A stretch of 57,255 nucleotides of DNA. It comes from Gammaproteobacteria bacterium. Its GTDB lineage: Bacteria; Pseudomonadota; Gammaproteobacteria; Enterobacterales; Alteromonadaceae. The position numbers and the translations under genes were made by a program. The stretch spans positions 1-57,255 of the forward strand of contig JAFLDV010000029.1 in the NCBI GenBank assembly GCA_017302255.1, written 5' to 3'. Below are positions 1 through 57,255 of this stretch, one piece after another. Under the pieces are notes generated by a model, which saw nothing but the letters and a program-made list of their open reading frames with translations, did not search any database and was not told where the DNA came from. Numbering within the stretch: position 1 is the stretch's first letter; every line of letters starts with the position of its first letter.

Positions 1-1046
1 ATGTTGATATTTTCCAGCTCGTAATTTGCGGTAAGGTCAGCGGTTCTACCAAAAAATCGGCGATCTAGAGAGCCGGATATCTTGGTGTGACGCGATGGCA
101 CAAAACGAAACTCAGTGCCGACGTATTCGGTAATTTCATTAGCGTTATTCACTTTATTAAAAGTGACGTTCCAAAATGAATACTGCGAAATCTGCCACTC
201 TAAACCACCGCCGATAGTACGATAGCTTTGATAGTTCGAATAAATATCGGTCGCATTTGGGTTATCTGAATTATCTTCATATTCCCCTCGCGCGACCATG
301 GCGATATTGGCAAAAAATGGGAAACCGATAATCAACGAACCACTCTCGGTATCAAAATCGGCCAACACATCGCGGTCAATTTTGTTCGTTTTCAACTGAC
401 CGGCCCAGAAAAACTTCCGTGAACGGTCTCGAGATTGAAACTCAAATTCACCATTGTAGTTCTTATTCGATAAATAACTCAGTTGGTTTGGGTCTAAAAC
501 AGCATCTACCGAATTGGCATCAGCTGAGGTTTGACTGGCACCAATATTGGTTTTTAGGACAAACCAATCTAATCTATCGTTTTCATACCCAATGTTGAAA
601 ACTTCACTTTTAGATTTGATTTGGTTATCTGGCGAATTAATCTGGTCTTGAAAACGACTTGCAGAAGTCGCAGAAGAACGATAATCCTGAGCAAACCTGA
701 AATCTATGCTCAGATTGTCGTTCAACATCCGTACCGAATTGCCGCTATTATAGGTGAAGTAATTAATATCATCGCGTTGTGAATCGCGATAAACCACAGA
801 TTGGTTTTGCAATTGCAACGATGAACTAAATACGCTCGAATTGTAAAACAAGTCTAAGGTTGGCGAAACCGACAAGGAAGCACCACGGTCAATACCACCG
901 TGGTCTTCGCGGATATGATAGCCGTGAGTATCAACGGCTAACGACGGTTGAATTCTAAAATCAGCATAAGTAAGCCCTGACATACCTAAACAGGTAGACA
1001 ACAATGCCGGTTTAACAATAAAAGACACTCGCCTTTTATTGCGCAT
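1..1046 (-). CDS. XrtA/PEP-CTERM system-associated outer membrane protein (partial)
   Basis: The gene begins with ATG at 1046 and runs off the left edge after 348 codons without a stop, so the C-terminus is missing. The N-terminus (MRNKRRVSFIVKP, then a hydrophobic stretch ending near GLTYA) looks like a cleaved signal peptide. The rest is rich in Asn, Ser, Tyr and Phe with alternating polar and apolar residues (for example QYSFWNVTF and GSLDRRFFGR), as in outer-membrane beta-barrel strands. It overlaps the end of the tyrosine kinase gene by 11 bp, so it is the fourth gene of the leftward export operon. In exosortase A loci this slot is normally held by the TIGR03016 outer-membrane family, and I assign it there from position and composition. 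A role in polymer secretion or surface anchoring is inference. Confidence 0.75.
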   Translation of the reverse strand, partial: MRNKRRVSFIVKPALLSTCLGMSGLTYADFRIQPSLAVDTHGYHIREDHGGIDRGASLSVSPTLDLFYNSSVFSSSLQLQNQSVVYRDSQRDDINYFTYNSGNSVRMLNDNLSIDFRFAQDYRSSATSASRFQDQINSPDNQIKSKSEVFNIGYENDRLDWFVLKTNIGASQTSADANSVDAVLDPNQLSYLSNKNYNGEFEFQSRDRSRKFFWAGQLKTNKIDRDVLADFDTESGSLIIGFPFFANIAMVARGEYEDNSDNPNATDIYSNYQSYRTIGGGLEWQISQYSFWNVTFNKVNNANEITEYVGTEFRFVPSRHTKISGSLDRRFFGRTADLTANYELENIN

Positions 1047-2097
1047 AATAACCGTAGCCATATCCATATCCTTTATCCCGGCTGTAATAGGCTTTATTGA
1101 TGACAAATCCAACGGCTAATTCTTTTGGCAACAAACTCAGCGCTTTTTCCAGTTCATTTAACTTGGTTTTATTCTCTTCCAGCACTACAACTGCTTGTCC
1201 ACACATGGACGCTAGCACAGCGGTCTCAGTGATGCCAAGAAGCGGTGGCGCATCAAAAATAACTATCCGGTCAGGATATCGCGATGCGAATTCATTCGCC
1301 AATGCAACCATCTTGTCACTTGCCAACAATTCCGTGGACAAATGGTGTGGCCGACCTGCAGCGATAATTTTCAAACGTTCGACGTTCGTGCTGTACAAAA
1401 TATCATTCACTTTGACGTCGTCACCGCTAAGGTAATCAGTCAAGCCAAGAGGAACCTGAATATCCAAAGTGCGGGCAACGTTTGGCCGCAGTACGTCGGT
1501 ATCCACCAACAACACGGTTTTATCTTGTTCTAAAGCGATACTCAATGCCAAATTTACCGAGGTAAAAGTTTTACCCTCACCAGGTCGGGTACTTGAAACT
1601 AGGATCAGATTCGGGTGATTTAAGGTCGCGCTTAACGGCCCGAACGCGTTATTAATTAACTTGCGTTTGATCACCCGGTATTCTTCGGAAATTAACCGAC
1701 GCTCAGTGGCCAAGGACACAAAGTTCAGTTCACTTAATCGAGTAAAATCGATGAAAAGCTCAGGCCTTTGCCCACTAGCTTTAGCAACTGCCTCATCCTC
1801 TGCAACTACGATTTGATGCGGTGCAGTTTGGATTGGTTGAGACGGCTCCACCTCCGTAACTACAGGTGGCTCAGCAATTACTTGCGGTGCCTCTAAGGGC
1901 TTCGACACGACTGGCGCTTCCACAAGCTGGACAGGTTCAACCTGCGCTGGCACAACTTCGGTTTGGTTTGTCACGACTGAATTTGGCAAAGTCGCGGTAG
2001 GCTCTTCAACAATAGCGTCTGCAGCACTTACTGGCTTTGCTTCGGCTACCGGCTCTTGGGCTAGTAGCTTATCTAATGCTTTTTCTATGGTACTCAT
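1036..2097 (-). CDS. XrtA-associated tyrosine autokinase (BY-kinase)
   Basis: Cytoplasmic bacterial tyrosine kinase (CpsD/Wzc kinase-domain type) that controls polymerisation and export together with the chain-length protein encoded just upstream. Residues 1-110 are a low-complexity Pro/Val/Glu/Ala linker. The kinase domain follows, with Walker A TRPGEGKT (about 170-178), Walker A' VLLVDTD (195-201) and a DAPP motif in VIFDAPPLL. The C-terminus is a tyrosine cluster (GYGYGYGYY), the usual autophosphorylation tail. At 353 residues it is long for the family because of the linker. The start ATG overlaps the chain-length gene stop by 4 bp. It matches the kinase family specific to exosortase A exopolysaccharide loci (TIGR03018 type). 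Confidence 0.9.
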   Translation of the reverse strand: MSTIEKALDKLLAQEPVAEAKPVSAADAIVEEPTATLPNSVVTNQTEVVPAQVEPVQLVEAPVVSKPLEAPQVIAEPPVVTEVEPSQPIQTAPHQIVVAEDEAVAKASGQRPELFIDFTRLSELNFVSLATERRLISEEYRVIKRKLINNAFGPLSATLNHPNLILVSSTRPGEGKTFTSVNLALSIALEQDKTVLLVDTDVLRPNVARTLDIQVPLGLTDYLSGDDVKVNDILYSTNVERLKIIAAGRPHHLSTELLASDKMVALANEFASRYPDRIVIFDAPPLLGITETAVLASMCGQAVVVLEENKTKLNELEKALSLLPKELAVGFVINKAYYSRDKGYGYGYGYYAQ

Positions 2098-3683
2098 AAC
2101 AACCGTCCCATTAATTCCGTTGCGGTTAAACCAAAGACAAGCTCATTCGTTACTAACAACACAAATCCAAACACCAAGATACTCGCCAACGCAATGAAAT
2201 ATAATAAATGTTTCTTATTCTGCCGGATCAGCGCGTCCTTATTGGTATGCGATACCAAACCAAACACTGGGAAATCGGCGATAGTCTTTAATTGCAGTGC
2301 TGAAGTAACTACAGGTTGCAACTGGCTGCGAGCAAATGCCATGAAAATACCGGCAATAGCACCAAGCACCAACACTACTGTGTAAAAGATGACCCTTGGC
2401 GGACCAGATGGTTTAAACGGTACGCGTGGCGGTTCGATAATTTTAAACTGCACATCTTGTTCAGATTTAGCAGCAGCGTTGCTAAGTTCCATCGCTTCGC
2501 GACGAGTTAATAGCTCTTCGTACTTCTGCTTTTTCACTTCGTAGTCGCGGTTAAGACCGGAAAACTTCGCTTCAATATCTGGGATGATGTTGCGTTGCCG
2601 CTCAAGTGCGTCGAGCTTACCCTGAAAATTTCCTACTCGGACTTTGGCTGATTCAACTTCATTTTCCAGTTTTGACGCGTTTAACCGCAGTTCCTGATAA
2701 ACCTGATTTTGATTCAAGCCAGAAGAAGCACCCGAAGATTTTGAAGCAGCAGCTTGGATTGACATAATCTCCTGCTTTTTCATTTTCTGTAGATTTTCCA
2801 AAGTTTTGCGTGTTTCTATGACGTCAGGGTGACTATCGGTAAATCGAATTAAATAAGCGTCAAGTTGAGTCTGCAGCGTTTTAATCCGCTCGTCATACTG
2901 AGTGGTAAAACCGCTAATGCCCACGTCACCTTCGCTGACCGTAAAATCTTCACCCTGCAATTGCCGGCGCGCAGAATCGAGTTGACTTTCCAGTTGGCGT
3001 AATTCGAGTTGAGCTTGTTCTAAGCGCTCAGTTTCCGCTTGAATTCGGGCGTAGAAGTCTTGCTCCGAATTTGGCGCAATTAACATCTGCTCTTTTTTGA
3101 AAGCTGAGAGTCGCTGTTCGGCTTCACTGAGTTGATTTTCATAATCGCGGATTTGAACTTCGAGAAACTCATTGGCCTTTTTACTATCTTGAGCCGCAGA
3201 GCCAACTTGGTTCTCAACGAAGGCATTAAGCGTTTCTTGCACAACCTTTAATGCCAGACCGGAAGAAGCGTTCGCATAACTAATGAAGTAGATATTCTCT
3301 TGGCCAGACGATGAAAACTTGATGTCTTTTTTCAGCCCATCAATGATATTTTCATACGCCTGTTTATCTGTTGCTTGCACATCTAAGTCAGTTGCACGAG
3401 CAATTTTTTCCAAGTTTGGCCGGCTTAACAACGTTTTTGCCATGATCTCGATTTGCTGCTCAGGATTGCCCTGAAAGGCCAGACCTTGCAAAATCGGATC
3501 AAGCACAGATCTAGTCTCAACAAAGACTTTCGCATCCGCTTGATAAGTTGGTGGTAAATTAAATACAACCAACCACCCCACCGGGCAAACAATCCACGCT
3601 GTTAAAATAATATAGCGACGCCGTAACCAAATACCTTGCAGGTAAATCAGTAACATCTCAATCGCAAGGTTTAATTCCTTCAT
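2094..3683 (-). CDS. XrtA-associated polysaccharide chain-length determinant (Wzz/PCP family)
   Basis: Inner-membrane polysaccharide co-polymerase that sets chain length and partners the separate tyrosine kinase downstream. A first membrane segment lies near residues 20-45. A large periplasmic part follows, with the PCP motif region (PPTYQADAKVFVETRSV) and long coiled coils (about 180-260 and 330-400). A Pro-rich stretch (PPRVPFKPSGPPR) precedes the second membrane helix near residue 430, and a further hydrophobic segment lies near 495-515. The extra C-terminal membrane segment and the split kinase are typical of the exosortase-associated chain-length family (TIGR03007). It starts 25 bp after the export lipoprotein gene and overlaps the kinase gene by 4 bp. 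Confidence 0.9.
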   Translation of the reverse strand: MKELNLAIEMLLIYLQGIWLRRRYIILTAWIVCPVGWLVVFNLPPTYQADAKVFVETRSVLDPILQGLAFQGNPEQQIEIMAKTLLSRPNLEKIARATDLDVQATDKQAYENIIDGLKKDIKFSSSGQENIYFISYANASSGLALKVVQETLNAFVENQVGSAAQDSKKANEFLEVQIRDYENQLSEAEQRLSAFKKEQMLIAPNSEQDFYARIQAETERLEQAQLELRQLESQLDSARRQLQGEDFTVSEGDVGISGFTTQYDERIKTLQTQLDAYLIRFTDSHPDVIETRKTLENLQKMKKQEIMSIQAAASKSSGASSGLNQNQVYQELRLNASKLENEVESAKVRVGNFQGKLDALERQRNIIPDIEAKFSGLNRDYEVKKQKYEELLTRREAMELSNAAAKSEQDVQFKIIEPPRVPFKPSGPPRVIFYTVVLVLGAIAGIFMAFARSQLQPVVTSALQLKTIADFPVFGLVSHTNKDALIRQNKKHLLYFIALASILVFGFVLLVTNELVFGLTATELMGRLL

Positions 3684-3708
3684 CCGCGCTGTCCGTCCTT
3701 AACAAAAA

Positions 3709-4338
3709 TTAAAACCATGCTTCCGGAATGATGATGATATCACCAGGTAACAAATCGACATTAGCGGTGATATCACCGTCGCGGATTAAGTCATCAAGCC
3801 GCACTTGGTAGGTCATTTGTTTACCATTGAGCACACGAACTAATTTGGCACTGTTACCACTTGCAAACTCGTTCAAACCGCCCGCTGCAATCATGATATC
3901 GAGCAAAGTCATGTATTGACGGTATGGGTATGCTTCGGGCTTTGCTGCGGCGCCAATTACGCGAACTTGCTCGCTAAATGGTCCTGCAAAGTTGTTTACA
4001 GAAACTGTAACCACCGGATCCCGAATATACTTCGCTAGGACTTTTTCCATTTCGCGAGCAAATTGCGACGGAGTACGGCCAGAAACTGGGATGTCTTCGA
4101 CTAACGAGGTACTGATTTTGCCATCAGGACGAACAGTAAAAGTGCCGGACAGCTCCGGATTTCGCCATACGAAGATGGTCACAGAGTCGTTAGGTCCGAT
4201 CAGATAACTATATTGATCGACCGAAGTCGTCATTGAGGGTTGAACAGTTGCGCTTGGAAGTTCATTGGTTGAGCATGCCTGCAAAGAGAGCAACAGCACT
4301 GCAGCCAAAGTTTTTGCGATGCCAGAAATTGCCTTCAT
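3709..4338 (-). CDS. XrtA-associated polysaccharide export lipoprotein (Wza-type)
   Basis: Outer-membrane polysaccharide export protein, first gene of the leftward export operon. The N-terminus is a lipoprotein signal peptide with lipobox LQAC (Cys22). The Poly_export domain follows (YLIGPNDSVTIFVWRNPELSG, then the RPDGKIS and GRTPSQFA motifs). A SLBB-like segment comes next (VRVIGAAAKPEAYPYRQYMTLLDIM), and the protein ends at PGDIIIIPEAWF. At 209 residues it is the short form found in exosortase A loci (TIGR03027), lacking the extra domains of Wza. It is divergent from the sugar transferase gene across a 185-bp gap that presumably holds promoters for both operons. I could not pick out convincing -35/-10 boxes there. 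Confidence 0.92.
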   Translation of the reverse strand: MKAISGIAKTLAAVLLLSLQACSTNELPSATVQPSMTTSVDQYSYLIGPNDSVTIFVWRNPELSGTFTVRPDGKISTSLVEDIPVSGRTPSQFAREMEKVLAKYIRDPVVTVSVNNFAGPFSEQVRVIGAAAKPEAYPYRQYMTLLDIMIAAGGLNEFASGNSAKLVRVLNGKQMTYQVRLDDLIRDGDITANVDLLPGDIIIIPEAWF

Positions 4339-4523
4339 ATCTAAGTCCTTAGTATAAGATGCGACGTTAATATAACTGAATTTAGCGACGCTGGCTTGTG
4401 CTTAACGAAAAATTTAATTTAAGTTTTAATTTCCTCAGCGTATACTTCGACTAAGACTAAATTCTGTCAAGCATTCTAATTTGAAAACACAACTATTTCA
4501 GATCTTTACGGGAAGAAGTATTA

Positions 4524-5930
4524 ATGAATAAGGCTGTTCGTTATGGAAATAATACGCTAGCAGATAAGTTGTTTTTATTAGGGGAAATGCTGTTATTGCT
4601 GGCGTCGAGCTTCGCCGCGTCCTATATCAACTCTTTTTATCAACCAATCGAACAGGAATTATCGGCAATTAATGCGGTGTTGTTCACTGGTTGCGTAATG
4701 CTTTGTGCACTCTCGGTTGGCCTATATGACCAAAAACTCCGAGAAGATACCGGCGGGGTTTTAAAGCGCGTAGTGATTACTTTGCTACTTGCCGCAATTT
4801 TGCTAGAAGTGGTGATTTTTAATCTCGCGCCATCGCTGCAAATTGGCTACACCTATAGCCTGATTGCCTCTGCTATCTCAATAGCTACCCTCACCTCTTT
4901 TCGTTTATTGTTCCATTACCATGACATTACCAAAATCAGTCGCCGTCGGGTGTTGATATTGGGTGCTGGTGAGCGCGCTTCGATCATCGAGCGCCGGATG
5001 CGTCGTAATGTCGATAAACGCAATTTTGAAATTCACGGTTTCGTCGAGATTGAAGGCGATGTCGCTGGGCACATTCCAGATGCAAAAATACTGCATGTCG
5101 ACTATAAAGAAGCGCTTTACGAATACGCTGTTGAAAATGAAATCGACCAATTAGTCATTGCCTGTGATGAACGGCGCAATATGCTGCCCGTTGAGCATTT
5201 ATTTAAATGTAAAACTCGCGGCATCGATGTTATCGAGATTTTAGACTTTATCGAACAGGAAACTGGCCAAATTGCGGTTAATTTGATTTATCCGAGTTGG
5301 GTTATTTACTCCAACGGTTTTGAAATGAACCATCGCTTCAAAACCAGCCTTGATCACCGGTTAAACGCACTATTGGCCTTTGCAGTGCTGTTCTTAGTGT
5401 GGCCACTGATGCTGATAACTGCCCTCGTTATTTACTTTGATGACGGGCGCCGTACCGGTGCTTCAGTCTTTTACCGCCAGATCCGCATCGGTATCGATGG
5501 TAAGCCATTTCAAATTTTGAAATTCCGCAGCATGCGCCCGGATGCAGAAGCAGGTGGTGCACAGTGGGCTAGTAAAAACGATTCGCGTGTCACTTCTATC
5601 GGTGGTTTCATTCGTAAATATCGCATCGACGAATTACCACAGCTGTTTAATATTATTCGCGGTGATATGGGTTTTGTTGGCCCGCGGCCAGAACGCCCAG
5701 AATTTGTTGAGCAACTAGTAAAGGAAATCCCCTACTACGCGCAGCGGCACAATGTTAAACCAGGTTTAACTGGCTGGGCACAGCTGAAGTATCCGTATGG
5801 CTCGACCACTGAAGATGCACAAGAAAAATTGAAGTTTGATTTGTATTACATCAAACACCGCACTTTATTGCTCGACATTGTCATCCTAATTCGTACTGTC
5901 GAAGTAGTTCTCTTTGGCAAAGGTCGTTAA
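4524..5930 (+). CDS. Undecaprenyl-phosphate sugar phosphotransferase (TIGR03013-type)
   Basis: Polyprenyl glycosylphosphotransferase that starts repeat-unit synthesis by moving a sugar-1-phosphate from a UDP-sugar to undecaprenyl phosphate at the inner membrane. The N-terminal third has four to five hydrophobic helices. A Rossmann-like segment (RRVLILGAGERASIIERRM, near residue 140) follows. The C-terminal catalytic domain has another helix (about 278-302) and the family motifs FYRQIRIG, KFRSMRPDAE, RKYRIDELPQLFNII and GPRPERPEF. Length 468 fits the EpsB-like family found in exosortase A loci. It is the first gene of the rightward operon. The ATG is preceded by a purine-rich stretch (GGGAAGAAG). 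The sugar transferred cannot be read from sequence. Confidence 0.92.
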   Translation: MNKAVRYGNNTLADKLFLLGEMLLLLASSFAASYINSFYQPIEQELSAINAVLFTGCVMLCALSVGLYDQKLREDTGGVLKRVVITLLLAAILLEVVIFNLAPSLQIGYTYSLIASAISIATLTSFRLLFHYHDITKISRRRVLILGAGERASIIERRMRRNVDKRNFEIHGFVEIEGDVAGHIPDAKILHVDYKEALYEYAVENEIDQLVIACDERRNMLPVEHLFKCKTRGIDVIEILDFIEQETGQIAVNLIYPSWVIYSNGFEMNHRFKTSLDHRLNALLAFAVLFLVWPLMLITALVIYFDDGRRTGASVFYRQIRIGIDGKPFQILKFRSMRPDAEAGGAQWASKNDSRVTSIGGFIRKYRIDELPQLFNIIRGDMGFVGPRPERPEFVEQLVKEIPYYAQRHNVKPGLTGWAQLKYPYGSTTEDAQEKLKFDLYYIKHRTLLLDIVILIRTVEVVLFGKGR

Positions 5931-5932
5931 TT

Positions 5933-6793
5933 TTGAAAGATTTAGCTCCAAAGAAACTGAACGCTATGACTGTCGACGTCGAGGATTATTTCCAAGTCGC
6001 AGCATTTGATCAGCAGATTACACCTAATGATTGGTCATCAATGCAAGTTCGAGTTGACCGAAATACCAGACTCCTGCTCGATCAATTTGATCGCCACAAT
6101 GCCAAAGCCACTTTTTTCTTTCTAGGCTGGGTTGCTGAACGGTATCCCGATTTGGTAAAAGAAGTCACTCGTCGTGGTCACGAAGTTGCCAGTCACGGTT
6201 ACTCGCATACCAAGGTTTTTCAGCAAACCCATGCTGAATTTACTGACGATGTCAGTCGGGCGAAAAAGCTATTAGAAGATCTAACTGGCACTGCGGTAGC
6301 CGGTTATCGAGCCCCTAGTTTCTCAATTAACAAACAAAGCGAATGGGCGTTCCAAATTCTCAAAGATTTGGGCCATCAATATAGTTCAAGTACCTATCCA
6401 GTTAAACACGACTTATATGGCGTGCCTGATTGGCCGCAAACTCCATATGTAAGGCCTGAAGGGATATGGGAAATTCCAATGCCAACCTTAACGATGCTCG
6501 GTCGTCAATTACCAATTGCTGGCGGCGGTTATTTCCGCTTAATGCCCTATTGGCTAAGTAAACTGCTCATCAGTAAGTTTTTGGCTGAAGATAAAATGCC
6601 TTATATGTTTTATTTCCATCCGTGGGAAATTGACCCAGAGCAACCAAGAATTGCCAATGCTGGCTTAAAGTCGCGTTTTCGCCACTATGTCAATTTGGAC
6701 CGGATGGAAGGTAAACTCGATTTGCTGCTGAACGATTTTCAGTGGGGAAGTTTTTCTCAGGTTTATAAAGATCAATTAGCACGTAGCAACTAA
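5933..6793 (+). CDS. XrtA-associated polysaccharide deacetylase (NodB family)
   Basis: Carbohydrate esterase family 4 deacetylase that removes N-acetyl groups from the polymer. The family motifs are visible: MTVDVEDYFQ near the N-terminus supplies the metal and catalytic aspartates, ASHGYSHTKV the metal-binding histidines, and GYRAPSFSI the RxP motif. The closing motif is FYFHPWEIDPEQP. This is the TIGR03006 subfamily, 286 residues. The reading frame opens with TTG at 5933, two bases after the previous stop, and an AAAGG about 10 bases upstream could serve it. The ATG at 5966 (MTVDVED) is an alternative start. No signal peptide is visible, which is usual for this subfamily. It is translationally close to the FemAB gene that follows. 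Confidence 0.9.
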   Translation: MKDLAPKKLNAMTVDVEDYFQVAAFDQQITPNDWSSMQVRVDRNTRLLLDQFDRHNAKATFFFLGWVAERYPDLVKEVTRRGHEVASHGYSHTKVFQQTHAEFTDDVSRAKKLLEDLTGTAVAGYRAPSFSINKQSEWAFQILKDLGHQYSSSTYPVKHDLYGVPDWPQTPYVRPEGIWEIPMPTLTMLGRQLPIAGGGYFRLMPYWLSKLLISKFLAEDKMPYMFYFHPWEIDPEQPRIANAGLKSRFRHYVNLDRMEGKLDLLLNDFQWGSFSQVYKDQLARSN

Positions 6794-6802
6794 AGGATTT
6801 AG

Positions 6803-7834
6803 ATGTTTCAGATACTGCAACTGTCTCTTGACGACACTCGCCGCGCACTATGGGATGACTTTGTTAAAGCGGACCAAGACGGTACGTTTTTTCATTTAGC
6901 CGGCTGGCAACGTGTTTTGCATAATACTCTTGGCCATCCGGCTTTTTATCTGTATGCCTGGTCGAATGAACAGATAGTTGGCGTGTTACCGCTAGCTTGG
7001 GTTAAAAGTGCTTTGTTCGGTAATTCATTGGTCTCTACCCCGTTTTGCGTCTACGGTGGTGCTTTAGGCCCCGTTGATGTTCGACGCGCACTTGAACAAA
7101 AAGCTATCGAAATTGGCACGGAATTAGGTGTCGATCAAATCGAACTTCGATATAAGAAGCCGCAAGAAAATGATTGGATCACACGCAGTCAGCATGCAAC
7201 TTTTGGCTGTGAATTAGCACAAGACGATGCAGCAATCCTTGCCGCAATTAAGAAAAATCAACGGGCATTGATCCGCAAAGGTCTGCAGTCTGCAATGTCT
7301 TACCACATTGAACATGACAACAAAGATTTTTATGCGATTTATTCTGAAAGTTTGCGCAATCTCGGCACACCGGTTTTTTCAAAACAGTTGATTGACTCTC
7401 TGCAACGGGAGTTCCCTGAAGATACCGACATCCTGACTGTTCGAAACGAAGGTAAAGCAGTTTCATCGGTATTTAATTTCTATTTTAAAGGCCAAGTATT
7501 GCCTTATTACGGCGGCGGTAAACCACAAGCACGTGAACTTAAAAGTAATGACTACATGTACTATCAATTGATGTGTCATGCCGTGCGTGAGAAAGCTTGT
7601 AACTTTTATGATTTCGGCCGAAGCAAACTGGACTCCGGTGCCTATAGCTATAAAAAGCATTGGGGCATGCAGGATGAACTATTGCACTACCAGTTTTATC
7701 TAATTAAAGCTGAGCAATTAGCCAATTTGAGTCCGAACAACCCGAAATATCAGTTGTTTATAAAACTTTGGCAAAAGCTGCCATTGGCAATTAGCCGTTG
7801 GTTGGGTCCGAAGTTAGCGCATTATCTGGGGTAG
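6803..7834 (+). CDS. XrtA-associated FemAB-like acyl/peptidyl transferase
   Basis: A 343-residue protein of the FemAB/GNAT superfamily subgroup found in exosortase A loci (TIGR03019). FemAB proteins add amino acids from aminoacyl-tRNA to peptidoglycan precursors; the substrate of the exosortase-associated group is not established. Visible landmarks are DGTFFHLAGWQRVL (N-terminal), the AAIKKNQRALIRKGLQ helix pair, the LPYYGGGKPQARELKSNDYMYYQ core, YDFGRSKLDSGAYSYKKHWG and a helical tail. The ATG has a good AAAGGA site 6-7 bases upstream and lies 9 bp after the deacetylase. The following glycosyltransferase starts 5 bp after its stop. A second, more distant relative sits at 24437-25561. Confidence 0.87.
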   Translation: MFQILQLSLDDTRRALWDDFVKADQDGTFFHLAGWQRVLHNTLGHPAFYLYAWSNEQIVGVLPLAWVKSALFGNSLVSTPFCVYGGALGPVDVRRALEQKAIEIGTELGVDQIELRYKKPQENDWITRSQHATFGCELAQDDAAILAAIKKNQRALIRKGLQSAMSYHIEHDNKDFYAIYSESLRNLGTPVFSKQLIDSLQREFPEDTDILTVRNEGKAVSSVFNFYFKGQVLPYYGGGKPQARELKSNDYMYYQLMCHAVREKACNFYDFGRSKLDSGAYSYKKHWGMQDELLHYQFYLIKAEQLANLSPNNPKYQLFIKLWQKLPLAISRWLGPKLAHYLG

Positions 7835-7839
7835 TCGTG

Positions 7840-9039
7840 ATGGCAAAACCTAAAATTTTATATCTTTGCCACCGTATTCCCTATCCGCCGAATAAAGGCG
7901 ATAAAATCCGGTCGTTTAACCTGCTGAAAGAACTCGCGAAAACCTACGATGTTTATTTGGGTTGTTTTATTGACGATCCTTTTGATCGCCAGTATCGAGA
8001 GAAACTTGCCGAGTTCTGCGTTGAGTTTTGTGCTCCTGAATTGCCGAAACTATGGTCGAAAATTAAAGGCTTAACCGCATTTCTGCGAGGAATGCCAATT
8101 ACGCTGCCATATTATTCGAATAACGAATTAGCAAACTGGGTCGAGCAAACTATTGAGCAACATCAAATTGATACTGTGTTGGTATTCTCCTCATCAATGG
8201 CTCAATACGTGGACAATCCAAAGTACCAAGCCATGTGCCGAGTGATCGACTTTGTTGATGTTGATTCTGATAAATGGCGGCAGTACGCTGAAAAACAAAA
8301 AGGCATTATGAGCTGGGTGTTTAACCGCGAGCACCGTCTCTTAGAACGTTACGAGCAGCATTATTGCCAGCAATTCAACCATTCATTATTTGTATCACCC
8401 GATGAAGCAGCGATGTTTAGAACGTTAATGCCTTCAGCGCTTGCCAGCAAAATTAAGCCGCTGCTTAACGGCGTTGACGTGGTATTTTTTGACCCCAAAA
8501 ATACTCTTGGCGAACCAGAAATTGAACTAACAGATGACTTTATTGTGTTCACTGGTGCCATGGATTATTGGGCAAATGTTGATGCTGTAGTCTGGTTTTG
8601 TGATGAAGTATGGCCGCTAATTCAAGCCAAAGCCCCTGCCCTAAAGTTTCTGATTGTAGGCGGCAATCCTGATGCTAAAGTTCGAGAACTTGCCAATCGA
8701 CCAAATGTTACCGTCACTGGTCGAGTGCACGATGTCCGACCTTATATCCAAAGTGCTAAAGTCGTAGTGGCGCCACTGCGCATAGCAAGAGGGATCCAAA
8801 ATAAGGTATTAGAAGCTATGTCGATGGATAAACCCATTGTTGCATCAGCCATGGCAATGGAAGGCATTAACGCACCGACTTCAACTTGCTTAGCGCAAAC
8901 TGACGAAGCAGCACCTTTTGCTGCCGCAGTACTTGCTATGCTTGACGTTGCACCAACAGTTGATAGTCGCCAATGGGTTATCGACCACTTCACCTGGCAA
9001 GCTACCTTGGCACCGTTACCACAATTATTATGCAAATGA
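7840..9039 (+). CDS. XrtA-associated glycosyltransferase (TIGR03087/stp1 type)
   Basis: GT-B fold glycosyltransferase, 399 residues from the ATG at 7840 (MAKPKILYLCHRIPYPP). I prefer this start to one 42 bp upstream because it follows the previous stop by 5 bp and begins exactly at the first beta strand. Landmarks are RIPYPPNKGDKIRSFNLL, the acceptor-side N-domain, IDFVDVDSDKW in the middle, and the nucleotide-sugar half with FTGAMDYWANVDAV, VTGRVHDVRPYI and KVLEAMSMDKPIVAS. These fit the sugar transferase family restricted to PEP-CTERM/exosortase A genomes. Its TGA overlaps the exosortase ATG (ATGA at 9036-9039), so the two are translationally coupled. Donor and acceptor are unknown. Confidence 0.88.
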   Translation: MAKPKILYLCHRIPYPPNKGDKIRSFNLLKELAKTYDVYLGCFIDDPFDRQYREKLAEFCVEFCAPELPKLWSKIKGLTAFLRGMPITLPYYSNNELANWVEQTIEQHQIDTVLVFSSSMAQYVDNPKYQAMCRVIDFVDVDSDKWRQYAEKQKGIMSWVFNREHRLLERYEQHYCQQFNHSLFVSPDEAAMFRTLMPSALASKIKPLLNGVDVVFFDPKNTLGEPEIELTDDFIVFTGAMDYWANVDAVVWFCDEVWPLIQAKAPALKFLIVGGNPDAKVRELANRPNVTVTGRVHDVRPYIQSAKVVVAPLRIARGIQNKVLEAMSMDKPIVASAMAMEGINAPTSTCLAQTDEAAPFAAAVLAMLDVAPTVDSRQWVIDHFTWQATLAPLPQLLCK

Positions 9040-10484
9040 TGGCTAAGCAAAGTTCTTTAACACCACTTGATCAAACGAAGATAAAGTTCTTTGGCATAGG
9101 AGCTTTGCTGCTGGCTGCATGGGCTTGGACCTTTTGGTCAACGCTGCTTTCGATGGAAGTTGTATGGCGCGGTTCTGAAACCTACATGCATTGCTATTTC
9201 ATACCGCTAATCAGTCTTTGGTTAATTTGGCCGCTGCGCCACGCAATTAACCCCCAATCATTTGGCAGTCTATGGGGATTATTACTTTTTATCCCCTCTT
9301 TTATGCTTTGGCTGGTTGGATTTGCGGCAGACGTAAATTTAATAGCTCATTTTGGCGCTATGCTGTGTTTAGTCAGTTTGCTGTGGTGCTGGCTTGGCGA
9401 TTCTAATTTTAGAGTACTACGTTTTCCGCTGATATACCTGTTATTTGCAGTCCCCTTCGGAGAAGAAGCAAACGCCCCATTACAATTTATTACGGCAGAA
9501 ATGGCGGTATGGCTACTGCAAATAACCGGTATTCCGGTGCTGCACGAAGGGTTGTACATCACGACGCCTGTCGCATCCTTTGAAGTCGCGGAGGCTTGTT
9601 CTGGTGTAAGATTTATGATTGTCGCCCTCGCACTTGCCTTTTTATTTAGCCATATGCACTTTCAGGGCTGGAAAAAGCGCGCATTGTTCATTGGTTCGCT
9701 GGTAATTTTATCGATAATCGCCAATAGTTTCCGCGCGTTTTTCCTGATATTCATCGGTGAAAAAAGCGGCATGACTTACGGTTTTGGTGCTGATCATTAT
9801 TATTATGGCTGGGCGTTTTTCGCGATTGTTATTTTTCTCTCTTTTCATATTGGTGCAAAATTCGGGGATAAAAATGAAGAGATTCTGCATTTAGCTGAAC
9901 AAACAAATCGAGTGCGTGTTATCCCTGTTGCTATTTCAGTCATGCTATTAGTCACAATCAATAGCGCGCTATTTACTGTTTGGCAGCCGATAACGCCTCC
10001 CGAGCAACCAGCCGAGCTCCCTGCTGCGAGCAACTGGCAAAAAATTGAAACAAATAGACTTCACCCGAGCTATCCACACAGTTTGGCTAGTAGCACTTTT
10101 ATCGGACCTGAAGGGCTGCAATATTTCACAGCACAGTTTGCACATCGGCAAAGCCGTGGCGAACTAATTAGCTGGAGCAATAAAGTGTTCCAGCAAGAAG
10201 ACTGGTCGGTAAAACAGCAAATGCATATAGAGATTGCAAACATGCCTTGGACTGAGCTGTCCTTGGTTAAGCGGTCTGGCGAACGTTTGCGGCTTTATTA
10301 CAACTATCAGGTAGGTTCAGTCATAACTACCGATGTTCGAACAGTAAAATTATTACAAGGATTGCACTTTATTAGTGCTAAAAATTCGCTGGCCATTTTG
10401 CATCACTTTAATTGCGTTGATGATGAAGAGAATTGCCGGAAATCGGTAGAGAATGCGACCACAGCGTTGATTAGCAAACGCTAA
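9036..10484 (+). CDS. xrtA: Exosortase A fused to a C-terminal EpsI-type domain
   Basis: Integral-membrane transpeptidase-like enzyme predicted to cut and re-attach proteins carrying a C-terminal PEP-CTERM signal. Using the ATG at 9036 (overlapping the previous TGA) it is 482 residues; an ATG 6 bp upstream is equally possible. The N-terminal 300 residues form about eight membrane helices and carry the catalytic triad: Cys188 in VAEACSGVRF, Arg233 in NSFRAFFLIF and His254 in GADHYYYGW. After a final helix near 295 comes a soluble periplasmic domain of about 160 residues (from LPAASNWQKI onward) resembling EpsI/DUF3485. This fusion is common for the XrtA subtype. Together with the PEP-CTERM gene and PrsK/PrsR it defines the whole locus. 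Confidence 0.93.
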   Translation: MMAKQSSLTPLDQTKIKFFGIGALLLAAWAWTFWSTLLSMEVVWRGSETYMHCYFIPLISLWLIWPLRHAINPQSFGSLWGLLLFIPSFMLWLVGFAADVNLIAHFGAMLCLVSLLWCWLGDSNFRVLRFPLIYLLFAVPFGEEANAPLQFITAEMAVWLLQITGIPVLHEGLYITTPVASFEVAEACSGVRFMIVALALAFLFSHMHFQGWKKRALFIGSLVILSIIANSFRAFFLIFIGEKSGMTYGFGADHYYYGWAFFAIVIFLSFHIGAKFGDKNEEILHLAEQTNRVRVIPVAISVMLLVTINSALFTVWQPITPPEQPAELPAASNWQKIETNRLHPSYPHSLASSTFIGPEGLQYFTAQFAHRQSRGELISWSNKVFQQEDWSVKQQMHIEIANMPWTELSLVKRSGERLRLYYNYQVGSVITTDVRTVKLLQGLHFISAKNSLAILHHFNCVDDEENCRKSVENATTALISKR

Positions 10485-10557
10485 GAGAAACTGCAATCAA
10501 TGCTGTCATCATATTGAATATATAGACTATTGCACCAAACAATCGACAGGGAAATTT

Positions 10558-12465
10558 ATGTGTGGCATCGTTGGAATACTATCGCTTGACGGTTTAAAGC
10601 CGATAGACAGCACCTTGTTAAGTGCAATGAATCAAGCACAGTTTCACCGTGGTCCTGACGAAGGCGATCAATATGTCGATGCCTTTATAGGCCTTGGTCA
10701 TCGTCGTCTTGCAATTATTGATTTGGCCCAAGGGCAGCAGCCGATGCAGGATGCATCAGGTCGTTTCACACTAATTTTTAACGGCGAAATCTATAATTTC
10801 CCAGCATTACGTGCAGAATTAATCGAACTCGGCCATCAATTCCATAGCCACTGCGATACTGAAGTTATTTTACGCGGGCATATGCAATGGGGTGATGCCT
10901 GTATCGAGCGCTTGCAAGGTATGTTTGCTTACGCGTTGTGGGACAAACAAGATAAACGCTTAGTACTTGCGCGTGACCGTTTAGGTATCAAGCCTTTATT
11001 TTACATGCAGCAACAAGGTTATCTATTTTTTGCATCCGAGCTAAAGAGCCTAACCTTAGTGCCTGGTTTTGATAAAACCCTAAATCCTCATGCAATTGAG
11101 CAATTTTTCTGCCTAGGTTATGTCGCAGAGTCTGATTGTATTTATAGCGTTGTGCAAAAGATGCCTCCGGCGCACTTCTTGACTATCAACCTCAACGATC
11201 CGACCATAGCCTTAGTACCACAGCGCTACTGGCAGTTATCTTACGCTACACAACAAACCGGATTGACTGACCAGGATTACCAACAGCAATTAACGACTGA
11301 ATTAACTAAAGCTGTGCAGAGCCACTTAGTGACAGAAGTCCCGCTGGGTTCCTTTTTATCCGGTGGTGTCGATAGCAGCGCGGTAGTAGCCTTAATCGCT
11401 GGCATGTCGGATGAACCGGTACGCACATGTTCAATTGGCTTTGATGTGGCGGCATATGACGAAAGCGACTATGCCAATCAAATCGCGAAGCAGTATCAAA
11501 CCAACCATCAAAGTCGCATCGTGACCAGCAACGATTTCAGCCTAATTCCTGAGCTTGCTCACATATATGATGAACCTTATGCCGATAGTTCCGCCCTAGC
11601 GACCTATCGCGTATGTGAACTCGCTCGAGAAAAGGTCACAGTTAGCATGTCTGGTGATGGCGCTGATGAGCTTCTGGCTGGCTATCGTCGATATAAACTA
11701 TTGATGAATGAGCAAAAAGTTCGGGAAAAAATTCCGAAGCTACTACGAACGGCGATTTTTAAACCACTTGGGCGTTGGTTTCCAAAACTAGATTGGGCAC
11801 CGCGAGTATTCCGCGCAAAAACAACTTTTCAGTCACTAGCCATGGACTTGGTCGAAGGTTACCTGCATGGTGTTTCATTGCTAAAACAGGCGCAGCGAGA
11901 TGCGCTATTTAGTGATGAATTTAAGCAACAACTAGCTGGCTACAATACTTTGCAGTTGTTCCGAGATATAGAACAACAATTTGATGGCAAAGACCCATTG
12001 AGCTTATTGCAATATATCGACATCAACACATGGCTGGTTGGTGATATTCTGACCAAAGTTGACCGTGCAAGCATGGCCAATAGCCTTGAAGTAAGAGTAC
12101 CCTTTCTGGACCATAAATTTGTTGAATGGTCCACGACAGTGCCGGTCGCGCAGAAAATTCGTAATGGCGAAGGAAAGTTTGTACTCAAAAAAGCCATGGA
12201 AGATAAACTACCACTCGATATTTTGTATCGACCAAAAATGGGTTTTAGAGTGCCACTCGCCGATTGGTTCAGAGGCCCGTTGAAGCAGCAGGTCCGCGAT
12301 TTATTGTTAGGCGCCCCACTTAGCTCGAGCGGCTTATTTAACATGCAAACCGTAGAGCAATGGATCAATGAGCACCAACGAGGTGTTTCCGACCATAGCA
12401 CCGCCCTTTGGACTCTATTGATGTTTAGAAATTTTGTTTCTAAAGATTCGGCGCTTACCCAATGA
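10558..12465 (+). CDS. XrtA-associated asparagine synthase-like amidotransferase
   Basis: Glutamine-dependent amidotransferase of the asparagine synthase B family, 635 residues. It starts MCGIVGIL, so after removal of Met the catalytic nucleophile is Cys2 of the class II glutaminase domain (about 1-210, with NGEIYNF and HCDTEVIL). The synthetase domain has the PP-loop SGGVDSS (about 268-274) and SGDGADELLAGY. In exosortase A loci (TIGR03108) the enzyme is thought to amidate a sugar carboxylate or similar group of the exopolysaccharide rather than make free asparagine; that role is inferred from context. It lies 73 bp after xrtA, preceded by CAGGGAAATTT. Its TGA overlaps the next gene's ATG by 4 bp. 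Confidence 0.9.
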   Translation: MCGIVGILSLDGLKPIDSTLLSAMNQAQFHRGPDEGDQYVDAFIGLGHRRLAIIDLAQGQQPMQDASGRFTLIFNGEIYNFPALRAELIELGHQFHSHCDTEVILRGHMQWGDACIERLQGMFAYALWDKQDKRLVLARDRLGIKPLFYMQQQGYLFFASELKSLTLVPGFDKTLNPHAIEQFFCLGYVAESDCIYSVVQKMPPAHFLTINLNDPTIALVPQRYWQLSYATQQTGLTDQDYQQQLTTELTKAVQSHLVTEVPLGSFLSGGVDSSAVVALIAGMSDEPVRTCSIGFDVAAYDESDYANQIAKQYQTNHQSRIVTSNDFSLIPELAHIYDEPYADSSALATYRVCELAREKVTVSMSGDGADELLAGYRRYKLLMNEQKVREKIPKLLRTAIFKPLGRWFPKLDWAPRVFRAKTTFQSLAMDLVEGYLHGVSLLKQAQRDALFSDEFKQQLAGYNTLQLFRDIEQQFDGKDPLSLLQYIDINTWLVGDILTKVDRASMANSLEVRVPFLDHKFVEWSTTVPVAQKIRNGEGKFVLKKAMEDKLPLDILYRPKMGFRVPLADWFRGPLKQQVRDLLLGAPLSSSGLFNMQTVEQWINEHQRGVSDHSTALWTLLMFRNFVSKDSALTQ

Positions 12466-13643
12466 AAATTTTGACTATTTCATCGTTATATCCAAACAAC
12501 AAAGATCCTAAACATGGGATTTTCGTTGAGACTCGGCTGCGCCATTTGCGGAAACACTATCCTGAAGTTAATGCAGTTGTCATCGCACCTGTGCCTTGGT
12601 TCCCTTTTGCTGCCAAGGGATTTGGCGAATATAGTAAATTTGCCGGTGTGGTTGATGTTGAAACTCGCGATGGTGTGCAGGTTTACCATCCAAAGTACTT
12701 GGTTATACCAAAATTAGGCATGCATATAACGCCATGGTTTATGGCAAGAAGCATTCGTAAATGCATTAAACAGCTACAAGCTGATGGACATAGCTTTGAT
12801 TTAATCGATGGCCACTATTTCTATCCAGATGGCGTCGCTATTGCAAAAGTAGCTACTGAATTGGCCATTCCGTTTACTTGCACAGCGCGCGGCACTGACA
12901 TCAATTTAATTCCAGAATACCCAGTTGCTCGCCGCAGAATCGCCGATGTCTTTAGCAAGGCTGCTCATTTGATGGCGGTATGTAAAGCGCTCGCTGAAGA
13001 AATGATTGCTTTAGGCGCACCGAAAGCGAAAGTAACGGTACTTCGAAATGGCGTTGATTTAGAGTTGTTTAAAGCCTCCGATGACGCAACAAAACAGCAA
13101 CTAAGAAGTGAGTTAGCTTTTAGCTCAACTGGACCGTTGCTAATGTCAGTTGGTGGACTTATCGAACGTAAAGGTCATTATTTAGTAATTGCTGCACTTG
13201 CTGAATTGCCAGAAGCACAACTAGTGATTGCCGGAAATGGTCCGGATTTAGCGTCATTACAAAAACAAGCAGTCAAGCTTGGTGTTGCCGATCGAGTCCA
13301 CTTTGTTGGCGCTTTATCTCAACCGCAACTAAGCCTGTATTATCAAGCTGCTGATGCCTTAGTATTGGCATCAAGCCGCGAAGGCTGGGCGAATGTTTTA
13401 CTGGAAGCTATGGCATCTGGGACTCCTGTTGTTGCGACAAATATCTGGGGAACACCAGAAGTTGTTTCGAGCCCAGACGCAGGGGTATTGGTTGACCGCA
13501 CGGTAGAGGCCATTGCCGGAGGTGTCCGCACCTTATTGTCAGCGCCGCCAAAACGGCAAGCCACACGACAATACGCTGAGCAATTTACCTGGCAGCAGAC
13601 GTCAGATGGGCAGATTGAAATTTTTACACAGATTATGCAATAA
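12462..13643 (+). CDS. Glycosyltransferase family 4
   Basis: GT-B glycosyltransferase of 393 residues. The N-domain begins MKILTISSLYPNNKDPKHGIFVE and has GHYFYPDGVAIAKV and CTARGTDINLIPEYP. The C-terminal donor-binding half has LMSVGGLIERKGH, ADRVHFVGALSQPQLSLYYQAAD and the E-x7-E motif region SSREGWANVLLEAMASGTPVV. These are GT4 signatures for a retaining enzyme using a nucleotide-diphospho-sugar. It is probably a cytoplasmic enzyme adding a sugar to the lipid-linked repeat unit. It is coupled to the amidotransferase by a 4-bp ATGA overlap and is followed by a 309-bp gap, after which base composition becomes clearly more AT-rich. Confidence 0.88.
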   Translation: MKILTISSLYPNNKDPKHGIFVETRLRHLRKHYPEVNAVVIAPVPWFPFAAKGFGEYSKFAGVVDVETRDGVQVYHPKYLVIPKLGMHITPWFMARSIRKCIKQLQADGHSFDLIDGHYFYPDGVAIAKVATELAIPFTCTARGTDINLIPEYPVARRRIADVFSKAAHLMAVCKALAEEMIALGAPKAKVTVLRNGVDLELFKASDDATKQQLRSELAFSSTGPLLMSVGGLIERKGHYLVIAALAELPEAQLVIAGNGPDLASLQKQAVKLGVADRVHFVGALSQPQLSLYYQAADALVLASSREGWANVLLEAMASGTPVVATNIWGTPEVVSSPDAGVLVDRTVEAIAGGVRTLLSAPPKRQATRQYAEQFTWQQTSDGQIEIFTQIMQ

Positions 13644-13952
13644 AGAATGGATTCTTCGATAAGCTCTTGACCACAAAAGCATAACTAAAGAATCATTCAA
13701 ATAATTTTGTTGAATGACCGGTTTTTAGGGTTAGATTAGAGTAATGCTTATATTCACTACAGAACGTCTATCGTGAATAAGCTAGAGCATTTATGCCGTA
13801 TGATCGGCACAAATTGAATTGTGCGAGTATTGGTCGAAATTGACATGATGGTCTGGTACCAATAATGGTACCTGTGTTCATGCGAAACATCTCTATCGGA
13901 TCCAAAAGTTAGAATAATTGCCGATTTTTCTCGGCTAAAGGTGAAGCTGCTG
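13644..13952 (+). other. 309-bp non-coding leader with four inverted repeats
   Basis: This gap separates the GT4 gene from the small ORF and O-antigen ligase. I see no credible gene in it. It contains four short inverted repeats: TCATTCAA/TTGAATGA (13693-13717), GCACAA/TTGTGC (13807-13824), two copies of the palindrome GGTACC six bases apart (13855-13872), and GCCGA/TCGGC (13920-13935). The last lies just upstream of the ribosome-binding site of the small ORF. No terminator with a U-run follows the GT4 gene, so read-through into the next genes is possible. An internal promoter is likely, but I could not name its boxes with confidence. An attenuator or RNA-structure role is inference. Confidence 0.5.
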
Positions 13953-14036
13953 ATGGAAAGTTTACTGTTTGTATTTGATTTAATTTTGGTTGGTTATCTT
14001 TGCCTTTGGGCAGCTAGAGCCGAAGTCCAGAAATGA
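13953..14036 (+). CDS. Small membrane peptide (27 aa), coupled to the O-antigen ligase
   Basis: Short reading frame of 27 codons, starting MESLLFVFDLIL and ending AARAEVQK. An AAAGGTG ribosome-binding site lies about 9 bases before the ATG. Residues 4-21 form one hydrophobic segment and the tail is charged, as in a single-pass inner-membrane peptide. Its TGA overlaps the ligase ATG (ATGA, 14033-14036), the same coupling used elsewhere in this operon, which argues that it is translated. Function is unknown. It could be a small partner of the ligase or flippase, or a leader peptide that opens the ligase start. I do not recognise a family. Confidence 0.55.
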   Translation: MESLLFVFDLILVGYLCLWAARAEVQK

Positions 14037-15328
14037 GAGATTTAGCGCTACTCGTCTTTATTCTTTTTTCATCGTATTACATATTGCGAAGCCCATTTAT
14101 CGGTGTTGCACTTTCTATTTGGACGTCGCTGTTTACGCCTAATTTATGGGTATTCGGTTTTGGACAGTCTTTACGTATCAACTTCTTGTTCCTAGCGCTA
14201 TTTTTAATCTCACTAATAATTAACAAGAGTAAAATTAAGAACGTCGATTATAAATTCACCCCTCTTTGTTTTACTCACATTGCATTTTTCCTTTTGGGGA
14301 CATTGTCTGCATTATTTACAATCTCTCAGGAGGATGTGGTTTGGCTCGAGTGGAGTTATTTCTATAAAACCTTGTTGTTGTACTTTTTTGTAGTTTTCGT
14401 AGTTCACACCGAAGTTCAAGTTAAAACTATTTTGTGGGCGATGGTTCTTTCTGTTTCATTTATTGGTCTTTCAGAGGGATTGAAATATGTTTTATCTGGA
14501 GGAGGCCACGTTATTGTCGGCGTACTCTATAGCAAAATGCAGGATAGAAACTCATTAGCTCTTGCAATGAATATGATTTTACCATTGCTATTTCTGCTTA
14601 GAAATTATACAGAGAATAAAAAGGTTAAGACCTTTTTGTTAATTATTGCAATTTTCAACATCATAGCAATTTTAGGATCCTTCTCACGCGGCGGGTTAAT
14701 CGGATTAATTGTTGTCGGTTTCTTTTATTTCTTACGTTCTGACCGAAAAATTATTATTTCTGTGTTTGCTGTAGTTATTGGCATTGGCGCAGTTAATTTT
14801 ATGCCCGATCGTTGGACTCAGCGGATGAATACAATTGAGTCGGCCGATCAAGATGAATCCTTTTTAGGTCGAGTGGTTGCATGGAAACAAGCCGTTCTTA
14901 TCGCTAATGATCATCCATTGGTTGGTGTTGGCTTTAAAGGTGGACAAAATCAGGCAATTTGGACTTATTACAAACCAGATTTCGACATTTTTAATTCAAT
15001 TATCGACACTTCCAATACGAACTTTGTTCAAGCCAAAGCTGCCCATAGTATTTACTTCCAAGTAATGGGAGACATGGGCTATACTGGATTGTCCCTATTT
15101 CTATTACTATTATTCACTAGTTACCGATATATACGATTTGCTGAAAAAAACCTACCCCGAGCTAGTTTCTTTCATGACCTCGCAGGGATGACAAAAATTT
15201 CGCTCGCGGCATATGCAGTTGCGGGGGCAGCTTTGAGTTTGCCTTATTTTGATATTTTATATGTGATTTTTGGCTTGAGTACTATTGTTTATCTGAAAGC
15301 AAAGGCTATGAAGACCGCACATGACTGA
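14033..15328 (+). CDS. O-antigen ligase/polymerase-like protein, XrtA-associated
   Basis: Multi-spanning membrane protein of the O-antigen ligase (Wzy_C/WaaL) superfamily, 431 residues with about ten to twelve hydrophobic segments. The start MRDLALLVFILFSSYYILRS and the segment WTSLFTPNLWVFGFGQSLR resemble the ligase family found in exosortase A loci (TIGR03097). A long periplasmic loop (about 255-345) contains GRVVAWKQAVLIANDHPLVGVG and AAHSIYFQVMGDMGYTG, where the family keeps its conserved Arg and His. The role is to polymerise the repeat unit or attach it to a lipid or protein acceptor at the periplasmic face. Its stop overlaps the flippase start by 8 bp. The gene is visibly AT-richer than its upstream neighbours. 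Confidence 0.85.
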   Translation: MRDLALLVFILFSSYYILRSPFIGVALSIWTSLFTPNLWVFGFGQSLRINFLFLALFLISLIINKSKIKNVDYKFTPLCFTHIAFFLLGTLSALFTISQEDVVWLEWSYFYKTLLLYFFVVFVVHTEVQVKTILWAMVLSVSFIGLSEGLKYVLSGGGHVIVGVLYSKMQDRNSLALAMNMILPLLFLLRNYTENKKVKTFLLIIAIFNIIAILGSFSRGGLIGLIVVGFFYFLRSDRKIIISVFAVVIGIGAVNFMPDRWTQRMNTIESADQDESFLGRVVAWKQAVLIANDHPLVGVGFKGGQNQAIWTYYKPDFDIFNSIIDTSNTNFVQAKAAHSIYFQVMGDMGYTGLSLFLLLLFTSYRYIRFAEKNLPRASFFHDLAGMTKISLAAYAVAGAALSLPYFDILYVIFGLSTIVYLKAKAMKTAHD

Positions 15329-16829
15329 ATCACAAGTCAAAATTTCTACTAATGCAGCGAAATGGACACTCCTTTCTGTTTGGGTGAAGCGTCTGCTTGG
15401 CTTAGTGAGCACCTTGATCTTGGTTCGCTATCTGACACCAACTGATTTGGGTATTGCTATATCAGCAATGATCGTCTTAATGTTTGCGCAAGCTGTTACT
15501 GAAGCTGGTTCTCGACAATATATTATTCAGCAAGACCATCTTAGCAACGAACAAATATCCTGCGCTTGGACGATATCGCTAATACTGAAGCTGGTCGCTT
15601 CAGCTTTAATCATTATTGCATCGTTGTTTGCTGGAAAGATTTTTGACTCTGACAAAATGGCGGCGGTGTTGCAAGTATGCAGCGTCGTGCCACTGCTAAT
15701 CGGGCTTAAAAATCCAGGTCTGTTTATTGATGAGAAAAATGATCAATATAAAATTCTTAATTTATTACCGGTCATTTCAAAAATCGTTGCATTACCAGTG
15801 ACTATTGGCATTGCCATAGTTTATCAAACTTATTGGAGTTTGATTATTGGCTCGCTGTTAGAAACCACCATTGAGGTCCTTCTAAGCTATCGATATAACA
15901 AATTTACTCCGAAATTGACCTTGGTAGGATATAAGCGCCAACTTAAGTTTTCTAACTATTTCTTTGTGATGTCTATATTCGGTTATCTTCGTTCGCGATT
16001 GGAAAACTTCGCGATAATTGCGCTCTTTGGGGTTAAAGGGAACGGTCTATATTCTATTGCACAGGAAATCGCTTTTTTGCCGATGACGGAGTTGGTGCAG
16101 CCAATTCAACGTGGCTTTTATTCGACTGCGGCAAAACTTAAAGCATCAAAGCAGCAGATGTTTGAGCTGTATGCCAAGCAAAGTAATTGGGTATTGTTAG
16201 TGCTTGTACCTTGCTTTTTTGGCTTGCTGGCTGTGCAAGACCTGTTTACTCAAGTTGTGTTAGGTGCGAATTGGATTGAAGCGGGAATGATTATGCCAAT
16301 ATTCACCGCAACAACGATTCCATTTTCTTTGTATATATTAATTATATTAATACTCACTATCGATAATAAATTTAAATTTATTATCGCCATCGATGTGGCG
16401 TATACAGTGGTTCTGGCCGTAACAACATACTACATCGACCACTTTAACCTAGTCTATTTCACGACATATCGAGCACTGCTATCCTTTTTGATTTTCGGAT
16501 ATTACCTTGTCGTAATCAAAATACAGTATAAAGTTAACATACTTTTTTTACTAAAAGCGCTACCCGCAGTCACCTTCTCCTCGATGATCATGTATGGATC
16601 TGTTTTGATGATACGTGGCCAAGTTGCCGATCTTTCCCAATTATTGCAATTGCTCATTTTAGTTACATCGGGCATACTGATTTATGCAATAGTGTTATAT
16701 GTAAGTTGCAAATTCACAAAGAATGGAAACTCTAGGATTCAGGAAATTCTGGATACTTATCAACTAGTTGGTAAATATCTAAGCGCGAAAATTAATAAGA
16801 ATTCGATTGCGATGGATCGGGAAAAATAG
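15321..16829 (+). CDS. Oligosaccharide flippase (Wzx-like)
   Basis: Polytopic inner-membrane transporter of the polysaccharide biosynthesis (MOP/MVF) superfamily, 502 residues with about twelve to fourteen hydrophobic helices. It is expected to flip the undecaprenyl-linked repeat unit from cytoplasm to periplasm. The N-terminus (NAAKWTLLSVWVKRLLGLVSTLILVRYLTPTDLGIAIS) is the standard start of this family, and the Q-SRQY-I segment and later FLPMTELVQPIQRGFYS match it too. The ATG at 15321 overlaps the ligase stop. The gene continues the AT-rich block and ends just before a NodB deacetylase. Flippase plus ligase plus polymer export proteins make a complete Wzx/Wzy-type pathway. Confidence 0.87.
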   Translation: MTESQVKISTNAAKWTLLSVWVKRLLGLVSTLILVRYLTPTDLGIAISAMIVLMFAQAVTEAGSRQYIIQQDHLSNEQISCAWTISLILKLVASALIIIASLFAGKIFDSDKMAAVLQVCSVVPLLIGLKNPGLFIDEKNDQYKILNLLPVISKIVALPVTIGIAIVYQTYWSLIIGSLLETTIEVLLSYRYNKFTPKLTLVGYKRQLKFSNYFFVMSIFGYLRSRLENFAIIALFGVKGNGLYSIAQEIAFLPMTELVQPIQRGFYSTAAKLKASKQQMFELYAKQSNWVLLVLVPCFFGLLAVQDLFTQVVLGANWIEAGMIMPIFTATTIPFSLYILIILILTIDNKFKFIIAIDVAYTVVLAVTTYYIDHFNLVYFTTYRALLSFLIFGYYLVVIKIQYKVNILFLLKALPAVTFSSMIMYGSVLMIRGQVADLSQLLQLLILVTSGILIYAIVLYVSCKFTKNGNSRIQEILDTYQLVGKYLSAKINKNSIAMDREK

Positions 16830-16830
16830 A

Positions 16831-17772
16831 TTGAAATTTAAAAACTTTTTACTTAGGTTCATCAATAAACGTCTACGAACTTGTGTGATTTTCAATTTCC
16901 ACGATATCGTTGCTGACGGTCAACATGCACGTACCGATCAGATCAGCGTTGCGACTTTTCGCCAACAACTTACTTGGATTCAACAGCATTTCACCATTGT
17001 TCGGATCGATACATTAATCGAACAATTTCATAACAATTCCATAATTAAACCAATGGCCGCCGTGACTTTTGATGACGGCTACCGCTCTCATTTTAGTTTG
17101 GTCAAACCAATCTTGGACGAATTCGAGATCAAGGCTGCATTTTATGTGTCTTCAGCCCATCTAACTAAAAATTACTATTGGCATGATCTTGTAGAAACTT
17201 TCTGTCAGCATAGCTCTAATCAACAACAACTTTCACTTCGAAATGTTCTGAAGTCATTGTCAGCTAAACAATTGCCGTCGTTAATCGAATCAATCAAATA
17301 TTTGACACTTGCCGATCGAAAACTGGTGTTATCTGAGATTGAAGAATTTACAAAACCCTTCATGAAAGAACGGTTGTTGATGAATTCATCAGAAGTCTTA
17401 GCCTTGGCCGGGGAAGGCCATTTGATCGGAGGCCATACTTTAAACCACCCGATTTTGGCATTAGAATCCGACATAATATGTAAACAAGAGATTTCCGATG
17501 ATTTGCTAGCACTCGAAGCCTTATTGCAGCAAAAAATCACAAGTTTTGCTTATCCTAACGGGATCCCGAATCAAGATTTTAATGATTCTCATCAACAAAT
17601 TCTTGCCAGCAATGGTGTTAAATACGCTGTGAACACCCATAAGTCTATTTTAACTAAACCAATGAATATTCTCTCTATTCCACGAATCAATTTATTCGGC
17701 TCGAATGAAAGTTTGCATTGCAATTATCTTCTTAGAATGATTATAAGTTCGGTATTTCGTTCCCCTAATTAG
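16831..17772 (+). CDS. Polysaccharide deacetylase family protein (second NodB-like)
   Basis: CE4-type deacetylase of about 313 residues. The frame is open from a TTG at 16807, but I prefer the TTG at 16831 (LKFKNFLLRF), which sits one base after the flippase stop with GGGAAAA upstream. The start is uncertain because neither is ATG. Motifs are NFHDI near the N-terminus, AAVTFDDGYRSHF (catalytic and metal aspartates), GGHTLNHPIL (metal histidines) and FAYPNG. This domain layout is the one seen in poly-N-acetylglucosamine-type deacetylases, and it is distinct from the first deacetylase at 5933. Cytoplasmic or periplasmic location is unclear because no signal peptide is evident. Confidence 0.8.
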   Translation: MKFKNFLLRFINKRLRTCVIFNFHDIVADGQHARTDQISVATFRQQLTWIQQHFTIVRIDTLIEQFHNNSIIKPMAAVTFDDGYRSHFSLVKPILDEFEIKAAFYVSSAHLTKNYYWHDLVETFCQHSSNQQQLSLRNVLKSLSAKQLPSLIESIKYLTLADRKLVLSEIEEFTKPFMKERLLMNSSEVLALAGEGHLIGGHTLNHPILALESDIICKQEISDDLLALEALLQQKITSFAYPNGIPNQDFNDSHQQILASNGVKYAVNTHKSILTKPMNILSIPRINLFGSNESLHCNYLLRMIISSVFRSPN

Positions 17773-17798
17773 CCGATTTTAAAAAAGGATACATAGGT

Positions 17799-19139
17799 TT
17801 GTTTCAGCTACTTTCACTGAAAAAGAAGTTAACCAATGTACTCGATAACACTTTAAATCGCGTAAAACACACTTTAAAATTGTACAACGAGATATTTTTA
17901 TTTCTTACAGCAGTTAAGAGATCATCGAAGGCACAACTTCAATCCCCGACTTACTATGTAGTCATTGCGAGTGATTTTTTACCGACTATCCATGGTGGCA
18001 TATACCGGCCCTTATCGTGGTTACAATTGGCAGCTATCCATGATGTTTGCGTGGAGTTACTAACCAATACACCAAAACGTATCAATACTGTTGGCAAGTT
18101 AATGACTAGTGAGTCATTAATTTCAAACAAGATACACTACTGCGATGAATCCGAATTTCAGTTATTTTCCCGTCCATCGCGGGTAATCATATCGCGACCA
18201 GAGTTCCTGTTAGCCGCTCTACAGCGTTTAGAACAAATGCATAAAGCAAAACAGATCAGTCATATTATCGCAACAGGCCCTGATTTCTCATCCTTTGTGA
18301 TCGCAGCTCTGTTTGCGCAAAAACATGACGTTCGATTGCATTTGGATTATCGCGATGAGTGGACCCAAAGTCCTTTCGAGTTTTCGCAGCCAACATTTCT
18401 CGCAAAGATTTTAGAAAAAGCATGTGTAAGCCACGCCGATAGTATTTCGATGACAACACAGAGCCAAATGAATAATTTCAAACGCCATTTTCGTGGAAAT
18501 ACGCCATTATTCCTAAGGCAAAATGGCTGTGACAATTTCCCTGAGCGGGCACCTGGCCAACTGAGCTCAATCGAGGAGCTTCGCTTATGTCATAGTGGAA
18601 GTATTGGTGGGCATAATTCATTGGAACAGGTGTTATTTTTGTTTAATGAACTTTCACCGAAGATACACGCATCAGGTCGAACATTGCATCTGACGTTTTG
18701 TGGTTCAATTGCAGAAAATCAACTATCACTAATATCGATGGCTTCTAACTTTAAAATAACCACTTTTGGGCAACTTACACCAGAGCAAGCATTTACTCAC
18801 AGCAGCGAGGCCGACCTCTGCTTGTTGTTGATTGACCATCGTTATGAAAGATATCTACCCGGAAAACTATTTGGCTATATTGCAACTGGAAATCCGATAT
18901 TGATCATTGGTGCTGAATCAAGCACTGAAATAAGTTCGTTGTGTAATGAGTTTGAAATACCGCACTTTTTTGCCGATTGCAAAACTGTGGACACAAACGC
19001 ATGTGCTGATTTCATTCTTAAAGCTCGAAGCAAAAAAACAGCACCGGCGCAATTAATCCGCTTTCGTGAAAGCATGGATAGGCAACAATTGGCAAAGGAG
19101 TTTTTTGAGATCTTTAATAATGATACGACTAACGTTTAA
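17799..19139 (+). CDS. Glycosyltransferase-like protein (GT-B, GT4-like)
   Basis: A 446-residue protein with a GT-B pattern. The N-domain has YYVVIASDFLPTIHGGIYRP, then HIIATGPDFSSFVIAALFAQ and LHLDYRDEWTQSPFE. The C-domain has LRLCHSGSIGGHNSLEQVLF, FKITTFGQLTPEQAFTHSSEADLCLLLI and a glycine-rich LPGKLFGYIATGNPILIIG. These resemble family 4 enzymes, but the E-x7-E motif is not obvious, so I leave the sugar open. It starts with TTG at 17799, with AAAAAAGGA upstream. This is the last gene of the rightward operon. Its stop overlaps, tail to tail, the stop of the leftward glycosyltransferase by 11 bp, with no terminator between. Confidence 0.7.
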   Translation: MFQLLSLKKKLTNVLDNTLNRVKHTLKLYNEIFLFLTAVKRSSKAQLQSPTYYVVIASDFLPTIHGGIYRPLSWLQLAAIHDVCVELLTNTPKRINTVGKLMTSESLISNKIHYCDESEFQLFSRPSRVIISRPEFLLAALQRLEQMHKAKQISHIIATGPDFSSFVIAALFAQKHDVRLHLDYRDEWTQSPFEFSQPTFLAKILEKACVSHADSISMTTQSQMNNFKRHFRGNTPLFLRQNGCDNFPERAPGQLSSIEELRLCHSGSIGGHNSLEQVLFLFNELSPKIHASGRTLHLTFCGSIAENQLSLISMASNFKITTFGQLTPEQAFTHSSEADLCLLLIDHRYERYLPGKLFGYIATGNPILIIGAESSTEISSLCNEFEIPHFFADCKTVDTNACADFILKARSKKTAPAQLIRFRESMDRQQLAKEFFEIFNNDTTNV

Positions 19140-20148
19140 CCCATGAAGATGATGTCAGCAACGCATTACACCTTACCAACAAGGTGGCCGTTCGGTATGA
19201 ACGTTTATAAAAAGCGATCAAAAAGCGCTCTTTAATTGGCAATGATTTAATAAATTCTTTTGTTCTTCCCGAGTACATCGCCACATCATCCATATACCAA
19301 TCATAAATTTTTTTATGAATAGGCCCTAATCCCTTTGCATGCACGACTCTCGAGTACATCACATGATAGAAAGCGGTTGCAGCATATATATCAAGCAACA
19401 ATTTGCCGTCCAAGTGGGTAGCTTGCAAGCGAGCTTTTAATAATTGCATTACAACAGTAATGGATAATAAATGCTGACTGGAGGAGTTTACCAAACTCGA
19501 ATTACGAATTAAGTATATTATCGTCGGCACGGCCAGTGGCACTACACGGTTAGCTTTTAAACTCACGTCAAATAATGCCAGCAAATCTTCACCCATACTG
19601 ACGTTTTCAGGAAATTCTACCCCAACAAACAAATATCTCTTGTAACATTTGTTCCAAACAGAGACTGTCGATTTAGGGGCAAGAATTGCCAATGCGAAAT
19701 CCGGGCCGGACATCGCACTAAAGTCAGTGGCTCGCTTTAGTCTATGTTCAGAACTACCTTCTTTCATGGAGTAATAGTCAGACACAACAATATCGGCATC
19801 TTGCTCTTGCGCAGCACGAAGAAACTGTTTACAAGCACTTGGTAATAATTGGTCATCGCCGTCAAGGAACATCACATATTCCGAAGTCGCGAGCCGCAGC
19901 CCTGCGTTCCGAGCAGAACTAACACCACCATTCGTTTTTAGTAATACCTGGAGTTCCGGATTCGACTGTTGGAGCGAGTGAACTATATCCGCAGTTCTAT
20001 CATTGCCACCATCTACAATAACAATAACTTCAACAGCAATATCTTGCTGATTTAAGGCCGACGAAATTGCGGTCGCTATATAATCTTGTACATTATAGGC
20101 GGTAATTATTATTGAAATTTGTGCCAAAGAGTATCTCCCTTCCCCCAC
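19129..20148 (-). CDS. Glycosyltransferase family 2
   Basis: GT-A fold inverting glycosyltransferase, last gene of the leftward manC operon. Motifs are ISIIITAYNVQDYIATAISS, VIVIVDGGNDRTADI, NGGVSSARNAGL and the DxD-type metal site YVMFLDGDDQLL. The C-terminal 130 residues are helical and basic, with no strong membrane helix. The frame opens with GTG at 20148. A TTG at 20127 has a better-spaced GGGAG site 7-8 bases upstream and starts right at the first beta strand (LAQISIIITAYN), so the true protein may be 332 residues. It is 8 bp from the acyltransferase upstream and converges on the rightward operon with an 11-bp overlap. Confidence 0.85.
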   Translation of the reverse strand: MGEGRYSLAQISIIITAYNVQDYIATAISSALNQQDIAVEVIVIVDGGNDRTADIVHSLQQSNPELQVLLKTNGGVSSARNAGLRLATSEYVMFLDGDDQLLPSACKQFLRAAQEQDADIVVSDYYSMKEGSSEHRLKRATDFSAMSGPDFALAILAPKSTVSVWNKCYKRYLFVGVEFPENVSMGEDLLALFDVSLKANRVVPLAVPTIIYLIRNSSLVNSSSQHLLSITVVMQLLKARLQATHLDGKLLLDIYAATAFYHVMYSRVVHAKGLGPIHKKIYDWYMDDVAMYSGRTKEFIKSLPIKERFLIAFYKRSYRTATLLVRCNALLTSSSWVKR

Positions 20149-20156
20149 ACTAATGT

Positions 20157-21203
20157 TTAAGCAACTTTTGGCAGTTTGGCTTTAAACCAACCATTGACCA
20201 CACTTATTACTGGGAATTCTACAAATTTTGAAAACAGGATCCCAGCAAATACTGAACCGACGATACATAAACTAAAAAATACGTTTGGCGAAAGCCACAT
20301 AAACAAATTAGTAACTTCAGCAAAAATCATTAACACAATAACATGAGTTAGATAAATTGAATATGATGCTTTACCTATCGTTAGTAGAAAACGCGGAACT
20401 TTAAGACCGTGTTTTTGTTCATAGGATACAACTCCAACAATAAACAGTGTCGAGCCGAGTAGGTAACATGTATGTAACAACCACCAACCTTTTGGAATGT
20501 TTTCCGCGAAAGACTCAAATAGGCCAACAGAAAAAAACAACAATAGTCCAAGTGTCATCAAAGCTTTTTCAAAAATTACGCGTTTACTAACGATAAGTTT
20601 TGCTGCAAACATCCCAAGAAAGAAACCAAGATTAAACAACTGCAAAGTAAAATCGACTAACACTACTGAAGGAAATGGCTGAAACAGCAACTGGATGCTT
20701 AATAAGCTAAACCAGCTAATAAACAAGACAATCCCAGCTTTCCTATTAATTAAAAGGACTGAAAACATCGAATAAAACAGCAACTCCCGCGTTAAAGTCC
20801 ATGCAACTCCCAAAATTTGGCCATGTCCTCCAGGCAACAGAAATATGCTCCTAAAAATTGTGTCAAACTCGCGCTCATGTCTTTGGGCTGTAGGGCTAAA
20901 AACCAAAATACATCCATATAATGCTAGAACAATCCAATATGTTGGCACTATCCTGACAAAACGCTTTTGCCAATAGTTAGACAGCCTATCAGGGCGGGCA
21001 ATGTCTTGGTGATGAATATAAAAAATGATGAAGCCGCTTAATACAAAGAAAAACTCGACCCCTGCGTGTCCAAACTCGAATAGCCCATTAAAACCATCAA
21101 CACCAAGATTTTGTGGCAAGCCTAAAATAATTGTTGCGTGTGCTAATAAAACCAACAACGCGGCGATCCCTCGACCAGCCTCGATCCCATCAAGCTTATT
21201 CAT
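20157..21203 (-). CDS. Acyltransferase family 3 membrane protein
   Basis: Integral-membrane O-acyltransferase (Acyl_transf_3/OafA-like), 348 residues with about ten hydrophobic helices. It begins MNKLDGIEAGRGIAALLVLLAHA, where the conserved Arg of RGIAA and the His of LAHA are the family's active-site signature, followed by GHAGVEFFFVLSGFII and the basic KRFVRIVPTYW motif. Such enzymes transfer acetyl or succinyl groups to extracellular or lipid-linked sugars, so it likely decorates the polymer made by this locus. It overlaps the upstream glycosyltransferase by 4 bp and belongs to the leftward manC operon. The gene is AT-rich like the facing block. Confidence 0.88.
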   Translation of the reverse strand: MNKLDGIEAGRGIAALLVLLAHATIILGLPQNLGVDGFNGLFEFGHAGVEFFFVLSGFIIFYIHHQDIARPDRLSNYWQKRFVRIVPTYWIVLALYGCILVFSPTAQRHEREFDTIFRSIFLLPGGHGQILGVAWTLTRELLFYSMFSVLLINRKAGIVLFISWFSLLSIQLLFQPFPSVVLVDFTLQLFNLGFFLGMFAAKLIVSKRVIFEKALMTLGLLLFFSVGLFESFAENIPKGWWLLHTCYLLGSTLFIVGVVSYEQKHGLKVPRFLLTIGKASYSIYLTHVIVLMIFAEVTNLFMWLSPNVFFSLCIVGSVFAGILFSKFVEFPVISVVNGWFKAKLPKVA

Positions 21204-22291
21204 ACTTTTCCAGAGTTAAATAACCGCTGCCATTGAGCCCACATCGGCGCAATCGCGTACTCATTATCAATAATTTGGCGATTATGAGCGCCAATCTCTG
21301 ACCAATGCGATCTTGTGGCTATTGCCAGAAGTAAGGCTGAGGTAAAAGCGGCATCATTGATTTTGGCAGTGTAAGAATCAGTCGCGTTGGCAAAAATACT
21401 CGAAACATCCCCTACTTCTGTTGCGACAACAGGTAGCCCTGCGGCCATCGCTTCCAGCATTGCAATTGGCAGTTGCTCAGTGTCTGAACTCAGTGCAAAC
21501 AAATCAAACTGCGCGAGTAACTCTGTCGGTTTTTTCTGATAACCGGTAAAAGTTACTTTTGAGTCTAAATTCAGTTCACTAACCAGTAATTTTACCGAGC
21601 TTAGCTCTGGGCCGTCGCCAACGATAATCAGGCGCAGGTCGGCCTGTTGCGAAGCAACAGCGAAAGCACGAACCAATCGCGGAATGTTCTTTTCTTTCCT
21701 AATGGCGGCCACGGTACCTATGGTAATTGGCCCTGTCGATGAGAATTCTTTTGCTTTCAAAGGTAAAGCAACACCATTTGCAATATAGGAGCATTTACTG
21801 CGCGGTACACGCCACACTTCAGTCGCTAGCTTTTGCAGTAACCGCGAAGGCACAACGAGTTTTGTTGAGGTGAGCCAAAACAGTAACTTACGAGTCAAGA
21901 CTCGCCTAGGAAGCTGGGAAACGGCTTCGTCCGGGCCAAAACCGTCTTCCACTTGAACATGAGGGCATAACTTTGGCACATTCGCCAAAGCCCATTCAAT
22001 AGCACCCCAGTTGTAGGACAACACAAGATCAGGTTTGACTTGCTTTAGCACTTGCCGAAATGCCTGGCGATTGGCAAATGCCCCCCCTTTCACAATTGTA
22101 AGCGGCATCAACTCAAAATTCACCTGCGGCTCGAGTAAATCCGCCGCCGGAAATTGATTATCCATGGCCACGATAATATGGCGATATTCCCCACCGAAAT
22201 GATTGGCCAAGGCAACAAATCTAGCTTGCGGCCCGCCAAGTTTGAACGTTGAAAACGCATGTAAAATGGTTTTGACCGCTTGCTGACTCAT
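21200..22291 (-). CDS. Glycosyltransferase family 4
   Basis: GT-B retaining glycosyltransferase of 363 residues. The N-domain has ILHAFSTFKLGGPQARFVALANHF, which carries the glycine-rich loop, and PDLVLSYNWGAIEWALAN. The donor half has ANGVALP, GTVAAIRKEKNIPRLVRAF, RLIIVGDGPELSSVK and the signature SSDTEQLPIAMLEAMAAGLPVVAT, with glutamates spaced as in GT4 enzymes. It is a cytoplasmic enzyme extending the lipid-linked repeat unit. It is tightly coupled: the ATG shares one base with the stop of the fused oxidoreductase upstream, and its own stop overlaps the acyltransferase start by 4 bp. Confidence 0.88.
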   Translation of the reverse strand: MSQQAVKTILHAFSTFKLGGPQARFVALANHFGGEYRHIIVAMDNQFPAADLLEPQVNFELMPLTIVKGGAFANRQAFRQVLKQVKPDLVLSYNWGAIEWALANVPKLCPHVQVEDGFGPDEAVSQLPRRVLTRKLLFWLTSTKLVVPSRLLQKLATEVWRVPRSKCSYIANGVALPLKAKEFSSTGPITIGTVAAIRKEKNIPRLVRAFAVASQQADLRLIIVGDGPELSSVKLLVSELNLDSKVTFTGYQKKPTELLAQFDLFALSSDTEQLPIAMLEAMAAGLPVVATEVGDVSSIFANATDSYTAKINDAAFTSALLLAIATRSHWSEIGAHNRQIIDNEYAIAPMWAQWQRLFNSGKV

Positions 22292-24396
22292 TAGATTTCT
22301 GACCTAAAGATACTGATTGCTTGCCGTTTAAACTCTTGAGCATCAGCAACTGGCTGCCAGTTCAAATCTTGTTGAGCGTCGGTACAATCAAAACGTGCGA
22401 CTAAACCACGAGACTGAATATCCCGAAGCGACGGAAATGGTGATTTTTTGCCACCCACAGTCTTGATAAGCCATTTAAATACTTCGACTGCCCATAACGT
22501 TTGCGGGAATGTCGCTTTATATTTTAATGGTCTGCCAGTTGCAATACTCAGCTCAGCTAAATACTCTCGAGCTGACCAACGGACATCACCTACCAGGTTG
22601 TAACTGCGATTAACCGCTTTAGCACTTGTTAACGCTTGGCAAATGGCTTCTGCACAATCTGAGACTAGGACCCAAGGTAACTGATTGTTGCCAAGATTCC
22701 AGCCATTGCAGTATTGCTCATTATTGAAGAAACCTAGACCACCATGGAATGGACTTGTACCTTCGCCCACCACAAGACCCGGGCGCAAAATGACTAAATC
22801 TAGCGAATGCTTGCTACAAACATCAACCACTGCTTGATCAGCGAGTGCTTTGGCCCGGGAATAATCATTTCGTTCTGTCGATTTCGAATCAGCAGGCGTG
22901 CTGCCGGTGACTACATCGTTGGCATCGCCCAAGAACAATGAGGAAATCGAGCCAACATGGACTAAGCGTTGAACTTTGGCAACAATCGCTGCGTCACAAA
23001 CTGCTACTGCAGACTCAACCATCGCTTTGCGGATCTCTTCGAAATTCGCACCACCACCGCCATGAGCTAAATTCACCACCAATTGCACTCCGGCCATCGC
23101 TCGTGCCAGGTGCTCGGCATTCTTTACATCGCCAGACACTAACTCAACACCAGGCTGATAGAAACATGAATGCAGGTTTCGGATCCCTCGAGCTAATACT
23201 CGCACTTGATATTGTTCAGCGAGCAAGCGCGTGACTGTGTGACGCCCGATAAAACCAGTACCACCAATCACTAAAACCTTTGGTTTTGAAGTATCGAGAA
23301 CTGCCTGAACCGGCGATTCTTGCAATGGCAACAGCGGAAATGCACGTGCCATTTGCTCACAAACCGCGACTAAATGTGCGCCATAGCTAAAATCCGCTTT
23401 AGGCGATTTCCCTGAGGTAAATGCAGAATAAATTTCGTCAATGCTACCTTTCATACCGAGATAGAACGGATCTGAGCGCGATTTTAATTTAACCATCGCC
23501 AATGCGTAATTAATCAGATTACCCGCTCCAGTAGCGAATAACTGCCCAGCACTTTTTGCCGCGGAGAGGAAACCATCAGCAGCATCTAAATACGTGGTAC
23601 GTTTTACCTGAAAATATTGATTAGTGAACATATCGGCAATGGCGATACCGTCATCACAATATACTGTCATGCGACATGCTGGAAATTTTGAACCAACATG
23701 AAAGCGAAAATTCACTGGCGCCTGCTGGCACTGAAGAGTTGCTTGTAGTTGAGTGTAGAGTACGACTCCTGGCGAAATCTCTGTACCTTGTGCTGCTTGG
23801 GCGTCACATTTTTCAACATTACCTACAAAGTCCACAATTTGTGATAACGGATGGACGGCTTGCTCTAATAAAATATTAACCGGCTGACAAAACATCCAAT
23901 GCCCAAATTGCCGCGCAGCTAATTGCTTAAGAGGAGCCTCATAGACGTAATCAACAAATCGAACTGGACCTAATTTACCCGCCTCAATATCACGTTTTAG
24001 ATTCAAATAAGCAGGTGAATACATAAAGTTCTGATTAACTGCAGTTAAGGTTCCTGCAGCTTCAGCGATTGCCTGCATTTCAGCACATTCTTCGCTGCTG
24101 ACTCCCACCGGCTTCTCAATCACAACTTTGCGGCCAAGCCGCAAAAACGGCAGTGCCGACGCATAATGTACATTGGGCGGTGTCAACACATGGACCACAT
24201 CAAAATCGAGGGCAACAGCCTCGTCAATGTCAGCACAAACTTTGGGAATATTAAATTGACGAGCAAATTGCTCTGCTAATGCTTTGTTATTGTCGTATAC
24301 CGCTACCATTTTTGCTGAAGGATTAGCCAACAACGCCTCAGCATGGACTTTTGCAATATTACCTGTCCCAACAATAAGAACTTTAAGCACTGACAT
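22291..24396 (-). CDS. Fused Gfo/Idh/MocA oxidoreductase and NAD-dependent epimerase/dehydratase
   Basis: A 701-residue two-domain protein. The ATG at 24396 (MSVLKVLIVGTGNIAKVHAEALL) is preferred over one 36 bp upstream because GAAAGGA lies just before it. Residues 1-360 are a Gfo/Idh/MocA dehydrogenase with Rossmann motif GTGNIAKVHA and EKPVG, the usual catalytic-lysine region. Residues from about 375 on are an extended SDR, beginning KVLVIGGTGFIGRHTVTRLL, with VHVGSISSLF and the catalytic YxxxK (NDYSRAKAL). Both halves should act on nucleotide sugars, possibly oxidising and then epimerising or dehydrating one precursor. The exact sugar is unknown. It is coupled to the downstream glycosyltransferase by a one-base stop/start overlap. 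Confidence 0.88.
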   Translation of the reverse strand: MSVLKVLIVGTGNIAKVHAEALLANPSAKMVAVYDNNKALAEQFARQFNIPKVCADIDEAVALDFDVVHVLTPPNVHYASALPFLRLGRKVVIEKPVGVSSEECAEMQAIAEAAGTLTAVNQNFMYSPAYLNLKRDIEAGKLGPVRFVDYVYEAPLKQLAARQFGHWMFCQPVNILLEQAVHPLSQIVDFVGNVEKCDAQAAQGTEISPGVVLYTQLQATLQCQQAPVNFRFHVGSKFPACRMTVYCDDGIAIADMFTNQYFQVKRTTYLDAADGFLSAAKSAGQLFATGAGNLINYALAMVKLKSRSDPFYLGMKGSIDEIYSAFTSGKSPKADFSYGAHLVAVCEQMARAFPLLPLQESPVQAVLDTSKPKVLVIGGTGFIGRHTVTRLLAEQYQVRVLARGIRNLHSCFYQPGVELVSGDVKNAEHLARAMAGVQLVVNLAHGGGGANFEEIRKAMVESAVAVCDAAIVAKVQRLVHVGSISSLFLGDANDVVTGSTPADSKSTERNDYSRAKALADQAVVDVCSKHSLDLVILRPGLVVGEGTSPFHGGLGFFNNEQYCNGWNLGNNQLPWVLVSDCAEAICQALTSAKAVNRSYNLVGDVRWSAREYLAELSIATGRPLKYKATFPQTLWAVEVFKWLIKTVGGKKSPFPSLRDIQSRGLVARFDCTDAQQDLNWQPVADAQEFKRQAISIFRSEI

Positions 24397-24436
24397 GATT
24401 TTCCTTTCATGATAATTAAATAAACAATACAAATGA

Positions 24437-25561
24437 CTAAGGTAGCGTTTCAGCCGATTTAGATTTGTGCCGCCACTTATACAATTGCTGTTTTAGTTGT
24501 TTTAGCCACTGCTCTAGTCGCAGCAGTAACAATGGGCGCTGAAACTTAGCGATACATAACTCACTAATTTCATTAGCAAATGAGGATTTGTACCGCGCAT
24601 CCCCCCCCATAAAATCGTAAGACATATAGCCCTGTTTTTTATAATGCTCAATCGCCAAATAATGCGCTGCCAAACCCGGTTTTGCCTTATTATTGCCAGC
24701 TATAGAGCTATCCTGTTCAGCTATTGCTGAAAGGTAGAAATATACTTTGCCAGCATGGATAAAGTTGTACAAATATACCCGAGTTGTTGCATCCAGAGTA
24801 ATTTTTATCAACTGCACATTGCCGTCAGCAATGCCTTTGCTTAACATCCGATGGTGAAACTCGCGAAACTCGGCAATAAGGAAGCCACTTTTAGGCCAGC
24901 GTTGTCGATGCAGCTGTGCGATATCATCAAGCCATTCGACAGCTTCAGCCCCACAGTTTGCCACTTGCAATTGGTAATTTGGGTAGATTTTTAGGCTGCG
25001 TTTTATTTGATATCGACTATTAGCCGATAAATAGCTGTCAAACGAATCGCTCGGAGCATCATGAAATTGCACACAATAAGCTTTGGCCTGCCAGATATCC
25101 GCTCGCATCAACTTACAATTCTGAGCTAGATCTGCAATTAGCCGATTGTCAGTGGCGCCGAATACTAACTCATCAAAAGCTAAGTTATCACAGATATAGC
25201 GAAACATTTGTGAACGTACAGCTTGCTCATGACTTTTATCTAGCAAAAAGTCATTATACTCAATCCAGATTTCGTCGTTTTTTGCGATGCCGGTTCGATG
25301 CAAACACAATTGTCGGGCTCGAATAAAGCCATGACGCCATTCGATATGCTCGACTAAAATAGCCAAGCCTACCAATTCCGTTTTACAAGTTGCCTCAACA
25401 ACATAATACCGAGCAGGTTGGAAAGTCGAAAGCCAGTTGCCAATCCAAGGCCATTGCAAAAAAAACGCTTGTTCACTGCGTAATGCCAAGTTTTGCCACT
25501 TTTTTGCGATGTCTTCTGCCGAGGGATTTACTAAAAAGGAAAATTGATAGGCTCTAGACAT
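24437..25561 (-). CDS. GNAT/FemAB-like acyltransferase (CelD/BcsL-type)
   Basis: A 374-residue protein with the double-GNAT layout of the CelD/FemAB group. Landmarks are QAFFLQWPWIGNWLSTFQPARYYVVEA near the N-terminus, ELVGLAILVEH, SYLSANSRYQIKRSLKIYP, RQRWPKSGFLIAEFREFHHRML, VYLYNFIHAGKVYFYLSAI, AAHYLAIEHYKKQGYMSYDFMGGDARYK and a basic helical tail. Such proteins acylate or aminoacylate polysaccharide components, but the substrate cannot be inferred. It is a second member of this superfamily in the locus besides the one at 6803. It lies 40 bp upstream of the fused oxidoreductase gene and 54 bp after the beta-helix gene. I see no signal peptide, so it is probably cytoplasmic. Confidence 0.75.
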   Translation of the reverse strand: MSRAYQFSFLVNPSAEDIAKKWQNLALRSEQAFFLQWPWIGNWLSTFQPARYYVVEATCKTELVGLAILVEHIEWRHGFIRARQLCLHRTGIAKNDEIWIEYNDFLLDKSHEQAVRSQMFRYICDNLAFDELVFGATDNRLIADLAQNCKLMRADIWQAKAYCVQFHDAPSDSFDSYLSANSRYQIKRSLKIYPNYQLQVANCGAEAVEWLDDIAQLHRQRWPKSGFLIAEFREFHHRMLSKGIADGNVQLIKITLDATTRVYLYNFIHAGKVYFYLSAIAEQDSSIAGNNKAKPGLAAHYLAIEHYKKQGYMSYDFMGGDARYKSSFANEISELCIAKFQRPLLLLRLEQWLKQLKQQLYKWRHKSKSAETLP

Positions 25562-25615
25562 GATTAGTGTCCCGAGAGCTTAAGGGATAAATTACTGTCA
25601 ATAACCCATACTCTC

Positions 25616-26983
25616 TCATTGCTCTACCTGTTGCACCGGCAATGCTCCAGCAAACTTACTGGCGGCAGGGTCGAGTTTGTATTGCGTAACATCTATATAG
25701 TAGCCAGGTTCAGGGCTCCACTCAGGCCGGACATAATTGGTTGTTACCGGCGAAATGGTGCTTTTAAGATGATAGTTTAATCGCTGCGGTAATATGAACC
25801 ATTGCCACTGCGCATCAATGTTGTCGATAACAGTGCTAGTTGCACCAATTTGGTAACCGCCATACCCAACCATTAGGTTATTGATAGCCGTGACATTACT
25901 GACCCCTTTGGCCACTCTTAGAAAAGTCCCGCCCCACGGGTTATCATTCACTAGGGTATTTTTCTCCAACCACAACTCATTCTGTTGCCAGCGCAATCCT
26001 TCGGCACCAAAGCTTATCAGCGTAGAGTTTTCACCAGTTGCAGATTGTTGAATTAAATTAAATCCAACAAAAGCCCTGCCGGCATTCGGTAAGTCAATCT
26101 CGTAGCTTGCACGGCCGTTGGTTTCATCAGTAAGCCGGTTGTAAGCAATAGTATTCTTTTCGGCGCGGCTTTTTATTAAGTGACCACGGTTAGAATGATG
26201 AAAGTAGTTACCCAAGGCACGAAACTCAGCGATTGGCCCTACATAAATACCATGTGATTGGCCATCGCCGGCGCCACTGTATGCAAACTCGCTACCCAAA
26301 ACCTCCAACAAGGTTAATTTATCGCTGGTGAGGATGCCGTTTTGATTGCCATAAAACAGGCAATTTCGAACCACCAAACTGCCAGTTTCCGCTCTGATCC
26401 CGGCACCGTTATCATCCGAGACTTTAGCGTCTATAAATTCGATATTTTCTACAATAAAATCACCATTGCGAAAAACCCAAATCGCTTTGCCCTCAGCAGA
26501 TTTATTATTGGCGTACAATCTTGCGCGACCGCCGATACCGCGTATAGTCAACTTGCGCTGCGACCAAAGGGCAACGTCGCCATAATAATTACCGGCCAGA
26601 ATTTCGATTACTTGGCCATCCTTCGCCGTTCTAGCTGCCTCCGCGATGCTGAGATATTGCTGGCCTGGCCCCACACGAAGCACATCAGGAGATGCTTTAG
26701 GTAACGCCTCAACTAAACTCATATCGACCAATAACGGCGGCAGGCTAGGCACATTGAAAGTTTTCGCCAGACGCTCTTCTAATTTGGGTTGTTCAGTGAT
26801 CTGGCGAACCACACTAAAAATCGGTGCTGCAATCCACTCTAATTTGGGGTGGCCTTGTAATCGAACATCCGCATAATCCAAAAGTTCTCCCGGCGTTTTT
26901 CCTATGATGATGTAAGCGACGGAGCCGCAAATCAGCGCGACACAAACTAACCCGAGAGTTATTTTTACCACCAACTTTTTCAC
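25616..26983 (-). CDS. Right-handed parallel beta-helix protein, membrane-anchored
   Basis: About 455 residues from the GTG at 26983 (GTGAAAAAGTTGG), chosen because GCGAGGGA precedes it at good spacing. A TTG 21 bp further upstream has its AAAGGA almost touching and is less likely. A single membrane helix at the N-terminus (KITLGLVCVALICGSVAYIII) anchors a periplasmic protein. Residues about 115-400 show the repeats of a beta-helix: VGPGQQYLSIAEAARTAKDGQVIEI, LTIRGIGGRARLYA, FIVENIEFIDAKV, LVVRNCLFYGNQNGILTS, LLEVLGSEFAYSGAGDGQSHGIYVG and YFHHSNRGHLIKSRAEKNTIAYNRL. Folds of this kind are polysaccharide lyases, epimerases or depolymerases. It lies between phosphomannomutase and the acyltransferase, so it may act on the same polymer. 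Catalytic residues are not assignable. Confidence 0.78.
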   Translation of the reverse strand: MKKLVVKITLGLVCVALICGSVAYIIIGKTPGELLDYADVRLQGHPKLEWIAAPIFSVVRQITEQPKLEERLAKTFNVPSLPPLLVDMSLVEALPKASPDVLRVGPGQQYLSIAEAARTAKDGQVIEILAGNYYGDVALWSQRKLTIRGIGGRARLYANNKSAEGKAIWVFRNGDFIVENIEFIDAKVSDDNGAGIRAETGSLVVRNCLFYGNQNGILTSDKLTLLEVLGSEFAYSGAGDGQSHGIYVGPIAEFRALGNYFHHSNRGHLIKSRAEKNTIAYNRLTDETNGRASYEIDLPNAGRAFVGFNLIQQSATGENSTLISFGAEGLRWQQNELWLEKNTLVNDNPWGGTFLRVAKGVSNVTAINNLMVGYGGYQIGATSTVIDNIDAQWQWFILPQRLNYHLKSTISPVTTNYVRPEWSPEPGYYIDVTQYKLDPAASKFAGALPVQQVEQ

Positions 26984-27014
26984 GTATTCCCTCGCACTCG
27001 CCAATCCTTTTGCT

Positions 27015-28469
27015 TTAACTCGCTAATATCGCGGGCAGACGAAACAAGACTAGCGAAAGCAATGTTTGCGCAGCGCTAACAGTTAGCGCCTCGGTATAAA
27101 CTCGCAGCTCAGGAGCATTTCCTGATAAACGCAGATGGACTACTGATTGATCAGACAAATAACAACGCCAGCCATCGGTTACGTCGACCTGACTCACCTT
27201 AACTAACAACCCGAGTCTGTCTAGCAATTGCTGCGGTGCATTGACCGCTTCTGCCAGTAATGACCGACAGCGAGCCACATCAACTTGCTGTAGCCTATCG
27301 CTAAGTGTTACGCCTTCTGGTAACGCTGCTACCAGTGCTGAAACATTCGTGTGTCGAGCTGCGACTAATACTTCCAACGCAGGTAAAACAGCATCTCTAG
27401 TTGGCAGCGCAGTCATCGTTTTTTGATTTCTGACTAAATCAGAACCTAGCAAAAATCCACCATTGGCTTCAAAACCAGCGACTGAATGATATTGCTTGGC
27501 TAATTCAGCAAAACTGGCAATAACATAAGGCGAACCAATGCGGGTGCGTACTACCTTTTTAAATGAGTTAGTTTTTTCAATTATGCTGTTGCAGCTCACA
27601 GGCACCGCCAATGCATCCACGGCGAGCTGTTGTGCCGTTAACAAACAAAGCACATCGCCACGCAACCAATTGCCGTATTCATCAGCCAACAATGGTCTAT
27701 CGCCATCGCCATCAGTCGAAAAAACGGCGTCTAGCTGCCAAGCTTTGGCAAACTGCCGGCCCCGCTCGCGATCTTCCGCACTGACGGCTTCGGTATCAAT
27801 TGGTACAAACTGATCTGATGGCTCCAGTTCGACCACTTCCGCACCTAATTCTCGAAATAGTCTTGGATAAAGCGCTCGGCCTGCACTCGAATGAAGATAA
27901 ATCCCTATGCGCTTCCCGCTTAGCGGCTTCTCAGGATAAAACTGGAGATAACGTGCTAGGTAATGATCCGAAGCGTCTGAACGCACATCTAAATGCTGAG
28001 GCGCAGAAGCTACAAGCGGCGAAGCACATTCAGTGATGGCTTGCTCGTCTTCTTTACTAATCTCACCATCCGGCCGATAGAATTTGAGCCCATTTCGGTC
28101 AAACGGGATATGACTGCCGGTCACCATGATGGCAGGGATCCCCTGCGACATTGCGTAACAAGCTAAAGCAGGCGTCGGCAAAACACCGAAAAACTCGGCT
28201 TCTACGCCTAATGCTTTGGCCGCACCAGCACAGGCTGCCACCATAGTTGCACTGCTTGGACGGTAATCCATGCCTAGGGCGATCCTCTGCACTTTACCTT
28301 TCGTTGCCATCACTCGAATAAACGCTTGGGTATAAGCAGCGCAGACTTGGTCAGTTAAATCAGTAACTAGGCCACGAGCGCCACTAGTACCAAAGGCCAC
28401 AGGACTCGTTTGGATTATTTGCGACACAGCAACGGCAGTTTCCTGATTAATCTCTGAGCTGGTCACCAT
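27015..28469 (-). CDS. manB: Phosphomannomutase/phosphoglucomutase
   Basis: Alpha-D-phosphohexomutase of 484 residues that interconverts hexose-6-phosphate and hexose-1-phosphate. The active-site phosphoserine is Ser119 in TGSHIP (117-122) and the metal loop is DGDGDR (253-258). GFEANGGFLLG is the sugar-binding loop, and the phosphate-binding end is RLSGNAPELRVYTE. The next gene upstream, manC, uses mannose-1-phosphate, so the likely reaction is mannose-6-phosphate to mannose-1-phosphate; activity on glucose phosphates cannot be excluded. Its ATG shares one base with the manC stop (TAATG), so the two enzymes are coupled. It supplies GDP-mannose for the polymer. Confidence 0.88.
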   Translation of the reverse strand: MVTSSEINQETAVAVSQIIQTSPVAFGTSGARGLVTDLTDQVCAAYTQAFIRVMATKGKVQRIALGMDYRPSSATMVAACAGAAKALGVEAEFFGVLPTPALACYAMSQGIPAIMVTGSHIPFDRNGLKFYRPDGEISKEDEQAITECASPLVASAPQHLDVRSDASDHYLARYLQFYPEKPLSGKRIGIYLHSSAGRALYPRLFRELGAEVVELEPSDQFVPIDTEAVSAEDRERGRQFAKAWQLDAVFSTDGDGDRPLLADEYGNWLRGDVLCLLTAQQLAVDALAVPVSCNSIIEKTNSFKKVVRTRIGSPYVIASFAELAKQYHSVAGFEANGGFLLGSDLVRNQKTMTALPTRDAVLPALEVLVAARHTNVSALVAALPEGVTLSDRLQQVDVARCRSLLAEAVNAPQQLLDRLGLLVKVSQVDVTDGWRCYLSDQSVVHLRLSGNAPELRVYTEALTVSAAQTLLSLVLFRLPAILAS

Positions 28470-29893
28470 TATTTGGCTCGTCCATAAATGTCGGAAAAGC
28501 GCACTATATCATCCTCGCCAAGATATGCCCCAGACTGAACTTCAATAAGCTCCAGTGGAATTTTTCCAGGGTTTTCTAACGAATGCACAGCGCCTAGCGG
28601 AATGTAGACCGATTGGTTTTCGGTCAACAGCTTAATCTCACCGTCTAGGGTAACCTTGGCGGTGCCAGATACAACGATCCAATGCTCAGCTCTGTGGTGA
28701 TGCATCTGAATGGACAGCTTATCGCCAGGATTTACGGTGATTCGTTTGACTTGGTAACGTGCACCGTTATCTATTGAATCGTATTTGCCCCAAGGCCGGT
28801 AAACTTCGCGATGATTAATTTGCTCTGACCTTCCAGCCTTATTGAGCTCATCGACTAATTTTTTCACATCTTGAACACGGTCTTTCGGTGCGACCATCAC
28901 AGCGTCTTTGGTCTGTACGACCACCAGATCATCAACGCCAAGGCAAGTCAGCAACCCGTGTTCCGAAAGCAGCAAGCTATTTTTTGTCCCAACCGCAATG
29001 ACGTCGCCTTTGGTTGCATTACCCTGCTCATCTTTATCCAAGACTTGCCACAACGATGACCAAGTACCGACATCACTCCAGCCTGCTGCTAATGGCACCA
29101 TAACTGCAGAATCGGTTTTTTCCATCACCGCATAATCAATTGAATCAGAGGGGCATTCATTAAACGCCTTTGCATCCACTCGAATGAAATCAAGATCGGT
29201 AGTGCCATTGGCGACAGCCGCCTTGCAACAATGCAGAATTGTTGGATTAAACTTTTGCAACTCCTCCAAATAACGGCTGGCTTTAAACATAAACATGCCG
29301 CTATTCCATGCATACTCGCCTGAAGATAAATAAGCTTTTGCCTTTTCTAATACAGGCTTTTCGACAAAGGCAGCAACTTTGAATCCAATTGCCTCCCCAT
29401 CAGCGATCTTTACGGAATCACCTTTGCGAATATAGCCATAGCCAGTTTCTGGTGCATCAGGAACAATACCAAATGTAACCAAGTAGCCTTGATTTGCGAG
29501 TTTTCCTGCTTTTGCCACAGCATCGACAAAAGCTTCAGGAATAGTCATTACATGATCAGCTGCGAGTACCAATAACAATGGATCGTCACCATTCTTAATA
29601 GCTGTCAAAGCAGCAATGGCAATCGCCGGAGCGGTATTTTTACCCACTGATTCCAACAACAAATTTTGTTGTAACTGATTAATTTGCCGCAAATGTTCGG
29701 CAGCTAGAAAACGATGTTCTTCATTGCAGATAACTAATGGAAGTTCAGCAGTGATCGGTTTTAACCGAGTAATAGTGTCTTGCAGCATCGAGCTTGCGTG
29801 CACCAAAGGCAAAAACTGTTTGGGCATCAACTCTCGCGACATTGGCCATAAACGAGTCCCTTTTCCGCCGGCTAAAATCACGGGTAAAATCAT
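28469..29893 (-). CDS. manC: Mannose-1-phosphate guanylyltransferase/mannose-6-phosphate isomerase
   Basis: Bifunctional cytoplasmic enzyme of 474 residues, first gene of the long leftward operon. The N-terminal nucleotidyltransferase has [34 protein letters not shown] and AFVEKP, the signature of GDP-mannose pyrophosphorylases. The C-terminal cupin (about 350-470) has [38 protein letters not shown] and [26 protein letters not shown], the type II phosphomannose isomerase metal site. A GAGGAAC ribosome-binding site lies 6 bases before the ATG. It is divergent from the PrsT gene across 252 bp. The product GDP-mannose feeds the glycosyltransferases of this locus or, after further steps, GDP-deoxyhexoses. 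Confidence 0.95.
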
Positions 29894-30145
29894 GGTTGTT
29901 CCTCACCGAAAATCCATATTTTTGTCATTGGCAAAGATGATAATGCTTGCTGCCATTAAAGTAAAAGGTTGTTGCGCCTAAGTGGCCTCTGCTACTGTAC
30001 GCCAAGGTGATGACGCAATTATACTTTTCACCCTCATTATTTGACGTGAGCAGCCCAGCGTTTTTTGGCAAAATAGACTTAAAATAGTTAAAACCAGCTG
30101 AGCCTTACAGAGTTTGTCATCGGCATTCAAATACCCGGAGTATTC

Positions 30146-32893
30146 ATGAAACACCCAAAAATAATAACGCTTTCGCTGCTGCTAACCTTGGCTGCTGGCT
30201 GTTCGAAAAAAACCTCCGACGAACACTTCCAAGACGCACAAAAATTCCTAAATGAAAATAATGTGCAATCTGCAGTGATTGAACTGAAATCGGCAATACA
30301 ACTGAGCCCAGAAAATGGCAAATATCGGCTACTGCTCGCAGAGATAGCGATGTCCATCGGTGATGTCGCTAGCGCTGATAAAGAATATGAAAAAGCGATA
30401 GCCAACGGCATTGACGTCAACGTGTTGGCACCTTCTTATTTGCGTGCGATGTTTATGGCGAGAAAGCATCGAGAATTGCTGAAATTCATTGATGGCAATA
30501 AAGCACTGAACGAAGAAAATCTAGCAATTGCGACTGTTTTTCAACTACTCATTGAATTAGAAAACGAAAATCGTGAGACTGCTAAGCCAATGCTGGACCA
30601 GATTGCCGGTCAGGACAAATTCGCCGATCTTGCAAATTTTGCTCAAGCGATTTTATTAACTGACGCCGGTCAATCCGAAGACGCAGTAAAAAAGCTTAGT
30701 GACATCGGTAAATCAGCTCGCATCCAACCGGAAATATTATTTGCCAAAGGCCGACTGCAACTTGGACAGCGTCAATTTGACCAGGCTCTATTAAGTTTTC
30801 AAGAATTCGACAAGATTATTCCGAACTACTTCCCGGTGCAGTTGTTCCAAGCACAATGCTTAGTCGAAGCACGGAAAATGACTGATGCCGAAGCGATAGT
30901 CAGCAAACTATTGCAACTAACACCTGAACAACCGTTAGTGAACTATCTTAGTGCAGTGCTAACTTTTGAAAAGAAAGACTTCACCGGCGCTAAGGAAAAA
31001 GCGGAAAAAGCCATTGCCAATGGTTTCGATAGCCCGGCAGCACGCATCCTAGCAGGCCTTTCAGCGGTCAACTTAAAGTTAAATGCACAAGCGTTGGCCC
31101 ATTTTGACCGTAGTCGCGATCAAATCAACAAAGTGCCAGAATTGGCAAAGCTATATCAAGCACTATTATTACAGTCTGGCCGTTCCGACGAGTTGAAAAC
31201 GGAACTACTGAGTAAGAACCCAGCAGAAAATGATCCACAGTTAATCGCTGCAACTGCATATCAATTAATGCGCGAAGGCGCCGATGGCGAAGCTAAAAAG
31301 CTCATCAGTAGCTATAGCAAAACCGCAGATAGCAACGCCTCATTGCAGCTTGCAACATTAAAGCTTGGCATTGAAGGCATGCAATCAGAAGGCCTTGCAG
31401 ACCTAGAGCAAGCGCTGGCGCAAAATCCTAAAGCCGATAAAGCCCGTGAGGTCCTCGCGCAAAGTTATCTGCGTACTGGTCAATTTGCTAAAGCGGATGC
31501 TTTGGCTGATTATTGGATCAACAGTACCGAAGAAGAGGAAATCGGCTACAACTTGAAAGCATACTCAGCGCTTTTACAAGGGCAAAACGATATCGCCAAA
31601 GGTTTTATCGAAAAAGCGAGTGCTGCTAATCGTAAGAATCCATTTACCTTGCTATTAAAAGCGGCTTTGGCTGAATCGGCTAAACAATTTGCTGAAGCAG
31701 AACAGTTCTATTTAGAGGCTTTAGCTGCAGATCCAGGTTATCTGCCAGCAATTATGCCGTTTTATCAAATGATGAAACAGCAAAGCAAAGGCAACGAGGC
31801 CGTCTCAGCCCTAGAGAAGATGCAAAAAGCGAATCCAGACGTAAAATCTTTGCGTATTGGCCTTGCTCTAGTATACGGACGTGAGCAGAAACTCCAACAA
31901 GTAGTCGATTTGATTAATGCCGATAAATCAGATGCCCCACCCACTGAATATCGTAAGCTATTAATCGAAGCGCAAAACGGTCTTGGCAATATTACTGAGG
32001 TGGTTAAATTAACCAGCGAATGGTACAACGAAAACCCTGAAAACCTAGAAATTGCCATTGCTCATAGCCGCGCGCTTCTGGCAAATAAAGAACAAGTGCA
32101 AGCATTAGCTGTACTTGATCGCTTGCTGGCGAAACTTCCTGAGAACCAACAACTGCTCAAAGCAAAAATTGCCCTACTGATAGCAAGCAAAAACCCTTTA
32201 GAGGCGCTGGCCACCCTTGAGAAAATCAAAACTGAAGCAAAAGATGCTGCTGAATTCATGCAACTGAAAGCTCAATTGATGATTCAAGCAAATAAAGTTG
32301 CTGAAGCTAAGAGCTACCTTGAAGGTGAATACCGCAAAGCCGCCACTGAACAAACTGCAACGCTGTTGGCGGAAGTTTACCTTAGAAGTAATGCTAAACC
32401 ACTTGCGCTGGCATTACTAAAGAGCCACTACGGACGCAATCCAAACCATGTGATCGCCGCAAGTCTGTATGCCAACATCGTGTTGGAGAGCGACCTTGCA
32501 TTGGCTTCATCAATTTATAAACAGGTGCTTACTGACCAAAGCAATGATTATGTTGCATTAAACAACTACGCATGGATATTGCACAACGCAGGCGATGATC
32601 AACAAGCATTGAAATATGCTAGTAAAGCACTGGTGGTTGTGCCTAATCAACCTGATGCATTAGATACACTTGGCAGTATCAAATTTAAACTAGGTGATAC
32701 CGACGCCGCAATCACTGCGTTTCAAGCATCGCTAAAAGCGCGACCAAACCATCCTGAGGTATTACTAAACCTGGCTGAAGCCTTATTGAAAAAGGGTGAT
32801 AAGGCTGCAGCGCGCGAACAACTTGCGTTGGTAAAAGCTGCTGAAGGCCCGCTAAAGAACCGTTTAGAGAGCCTATCAGCTGAAAGCAAGTAG
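30146..32893 (+). CDS. prsT: PEP-CTERM system TPR-repeat lipoprotein PrsT (copy 1)
   Basis: A 915-residue lipoprotein with lipobox LAAGC (Cys19), followed by a solenoid of tetratricopeptide repeats covering nearly the whole length. Examples are SAVIELKSAIQLSPENGKYRLLLAEIA near the start and LNNYAWILHNAGDDQQALKYASKALVVVPNQPDALDTLG near the end. It is the PrsT family (TIGR02917), a marker of XrtA/PEP-CTERM genomes, thought to work at the periplasmic side of the outer or inner membrane in sorting or polymer assembly; the exact role is not known. A GGAG site lies 5 bases before the ATG. It stands alone on its strand, ahead of the PEP-CTERM gene, and has a paralogue at 35348-38101. Confidence 0.92.
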   Translation: MKHPKIITLSLLLTLAAGCSKKTSDEHFQDAQKFLNENNVQSAVIELKSAIQLSPENGKYRLLLAEIAMSIGDVASADKEYEKAIANGIDVNVLAPSYLRAMFMARKHRELLKFIDGNKALNEENLAIATVFQLLIELENENRETAKPMLDQIAGQDKFADLANFAQAILLTDAGQSEDAVKKLSDIGKSARIQPEILFAKGRLQLGQRQFDQALLSFQEFDKIIPNYFPVQLFQAQCLVEARKMTDAEAIVSKLLQLTPEQPLVNYLSAVLTFEKKDFTGAKEKAEKAIANGFDSPAARILAGLSAVNLKLNAQALAHFDRSRDQINKVPELAKLYQALLLQSGRSDELKTELLSKNPAENDPQLIAATAYQLMREGADGEAKKLISSYSKTADSNASLQLATLKLGIEGMQSEGLADLEQALAQNPKADKAREVLAQSYLRTGQFAKADALADYWINSTEEEEIGYNLKAYSALLQGQNDIAKGFIEKASAANRKNPFTLLLKAALAESAKQFAEAEQFYLEALAADPGYLPAIMPFYQMMKQQSKGNEAVSALEKMQKANPDVKSLRIGLALVYGREQKLQQVVDLINADKSDAPPTEYRKLLIEAQNGLGNITEVVKLTSEWYNENPENLEIAIAHSRALLANKEQVQALAVLDRLLAKLPENQQLLKAKIALLIASKNPLEALATLEKIKTEAKDAAEFMQLKAQLMIQANKVAEAKSYLEGEYRKAATEQTATLLAEVYLRSNAKPLALALLKSHYGRNPNHVIAASLYANIVLESDLALASSIYKQVLTDQSNDYVALNNYAWILHNAGDDQQALKYASKALVVVPNQPDALDTLGSIKFKLGDTDAAITAFQASLKARPNHPEVLLNLAEALLKKGDKAAAREQLALVKAAEGPLKNRLESLSAESK

Positions 32894-32904
32894 CAAATCC
32901 TGTT

Positions 32905-32933
32905 AGTAGTCTGCACTCCTAGTGCAGACTACT
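32905..32933 (+). terminator. Hairpin after prsT, terminator-like
   Basis: A perfect 13-bp inverted repeat, AGTAGTCTGCACT, with a 3-base CCT loop, begins 12 bases after the prsT stop. It is followed by TACTTATTG rather than a U-run, so it may be a weak terminator or an mRNA 3'-end stabiliser. Because it is perfect it could work from either strand. Confidence 0.55.
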
Positions 32934-33183
32934 TACTTATTGTTCAATCGAATTAGCCAGCTCATTTTCACAGTAAAAAACCCCGCCTCCATGGTAGAAT
33001 CATTAAATTAACGTCCCCGTGACCTTTTTAACATCAGCATTTTCGCTTCTGGTAACACTGAGAGTTTTCTAGTTGATATAGTGCCGGGCTTCCATGTCGG
33101 AAATTTTTACACCAACTAAACCGGTACAAACACGCAGCACACTAAGTTGATGATTTTAATCAATTTTAAATAAAATAGAATTC

Positions 33184-33199
33184 TGGCACACTTCCTGCT
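33184..33199 (+). promoter_or_regulatory. Sigma-54 (-24/-12) promoter of the PEP-CTERM gene
   Basis: The sequence TGGCACACTTCCTGCT matches the RpoN consensus TGGCAC-N5-TTGC closely, with the invariant GG and GC dinucleotides exactly 12 bases apart. It lies 40 bp before the ATG of the PEP-CTERM gene, so the transcript would start about 28 bases upstream of the start codon. The locus also encodes a sigma-54 activator (PrsR) with a GAFTGA motif, which makes this the expected target. Comparable PrsK/PrsR/RpoN control of PEP-CTERM genes is known from floc-forming bacteria. Confidence 0.85.
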
Positions 33200-33238
33200 T
33201 TATATATTTCGATGGAAACAAATTATTTGGAGAATTAC

Positions 33239-34063
33239 ATGAAATCGTTAAAGACTTTAGTTCTAGCCGCATCAGTTTTAGTAGCTGCTCAGGCAAATGC
33301 TAGTTACACAATCACTTACGGCGGTCAAGCCGCTACTGATGGCTCAGGCGTTACGAGTTCATTAGTTGCTCCGTCTAACGTAGTTGGTTTTGGTAGTGGT
33401 TACTTCATCGAAACGTTTGATGCTGCAACTGCAATGAATATCCCAGGCGTTGGTGCAGGTAGTACAGCGTATAATATCTCTGGCGCTAGTACTGGTTGTG
33501 CAGTCAACTCGTTAGGTTCTGGTTCAGGTATCGGTATCGGTACTTCATCTGGTAATGCTTTAGGTGTTCGTAACAATAGCGAATCAGGTACTGCTGCAGC
33601 ACCTGCTGGCAATACTGGTAGCTGCTTCGCTTACACTCCAGGCCCAGGTAAAGTTGTACCTGCATGGATTGAAATTGACTATACATCACTGTTAGCTACG
33701 CTGCCAGGCAACCCAGCTGTAAACTATTTAGGTTTCTACTTAGGTTCAGTTGATACTTACAACAGCCTGCAGTTCTACCGTGGTTCTGAAACTACACCAT
33801 TCTTATCACTGTCTGGCCAACAAATTTTAAATGCTAACGGTGGTACTACTGGTAACCAAATTGCTAACGGTTCAAACGTATATATCAATATCAACTTTAT
33901 TGGTGAATCTTTCACCAAATTCCGCTTCACTACTACAGCAGTTGCGGCTGAGTTTGATAACATCGTTGGCGGTTTAACAAACCGTCCTGTGTCTGCTCCA
34001 GCAACCTTAGCCCTGTTAGGTTTAGGTCTGTTAGGTATGTCACTGCGTCGCAGAAAAGCATAA
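33239..34063 (+). CDS. PEP-CTERM sorting domain-containing secreted protein
   Basis: A 274-residue exported protein and the probable substrate of XrtA. The ATG at 33239 has GGAG six bases upstream; an in-frame ATG 27 bp earlier has no such site. An N-terminal signal peptide (MKSLKTLVLAASVLVAAQANA) is followed by a Gly/Ser/Thr/Asn-rich domain with four cysteines or so and no motif I recognise. The C-terminus has the tripartite sorting signal: short motif SAPAT, hydrophobic helix LALLGLGLLGMSL and basic tail RRRKA. The usual Pro-Glu-Pro is replaced by Pro-Ala-Thr. Codon choice is strongly GGT/GCT/ACT biased compared with neighbours, suggesting high expression. It has a sigma-54 promoter upstream and a strong terminator downstream, so it is monocistronic. 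Confidence 0.9.
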   Translation: MKSLKTLVLAASVLVAAQANASYTITYGGQAATDGSGVTSSLVAPSNVVGFGSGYFIETFDAATAMNIPGVGAGSTAYNISGASTGCAVNSLGSGSGIGIGTSSGNALGVRNNSESGTAAAPAGNTGSCFAYTPGPGKVVPAWIEIDYTSLLATLPGNPAVNYLGFYLGSVDTYNSLQFYRGSETTPFLSLSGQQILNANGGTTGNQIANGSNVYININFIGESFTKFRFTTTAVAAEFDNIVGGLTNRPVSAPATLALLGLGLLGMSLRRRKA

Positions 34064-34075
34064 TTAAGCTTTCTG

Positions 34076-34106
34076 AAAAAAACCGACCTAAGGTCGGTTT
34101 TTTTTT
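34076..34106 (+). terminator. Rho-independent terminator of the PEP-CTERM gene
   Basis: A stem ACCGACC/GGTCGGT with a TAA loop, preceded by an A-run and followed by nine T residues, starts 13 bases after the stop codon. It is a textbook intrinsic terminator and, because of the A-run, could also act on the other strand. Confidence 0.92.
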
Positions 34107-34313
34107 GCCTTAATTATTGTTGTCCTTCGCACTTCGAATAGTTTTTGGTGATTCAAACTAGGTAAGCAATAATGTCGAGCGCTGACTAACTAAGCATCAT
34201 AAGCTGTAACTCACTTGAAGCCTGTCGCTTGAGCCTTTGACTTCAGCTTTGATTGTGATCTGAGAGCAGGAATAAATTCGAAGAGCCGCTGGCAAACTGC
34301 GACGATTTAACTG

Positions 34314-35252
34314 CTAATCCGCAGGCCAGATAGCAGTTTTGCTGTTTAATTGGCGGCGTCGACTAATTGTCGGCAGCAATACTTGCATACGTTTATAAAC
34401 TGCAAATTGCTGACGGAACTCAGAAAAATTAAGCGTCACAAGAGCTAAAAGCGTAAGTTTAACCCTATTGCGTAAATAACAACGAATTAGACTTTGGTCT
34501 TCAGCTTTAAGGATATTGCTCAAGTCTAGAATAAAACTTAGCAGTTCGTTATTTTGATTGAAAACTGTCGTCACTGCTTTGCCGGAGCGATCTTCGCGGT
34601 CATGATGAATAAAACAACGCGGCACTACGCCAATTTTAAATTGGTGATAATTCACCCGCTGCGCATAATGAGTATCCTCCCCATAATGCACAAACAGCTC
34701 AGTGTCGAAGAGTCCTACTTGTGAAAGGCAAGCTCTGCTGATTAACCAAGCTGCGGCATTAACAAAATCGACCTGATAAATAGCATGCAGCGGCTCGCCT
34801 TTGATTAGCTGAGTGTAAAGCTGCCTGCCTTCATCATGGCAACTGGAGATATACTTAGTAAAATTCCAATCCAGACGCTCACCAGAACCATTCAAATGGA
34901 CCGGACTTAAAATGCCAAATTCTGGTGATTGCTGCTGTAACTTTACTAATTGTTCCAAACAGTCATCAACGAACCACGCGTCATGGTTTAGCAAAAATAC
35001 ATGCTCGGCGCCAGCAGCTAATGCCTTGCTGATCCCTAGATTATTTGCTTTGGCAAAACCAAGATTTTCAGATGAGGTAATTAATTCAACTTCTGGGTAG
35101 TTTGCGCGGATATACTCGACAGAATCATCATTGGATGCATTGTCGATGACAATGCACTGAAGCGGCACTTTGCTCAATCGGAGAGAACCCAGACATTGAT
35201 CCAGCCATTCATGGCCGGAATTGTAAGTAACCACTACCACAAACACACTCAT
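34314..35252 (-). CDS. Glycosyltransferase family 2 (rhamnosyltransferase-like)
   Basis: A 312-residue GT-A enzyme. It starts MSVFVVVVTYNSGHEWLDQCL and has CIVIDNASNDDSVEYI, SSENLGFAKANNLGI and the metal-binding VFLLNHDAWFVDD, followed by GLFDTELFVHYGEDTHYAQRV, the acceptor-side ED motif of this subgroup. The pattern is that of WbbL-like enzymes, which transfer rhamnose or related sugars. It is 95 bp downstream of the second PrsT gene on the same strand. It is not part of a longer cluster on its other side: 250 bp with only the PEP-CTERM terminator separate it from that gene. A role in glycosylating the polymer or the PEP-CTERM protein is inference. Confidence 0.87.
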   Translation of the reverse strand: MSVFVVVVTYNSGHEWLDQCLGSLRLSKVPLQCIVIDNASNDDSVEYIRANYPEVELITSSENLGFAKANNLGISKALAAGAEHVFLLNHDAWFVDDCLEQLVKLQQQSPEFGILSPVHLNGSGERLDWNFTKYISSCHDEGRQLYTQLIKGEPLHAIYQVDFVNAAAWLISRACLSQVGLFDTELFVHYGEDTHYAQRVNYHQFKIGVVPRCFIHHDREDRSGKAVTTVFNQNNELLSFILDLSNILKAEDQSLIRCYLRNRVKLTLLALVTLNFSEFRQQFAVYKRMQVLLPTISRRRQLNSKTAIWPAD

Positions 35253-35347
35253 AATCCGTTAACCTTAGCTCCTAATGATTTGGGCCGCATTCTGCATCAT
35301 GCAGATATACGACCCGTAACCTACTTACTCTATCCGTTAACTTATTA

Positions 35348-38101
35348 TTAAAGCAATGATTTAATCCGTTGTGCCTTCTTCACTAACACAGGATCTTTAA
35401 CTTCGATACGGCTTAGAATTGCCATAGCTTTATCTTTCTGGTTGTTTGCAATCAGCGCTTCAGCATAATTTAGCGAAACATCCGGATGCTCCGGTCGAAT
35501 TTTTAACGACTGTTCAAAATACGGCAAAGCTTCTTTGATCTGACCTTTAAGTAACAAAGCTCGGCCTTTGGTATCAAGCGCGTCGGGATGATTTGGTTCT
35601 AACTTCAACGCTTTCTCGGCATATTTTAGTGCGTCATCCGGTTTACCCTGTTCGGTAAACAAATAGGCTAAGTTATTTAACGCCATAAAGTTTTCAGGAT
35701 CTTCATCAATCAAAGTACTGAAGGTATTTGACGCTTTGCTCGGATCAACCGAAAGTAACAAGTTCGCATACATAGACTGCAGCATAGGATTTTTTGGTTC
35801 AGTGCTAAAATGATTTTCAATAAACCGTACAGCTTCTTCCGGAGAATCGTTTTTTGCTATCAGATCTGCCAAAAACATTGCCGTCTGCGCAGACTTCGTC
35901 TGTTGATAACTTGCCATTAAAGCTGCTTTGCCTTCAACATACTTACCCTGAGCAATCAGTAACTTTCCTTTAAGCAGCAATACATCAGATTTAGCCTGCA
36001 CGTCTTTCGGCAGAAGATTCAGGCTAGTCATTGCACCTGCATAATCTCTGGTTTCAGCTTGCAATACCGTTTGCAAATTCTTCAATTCAGGTACATTTGG
36101 ATGTAATTTGAGTTGCTGCTGAGTCAGTTTTAATGCATCGACAAACTGACGATTCTCCATCAGTTGCGTAATATAAGAAAATTGTGCAGCAAGGTTCTGC
36201 GGCTGGCTTTGACTCCAGGCCTGTGCGGTTTCTAGAGCATTTTTAACTTGTTTCTTCTGGGCATAACTATTAATCAACACTTGCCAGAATAGATTTGGCT
36301 TTTGCTCAGCCGCCGTATTTACACTTGTGAGCATTGCAATCACATCGTCAAACTTCTTCTGTTCGAAGAGGACCCGTGCTTGCAGCGAAAGCAATGAAAT
36401 ATTCTCTGGATCTCGAGTTAATGCAGCGCTAATACGATCTCTTGCTTGGCCTGCAAGTGGTTCAGTTTTGTTGAATTCATAATCCATTTCCAGCGCCGAA
36501 TAGTAACCAGGATCTATTGCTAGCACTTGTTGAATATATTTATTTATGGAATCAAGATCACCATTTGCTGCGGCGACCCGCGCCTGCATAATCATCGCCA
36601 GCAAGTTTTTTGGATCTTTGGCAAGAATTAGCTCAGCGGCTTTGCTAACCCCTGCTCTATCTCCTTTGGTAAGCGCAACATAAGCAGTAATGGTATGTCC
36701 CAAAATCTCAGTTTTTGCTGCTTTTAGCAATGAATCGGCAATAGCCTGTGCTTTATCTGCCTCATTGTTATTAAGGTAGGACATTGCGAGTGCCAATTGG
36801 TGCTTATCGACACTTGGATCTAACTGTACCGCTTGCTCAAGCAGATTTGTCCCTTCTGCAACTTGACCTAACCCCATCTTTAACATGCTCAAGGTCGCAA
36901 GATTTTCGACGTTTTTGTCGACGTTTTTTTCTAAATGCTGGACTACCTGAGCTGCTTGCTCTGAAGCTCCTCGTTTCAATAGCTCAAAAGATGCTGAAGT
37001 CAAAATAGCGAGATCTTCATTGCCGGCTGGTGACGCCGTCAACAGATTGGTGCCGTCAGCAATATTGCCTTGTTGCAGCTCCAAAAATGCATAAGTTTTT
37101 TCTACCGAAGGATATTGTTTAAGCTGATCTTTAATCATCCGTAAATGCGCTAACGCTTGCGCATTTAGATTCTGCTGCAGCGCGGCAAGTGCCGCAAGGA
37201 TCCGAACATTAGGCACTGCAAAGCCGTTATTTACCGCTTTTTCCGCAAGCTCTTTTGCCTTCACGAAATCTTTATCTTCATAGGCGATAACGGCAGTTAG
37301 GTAGTTTGCCAAGGGTTGCTCAGGATAAAGCGCCAACAATCCAGAGAGAATGGGTTCAGCGTCCGCAGCCTGATTGTTACGGACATAAGTTTCAGCCAGC
37401 ATCAGCTTGGCAAAATTCGCTGAAGTCGCAATTGCGACGTATCCTTTCAGCGTTGTAATAGCCTCTTTAAATAAACCATCTGTGAGCTGTGCCTTTGCCA
37501 GCAACAATTGGCTATCCCAATAAATTGGGCTGTCGGCATTAATCTGTTGTAAATGCGAAATCGCCTTAGCATTTTGCTGATTCAGCAATGACAATACAGC
37601 GTTGGCGGCGTTTTTAGTCGCATCGTTTTTAGTTTCTTGCGAAAACGCAGCAAACTCAGTCGCCAAATTGTTCAACTCACCATTGTCAAAGCGAGTCAAA
37701 AGCGAATAAAACTTAATAAATTCATTACTGTTACTTGCATCGGCAATGTCGACGTTTAAGGAAACTGAGGGTGATACACCGGACAAGTAGGCCGCACGAG
37801 CCAAATCAACTGCTATGTCAGTAAGCTTTGCACCATTTTTCAATGCACGAGTAAGTTCTTTATCTGCGGCAACTCCTTCGCCAATCTTCAGATAAATTCG
37901 CCCCAACAGTACTCGAGCTTGTGCATTGTCAGGTGCTTGCTGAATTGCCGACTTTAGTTCAATCACTGCAGCAGCATCATCTTTATGCTGGATATATTGT
38001 TGAGCAGTTTCAATATGTTGCTCTGGGCTTTTATCACCACAGCCAATTAAAGCACTAGAAATTGCGATCGCTAAAGCAGAAAACAATAAAACTTTTTTCA
38101 T
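35348..38101 (-). CDS. prsT: PEP-CTERM system TPR-repeat lipoprotein PrsT (copy 2)
   Basis: A 917-residue lipoprotein, starting at the ATG at 38101 (MKKVLLFSALAIAI) because GGAAGA precedes it; an ATG 12 bp earlier has no site. The lipobox is ALIGC (Cys21) and the rest is TPR solenoid. It is clearly paralogous to copy 1: both have AAVIELKSAIQ or the equivalent near residue 40, a PEQPL-NYL-AV segment near 250, LNAQALAH soon after, and the same C-terminal TPR block (LNNLAYLFTEQGKPDDALKYAEKALKLEPNHPDALDTKG here). Overall divergence is substantial, so this is an old duplication. The two copies face each other across the PEP-CTERM gene and a glycosyltransferase gene. Confidence 0.9.
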   Translation of the reverse strand: MKKVLLFSALAIAISSALIGCGDKSPEQHIETAQQYIQHKDDAAAVIELKSAIQQAPDNAQARVLLGRIYLKIGEGVAADKELTRALKNGAKLTDIAVDLARAAYLSGVSPSVSLNVDIADASNSNEFIKFYSLLTRFDNGELNNLATEFAAFSQETKNDATKNAANAVLSLLNQQNAKAISHLQQINADSPIYWDSQLLLAKAQLTDGLFKEAITTLKGYVAIATSANFAKLMLAETYVRNNQAADAEPILSGLLALYPEQPLANYLTAVIAYEDKDFVKAKELAEKAVNNGFAVPNVRILAALAALQQNLNAQALAHLRMIKDQLKQYPSVEKTYAFLELQQGNIADGTNLLTASPAGNEDLAILTSASFELLKRGASEQAAQVVQHLEKNVDKNVENLATLSMLKMGLGQVAEGTNLLEQAVQLDPSVDKHQLALAMSYLNNNEADKAQAIADSLLKAAKTEILGHTITAYVALTKGDRAGVSKAAELILAKDPKNLLAMIMQARVAAANGDLDSINKYIQQVLAIDPGYYSALEMDYEFNKTEPLAGQARDRISAALTRDPENISLLSLQARVLFEQKKFDDVIAMLTSVNTAAEQKPNLFWQVLINSYAQKKQVKNALETAQAWSQSQPQNLAAQFSYITQLMENRQFVDALKLTQQQLKLHPNVPELKNLQTVLQAETRDYAGAMTSLNLLPKDVQAKSDVLLLKGKLLIAQGKYVEGKAALMASYQQTKSAQTAMFLADLIAKNDSPEEAVRFIENHFSTEPKNPMLQSMYANLLLSVDPSKASNTFSTLIDEDPENFMALNNLAYLFTEQGKPDDALKYAEKALKLEPNHPDALDTKGRALLLKGQIKEALPYFEQSLKIRPEHPDVSLNYAEALIANNQKDKAMAILSRIEVKDPVLVKKAQRIKSLL

Positions 38102-38339
38102 ATGTTCTTCCATGTTTATGACAAAGTGACACCGAAAACATGAGTGTCTTTGCTAACGGCTCAATAGTGACAAAATAAGATTTTTTGTCCGGAAAACAGT
38201 TAATTACGCCTTAATGCTCAGCTAGGCAATGTCCCAAAACGGATTGCTTAAATCTACACAGCCCCGTAATAGCTTCATATTCGAAATCACTATAATTCAA
38301 CGGCCTAGATATGCAAAGCGTCAAAGCAATAGTAATTAT

Positions 38340-39989
38340 TTAATGACCAGTGTATCGGCCTTTTGCCAAAATTTGATTCGGATCTGTCGCACTTTTTATC
38401 CGATTAACCCAATCCCAAAAGACCGTATCTTTATTCAACAATTGTTGTTGCTGAGCTATATTCAAACGATATGGAACTAAGCCAATTTGCAATCCTGCTG
38501 AAACCAATTCATCTAGGCAAGCATTCGCGTCGACGACAGCTTTGGGATCGGCAAGATTGAACACTATCGGAATTGTACTGTCGACCGTATCATGGCGCAA
38601 ACTGGTAAAGGTCACCATAGGCTCGATACCATACTTGGGGCAGGTTCCTCGGACATGAGTCACTAAACGTCGCAGCTGCAATGGATTGAACTGCACCAAT
38701 GGGGCATACCACAATAATCCGCAACCATCGACAGCAGGGTCCATTAATCTGGTTGCGTCAGCACTAACTCTTGGATTACGCCAATAAGCCAGCGGTAACG
38801 CGACTTGATTGGGAATACCCTTCATAATAGCGACGCCGTTGTCTAAGGATTGCAACATTTTACGAATTTCAGCAAACCAAGTACCAGGTAAACAACTAAA
38901 GGCAAATTTAGCGAACTTAATGAGCCAACCTTCAGAATAAATCCGACGCTTTATTTTACCGGCTGAGATTTGATTAACTACTGCGCGTCCCGCGTTTACC
39001 ACCGCCGGCTCGCCATATAGAGTACCGACAACAGTCCACGCTGGGACATCATGCTTTTTGGCGAGCATCTGTACTTGTTGCTCACTCATAGCCTGATGGC
39101 TCGCTGCGCCGTTGGGATTTTTAATCATCATCGACAGCACACGACGTTTGTCCATGAGATTAACTGAGCCGACAATACCTTCCAAACGCAGCAGAATTTG
39201 TTGAACACATTCGGCAGCAACTTCCAAATCATCATCATGAGCAAACTGTAAGTAAAACGAATCAAAGGCAGCAGGATTTCTTTTTAGTCGTATAGTCATT
39301 TCCGTGGCAACGGCTAACCCCGACTGCGTGAATAACCCATCAAGGTATGGCCCGACTTTCCATTTAAAGGTTTTATCTACTGCATCTGTTCCAGAATTAT
39401 CTAACTCTGAAATGCTTGATTGATAACGCAGCCCTTGCGGCAGAAAACCCTTAATAGCGTTAACCGCAGCGAAATGGTCGGTATACGGAGTGATACCGTA
39501 GCCCCGCTCGAGCGCATTCGCCAATATGCTGCAACTTGGCCCAGCTCCAGTCACTGGAACCATGAATGGCAATTTTTGCGCATCAATCGCATCTCGTAGC
39601 ATCTGTTGAGTTACGCCGGGTTCAACTGTAACTAAACCACTAGCAATATCGTCAAAACGGATAGCTTGCAGTAAAGACAAATCGAGAATTACCGCAAAGG
39701 GATCAGGAGCTAAAGCACTTCCATATCCCCAGTTATGCCCTGTGCTTACGGGATAAACTGTAAAGCGCTCTGCAGTCTGTGCGAGTTCGTTGGCTAAGAC
39801 TAAAATTGCCGGAATATCACGTAAATATTCGGGGGCTCCGGAAGCATCCAGGGCGCCACTGACCTCAACCACAATGACTTGGTCACGAGCATATCCCTCG
39901 CAACTCGCGGTGAATCTCGAAGATGCATCAGCCAACTTTACCTTGGTATTCACTGACAGCAACTCTGAGAGCCTTTGCAACAATTGCAT
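38340..39989 (-). CDS. FAD-binding oxidoreductase, 4-cresol dehydrogenase/vanillyl-alcohol oxidase family
   Basis: Flavoenzyme of about 549 residues from the ATG at 39989 (MQLLQRLSELL), preceded by AAAGGA; an upstream in-frame ATG at 40037 would overlap the neighbouring gene and lacks a site. The PCMH-type FAD domain has VSTGHNWGYGSA, VTVEPGVTQQML, ANALERGYGITPYTDHF and FKWKVGPYLDGLFTQ. The C-terminal cap has LAYWRNPR, GLLWYAPL, the Tyr-Arg pair in VPYRLN and the closing TDPNQILAKGRYTG. These align well by eye with the large subunit of p-cresol methylhydroxylase. Enzymes of this group oxidise para-alkylphenols. It lies 16 bp after the acyl amino acid synthase gene, which suggests it modifies that enzyme's product. 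No cytochrome partner is seen nearby. Confidence 0.82.
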   Translation of the reverse strand: MQLLQRLSELLSVNTKVKLADASSRFTASCEGYARDQVIVVEVSGALDASGAPEYLRDIPAILVLANELAQTAERFTVYPVSTGHNWGYGSALAPDPFAVILDLSLLQAIRFDDIASGLVTVEPGVTQQMLRDAIDAQKLPFMVPVTGAGPSCSILANALERGYGITPYTDHFAAVNAIKGFLPQGLRYQSSISELDNSGTDAVDKTFKWKVGPYLDGLFTQSGLAVATEMTIRLKRNPAAFDSFYLQFAHDDDLEVAAECVQQILLRLEGIVGSVNLMDKRRVLSMMIKNPNGAASHQAMSEQQVQMLAKKHDVPAWTVVGTLYGEPAVVNAGRAVVNQISAGKIKRRIYSEGWLIKFAKFAFSCLPGTWFAEIRKMLQSLDNGVAIMKGIPNQVALPLAYWRNPRVSADATRLMDPAVDGCGLLWYAPLVQFNPLQLRRLVTHVRGTCPKYGIEPMVTFTSLRHDTVDSTIPIVFNLADPKAVVDANACLDELVSAGLQIGLVPYRLNIAQQQQLLNKDTVFWDWVNRIKSATDPNQILAKGRYTGH

Positions 39990-40005
39990 TAGAACTAATC
40001 CTTTA

Positions 40006-40908
40006 TCATTTCGGTTGTAATCGTTCGTTAAAACCAATATCCATTAGGCTTTCAACCATTTCAGACAGCGACTTTACGGTGACATCTGGTGTTGTTTTAT
40101 CGGACGCCCCAAGGTCTTTTTCAATGGACTTTAATAATTTTTTGTAGCCAGGAGATAAATTGTCGAACAACATTTCTTTATTAATGTAATAAGCTGCCCG
40201 CTTGCCGTGATACTCGACAGGCTCACCAAGTTGTTTAAAACAAATACCTACGAAGGTCATACTTCTGGCAAGTCGCGGTTCCATCATGACAAACGCATGT
40301 TTCTTGTGCGTGCGAAACGCCGTAGATGCAGCCGCTAGATACAAACAGATGGCGATATAAGGAAAACAACGAAGCTCTTTTGTGGAATAATCATCGATAT
40401 TGATAGCACCTGTCGCCGCGCCATTGAACTTATCGATTTGGCGTCGACGGAAGTCTTCAAGCACAGCCAGACGTGAAATCTCGCAGATGTCTTGTCTTGG
40501 AAATAGGCTAGGCGCAAATTCGGTATCTTGAATGGCATGACTGCAATATTTTTCGATAGGGAGCAATTCTTCGGCACAACTAGATGTGATAAGCCGCACC
40601 GTTCCAGCCATCCGTTCGGACGCAAGATGGCGCACAAAACAATGCACAGAGTGTGCATCAAAATCGTCCATCTCGATTTTATTGTCTTTTTCCGGTTCGA
40701 ATTTAAGTTCGGCGCAATACACTTCGTGACGCAAGCGATAAACTTCCTGCCGCAACGCTTCGGTATTAGCGAGCTGCGGCCGCAGGTACTGAGAGAAATG
40801 TTTGGATATCGTGCTCGCATCTGAACTCGCAAGGTGCGAAATTGCCCTATTCACCAAACCGCCAACCACCGGAATGCTTTGTAAGGTCTTTAAGTGTTTC
40901 ATGCTCAT
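40006..40908 (-). CDS. PEP-CTERM/exosortase-associated N-acyl amino acid synthase (LuxI-like acyltransferase)
   Basis: About 300 residues from the ATG at 40908 (MSMKHLKTLQS), chosen because TGGAAT lies 5 bases upstream; an in-frame ATG 84 bp earlier is less likely. It has the pattern of autoinducer-synthase-like N-acyltransferases: RQEVYRLRHEVYCAELKFE, then MDDFDAHSVHCFV, AGTVRLI and ICEISRLAV, which corresponds to the W-ELSRFAV region of LuxI. The C-terminal part (EPVEYHGKRAAYYI) completes the fold. This is the TIGR03694 family, members of which have been shown to make long-chain N-acyl amino acids and are linked to exosortase genomes. The amino acid used is not predictable. It is in a leftward cassette between the patatin and flavoenzyme genes. 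Confidence 0.85.
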   Translation of the reverse strand: MSMKHLKTLQSIPVVGGLVNRAISHLASSDASTISKHFSQYLRPQLANTEALRQEVYRLRHEVYCAELKFEPEKDNKIEMDDFDAHSVHCFVRHLASERMAGTVRLITSSCAEELLPIEKYCSHAIQDTEFAPSLFPRQDICEISRLAVLEDFRRRQIDKFNGAATGAINIDDYSTKELRCFPYIAICLYLAAASTAFRTHKKHAFVMMEPRLARSMTFVGICFKQLGEPVEYHGKRAAYYINKEMLFDNLSPGYKKLLKSIEKDLGASDKTTPDVTVKSLSEMVESLMDIGFNERLQPK

Positions 40909-41022
40909 GATATTCCATTCTGCAAATTCGATGTGCTCAGAATTATCTGACAACATCCACAAAAGACGGCCATTTTCTAAAATGACTCTCATGCCCCAAT
41001 AACTACTTGTATCTGGGGTTCT

Positions 41023-41916
41023 CTAAGAAGCGTGCCCCCCTAACCCTTGCTTAAATGCGGCTTCGGTAAGGATAAGTTTTAACTTCAATGGGATCACTTC
41101 TTTTGTTGTGTGATACCCAAGCTCCAATAGATTTAACTTTTTATCATACGGCAAATTAAAATCGACAGATGAGACATTCCCGGTATTGATAAGCACGGTG
41201 TTATGCCAATATTGAGCATGTACGTACTCTCGAGACATAGCGTTCATAAATGTCTGAATTAACATCAGCACATATGAAACTAACGGAAACATTCGACGAC
41301 GAAGCACTGGCTTATCATCACCGTCGCTCTTGAGGCGAAAGCACACGACAGGAACGCCTCGGGTTGACCAATCTTGATGCAACGCGTCTTCAGCTAAAAT
41401 AACACCGTCAGCCATTACGTGATTATCAAAGGTTTTAAACGAAAACATCAGAGGGATGGACATCGAGAATCTGACTGCTTGTGATACTTTCATCTCGGGA
41501 GTTCGACTGCGATTAAAAATCACCGGCCCACCACCATTAATATCTGTTGCAAGCACATGAAGATCGCATTGGAGGTCTTTAAAGCATGCGCCTTGCAATT
41601 GTTCGTCTATCCACTGCTCGAATTTGTCACCAGAAGATAAACCGCCAGTCCGGATTAAATTGATTAGCGAAAAGCCGCGGAATTGGCGGAAGTCGGTTTC
41701 TAGTGCTAACTGCTTTAATTCCTCATGGTTTTTACCAACCGCGAGCATCGCAGCGACTATGCTGCCACCAGAAACACCAACCAACGAATTAAATGAAAGT
41801 TTTAATTCTGCAAGCGCCATCAGAATACCGACATAACAAGGTAGACGCGTGCCGCCCCCAGAAAAAATGGGCACTATTTCCACAGTTTCTGTGTCAATAT
41901 CGCGCTGCATCGTCAA
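41023..41916 (-). CDS. Patatin-like phospholipase/acyl hydrolase
   Basis: A 297-residue patatin-family Ser-Asp hydrolase. The oxyanion loop is FSGGGTRLPCYVG (about 18-30), the nucleophile is Ser49 in GVSGGS, and the catalytic Asp is in HVMADGVILAED, a DGV variant of the usual DGG/DGA. VLATDINGGGPVIFN and AVRFSMSIPLMF are further family landmarks. It has no signal peptide and is probably cytoplasmic or membrane-peripheral. The frame starts at TTG 41916 with AGGA about 8 bases before; ATG at 41910 is possible but poorly spaced. It is the first gene of a three-gene leftward cassette with the acyl amino acid synthase and flavoenzyme, so it may release or recycle acyl chains; this is inference. 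Confidence 0.85.
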   Translation of the reverse strand: MTMQRDIDTETVEIVPIFSGGGTRLPCYVGILMALAELKLSFNSLVGVSGGSIVAAMLAVGKNHEELKQLALETDFRQFRGFSLINLIRTGGLSSGDKFEQWIDEQLQGACFKDLQCDLHVLATDINGGGPVIFNRSRTPEMKVSQAVRFSMSIPLMFSFKTFDNHVMADGVILAEDALHQDWSTRGVPVVCFRLKSDGDDKPVLRRRMFPLVSYVLMLIQTFMNAMSREYVHAQYWHNTVLINTGNVSSVDFNLPYDKKLNLLELGYHTTKEVIPLKLKLILTEAAFKQGLGGHAS

Positions 41917-42048
41917 TTGAAATTTCCTGTATTGCTGGTCAATTGAGTATGGTCGAATTTACTCAAGTTGCGAATTCAATTTCACCAAAATCAATAACTA
42001 GTTTAAACTGAAAACTCATCGAATTTATTTTTCACTGAAGGAAAAATC

Positions 42049-42801
42049 GTGAAAAAAATCATGTTGTTATTCTTGTGTTGTTTTTCTTTAAGCACAAGTT
42101 GCCATGAGCTTAGTAAACGGATCTCTAGCGCAAAACCTTCGATCGTCGCCATCGCGATTTTGAACCCTACAGCTTCGCCAAGACTCAGTCTGATTGGCAC
42201 TGGATTTGCTGTCGGCGATGGACATCAAATTGCTACCAATGCGCATGTGATTGCTAAACTTCTGGATGAGAGTAAAAACGAACGTTATGTGGTGTTGTCG
42301 GGCCAAGGTGCAAATCCAAAAATCCACTTTGTTTTAAAGCAAAAAGTAGACGCTAAATATGATTTAGCTGTGTTACAAATCAATGATCGTATTGAGCCTT
42401 TAACGCTAGCAGCTGATGAGTATCAACCAGAGGGCAGCGAGCTTTTGTTTACTGGCTACCCTATCACCGAAGTTCTCGGACTATATCCTGCAAGCAATAA
42501 AGCAATGATTAGTGCAGTAACGCCAGTGGTAATTCCCGCTAATCATGCCTCAGATTTGAGTCCGCAGGTATTGCGACAATTACAGCAACCCTTTTTGATC
42601 TATCAACTCGACGGCACAGCATATCCAGGTAACAGTGGTAGTCCGGTTTATTCGGTCGTCGATGGAACAGTAGTGGCTGTCATCAATATGGTTTATGTGA
42701 AGCAGACAAAAGAATCGGTTCTAAGTAACCCCAGTGGGATCAGCTACGCCATCCCATCTCGTCATCTTCGTGCTTTATTAGCACGACCATTCGAAGGGTA
42801 G
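42049..42801 (+). CDS. Secreted trypsin-like serine protease (S1C-type)
   Basis: A 250-residue protease with a signal peptide (MKKIMLLFLCCFSLSTSC; a lipobox is not convincing). The catalytic triad is visible: His66 in ATNAHVI, Asp105 in AKYDLAVLQ and Ser196 in GNSGSPV. TGFAVGDGHQIATNAHV is the typical N-terminal barrel of HtrA-like enzymes. There is no PDZ domain, so it is a bare protease domain. It starts with GTG at 42049, with GAAGGA upstream. The stop is 4 bp before the prsK start, so the two should be cotranscribed and probably coupled. A role in sensing or in processing envelope proteins, possibly PEP-CTERM proteins, is inferred from position only. Confidence 0.85.
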   Translation: MKKIMLLFLCCFSLSTSCHELSKRISSAKPSIVAIAILNPTASPRLSLIGTGFAVGDGHQIATNAHVIAKLLDESKNERYVVLSGQGANPKIHFVLKQKVDAKYDLAVLQINDRIEPLTLAADEYQPEGSELLFTGYPITEVLGLYPASNKAMISAVTPVVIPANHASDLSPQVLRQLQQPFLIYQLDGTAYPGNSGSPVYSVVDGTVVAVINMVYVKQTKESVLSNPSGISYAIPSRHLRALLARPFEG

Positions 42802-42805
42802 TTTA

Positions 42806-44860
42806 GTGATTTCTGGAATAGATTTTGGCAGCATTGGATTTTATTTATCGGCTCTCGGCTACTTAGCATTCTGGGGTTTACTACTTACCGTACGAACTAG
42901 CAGTGTGCAAAAGCATATGCTTAGCATACTCATCATATTCAATGTGTTATGGTCACTGGTTCATGCCGATCCAAGCAATATCCCGATTATCAGTGCAAGC
43001 TCATTTGCAGTTGAGACTATCCAAAAAATCATCATGCTGCTGTTTTTGTTTGCGGCTTATGGCGATAGCACCTTAACAATAAGGCAGTTTTGCACTAATC
43101 CAAAAGTCGGTATTACCTTAAGTACGGTTGTGGTCTGGCTCGCAGTTTCGTTATTCACGAACTTGGACGTGCAAGTGCGGGTGATCGGAACTTTGTTGTT
43201 AGTGATCGTACTGCTTGCAATGATCGAGGGGATTTATCGAAAGTCAGCACAACAACGCTGGGCTTTTAAGCCCTTGATAGTAGCCTTCGGTGTTTGCTTA
43301 CTGATTGACTTTTATTTGCTAGCAGAAGCAGCATTATTAGGTTCTATTCACCACCTCACATGGCAAGCTCGTGGTTATGTGCATCTGGCACTACTGCCAT
43401 TTTTAGTTATTGCCACCAAGCGAATCAAATCTTGGAGTATCAATGTCTTTGTCTCAAGGGACATTGTGCTACAAAGTTCGTTAGTGATGGCCGCTGGGTT
43501 CTATTTATGTACCCTTTCGCTTGCCGGTTACTACGTTTCATACATCGGTGGCAGCTGGACCTCCGTGATGCAAATCATGTTGGTAACCCTCGGTATCAGC
43601 ATATTTAGCGTGTTTTTCTTTTCTGAAGCAATCCGCCGTAAGAGCAGAGTTTTCATCGAAAAGCACTTCTTCGCAAATACCTTTGATTACCGCAAAAAAT
43701 GGGTAGAGCTAACCGCAGAGTTAAAAACCATTGAAATTGCCGACCAGAATGCGCCCGAGGTATGTTTACGAGCTTGGTGCAAAGCCATCGGCTATCAAGA
43801 TGGCGCTCTAATCAAGACGCAAGGCGAGTTTTTTAAAGTACTAGCGCACACTCAGTCATTTAACTACGACAATCAAATCAATGAAGTGCTGAAGTCATAT
43901 CAAACCTATTTTGCCAATAAAACCTGGTTAATTGATTTTGCAAACAGCAAAGATAAAGACGTCAATTTGCTGTTGCCAAAAATTAATCCGGAAAAACTAG
44001 GGTTTCAATTACTTATTCCGATCCTAAGCAAAGGCCAGCATTGGGGCTTTTGTTTACTTAAACCGAAAGCTAATGAGCAACTTGCATTAAATTGGGAACT
44101 CCGTGACTACCTAATTGCAGTGACAGAGCAAATTTCTAGCTATCTGTTTATGAGTGAAGCGAGTAAAACACTTTCAGAAAATGCGCAATTTATGGCTTTC
44201 AGCCGGATGTCCGCATTTGTTGTCCACGACCTAAAAAACGTGAAAGCGCAGATCGACATGTTGCTGAAGAACGCACAGAAACATCGACATAATCCAGAAT
44301 TTATTGATGATGCCTTTGCCACAGTTGCCGCGATGCAAACTCGTCTTGGCAATATGCTCGGTCAGCTTACCAATAAACAAAGCAATCAAGAGCAAACCAA
44401 ACGAATTAGGGTCGGCGAGTTACTGACGCAAATCATCCAAGAGCGCTGCCAGTCGCTTCTACCTTTGCCAGGGCTGCAGATCCTGCATGATGGGCAATTA
44501 CACATCGACGTTGAACGTTTTGGTAATGTGGTCTTTCACTTAATTGATAATGCGCAACAGGCGACAGCAGATGACGGATCTGTGCAAGTTATCGTAGATC
44601 AGATTGAAAACTTGATGATTATCAAAATAGTCGACTCCGGCTGCGGTATGTCGGCTGAATTCATTAGGGATCGTTTATTTAAACCCTTTGATACGACAAA
44701 GGGTAACGCCGGAATGGGTATCGGCGCTTTTGACGCGCAAACATTTGTCCAATCGATGCACGGGCACTTAAGTGTCGACAGTACCGAGGGCTTAGGGACT
44801 ACCTTTACCATTCAGCTTCCGATAAACTATAACCAGACTAATACACGGAATGTAGTATGA
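42806..44860 (+). CDS. prsK: PEP-CTERM system sensor histidine kinase PrsK
   Basis: Membrane sensor kinase of 684 residues. Residues 1-275 contain eight to ten hydrophobic helices. A GAF-like region (about 295-450) follows. The kinase core has the phospho-accepting His474 in FVVHDLKN, an N-box in FHLIDNAQQATAD (about 577-589), G1 VDSGCGM and G2 GNAGMGIGAF (about 633-642). This domain order is that of PrsK (TIGR02916). It starts with GTG at 42806, four bases after the protease stop, and overlaps prsR by 4 bp (ATGA). The signal sensed is not known. The partner PrsR should activate sigma-54 promoters such as the one at 33184. Confidence 0.93.
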   Translation: MISGIDFGSIGFYLSALGYLAFWGLLLTVRTSSVQKHMLSILIIFNVLWSLVHADPSNIPIISASSFAVETIQKIIMLLFLFAAYGDSTLTIRQFCTNPKVGITLSTVVVWLAVSLFTNLDVQVRVIGTLLLVIVLLAMIEGIYRKSAQQRWAFKPLIVAFGVCLLIDFYLLAEAALLGSIHHLTWQARGYVHLALLPFLVIATKRIKSWSINVFVSRDIVLQSSLVMAAGFYLCTLSLAGYYVSYIGGSWTSVMQIMLVTLGISIFSVFFFSEAIRRKSRVFIEKHFFANTFDYRKKWVELTAELKTIEIADQNAPEVCLRAWCKAIGYQDGALIKTQGEFFKVLAHTQSFNYDNQINEVLKSYQTYFANKTWLIDFANSKDKDVNLLLPKINPEKLGFQLLIPILSKGQHWGFCLLKPKANEQLALNWELRDYLIAVTEQISSYLFMSEASKTLSENAQFMAFSRMSAFVVHDLKNVKAQIDMLLKNAQKHRHNPEFIDDAFATVAAMQTRLGNMLGQLTNKQSNQEQTKRIRVGELLTQIIQERCQSLLPLPGLQILHDGQLHIDVERFGNVVFHLIDNAQQATADDGSVQVIVDQIENLMIIKIVDSGCGMSAEFIRDRLFKPFDTTKGNAGMGIGAFDAQTFVQSMHGHLSVDSTEGLGTTFTIQLPINYNQTNTRNVV

Positions 44861-46251
44861 AAACACTGTTAGCAATTGACGACGACGTCGGGATCCAAAA
44901 ACAGCTCAAATGGAGTTTGACTGATTACGAATTGGTGGTAGCAGACGACCGCAGTAGCGCTATGCAACAAATGCGTCGCTACGAGCCTATGGTCGTAACA
45001 CTCGATCTTGGGCTGCCGCCGGACCCTACAAACGCTTCTGAAGGCCTTGCCTGCTTAGCTGAAATTCTGCAACACAAACCAGACTGCAAAGTAATAGTTA
45101 TTACTGGCAACACTGATACGGAACACGCATTAAAGGCAATCGGACTTGGTGCTTACGATTATTATCAAAAGCCAATTGATGTTGATGTACTGAATGTGAT
45201 CGTCGAAAGAGCGTTCAAGCTTGCTGAACTGGAAGCGGAAAATCGTGCACTAAAGCAATCAAACGTGAAACAACAAGACATTATCGGCAATAGCGAGGCG
45301 ATCCTCAAGGCGTGCCGTATGGTCGAGAAAATTGCACCAACTGAAATCACAACCCTTTTACTTGGGGAAAGCGGCACTGGTAAAGAAGTTTTCGCTCGCG
45401 CCATTCACAAGCAAAGTCCAAGATCAACCAAACCTTTTGTGGCTATCAACTGCGCTTCTATCCCAGATAATTTGCTCGAAAGTGAATTATTTGGCTACGA
45501 AAAAGGCGCTTTTACCGGTGCCAACAAAACCACGCTCGGTAAAGTCGAAACCGCAAATGGCGGAACTTTGATGCTCGACGAAATTGGCGATATGCCGCTT
45601 TCGCTGCAGGCCAAAATGCTGCGTTTTTTACAAGAGCGTGTCATAGAACGGATTGGCGGTCGAAGTGAGATTGAAGTAGATGTGAGGGTTATTTGCGCTA
45701 CTCATCGCAATCTTGCTGAAATGGTCGCTGATGGTAGTTTTCGCGAAGATTTATTCTATCGGGTGAGTGAGATTACCTTAAATATTCCACCATTACGTAA
45801 TCGCGGCCAAGATATTATCTTGTTGGCAAAAGCGTTGCTTCATAAGTTTAATGGCGAGTTTAATACAAGCATTCAAGGTTTTACTGAAGACGCTATTGCC
45901 GCGATGCTTGGACATCGTTGGCCCGGTAACATTCGCGAGATGCAAAATAAGTTAAAATCTGCGGTTATCATGGCCGATAACAAGTTTATCACCGCTGAAG
46001 ACCTAAATCTGTCTACCAGTAATAGCCCGATAGCCTTGTTGACCCTACGTAAAGTTCGAGAACAAGCAGAAACACAAGCTATCCGACAAGCTTACAACCT
46101 TTCAAACGGCAACTTATCTAAAACTTCTGACTTATTAGGTGTCACCCGCCCTACTTTGTATTCGCTAATCGATAAATACAAAATGGTGGACCTACGGCCC
46201 ACTGATGCAGATGCATTAGTAACGACACAAGAGTCGACTTCTGACGAATAA
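44857..46251 (+). CDS. prsR: PEP-CTERM system sigma-54 response regulator PrsR
   Basis: NtrC-type enhancer-binding protein of 464 residues. The receiver domain has acidic pocket IDDD (7-10), phospho-acceptor Asp50 in VVTLDLGLPP and Lys in YYQKP. The AAA+ domain has Walker A GESGTGKE (170-177), the sigma-54 contacting GAFTGA (217-222), Walker B GGTLMLDEIGD (235-245) and the arginine-finger region FREDLFYRV. A Fis-type helix-turn-helix lies near the C-terminus (GNLSKTSDLLGVTRPTLYSLI). With all three domains intact it should be active. It is encoded with PrsK and followed by a strong terminator. The most likely target in this window is the PEP-CTERM gene promoter. Confidence 0.95.
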   Translation: MKTLLAIDDDVGIQKQLKWSLTDYELVVADDRSSAMQQMRRYEPMVVTLDLGLPPDPTNASEGLACLAEILQHKPDCKVIVITGNTDTEHALKAIGLGAYDYYQKPIDVDVLNVIVERAFKLAELEAENRALKQSNVKQQDIIGNSEAILKACRMVEKIAPTEITTLLLGESGTGKEVFARAIHKQSPRSTKPFVAINCASIPDNLLESELFGYEKGAFTGANKTTLGKVETANGGTLMLDEIGDMPLSLQAKMLRFLQERVIERIGGRSEIEVDVRVICATHRNLAEMVADGSFREDLFYRVSEITLNIPPLRNRGQDIILLAKALLHKFNGEFNTSIQGFTEDAIAAMLGHRWPGNIREMQNKLKSAVIMADNKFITAEDLNLSTSNSPIALLTLRKVREQAETQAIRQAYNLSNGNLSKTSDLLGVTRPTLYSLIDKYKMVDLRPTDADALVTTQESTSDE

Positions 46252-46267
46252 ACCTAATGGTTTATTT

Positions 46268-46297
46268 AAAAAGCTGCACCACCGTGCAGCTTTTTTA
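46268..46297 (+). terminator. Rho-independent terminator after prsR
   Basis: A 12-bp stem, AAAAAGCTGCAC pairing with GTGCAGCTTTTT, with a CACC loop and a T-run starts 17 bases after the prsR stop. It ends the protease-prsK-prsR operon and, given its A-run, may also stop leftward transcription. Confidence 0.93.
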
Positions 46298-46306
46298 TTA
46301 CTAATT

Positions 46307-46334
46307 TACCGTCAATCAACTACCGTCAATCAAG
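46307..46334 (+). repeat. 14-bp tandem duplication
   Basis: TACCGTCAATCAAC is followed directly by TACCGTCAATCAAG: two adjacent copies with one mismatch. It lies between the prsR terminator and the insertion sequence. No function is apparent. Confidence 0.8.
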
Positions 46335-46399
46335 CTGTGGCATTTACCTATTACGATATCTCAACGGCTGTTGAAAGACCGTTGTGAAGACGTAAAAAA

Positions 46400-46418
46400 C
46401 CACCTCCATAGGAGGTGG
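46400..46418 (+). repeat. IS end hairpin (tnpA 3' side)
   Basis: Perfect 8-bp palindrome CCACCTCC/GGAGGTGG with an ATA loop, identical to the copy at the other end of the element. It is the likely transposase recognition hairpin. Confidence 0.85.
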
Positions 46419-46429
46419 CTTTGTAAAAG

Positions 46430-46446
46430 GCCCCCTAGAAGGGGGC
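46430..46446 (-). terminator. GC-rich hairpin after tnpA
   Basis: GCCCCCT/AGGGGGC with an AGA loop lies just after the tnpA stop on the leftward strand, followed in that direction by CCTTTTAC. It may be a weak terminator that limits transposase mRNA or read-through. Confidence 0.5.
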
Positions 46447-46450
46447 TAGT

Positions 46451-46900
46451 TTAGCGTGACTCCATATCTAACATCATTTGCCGCTCTTCGTCTTCACGAG
46501 CGACTTTGTCTTGATGCCTGACGTATCGTCTGATTATCTCTTCGTTCGCTCCTACGGAATCCACAAAATACCCACGTTGCCAAAAGTGGTTACCCCACAG
46601 CTTTTTCTTTCTCAAGTGCGGAAACTTGTTGAACAGCCTTATCGCCGTTCTACCCTTGAGTACCCCCATTAGCTCGGACACGCTTACATTTGGTGGCGTT
46701 CTAACAACCAAATGCACATGGTCTATCTGCACATTCAGTTCTACTACCTTGCATTTCTTCATCGAACAATACACATAAATGCTCCGATATAGCTCTTTTC
46801 CTAAATTTCCAGTCAGGATTTTGAATCTATACTTTGGCGTCCAAACGATGTGATACTGACAACGATAGAATACGTGTGATGCGGATTCATATCTGCTCAT
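46451..46900 (-). CDS. tnpA: IS200/IS605 family transposase TnpA
   Basis: A 149-residue Y1 HUH transposase. The two metal-binding histidines are His61 and His63 in IDHVHLVV, and the probable catalytic tyrosine is Tyr126 in IIRRYVRHQ, with Gln130 four residues on as the third metal ligand. CQYHIVWTPKYRFKIL at the N-terminus and LWGNHFWQRGYFVDSVG are typical of the family. The length is full and no frameshift is seen, so the enzyme looks active. It binds the subterminal hairpins of the element and cuts single-stranded DNA at replication forks. Confidence 0.95.
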   Translation of the reverse strand: MSRYESASHVFYRCQYHIVWTPKYRFKILTGNLGKELYRSIYVYCSMKKCKVVELNVQIDHVHLVVRTPPNVSVSELMGVLKGRTAIRLFNKFPHLRKKKLWGNHFWQRGYFVDSVGANEEIIRRYVRHQDKVAREDEERQMMLDMESR

Positions 46901-46985
46901 GCTATTTACTTCCTCATTTGCTGGTTACAAACGAGTCCAAGTATCTAGCATGAGCTTTCTTCAGGCATAGCCCCAGAGCCGATCA

Positions 46986-47004
46986 CCACCTCCATAGGAG
47001 GTGG
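46986..47004 (+). repeat. IS end hairpin (tnpA 5' side)
   Basis: Second copy of the 19-base palindrome CCACCTCC-ATA-GGAGGTGG, 86 bases upstream of the tnpA start. It is identical to the copy at 46400. Confidence 0.85.
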
Positions 47005-47018
47005 TTTTAAATTGACAA

Positions 47019-47046
47019 TAAAAAAACCCGCCGAAGCGGGTTTTTT
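47019..47046 (-). terminator. Rho-independent terminator of the TonB operon
   Basis: Read leftward, CCCGC-TTCG-GCGGG is followed by seven T residues and starts about 20 bases after the TPR gene stop. The UUCG loop makes it very stable. It is flanked by an A-run on the other side and so may be bidirectional. Confidence 0.92.
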
Positions 47047-47061
47047 ATTTAAGTTACTTAA

Positions 47062-48318
47062 TTAAAGCTTGATGCCTTTTTTCTCAGCACGTTCTTTAAC
47101 ATAAGAACCCCAGTTTGCCGCCATCTTTTCTTGGCCGTTTTGACGAGCCAGCTCAACATGACGATAGGCTTCTTTCATTTTGCCCTGGAAGAAATAAGCG
47201 CTAATCAAGTCAACATGGACTTTGCCCTTATCCTTTACACCCAGTTCTAATGCTTTTTGCAACGCAGTAACCGCTTCTGCATTTTTATTAGCCATTAAAT
47301 ACGCATTACCTTGACGACGATAAATATCGCCTTCGCTAGATAATTGTGCGGCTTGACCAAAAAATGCAGCTGCTTTTTCAAACTCACGAGCTGAGTTATA
47401 AGAACTTGCGATACTCATCAGAATCGCGCGGTCCTTTTTAACTAAACCAGACTTCATGTGCTTTTCTAAAGTCGCAGCAGCCTTATACGGAACGTTATTG
47501 TTATTGTACAGATTAGCTAACAACTTGATTTCGTTTTCTGTGGTTAAATAACCTTGTTTATAGGCCATATCAATAACAGCTAACGCTTTCGGAAATTGTT
47601 CATCTGCACTGTAGAAGTTACCTAATTGAACCCAAAAAGATTTCTCTTTAGGGAAAATAACCACGGCTTCTTCTAGAACTTCAATAACTTTCTTCGTCTG
47701 CTTCAGCTCATAATACGATGCATACTTCATGATGTAAGGTTCCTTTTTAGGTTCCTTGAAGTGAGCAATCGCACGATCTGCTGGTGCAATAACTTTGTTG
47801 AACTGTTTCATTTCATAGAAACAGTTAGCAATACGCATCTCAACGTTTGGATCTAACTCGCCGGTGAAATCAAGCCACTTGTTATAGTAGCCGATTGCAT
47901 CCTGATACTTCTTAGCCATGATGCTTAGATCAGCAAGGTTGCGAAGCGCAGCAGCTTGGTCAGTGAAACTTAAAATATCTGGCTTAATTGCTTCCTTCAG
48001 ATATTTAATAGCTTTCTCTGGGTTTTTCTCAACATACAAAGAACCCAAAAACCGAGCTAGGTAAGCTTTGTCAAACGCATTAGTCGGTTCTAACGGTTCC
48101 AAAATTGCGATCGCTTCAGCAATTTGCTGCTGGCCGTATAAATCATAAGCCTTGCCGATTGCTTTACCGACTTTTTCACCAACAGCTTGAGATTTACGGG
48201 CTTTACGTTCAGCAATTTTTGCTGCGTCAGGCGCCGCAAAGGCAGTGCTAACCGGTAATGAAACTACGCCGATTGCAGCACAAATCATCAATGCAGATGC
48301 AAGTTTGTTAAATGTCAT
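47062..48318 (-). CDS. TPR-repeat protein of the TonB2-type operon
   Basis: A 418-residue periplasmic protein with a signal peptide (MTFNKLASALMICAAIGVVSLPVSTAFA) followed by tetratricopeptide-like repeats across its length, e.g. AIAILEPLEPTNAFDKAYLARFLGSLY and AVTALQKALELGVKDKGKVHVDLISAYFFQGKMKEAYRHVELA. It is the last gene of the leftward operon, 2 bp after tonB, and is followed by a strong terminator. A TPR protein in this position is typical of TonB2-type systems of Vibrio, Shewanella and relatives, where it is thought to support complex assembly or coupling to the outer-membrane receptor. Its detailed role is not established. Confidence 0.85.
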   Translation of the reverse strand: MTFNKLASALMICAAIGVVSLPVSTAFAAPDAAKIAERKARKSQAVGEKVGKAIGKAYDLYGQQQIAEAIAILEPLEPTNAFDKAYLARFLGSLYVEKNPEKAIKYLKEAIKPDILSFTDQAAALRNLADLSIMAKKYQDAIGYYNKWLDFTGELDPNVEMRIANCFYEMKQFNKVIAPADRAIAHFKEPKKEPYIMKYASYYELKQTKKVIEVLEEAVVIFPKEKSFWVQLGNFYSADEQFPKALAVIDMAYKQGYLTTENEIKLLANLYNNNNVPYKAAATLEKHMKSGLVKKDRAILMSIASSYNSAREFEKAAAFFGQAAQLSSEGDIYRRQGNAYLMANKNAEAVTALQKALELGVKDKGKVHVDLISAYFFQGKMKEAYRHVELARQNGQEKMAANWGSYVKERAEKKGIKL

Positions 48319-48320
48319 CC

Positions 48321-48941
48321 TTAACCTCCGCTCTGATCTAAGTTGAAATCAAGCTGTACCATGATGCCTGTTTGCTTCAAAGCCTTGCCGTTTTCGATTT
48401 TTGGCGAGTATTTCCAGCGCTTAAGAGCGCGGATAGCTTCTTTATCAAATACACGTTTTGGTAACGCATCAACGACTTCAACCTCGTCAACACTACCATC
48501 AGGCATAATCGAAAAGCGCATTTTTACCCAACCATTGATGCCATCACGGGCAGCTTGAACCGGATATTTCGGCTCAATACGCACGATTGGTGTTGCATCG
48601 CCGTCGCGCATCATCGCCCCAGAAGGATCACCTAAACCGGCCGAAGCACCACCAACATCAACCGTTGGGGGCTGGAATCCGATTCCACCAGCATCATTTG
48701 CTGTCGATTCAGAAATCATCTGCTGCTTTGGCGGCTCTGGTGGCGGCGGTGGCGGCGGTGGCGGAACCCGAACACGCGTCTGAGCTTTAGACTCAGGTGG
48801 TGTCGAGTTAATTTCAATAACGATATTTTCCCGTTTAGCATTGGTGAAGTTATCATCCCCACCTACCAGGAATGCCATCAACACATACAGGAAAAACGTT
48901 ATTACCGCACCAGCTAATAGTGAAAGTAATAACCTTACCAT
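48321..48941 (-). CDS. tonB: Energy transducer TonB
   Basis: A 206-residue TonB-family protein. An N-terminal membrane anchor (LLLSLLAGAVITFFLYVLMAFLV) is followed by a short proline-rich spacer (VPPPPPPPPPEPPKQQM) and a C-terminal TonB domain. That domain has VRIEPKYPVQAARDGINGWVKMRFSIMPDGSVDEVEVVDA and FDKEAIRALKRWKYSPK. The short spacer is like TonB2 rather than TonB1 of enteric bacteria. It transmits proton-motive force from ExbB/ExbD to outer-membrane receptors; the substrate is probably iron chelates or other large nutrients. It lies one base after the exbD stop. Confidence 0.93.
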   Translation of the reverse strand: MVRLLLSLLAGAVITFFLYVLMAFLVGGDDNFTNAKRENIVIEINSTPPESKAQTRVRVPPPPPPPPPEPPKQQMISESTANDAGGIGFQPPTVDVGGASAGLGDPSGAMMRDGDATPIVRIEPKYPVQAARDGINGWVKMRFSIMPDGSVDEVEVVDALPKRVFDKEAIRALKRWKYSPKIENGKALKQTGIMVQLDFNLDQSGG

Positions 48942-48942
48942 A

Positions 48943-49344
48943 TTACTTAGTCTCCGCTGCGATCGAAATCTTATCGATGCCCGCCAGTTTGATTTGGTCC
49001 ATGACCGAAACCACTACACCGTGCTTCGCTTCTTTATCAGCTTGCACGATTACAGTGTCAGTTGGCGATTCAGCTAACAATTTTTCAATTGTTGCACCCA
49101 CACGCTCAACATCAACTGCGCGTTTGTCTAACCAAATTTCACCATTTGCGCGGATGGCAACGAAAATTGTCGCTTTCGCTTCAGCTTTCGTGTTGTTTGC
49201 CTTTGGCTTTTGTACGGTGATACCGGCTTCTTTCACAAACGATGTTGTTACAATGAAGAAGATCAGCATGATGAATACAACGTCCAACATTGGCGTTAAG
49301 TCAATCGCTGCTTCTTCGGCTTCACGTCTAGTTTTACGTGCCAT
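48943..49344 (-). CDS. exbD: Biopolymer transport protein ExbD
   Basis: A 133-residue inner-membrane protein with a cytoplasmic N-terminus (MARKTRREAEEAAI), one membrane helix starting DLTPMLDVVFIMLIFFIV and a periplasmic domain. Asp21 in MLDVVF is the proton-pathway aspartate conserved in ExbD/TolR/MotB. The periplasmic part has GEIWLDKRAVDVERV and VIVQADKEAKHGVVVSVMDQIKLAG. Length and motifs are normal. It lies 13 bp after exbB in the operon. Confidence 0.95.
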   Translation of the reverse strand: MARKTRREAEEAAIDLTPMLDVVFIMLIFFIVTTSFVKEAGITVQKPKANNTKAEAKATIFVAIRANGEIWLDKRAVDVERVGATIEKLLAESPTDTVIVQADKEAKHGVVVSVMDQIKLAGIDKISIAAETK

Positions 49345-49357
49345 AAATTACTCTCTA

Positions 49358-49882
49358 TCAATGATGCGGTAAGCTGTCGGCCAATTCATGTACGGCGGCC
49401 TTGACTTTACTTTCCAATTTGGACGAAACGAATACGCCAGATAAACATGCAACCATACCTGCCATTGTAGGAATTGTCGCCATTGAAATACCTGCCGCCA
49501 TCAATCTTGGATTACCTGTTCCTTGCAGTGCCATAATTTCAAACACTGCAATCATCCCAGTAACTGTACCCAACAAACCGATCATCGGACAAACGGCTAC
49601 CAATGTATTGATAACATTCATCCGAGCACTCAGTTTTGTATGGGCTTCAGAAACCCAAGCATCACGAATCTTATGTGCATACCAAGAGGTAGTATCAGTC
49701 CGAGAATGCCAGTCTTTAATGATACGATCACGCAAGACTGGATATTCACGACTAATAAACCAAAAGCGCTCAATGATTAAAACCCACATCGCAAAGAGCA
49801 CAAACGCAACTACGTACAAGACGTTGCCGCCGGTAGCAATAAAATCCCTGACAGATTCCCAAAGCTCTATCAGGTTATGCAT
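49358..49882 (-). CDS. exbB: ExbB/MotA/TolQ family proton channel protein
   Basis: A 174-residue protein with three membrane helices: an N-terminal one (VLYVVAFVLFAMWVLIIERFWF) and a pair of helices in the conserved MotA/TolQ/ExbB domain (VNTLVAVCPMIGLLGTVTGMIAVFEIMA and ISMATIPTMAGMVACLSGVFV). It forms the proton channel with ExbD that powers TonB. The ATG overlaps the TtpC stop by one base. It is shorter than E. coli ExbB, which is normal for TonB2-type systems that carry an additional TolQ-like protein. Confidence 0.93.
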   Translation of the reverse strand: MHNLIELWESVRDFIATGGNVLYVVAFVLFAMWVLIIERFWFISREYPVLRDRIIKDWHSRTDTTSWYAHKIRDAWVSEAHTKLSARMNVINTLVAVCPMIGLLGTVTGMIAVFEIMALQGTGNPRLMAAGISMATIPTMAGMVACLSGVFVSSKLESKVKAAVHELADSLPHH

Positions 49883-51246
49883 TATGCTTTCTCCTTCTCC
49901 GCATGAGCAGCGATGATGCCAGCGCTTTGCTCATCCAGGATGTGCAGAATTGAGTTTGATTTAGATTGCAACAGTGAGTGGATGAACAACAGTGGCAGTG
50001 CACATAATAAGCCTTGAACTGTAGTTACCAACGCCATTGAAATTTGACCAGCCATGATTTTCGGATCGCCAGTACCGTGTAAGGTAATCATTTGGAACGC
50101 ACCGATCATACCGATAACTGTACCTAACAGACCTAATAATGGGCCTACTGCAGCGATCAGTTTCAGGATACCGATACCTTTTTCAATTGACGGAGTTTCA
50201 CGCATGATAGCTTCGTCAAGTTTCAGTTCTAAGTTCTCAACATCAACGTTTTTGTTGTCATGGTAAACTTTCAGGATACGACCCAGTGGGTTGTCAACTG
50301 AAGGGTTTGACAGGTTACGCAATTGCGCGTTGATTTTTGAGCCAGCTGAGCTTAATGCTACGAAACGAACCGCAGCGATCAACAAACCGATTATTAAAAG
50401 AATAGTAATTACATAACCTGGAGTACCACCAGATTTGAATTGCTCTTCTAATGTAGCCTCTTGAGTTTTCAAACGCAGAATGTTACCGCCAGTTGGGTCG
50501 ATATAAACTGGAGATACTGAACCTGCAGAAGCTTTAGTGAACGCAACAGCATCGCTAACGACATGGCTTTCTGGTTGTTTAACCAGAGGTTGCATTTTCT
50601 GCGTTTCTGCATTGAAAACTAGGTAACCATTTTCGTTGATTAAGTTGAATGAACCAACACGAGTTACGTTTGATTGACCTGGGGTACCATCTAAGTTAAC
50701 AAATTCGCTATCGAACTTAGTAACTTTTGCAGATTCAGTCATCTCAGTTTGCAGAGCAATCCATAACTCTTCTAACTCAGTGATGGTTGGCAGTTCTTTA
50801 GCTACTGACAGTTTCTTCAGCAACTCTTCACGGCCTTTAAACTGCGCAGAGATGTTTGACGTTGCGATAGAACCGATAGTTTCAGTTGCAGAACCACGAA
50901 CGATACCAAACATTTCACCTAAAGTACCTTGTGCAGTTTGCAACTCAGCTTCTTTAGCAGCAAGTTTGCCTTCGTTTTCAGCATATTGCTGAGTTAAAGA
51001 CTTACCGCGAGCTTCTTCAGCAGCAAAAGCGGCTTTTGCTTTGTTTAACAATGCTTGTTTATCAGCACGGTCAGACATAAATTCAGCTTCACGAGCAGCA
51101 TCTAATTTTGCATCTGCAACGCGGTCTTTTTTCACTTGTTCTAACAGCTGATCCAGTTTGGCAGTGTCAGCATAGGCGTTTAAGCAAACACCGGCAGACA
51201 TGGTCATCGCAGCTGCAATTACTAAACCTTTAAACACTTTCTTCAT
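49882..51246 (-). CDS. TtpC-like MotA/TolQ/ExbB protein with a long periplasmic extension
   Basis: A 454-residue protein. A signal peptide (MKKVFKGLVIAAAMTMSAGVCLNAYA) is followed by a coiled-coil region (about 28-110) and a periplasmic segment to about 270. Next come a membrane helix (GYVITILLIIGLLIAAVRFVAL) and a C-terminal MotA/TolQ/ExbB domain with GILKLIAAVGPLLGLLGTVIGMIGAF and ISMALVTTVQGLLCALPLLFIHSLL. This matches TtpC, which in Vibrio TonB2 systems is essential alongside ExbB2 and ExbD2. It follows the DUF3450 gene by 6 bp and overlaps exbB by one base. I give no symbol because identity with Vibrio ttpC rests only on domain layout and operon position. Confidence 0.88.
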   Translation of the reverse strand: MKKVFKGLVIAAAMTMSAGVCLNAYADTAKLDQLLEQVKKDRVADAKLDAAREAEFMSDRADKQALLNKAKAAFAAEEARGKSLTQQYAENEGKLAAKEAELQTAQGTLGEMFGIVRGSATETIGSIATSNISAQFKGREELLKKLSVAKELPTITELEELWIALQTEMTESAKVTKFDSEFVNLDGTPGQSNVTRVGSFNLINENGYLVFNAETQKMQPLVKQPESHVVSDAVAFTKASAGSVSPVYIDPTGGNILRLKTQEATLEEQFKSGGTPGYVITILLIIGLLIAAVRFVALSSAGSKINAQLRNLSNPSVDNPLGRILKVYHDNKNVDVENLELKLDEAIMRETPSIEKGIGILKLIAAVGPLLGLLGTVIGMIGAFQMITLHGTGDPKIMAGQISMALVTTVQGLLCALPLLFIHSLLQSKSNSILHILDEQSAGIIAAHAEKEKA

Positions 51247-51252
51247 TTAATA

Positions 51253-52023
51253 TTACTCCGCTGCTAACACTGGAAGTTTTAATAATTCTGGGGCAGCTTG
51301 TTTACCCGCAACACGAATGGCTAACTTGGTTGATTGAAGGTATTCATCACCCAGAGCTTCCCAAGCGTTGGTTGTTTTGTTCCACATCCAAGCTTGTTTT
51401 TCGTCCATTGATTGCGCTAACAGAGCGATACGGCCGACGTAAACAATGTTCACTTGTTTTTCAGCGCCATCTAAAGTCAGTTTATCAGTGTAAGTAACCA
51501 GAGCTTTACCTAAATCTTTTTCATTGCGGTAAGCTTCGATAACTAAGCGGTACATTTCTGAAGTATTAACAGCAGAGTTCACCATTGCTTCACGAACTTT
51601 AGTTACGCGAGCAAGACGCTTTTCAGTATCAATTGGCATATCCGCTTTGATGAAAGCTTCTAAGGTATCAACCATTTTGTACATTAAAGGTACGATGCCT
51701 TGCTTAGTACCTTCGATAGTACCAATCTGCTTATCAAAAGAAGCAATATTAGCATTTTGGTCAGCAACCAAAGTTGCAACGTGGTCGTTGTAGACTTTCA
51801 GGTTTTCTGTTTGTTCAACCAACGCGCGATATTCAGCCAATAACTCTTGAGACTGATCATAGAGGTTGTTGATTTTTTCCTGAGACTGCGCTGAAGCTTT
51901 AGTAGTTTGAGCGCTTGCAGATGTAATTTCTGCGAGAGTCGTCGCTTGAGCAACGCCACCGAACATGAAAGCACCAACGAATGCTGATGCGATCAGGCTT
52001 TTACGAATGTTATTGTTAGACAT
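51253..52023 (-). CDS. DUF3450 family periplasmic protein
   Basis: First gene of the TonB2-type operon, 256 residues from the ATG at 52023 (MSNNNIRKSLIASAFVGAF) after a GGGAAC site; a TTG 9 bp upstream is possible but less good. The signal peptide ends at GGVAQA. A coiled-coil region (about 30-110) follows, then a helical domain with ADMPIDTEKRLARV and KQVNIVYVGRIALLAQSMDEKQAWMWN. DUF3450 proteins regularly precede ttpC-exbB-exbD-tonB in marine gammaproteobacteria; their molecular function is unknown. Transcription should start at the sigma-70 promoter at 52118-52146, leaving a leader of about 90 bases. Confidence 0.88.
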   Translation of the reverse strand: MSNNNIRKSLIASAFVGAFMFGGVAQATTLAEITSASAQTTKASAQSQEKINNLYDQSQELLAEYRALVEQTENLKVYNDHVATLVADQNANIASFDKQIGTIEGTKQGIVPLMYKMVDTLEAFIKADMPIDTEKRLARVTKVREAMVNSAVNTSEMYRLVIEAYRNEKDLGKALVTYTDKLTLDGAEKQVNIVYVGRIALLAQSMDEKQAWMWNKTTNAWEALGDEYLQSTKLAIRVAGKQAAPELLKLPVLAAE

Positions 52024-52117
52024 AGTTCCCAACCAATAATTGCTGATTAACGTAACCTATTTTGTTAAGGCCAAACTTGTAAGAAAGAATGACCTGGTTA
52101 GAGGGTAAACCGCCCGC

Positions 52118-52146
52118 ATCATTGCAGCAAAACCGCGGGTTGTCAA
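52118..52146 (-). promoter_or_regulatory. Sigma-70 promoter of the DUF3450-TonB operon
   Basis: On the leftward strand a perfect -35 box TTGACA (52146-52141) is followed after exactly 17 bases by AATGAT (52123-52118), a four-of-six match to the -10 consensus. The predicted start is near 52111, about 90 bases before the DUF3450 ATG. I did not see a clear Fur box overlapping it. Confidence 0.75.
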
Positions 52147-52263
52147 TACAACATCGACAGCTCGGACCGCTTGTTTCGCCGCAATATCTGCTTACAGTAA
52201 TACCTATTTATGCAACATAAACTCGGGCTCGCGCTGAATTTAATATCGCATTAAATTTTTTGG

Positions 52264-53328
52264 TTATTTTATGTTCGGGGTTAATTTCCCTGAACTATAT
52301 AACTTCATCATATGTTCTAAAGACACTTGCTTAATTTTCGAACCCTGCCCGGCTGCGCCAAAAGCTTGGTATCGATCTTTACAGATATCCATCATCGCAA
52401 CAACAGATGCCTGTAAATACTTGCGAGGGTCAAACTCTGCTGGGTTTTGCGCTAAAAAGCGACGGATAGCACCAGTAGAGGCTAAACGTAAATCAGTATC
52501 AATGTTGATTTTACGCACACCATGTTTGATCCCTTCTTGGATTTGCGCCACCGGGACACCGTAAGTCTCAGGGATAGCACCACCAAATTCGTTGATGACG
52601 GCTAACCAGTCTTGAGGGACTGAACTAGAGCCGTGCATCACTAAATGAGTATCTGGGATCCGAGCGTGAATTTCTTTAATACGATCAATCGCTAAAATGT
52701 CATCTGTCGGCGGACGGCTAAATTTATAAGCACCATGCGAGGTTCCGCAAGCAATTGCCAGCGCGTCAACACCAGTTGCTTTAACGAATGCCGCTGCTTC
52801 TTCAGGATCGGTCAACATTTGATCATGACTTAACACACAATCAGCACCAATGCCGTCTTCTTCGCCAGCAGCGCCAGTTTCCAATGAACCTAAACAACCT
52901 AGCTCACCTTCAACTGATACACCACCCGCGTGCGCCATCTCGACAACTTGACGAGTTACTTCAACATTATAAGCATAATCTGTTGGCGTTTTTCCGTCAG
53001 TCCCAAGTGAACCATCCATCATCACTGATGAAAACCCCAGCTGAATTGCTTGCAAGCAGATAGCTGGCGAGGTCCCGTGATCCTGATGCATAACCACTGG
53101 GATATGCGGGAACTCTTCTACTGCTGCAAGAATTAAATGCCGCAAAAACGGAGCACCAGCATACTTACGAGCGCCCGCAGAAGCTTGCACTATCACCGGG
53201 CTGTCTGTTGCATCAGCAGCTAGCATGATGGCACGCATCTGCTCAAGGTTGTTCACGTTAAATGCCGGAACTGCATAACCAAATTCCGCAGCATGGTCGA
53301 GCATTTGACGTAACGAGATTAAAGCCAT
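52264..53328 (-). CDS. fba: Class II fructose-bisphosphate aldolase
   Basis: Zinc-dependent aldolase of 354 residues that splits fructose-1,6-bisphosphate into dihydroxyacetone phosphate and glyceraldehyde-3-phosphate, or the reverse. Landmarks are [15 protein letters not shown], the metal and substrate region [51 protein letters not shown] and [11 protein letters not shown]. Length and sequence are those of the subtype called Calvin-cycle type (also found in Pseudomonas), not E. coli FbaA. It is last in the tkt-epd-pgk-fba series. A gap of 123 bp separates it from pgk, and AGAGAGGA precedes the ATG. Confidence 0.95.
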
Positions 53329-53451
53329 GAAATCCTCTCTCTTTTGTAGGGTCAGTTCAGGCTGAGGCGAACTTAAGTGCTCGTGGCACTCTTTAATCGG
53401 TCATGCCGATTTTAATTATATTCGCCAACAGGCTGATTTATAACATTGTTA

Positions 53452-54633
53452 TTACACGCTTTTGGCGCGTTGTTCAAGAATTTCAACTGCTGGTAGTGTT
53501 TTTCCTTCCAGAAATTCCAGGAATGCACCACCGCCAGTTGAAATATATGAAATTCGATCGGCTACGCCGTATTTATCAATAGCTGCCAAGGTATCACCAC
53601 CGCCAGCGATACTGAAAGCATCACTATTCGCGATAGCTTCAGCTAAAGCCTTAGTCCCGGCTTCAAACTGGCTAAATTCAAATACACCCACAGGACCGTT
53701 CCAGACGATAGTTCCGGCATTTTTTAGAATGTCGACTAAGGCTTGGGTTGAATCAGGACCAATGTCAAATACCATGTCATCAGCACTAATATTTGCGACA
53801 TTTTTCAATTCTGCCACTGTATCTTCGCTAAATGCTTTGCCGGTAACGACATCAGTCGGTACCGGAATGTTGCCACCCCGCGCTTTAGCCTGAGCCATCA
53901 AACGCTGTGCTTCAGGGATTAAATCGTTTTCGCACAAAGATTTACCAACCGAATGGCCTGAAGCAGCAATAAAGGTGTTGGCAATACCGCCACCAACAAC
54001 CAATTGATCTACGACTGATGACAATGACTCAAGCACAGTCAATTTCGTTGAGACTTTAGAGCCACCAACGATAGCGACTAGCGGGCGCTTCGGATTTTTA
54101 AGTGCAGCAGCTAAAGCATCAAGTTCTGCAGCGAGTAATGGACCGGCACAAGCAATTGGCGCGAATTGCGCAACACCATGGGTAGTTGCTTGAGCGCGGT
54201 GAGCCGTACCAAAAGCGTCCATCACAAACACATCACATAATGCAGCAAGTTTTTTAGACAAGGTTTCGTCGTTTTTGCCTTCGCCTTTATTAAAGCGAAC
54301 ATTTTCAAATACCACGACTTCGCCGGCGTTTACTTCAACACCATCTAAATAATCAACGACCAAACGGACAGGAGCCTTTAGCGCGCCTGCTAAATAATCA
54401 ACTACTGGCTGCATTGAAAATTCAGCGTTGTATACGCCTTCATCTGGACGACCTAAATGCGAACACACCATGACCTTACCGCCTTTTTGCAGCGCAAGCT
54501 CAATAGTTGGAATGGCTGCAAGTAACCGTGCATCTGAGGTAACCTTGCCATTTTTTACTGGCACGTTTAAGTCTTCACGGATTAACACCCGTTTCCCTGC
54601 CAGATCCAAATCGGCCATCTTAATGACTGACAT
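53452..54633 (-). CDS. pgk: Phosphoglycerate kinase
   Basis: Glycolytic enzyme of 393 residues that converts 1,3-bisphosphoglycerate plus ADP into 3-phosphoglycerate plus ATP. Motifs are [41 protein letters not shown] and [14 protein letters not shown] in the N-domain. The nucleotide-binding C-domain has [23 protein letters not shown] and [21 protein letters not shown]. Full length, with no irregularity. It lies 26 bp after epd, so it is probably cotranscribed with it, and AGGAGAAT precedes the ATG. Confidence 0.97.
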
Positions 54634-54659
54634 GATATTCTCCTGCTGTTGATTTATGA

Positions 54660-55679
54660 CTAATTCGATTGTTGTTCGCAGTTCATCATCGCGATCGCAG
54701 TATCTATCATGCGATTAGCAAAACCCCATTCGTTATCACACCAAACAAGACATTTTACTAAACGTTTATGACTAACGCGTGTCTGCGAGCCATCGACGAT
54801 ACATGAGTGCGGATCGTGATTGAAATCGACTGACACTAAAGACTCTTCAGTGTAGTCAAGAATTTGTAAGTACTGTTTTGCGTCTTGCAAACGCTGGTTT
54901 ACTGCCGCGACTGAAACGTCTTGCAGTAAAGTGACCGATAAATCCATTGCTGTAACATTTAGCGTTGGCACACGCACGGCAATAGCTTCAAAACGCCCAG
55001 CAAGGTGCGGCATGATCCGTTCAATACCGCGAGCCAACTTGGTATCAACCGGAATTATAGATTGGCTTGCAGCACGAGTGCGGCGCAGATCTGGATGATA
55101 AGCGTCAATCACTTGTTGATCATGCATCGAAGCATGGATAGTGGTAATGGTGCCGCTCTCTACCCCAAATGCCTGATCGAGCACACTGAGGACAGGAACT
55201 ATACAATTTGTCGTGCAAGAGCCTGCAGAAACAATTCGCATAGCTGGAGTTAATAAATGATGGTTAATGCCGTAAATAACCGTAGCATCGATATCTGAAC
55301 CTGCTGGATGTGAAAACAATACCTTGCCGACGCCGGCTCCAAGATATTTCATCGCATCTTCGCGACTGCCGAAGATGCCAGTGCAATCAAGGACAACATC
55401 AACAGCCAATTCCTGCCATGGGATCATGGTTGGATCAGGTTGATGAAAAAGTTTAATCGGCATCGTTGCTACGTTTAACACTTCCCCAGACAGAGTCACT
55501 GGGAAACTAAAACGACCATGGCTACTGTCGTATTTGAGTAAATGAGCAATACCCTCGGCTTCCGCCAATTCATTGATAGCGACGACGGTGACTTGCGATT
55601 GCAAACCATGCTCAAAAATGGCTCGCACTATACTTCGACCAATCCGGCCAAAACCGTTAATGGCAATCCTAATGGTCAT
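54660..55679 (-). CDS. epd: Erythrose-4-phosphate dehydrogenase (GapA-like)
   Basis: NAD-dependent dehydrogenase of 339 residues that oxidises D-erythrose-4-phosphate to 4-phosphoerythronate, the first step to pyridoxal phosphate. The ATG at 55679 ([21 protein letters not shown]) is chosen because TAGGATA precedes it; a longer frame 54 bp upstream gives an unnatural N-terminus. The catalytic Cys is in SAGSCTTNC. The stretches [20 protein letters not shown] and [21 protein letters not shown] are specific to Epd rather than to glycolytic GAPDH. The position between tkt and pgk supports this. Some GAPDH activity cannot be excluded. Confidence 0.9.
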
Positions 55680-55738
55680 GCATATCCTAGAAAACATTAA
55701 ACATCGAGCGTTTTGCGACTTATCATCACACAAGTGTT

Positions 55739-55772
55739 GATTGAAAAAGGGGCAAAAGCCCCTTATTCAATC
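55739..55772 (-). terminator. Terminator between tkt and epd
   Basis: Read leftward from the tkt stop, a long stem (14 of 15 pairs) centred on GGGGC-TTTT-GCCCC is followed by TTTTT. It begins 9 bases after the stop and probably ends tkt transcription wholly or partly, so epd may have its own promoter in the short gap beyond. Confidence 0.85.
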
Positions 55773-55780
55773 GAAGTATA

Positions 55781-57255
55781 TCAAGCTAGTAATTCTTCGG
55801 CGGCTGCAACTACAGCTGCTGTCGTAATACCAAAGTATTCAAACAATTGTTCGGCAGGTGCTGATTCGCCAAAACTATTCATACCGATAATTTTGCCGGT
55901 CAGGCCAACATACTTGTACCAACTGTCTGTGATACCGGCTTCAACAGCAACTCGACGAGTTACTGAAGCAGGCAACACGGCTTCACGATAAGCAGCATCT
56001 TGAGCTTCGAAGACGTCAGTTGATGGCATTGACACAACGCGAACTGCTTTGCCTTTAGCTGACAAGGTTTCTGCAGCTTGCATGGCTAATTCCACTTCTG
56101 AGCCAGTCGCAATCAGAATTAGCTCTGGCGTGCCAGCACAATCTTGCAGTACATAACCACCACGGCGAATATCTGCCAACTGTGCAGCTGTTCGGTTTTG
56201 TTGCTTCAGGTTTTGGCGAGTGAAAATTAAAGTTGTCGGGCCTTCAGTGCGTTCAATTGCCGCTTGCCATGCCACTGCAGATTCTACTTGGTCACATGGA
56301 CGCCAGTTCATCAGGTTTGGCGTGACACGTAAAGACGCGATTTGTTCAACCGGTTGATGGGTTGGACCATCTTCGCCAAGGCCAATCGAGTCATGCGTAT
56401 AAACGAAGATCACACGCTGCTTCATCAGCGCAGCCATACGCACTGCATTTCGCGCGTATTCCATAAACATCAGGAAAGTTGCGCCATAAGGAATAAAGCC
56501 ACCGTGCAACGCGATACCATTCATGATGGCTGACATACCAAATTCGCGAACACCATAGAACAGATAGTTGCCTGAGGCATCTTCCGCCGAAACACCTTTT
56601 GAGCCAGACCACAATGTCAGGTTAGAGCCAGCAAGGTCAGCGGAACCACCCATAAATTCTGGTAATAACGGACCAAAAGCATTTAAGGCATTTTGCGATG
56701 CTTTACGACTAGCAATGGTTGCTGGCGTCGCTTGCAACTGAGCGATATACGCATTTGATTTTTCAGACCAATCAGCTGGTAATTCACCGCTTAAACGGCG
56801 AGTTAGTTCCGCAGCTAATTCAGGGAATGCCGCTTGATAAGCGTCAAAGCGTTGCTGCCAACTTAGTTGTACCGCAGCACCTTTAGTCTTGCCATCCCAA
56901 GCAGCGTAGATATCAGCCGGAATTTCAAACGGCGCATATGGCCATTGTAAAAACTCTCGAGTTGCCGCGATTTCAGCATCACCTAGTGGCGCGCCATGAC
57001 AATCGTGGCTGCCGGATTTGTTTGGAGAACCATAGCCGATGATAGTCTTACAGCAGATTAATGTTGGTTTGCCAGTTTCTTGCTGTGCAGCAACAATAGC
57101 AGCGCGCACAGCTTCAGCATCGTGGCCATCAACATCAGCAATAACATGCCAGCCATAAGCAGCAAAACGGCCTGGCGTGTTGTCAGTAAACCAACCTTCA
57201 ACATGACCATCGATAGAAATGCCGTTGTCATCCCAGAAAGCAATCAACTTACCAA
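55781..57255 (-). CDS. tkt: Transketolase (partial, N-terminus outside the window)
   Basis: Thiamine-diphosphate enzyme of the pentose phosphate pathway. The frame is open to the right edge of the window, so only the C-terminal part, about 491 residues, is present; the full protein is usually about 660-670. The first residues ([21 protein letters not shown]) carry part of the ThDP/metal site. The pyrimidine domain has [35 protein letters not shown] and [20 protein letters not shown]. The C-terminal domain has [19 protein letters not shown] and ends in [10 protein letters not shown]. The order tkt-epd-pgk-fba is the standard gammaproteobacterial arrangement. Confidence 0.96.

Follow-up and report, generated by a model that had tools for sequence, protein, structure and literature searches.

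N-acyl dehydrotyrosines and tyrazolones are known compounds that are made by or assigned to ThiF together with nitroreductase-family enzymes (PMC12479983, PMC10404671, PMC12856293). The clusters for thalassotalic acids, kyonggic acids and stieleriacines (nasY with ThiF and a nitroreductase; PMC12479983) resemble the locus considered here in joining an N-acyl amino acid synthase (NAS) to an adjoining tailoring oxidoreductase, and their product class overlaps the 2,3-dehydro-N-acyl-tyrosine predicted below; the present locus differs in its flavoenzyme of the vanillyl alcohol oxidase (VAO) type, in a genome with no match to ThiF (E<=1e-40) or to a nitroreductase-superfamily FDO (E<=1e-12), and in its XrtA context. 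Likewise, the OxzAB, TyzABC and TrzAS oxazolone pathways (PMC10404671, PMC12856293) combine an N-acyltransferase with a step that modifies the acylated aromatic amino acid, whereas our locus has no cyclase and draws its oxidizing enzyme from an unrelated family. That enzyme shares its fold and a Tyr-Tyr-Arg set with the 4-phenol oxidoreductases p-cresol methylhydroxylase (PCMH), eugenol oxidase (EUGO), VAO and nsVAO (9fge), and is set apart from them by Leu425, Gly148, an insert before the CGLLW motif, linkage to NAS and the lack of a cytochrome c gene among the scanned neighbors. PEP-CTERM-linked N-acyl amino acid synthases were reportedly described by Craig, Cherry and Brady in 2011, and the NAS studied here also lies in an exosortase locus. 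The operons of Methylorubrum populi plasmid pMPPM04 (L183) and genome G161 (L086) each have a member of this flavoenzyme subfamily one gene away from a NAS, but the latter is FeeM-type and is accompanied by a methyltransferase, a Trp-halogenase-like enzyme and an amidase; unlike the present locus, L183 has no annotated exosortase. The first-pass annotation had named no described pathway with such parts: N-acyl dehydrotyrosine chemistry is in fact already known, but a VAO/PCMH-type enzyme linked to a NAS was absent from the literature searched, and an earlier mention elsewhere may exist. The locus appears to represent a branch, not yet described, of an already familiar lipid pathway.

Layout of the locus

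The window (the whole 57,255-nucleotide stretch analyzed) contains, as first annotated, three leftward genes encoding the flavoenzyme, the NAS and a patatin; their open reading frames were confirmed, and the reported motifs ICEISRLAV, VSTGHNWGYGSA and VPYRLN are all found in the translations (Table 1). The flavoenzyme gene ends at 38340 and could start at TTG 40037 or ATG 39989, the latter having AAAGGA upstream and lying, again as annotated, 16 bp after the NAS stop; the patatin frame spans 41023-41916, with its first ATG at 41910. The NAS scores 238.2 bits against TIGR03694 (curated cut-off 111.95) in a genome that also holds XrtA, the patatin 88.5 bits against PF01734 (cut-off 27.7) and the flavoenzyme 35.4 bits against PF01565 (cut-off 26.4). 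XrtA itself lies about 28 kb from the three genes, the surroundings of which are rich in XrtA, exopolysaccharide (EPS) and PEP-CTERM genes. The patatin retains SGGGTR (oxyanion), GVSGG (nucleophile) and ADG (dyad) motifs; among 15 homologs, G.SGG and GGG.R are each present in all 15 and the strict DG pattern in 10. By eye the flavoenzyme has no obvious signal peptide and is probably cytoplasmic.

Table 1. Positions of genes and predicted sites in the window
Feature	Position	Strand	Remarks
Exosortase XrtA	8973..10484	+	TIGR03109, 284.8 bits, cut-off 208
PrsT TPR lipoprotein	35348..38113	-	TIGR02917, 451 bits
4-phenol-oxidoreductase-like flavoenzyme, NAS-linked subfamily	38340..39989	-	549 aa from ATG 39989
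Tyr507-Arg508 codons (PCMH Tyr473-Arg474), predicted phenolate binding	38466..38471	-	sequence alignment
Inserted segment before CGLLW motif, residues 405-421	38727..38777	-	alignment of relatives
Tyr402 codon, near-invariant Tyr of YWR motif, candidate flavin-linking residue	38784..38786	-	21/22 and 80/80 relatives
Tyr89 codon (PCMH Tyr95), predicted phenolate binding	39723..39725	-	sequence alignment
N-acyl amino acid synthase (NAS), TIGR03694 (exosort_acyl)	40006..40992	-	also PF13444, PF21926
Patatin-like phospholipase	41023..41910	-	PF01734; GGGTR, GVSGG, ADG motifs
Trypsin-like protease	42049..42801	+	PF13365
PrsK histidine kinase and PrsR response regulator, XrtA/PEP-CTERM system	42806..46251	+	TIGR02916, TIGR02915 above cut-off

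Linkage to NAS and exchange with ThiF

Across 394 genomes of the order the flavoenzyme was found in 22, and 18 of these encode a TIGR03694 NAS, compared with 39 of the 372 genomes that lack the flavoenzyme (Fisher p 2.7e-13, kinship ignored); in one further genome the flavoenzyme lies one gene from a FeeM-type NAS, which brings those with either NAS to 19. The two genes lie within 10 kb of each other in 15 of the 22, within 3 kb in 12 and within 500 bp in 8, and three NAS genomes have a distant flavoenzyme, either on another contig (G050, G111) or 586 kb off (G114). Among the 80 nearest named flavoenzyme loci, 68 contain a NAS, within 3 kb in 65 of them, with varying gene orders. The conserved neighborhood, whose absence the first-pass annotation had set as a refuting result, was recovered for the flavoenzyme-NAS pair, and the arrangement is far above chance. 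The same flavoenzyme subfamily also stands beside or one gene from a FeeM-type NAS in three loci (L183, L086, L170), a pairing that is independent of the TIGR03694 linkage and is seen on the Methylorubrum plasmid and in a planctomycete MAG. The 12 named loci without a TIGR03694-type NAS comprise 7 from Shewanella and include L170 with its FeeM-type NAS, L148 on a 3.3 kb contig and L120, which stops after the flavoenzyme; extra NAS copies in L054, L056, L057 and L059 have neither flavoenzyme nor ThiF nearby. In Shewanella L162, L163, L164 and L166 the flavoenzyme homolog occurs without NAS and has an orphan 300-aa gene just upstream. This gene was suspected to encode an unusual GNAT, an identity supported by none of the comparisons: Pfam, NCBIfam, the NAS profile, hhalign and PDB sequences returned nothing usable, and its AF2 model is of low confidence (pLDDT 39.7).

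The distribution of ThiF is largely complementary. Of 57 NAS genomes, 18 encode the flavoenzyme and 40 ThiF, with two encoding both and one neither, and ThiF is found in none of the 80 nearest named flavoenzyme loci; the two enzymes nearly exclude each other and serve as alternative partners of the NAS. Sister loci have ThiF at or near the NAS, including ThiF-nitroreductase fusions (L174, L175), while the window genome has no ThiF match at E<=1e-40 and has the flavoenzyme in that slot. It also has no match to a nitroreductase-superfamily FDO at E<=1e-12, with a query that misses diverged FDOs such as the one behind the weak nitroreductase match in L179. A recognizable FDO is present in only 8 of the 57 NAS genomes, and hence the ThiF pathway in most of them may differ from Oxz/Tyz. 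In a NAS tree the partner label switches at least 12 times, with 24 of 66 inner branches open, some rows long-branched and support of the 'quick' kind; the starred branches alone require 8 switches per partner label. Of the 80 named loci this tree used 30, each bearing the flavoenzyme, so that the share of the flavoenzyme is inflated. The lineage appears to have traded a cyclized head group for an oxidized open one.

The patatin follows a different pattern, being present in 10 of 16 ThiF loci versus 5 of 22 flavoenzyme loci, and in 43 of the 80 named flavoenzyme loci, and a trypsin-like protease recurs beside patatin-NAS in 27 of 45 loci. Patatin and NAS are one wider unit, in which the patatin goes with the NAS and not with the flavoenzyme. 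The initial idea of a three-gene cassette acting as a unit was accordingly rejected, given that the patatin is shared with ThiF loci.

Fold, phenol site and flavin site of the flavoenzyme

The best PDB sequence matches of the flavoenzyme are VAO/PCMH-type enzymes. Its AF2 model (pLDDT 84.8, pTM 0.86) has PDB fold matches that, from rank 1 to 47, are all of the VAO/EUGO/PCMH/EPO/VAD/pinoresinol hydroxylase type, with TM 0.80 against PCMH 1dii and 0.82 against EUGO 9h8q, which indicates, at the level of a predicted structure, that it has the VAO/PCMH fold. The phenolate-binding Tyr-Tyr-Arg set is present in the window protein (Tyr89, Tyr507, Arg508), in 22 of 22 relatives from the genomes of the order (a set that leaves out three weak matches, G271, G281 and G372) and in 80 of the 80 nearest named relatives, so that the loss of this set, specified beforehand as evidence against a phenol oxidase, was not seen. 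This P-cluster is kept in all 4-phenol oxidoreductases (PMC11148156). The triad being common to catabolic relatives too, it points to a phenolic substrate but not to which phenol.

Other positions depart from the known enzymes. The alignment places Thr462 and Pro474 in the columns of the PCMH active-site acids Glu427 and Asp440. The 9 neighboring window genes that were scanned include no cytochrome c gene, and the earlier description 'PCMH-like' therefore holds for fold and phenol triad but not for these two columns or for an adjoining cytochrome c. The column of the covalent histidine site has Leu425, with Leu in 22 of 22 relatives of the order and Leu in 78 and Ile in 2 of the 80 named ones; that of the oxidase Asp site has Gly148. 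Tyr402 lies one residue past a column (Ala401 here) occupied by Tyr in 2 of 6 plasmid-borne relatives, in a region where an adjacent insertion blurs the alignment. As this near-invariant tyrosine adjoins the relevant column, a reading with non-covalent FAD was withdrawn, and the FAD may be bound either way, covalently (through an 8-alpha link to His or Tyr) or not. A missing covalent FAD would not exclude subfamily membership, because nsVAO, itself a 4-phenol oxidoreductase, has none. The insert before CGLLW is 17 residues long here and 14-21 in relatives, and only 1-2 in the 6 plasmid-borne relatives.

Proposed chemistry and its alternatives

In related enzymes a hydride passes from the C-alpha of the para-substituent to FAD, giving a quinone methide (PMC7617285). 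We propose that the NAS attaches a fatty acid to an aromatic amino acid, tyrosine being the likeliest, although the TIGR03694 match would not by itself fix tyrosine as the substrate. The flavoenzyme would then hold the phenolate of this product via Tyr89, Tyr507 and Arg508 and abstract hydride at the benzylic position (C-beta), and the resulting p-quinone methide could yield N-acyl-2,3-dehydrotyrosine by tautomerization, which we favor, or beta-hydroxy-N-acyl-tyrosine by addition of water; with the two PCMH acids replaced, either course may apply. It occupies the slot where sister lineages hold a ThiF type that cyclizes N-acyl aromatic amino acids to oxazolones. The initial suggestion, that an oxidase of p-alkylphenols would work on the N-acyl tyrosine supplied by its neighbor, survives the two checks on neighborhood and phenol triad, and we consider it fairly probable that the flavoenzyme converts the NAS product, by oxidation of its tyrosine side chain, to an acyclic dehydro- or beta-hydroxy-N-acyl-tyrosine. 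The genes, their linkage, the near-exclusion, the triad and the fold are observed, and the substrate, the product, the step order, the mode of flavin attachment and the part played by the patatin are inferences. Counting against it, a flavoenzyme that merely replaced a nitroreductase-type desaturase would be expected to leave ThiF in place, and ThiF is gone.

The adjacency and co-occurrence of the two genes are silent on the order of steps, and in family f35 three genomes have the flavoenzyme gene ahead of NAS. In one alternative the flavoenzyme would act first, oxidizing free tyrosine or tyramine, with NAS acylating the oxidized amine. We regard this order as unlikely, given that acylation comes first in the Oxz/Tyz/Trz pathways (PMC10404671, PMC12856293), and that a benzylic quinone methide formed on a free amino acid would probably enter into side reactions. 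Equally doubtful is an oxidative decarboxylation, in which the quinone methide would lose CO2 to form an N-acyl enamide or, after rearrangement, an enol ester. The FeeM-type pairings in L183, L086 and L170 speak for it, the eDNA fee cluster reportedly giving such enol esters. Many Colwellia loci have a gene for a PLP decarboxylase (TIGR03099-like) upstream of NAS, but the window genome has no match to it above the cut-off.

A 4-alkylphenol oxidase or dehydrogenase of ordinary catabolism, caught in XrtA loci by accident, would explain why fold and phenol triad equal those of lignin-phenol enzymes and why Shewanella homologs occur away from NAS. We hold this to be very improbable, as the NAS linkage spans families and phyla while gene order changes, and near-exclusion with ThiF is unexpected for a chance neighbor. 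Moreover, in the flavoenzyme tree one branch (SH-aLRT 100, 'quick' support) parts all the tested NAS-linked members from 9 relatives that are of catabolic type or come from NAS-free genomes, with 10 rows lacking a nearby NAS falling among the NAS-linked ones. Cytochrome c genes, absent from the scanned neighbors of the window flavoenzyme, lie no more than about 5 kb away in 4 of 6 plasmid controls; 5 of the 6 have cytochrome c or aldehyde dehydrogenase genes (L189 has neither), and none has an annotated NAS in what is incomplete annotation. Finally, the setting among XrtA, EPS and PEP-CTERM genes might suggest that the modified phenol belongs to some other product of the XrtA system, an exopolysaccharide or PEP-CTERM protein, which is the least credible option in view of the Methylorubrum plasmid operon, where NAS and flavoenzyme occur with no exosortase among 13 annotated neighbors.

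More broadly, we consider it an evenly balanced proposition that XrtA-type surface systems combine a single NAS with an exchangeable module for the head group, performing either ThiF cyclization or phenol oxidation by a dedicated, undescribed 4-phenol oxidoreductase subfamily that acts on lipids and not on lignin phenols, that this module has been switched repeatedly, even within one genus, and that operons outside XrtA, with a FeeM-type NAS and a halogenase, make use of this subfamily too. A dedicated tailoring enzyme alternating with the ThiF cyclase leads to a specific prediction of the product, which bears on the role of NAS in exosortase bacteria, and species pairs within a genus, one with the flavoenzyme and the other with ThiF, are open to comparison. 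If the proposed activity is real, it would add lipidated tyrosine to the lignin phenols on which 4-phenol oxidoreductases act and could be useful for making dehydro-amino-acid lipids.

Linkage of the flavoenzyme to N-acyl amino acid synthases

The first-pass annotation had placed a patatin, an N-acyl amino acid synthase (NAS) and a 4-cresol-dehydrogenase-like flavoenzyme in close order within an XrtA exosortase locus. This arrangement is borne out, with 16 bp separating the NAS stop from a flavoenzyme ATG supported by an upstream AAAGGA. Among 394 genomes of the order, the flavoenzyme (E<=1e-10) occurs in 22 and a TIGR03694-type NAS in 57, with both in 18 (Fisher p 2.7e-13, kinship ignored). 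The proposed neighbourhood is indeed conserved: in the 22 flavoenzyme genomes the two genes lie within 10 kb in 15, 3 kb in 12 and 500 bp in 8. The four lacking TIGR03694 are G161, where a FeeM-type NAS lies one gene upstream of the flavoenzyme instead, and G271, G281 and G372, whose flavoenzyme matches are weak (E 5e-33 to 4e-31); G271, the one of these three placed on the tree, groups with catabolic-type enzymes. The pairing recurs in the named loci (the best 80 of 502 confirmed, i.e. the most similar rather than a random sample), 68 of which encode a NAS, at a distance of up to 3 kb in 65 and up to 300 bp in 45; a ThiF-family protein is absent from all 80. The 12 without a TIGR03694-type NAS include seven from Shewanella, a planctomycete locus (L170) with a FeeM-type NAS, and two cut by contig ends (L148, L120). 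At phylum level, 13 of 398 genomes match the flavoenzyme at E<=1e-30: a NAS lies within 10 kb in nine (G000, G003, G023, G165, G225, G235, G485, G548 and G582) and on a different contig in G050, and no NAS reaches the cut-off in G718, G689 or G497.

Several gene orders are seen, namely patatin-NAS-flavoenzyme, ligase-decarboxylase-NAS-flavoenzyme (Colwellia), flavoenzyme-protease-other-NAS (Alteromonas), NAS-two other genes-flavoenzyme, and, for three genomes from a different family of the class, flavoenzyme-NAS. As the linkage outlasts this reshuffling, it argues for the two proteins acting jointly rather than being inherited as one block. The genes directly upstream of NAS-flavoenzyme in the Colwellia group (L109, L111, L114, L115, L122, L123, L127, L130, L134, L135, L138, L158 and L160) encode an XrtA-associated acyl-CoA ligase (TIGR03098-like) and a PLP decarboxylase (TIGR03099-like); no TIGR03099 match in the window genome reaches the cut-off. 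In four Shewanella loci, where no NAS was found, the flavoenzyme is immediately preceded by a 300-aa orphan gene that matches no family.

Coordinates of the features in the window and in mapped loci
Feature	Position	Remarks
XrtA	8973-10484	
Second PrsT-type TPR lipoprotein	30146-32893	over TIGR02917 cut-off; same XrtA locus
PEP-CTERM protein	33212-34063	between the PrsT-type lipoproteins
PrsT-type TPR lipoprotein	35348-38113	over TIGR02917 cut-off
Flavoenzyme	38340-39989 (-)	ATG 39989; FAD-binding
NAS	40006-40992 (-)	TIGR03694, 238.2 bits (cut-off 111.95)
Patatin	41023-41916 (-)	first ATG 41910
Trypsin-like protease	42049-42801	
PrsK/PrsR	42806-46251	
FeeM-type NAS operon, Methylorubrum plasmid	L183:6005-12648	
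FeeM-type NAS operon, window's order (G161)	L086:7237-15145	
GNAT gene adjoining NAS (G403)	L176:7809-8990	PF13480
Shewanella orphan genes	L162:8898-9824; L163:8781-9779; L164:8817-9779; L166:8799-9833	

Alternative partners of the synthase

Across 45 mapped loci, the flavoenzyme is present in 22 and a ThiF-family protein (identified by Pfam on one member) in 16, never together; the other seven are NAS loci of flavoenzyme genomes (L035, L039), additional copies of NAS in genomes that carry ThiF (L054, L056, L057, L059) and L092. The trypsin-like protease gene adjoins patatin-NAS in 27 of the 45, with either partner. The 57 NAS genomes comprise 18 with the flavoenzyme and 40 with ThiF (E<=1e-40), including two with both, and one with neither (Fisher p 4.3e-11, kinship ignored). 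Both partners occur in G111 and in G235, which has two NAS genes with one partner each. In G403, which has neither, a GNAT gene is possibly a third occupant of the partner slot. ThiF lies within 5 kb of a NAS in 37 of its 40 genomes (within 300 bp in 22) and on another contig in three. The window's genus is probably close to Rheinheimera/Arsukibacterium, judging by the nearest named rows of the NAS and flavoenzyme trees. Within it, a shared patatin-NAS-protease-PrsK/PrsR locus carries the window's type of flavoenzyme in G000, a distantly related clade of the enzyme in G003, G005 and G013, and ThiF in G011, G017 and G019, and the partner label switches at least 12 times on the NAS tree (71 rows, 66 labelled). 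L174 and L175 encode ThiF-nitroreductase fusions, and in L051, L178 and, with a weak match, L179 a nitroreductase-type gene lies near ThiF. Clusters for oxazolones and N-acyl dehydrotyrosines are described with this layout (PMC12479983, PMC10404671 and PMC12856293). A nitroreductase-type FDO like theirs, detected with a query that misses diverged FDOs, occurs in 8 of the 57 NAS genomes, all ThiF-bearing; one, G111, also has the flavoenzyme.

FeeM-type synthases supply independent instances of the pairing beyond TIGR03694. A Methylorubrum populi plasmid encodes, in order, a FeeM-type NAS (PF21926, 133.7 bits), a methyltransferase, the flavoenzyme, a Trp-halogenase-like protein and an amidase. 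The G161 operon resembles it (NAS 116.4 bits; halogenase-like protein 43% and amidase 30% identical), and both appear to encode a pathway to halogenated N-acyl amino acids. In the planctomycete MAG a FeeM-type NAS (146.7 bits) directly precedes the flavoenzyme. On the flavoenzyme tree (61 rows) one branch (SH-aLRT 100) sets apart nine relatives, six plasmid-borne catabolic-type enzymes and three whose genomes lack a NAS above the cut-off; every NAS- or FeeM-linked row falls on the opposite side, shared by 10 rows with no NAS nearby.

Active site and predicted reaction

Searches with the single protein and a 23-sequence profile both return VAO/PCMH-family 4-phenol oxidoreductases as top matches, and the first 47 PDB matches of its AlphaFold2 model (pLDDT 84.8, pTM 0.86) are eugenol oxidase, p-cresol methylhydroxylase (PCMH), vanillyl alcohol oxidase and their kin. 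The family's phenol-binding residues are present: Tyr89, Tyr507 and Arg508 align with PCMH Tyr95, Tyr473 and Arg474, corresponding to the phenolate-binding set described for eugenol oxidase (Y91, Y471, R472; PMC11148156). They are kept in 22/22 relatives (a set omitting the weak G271, G281 and G372), 80/80 named relatives and the Methylorubrum relative, and are also common in the catabolic-type plasmid relatives (5/6, 5/6 and 6/6). Elsewhere the enzyme departs from its kin: Leu425 occupies the covalent-His position, Gly148 replaces the oxidase Asp, and Thr462 and Pro474 stand in place of PCMH Glu427 and Asp440. The Arg404-to-Gly422 spacing is 17 residues here and 14-21 in relatives, as against 1-2 in six plasmid relatives. 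Since the near-invariant Tyr402 (21/22 and 80/80 relatives) lies one residue past a column occupied by Tyr in two of those six, it could attach FAD covalently; nsVAO, described as lacking such attachment (PMC7617285), indicates that covalent FAD is dispensable in the family.

From this anatomy and genomic context, we infer that the NAS product is an aromatic amino acid in N-acylated form, probably N-acyl tyrosine, with a benzylic carbon that the flavoenzyme would oxidize; hydrolysis or recycling of acyl groups may be the task of the patatin. As described for 4-phenol oxidoreductases (PMC7617285), hydride transfer to FAD yields a p-quinone methide, followed by rearrangement or water addition. 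By that route N-acyl tyrosine would give a 2,3-dehydro or beta-hydroxy product, with decarboxylation to an enamide as a third potential exit. We favour desaturation, given that N-acyl dehydrotyrosines are known lipids and that the PCMH acids, which we take to be linked to hydroxylation, are absent.
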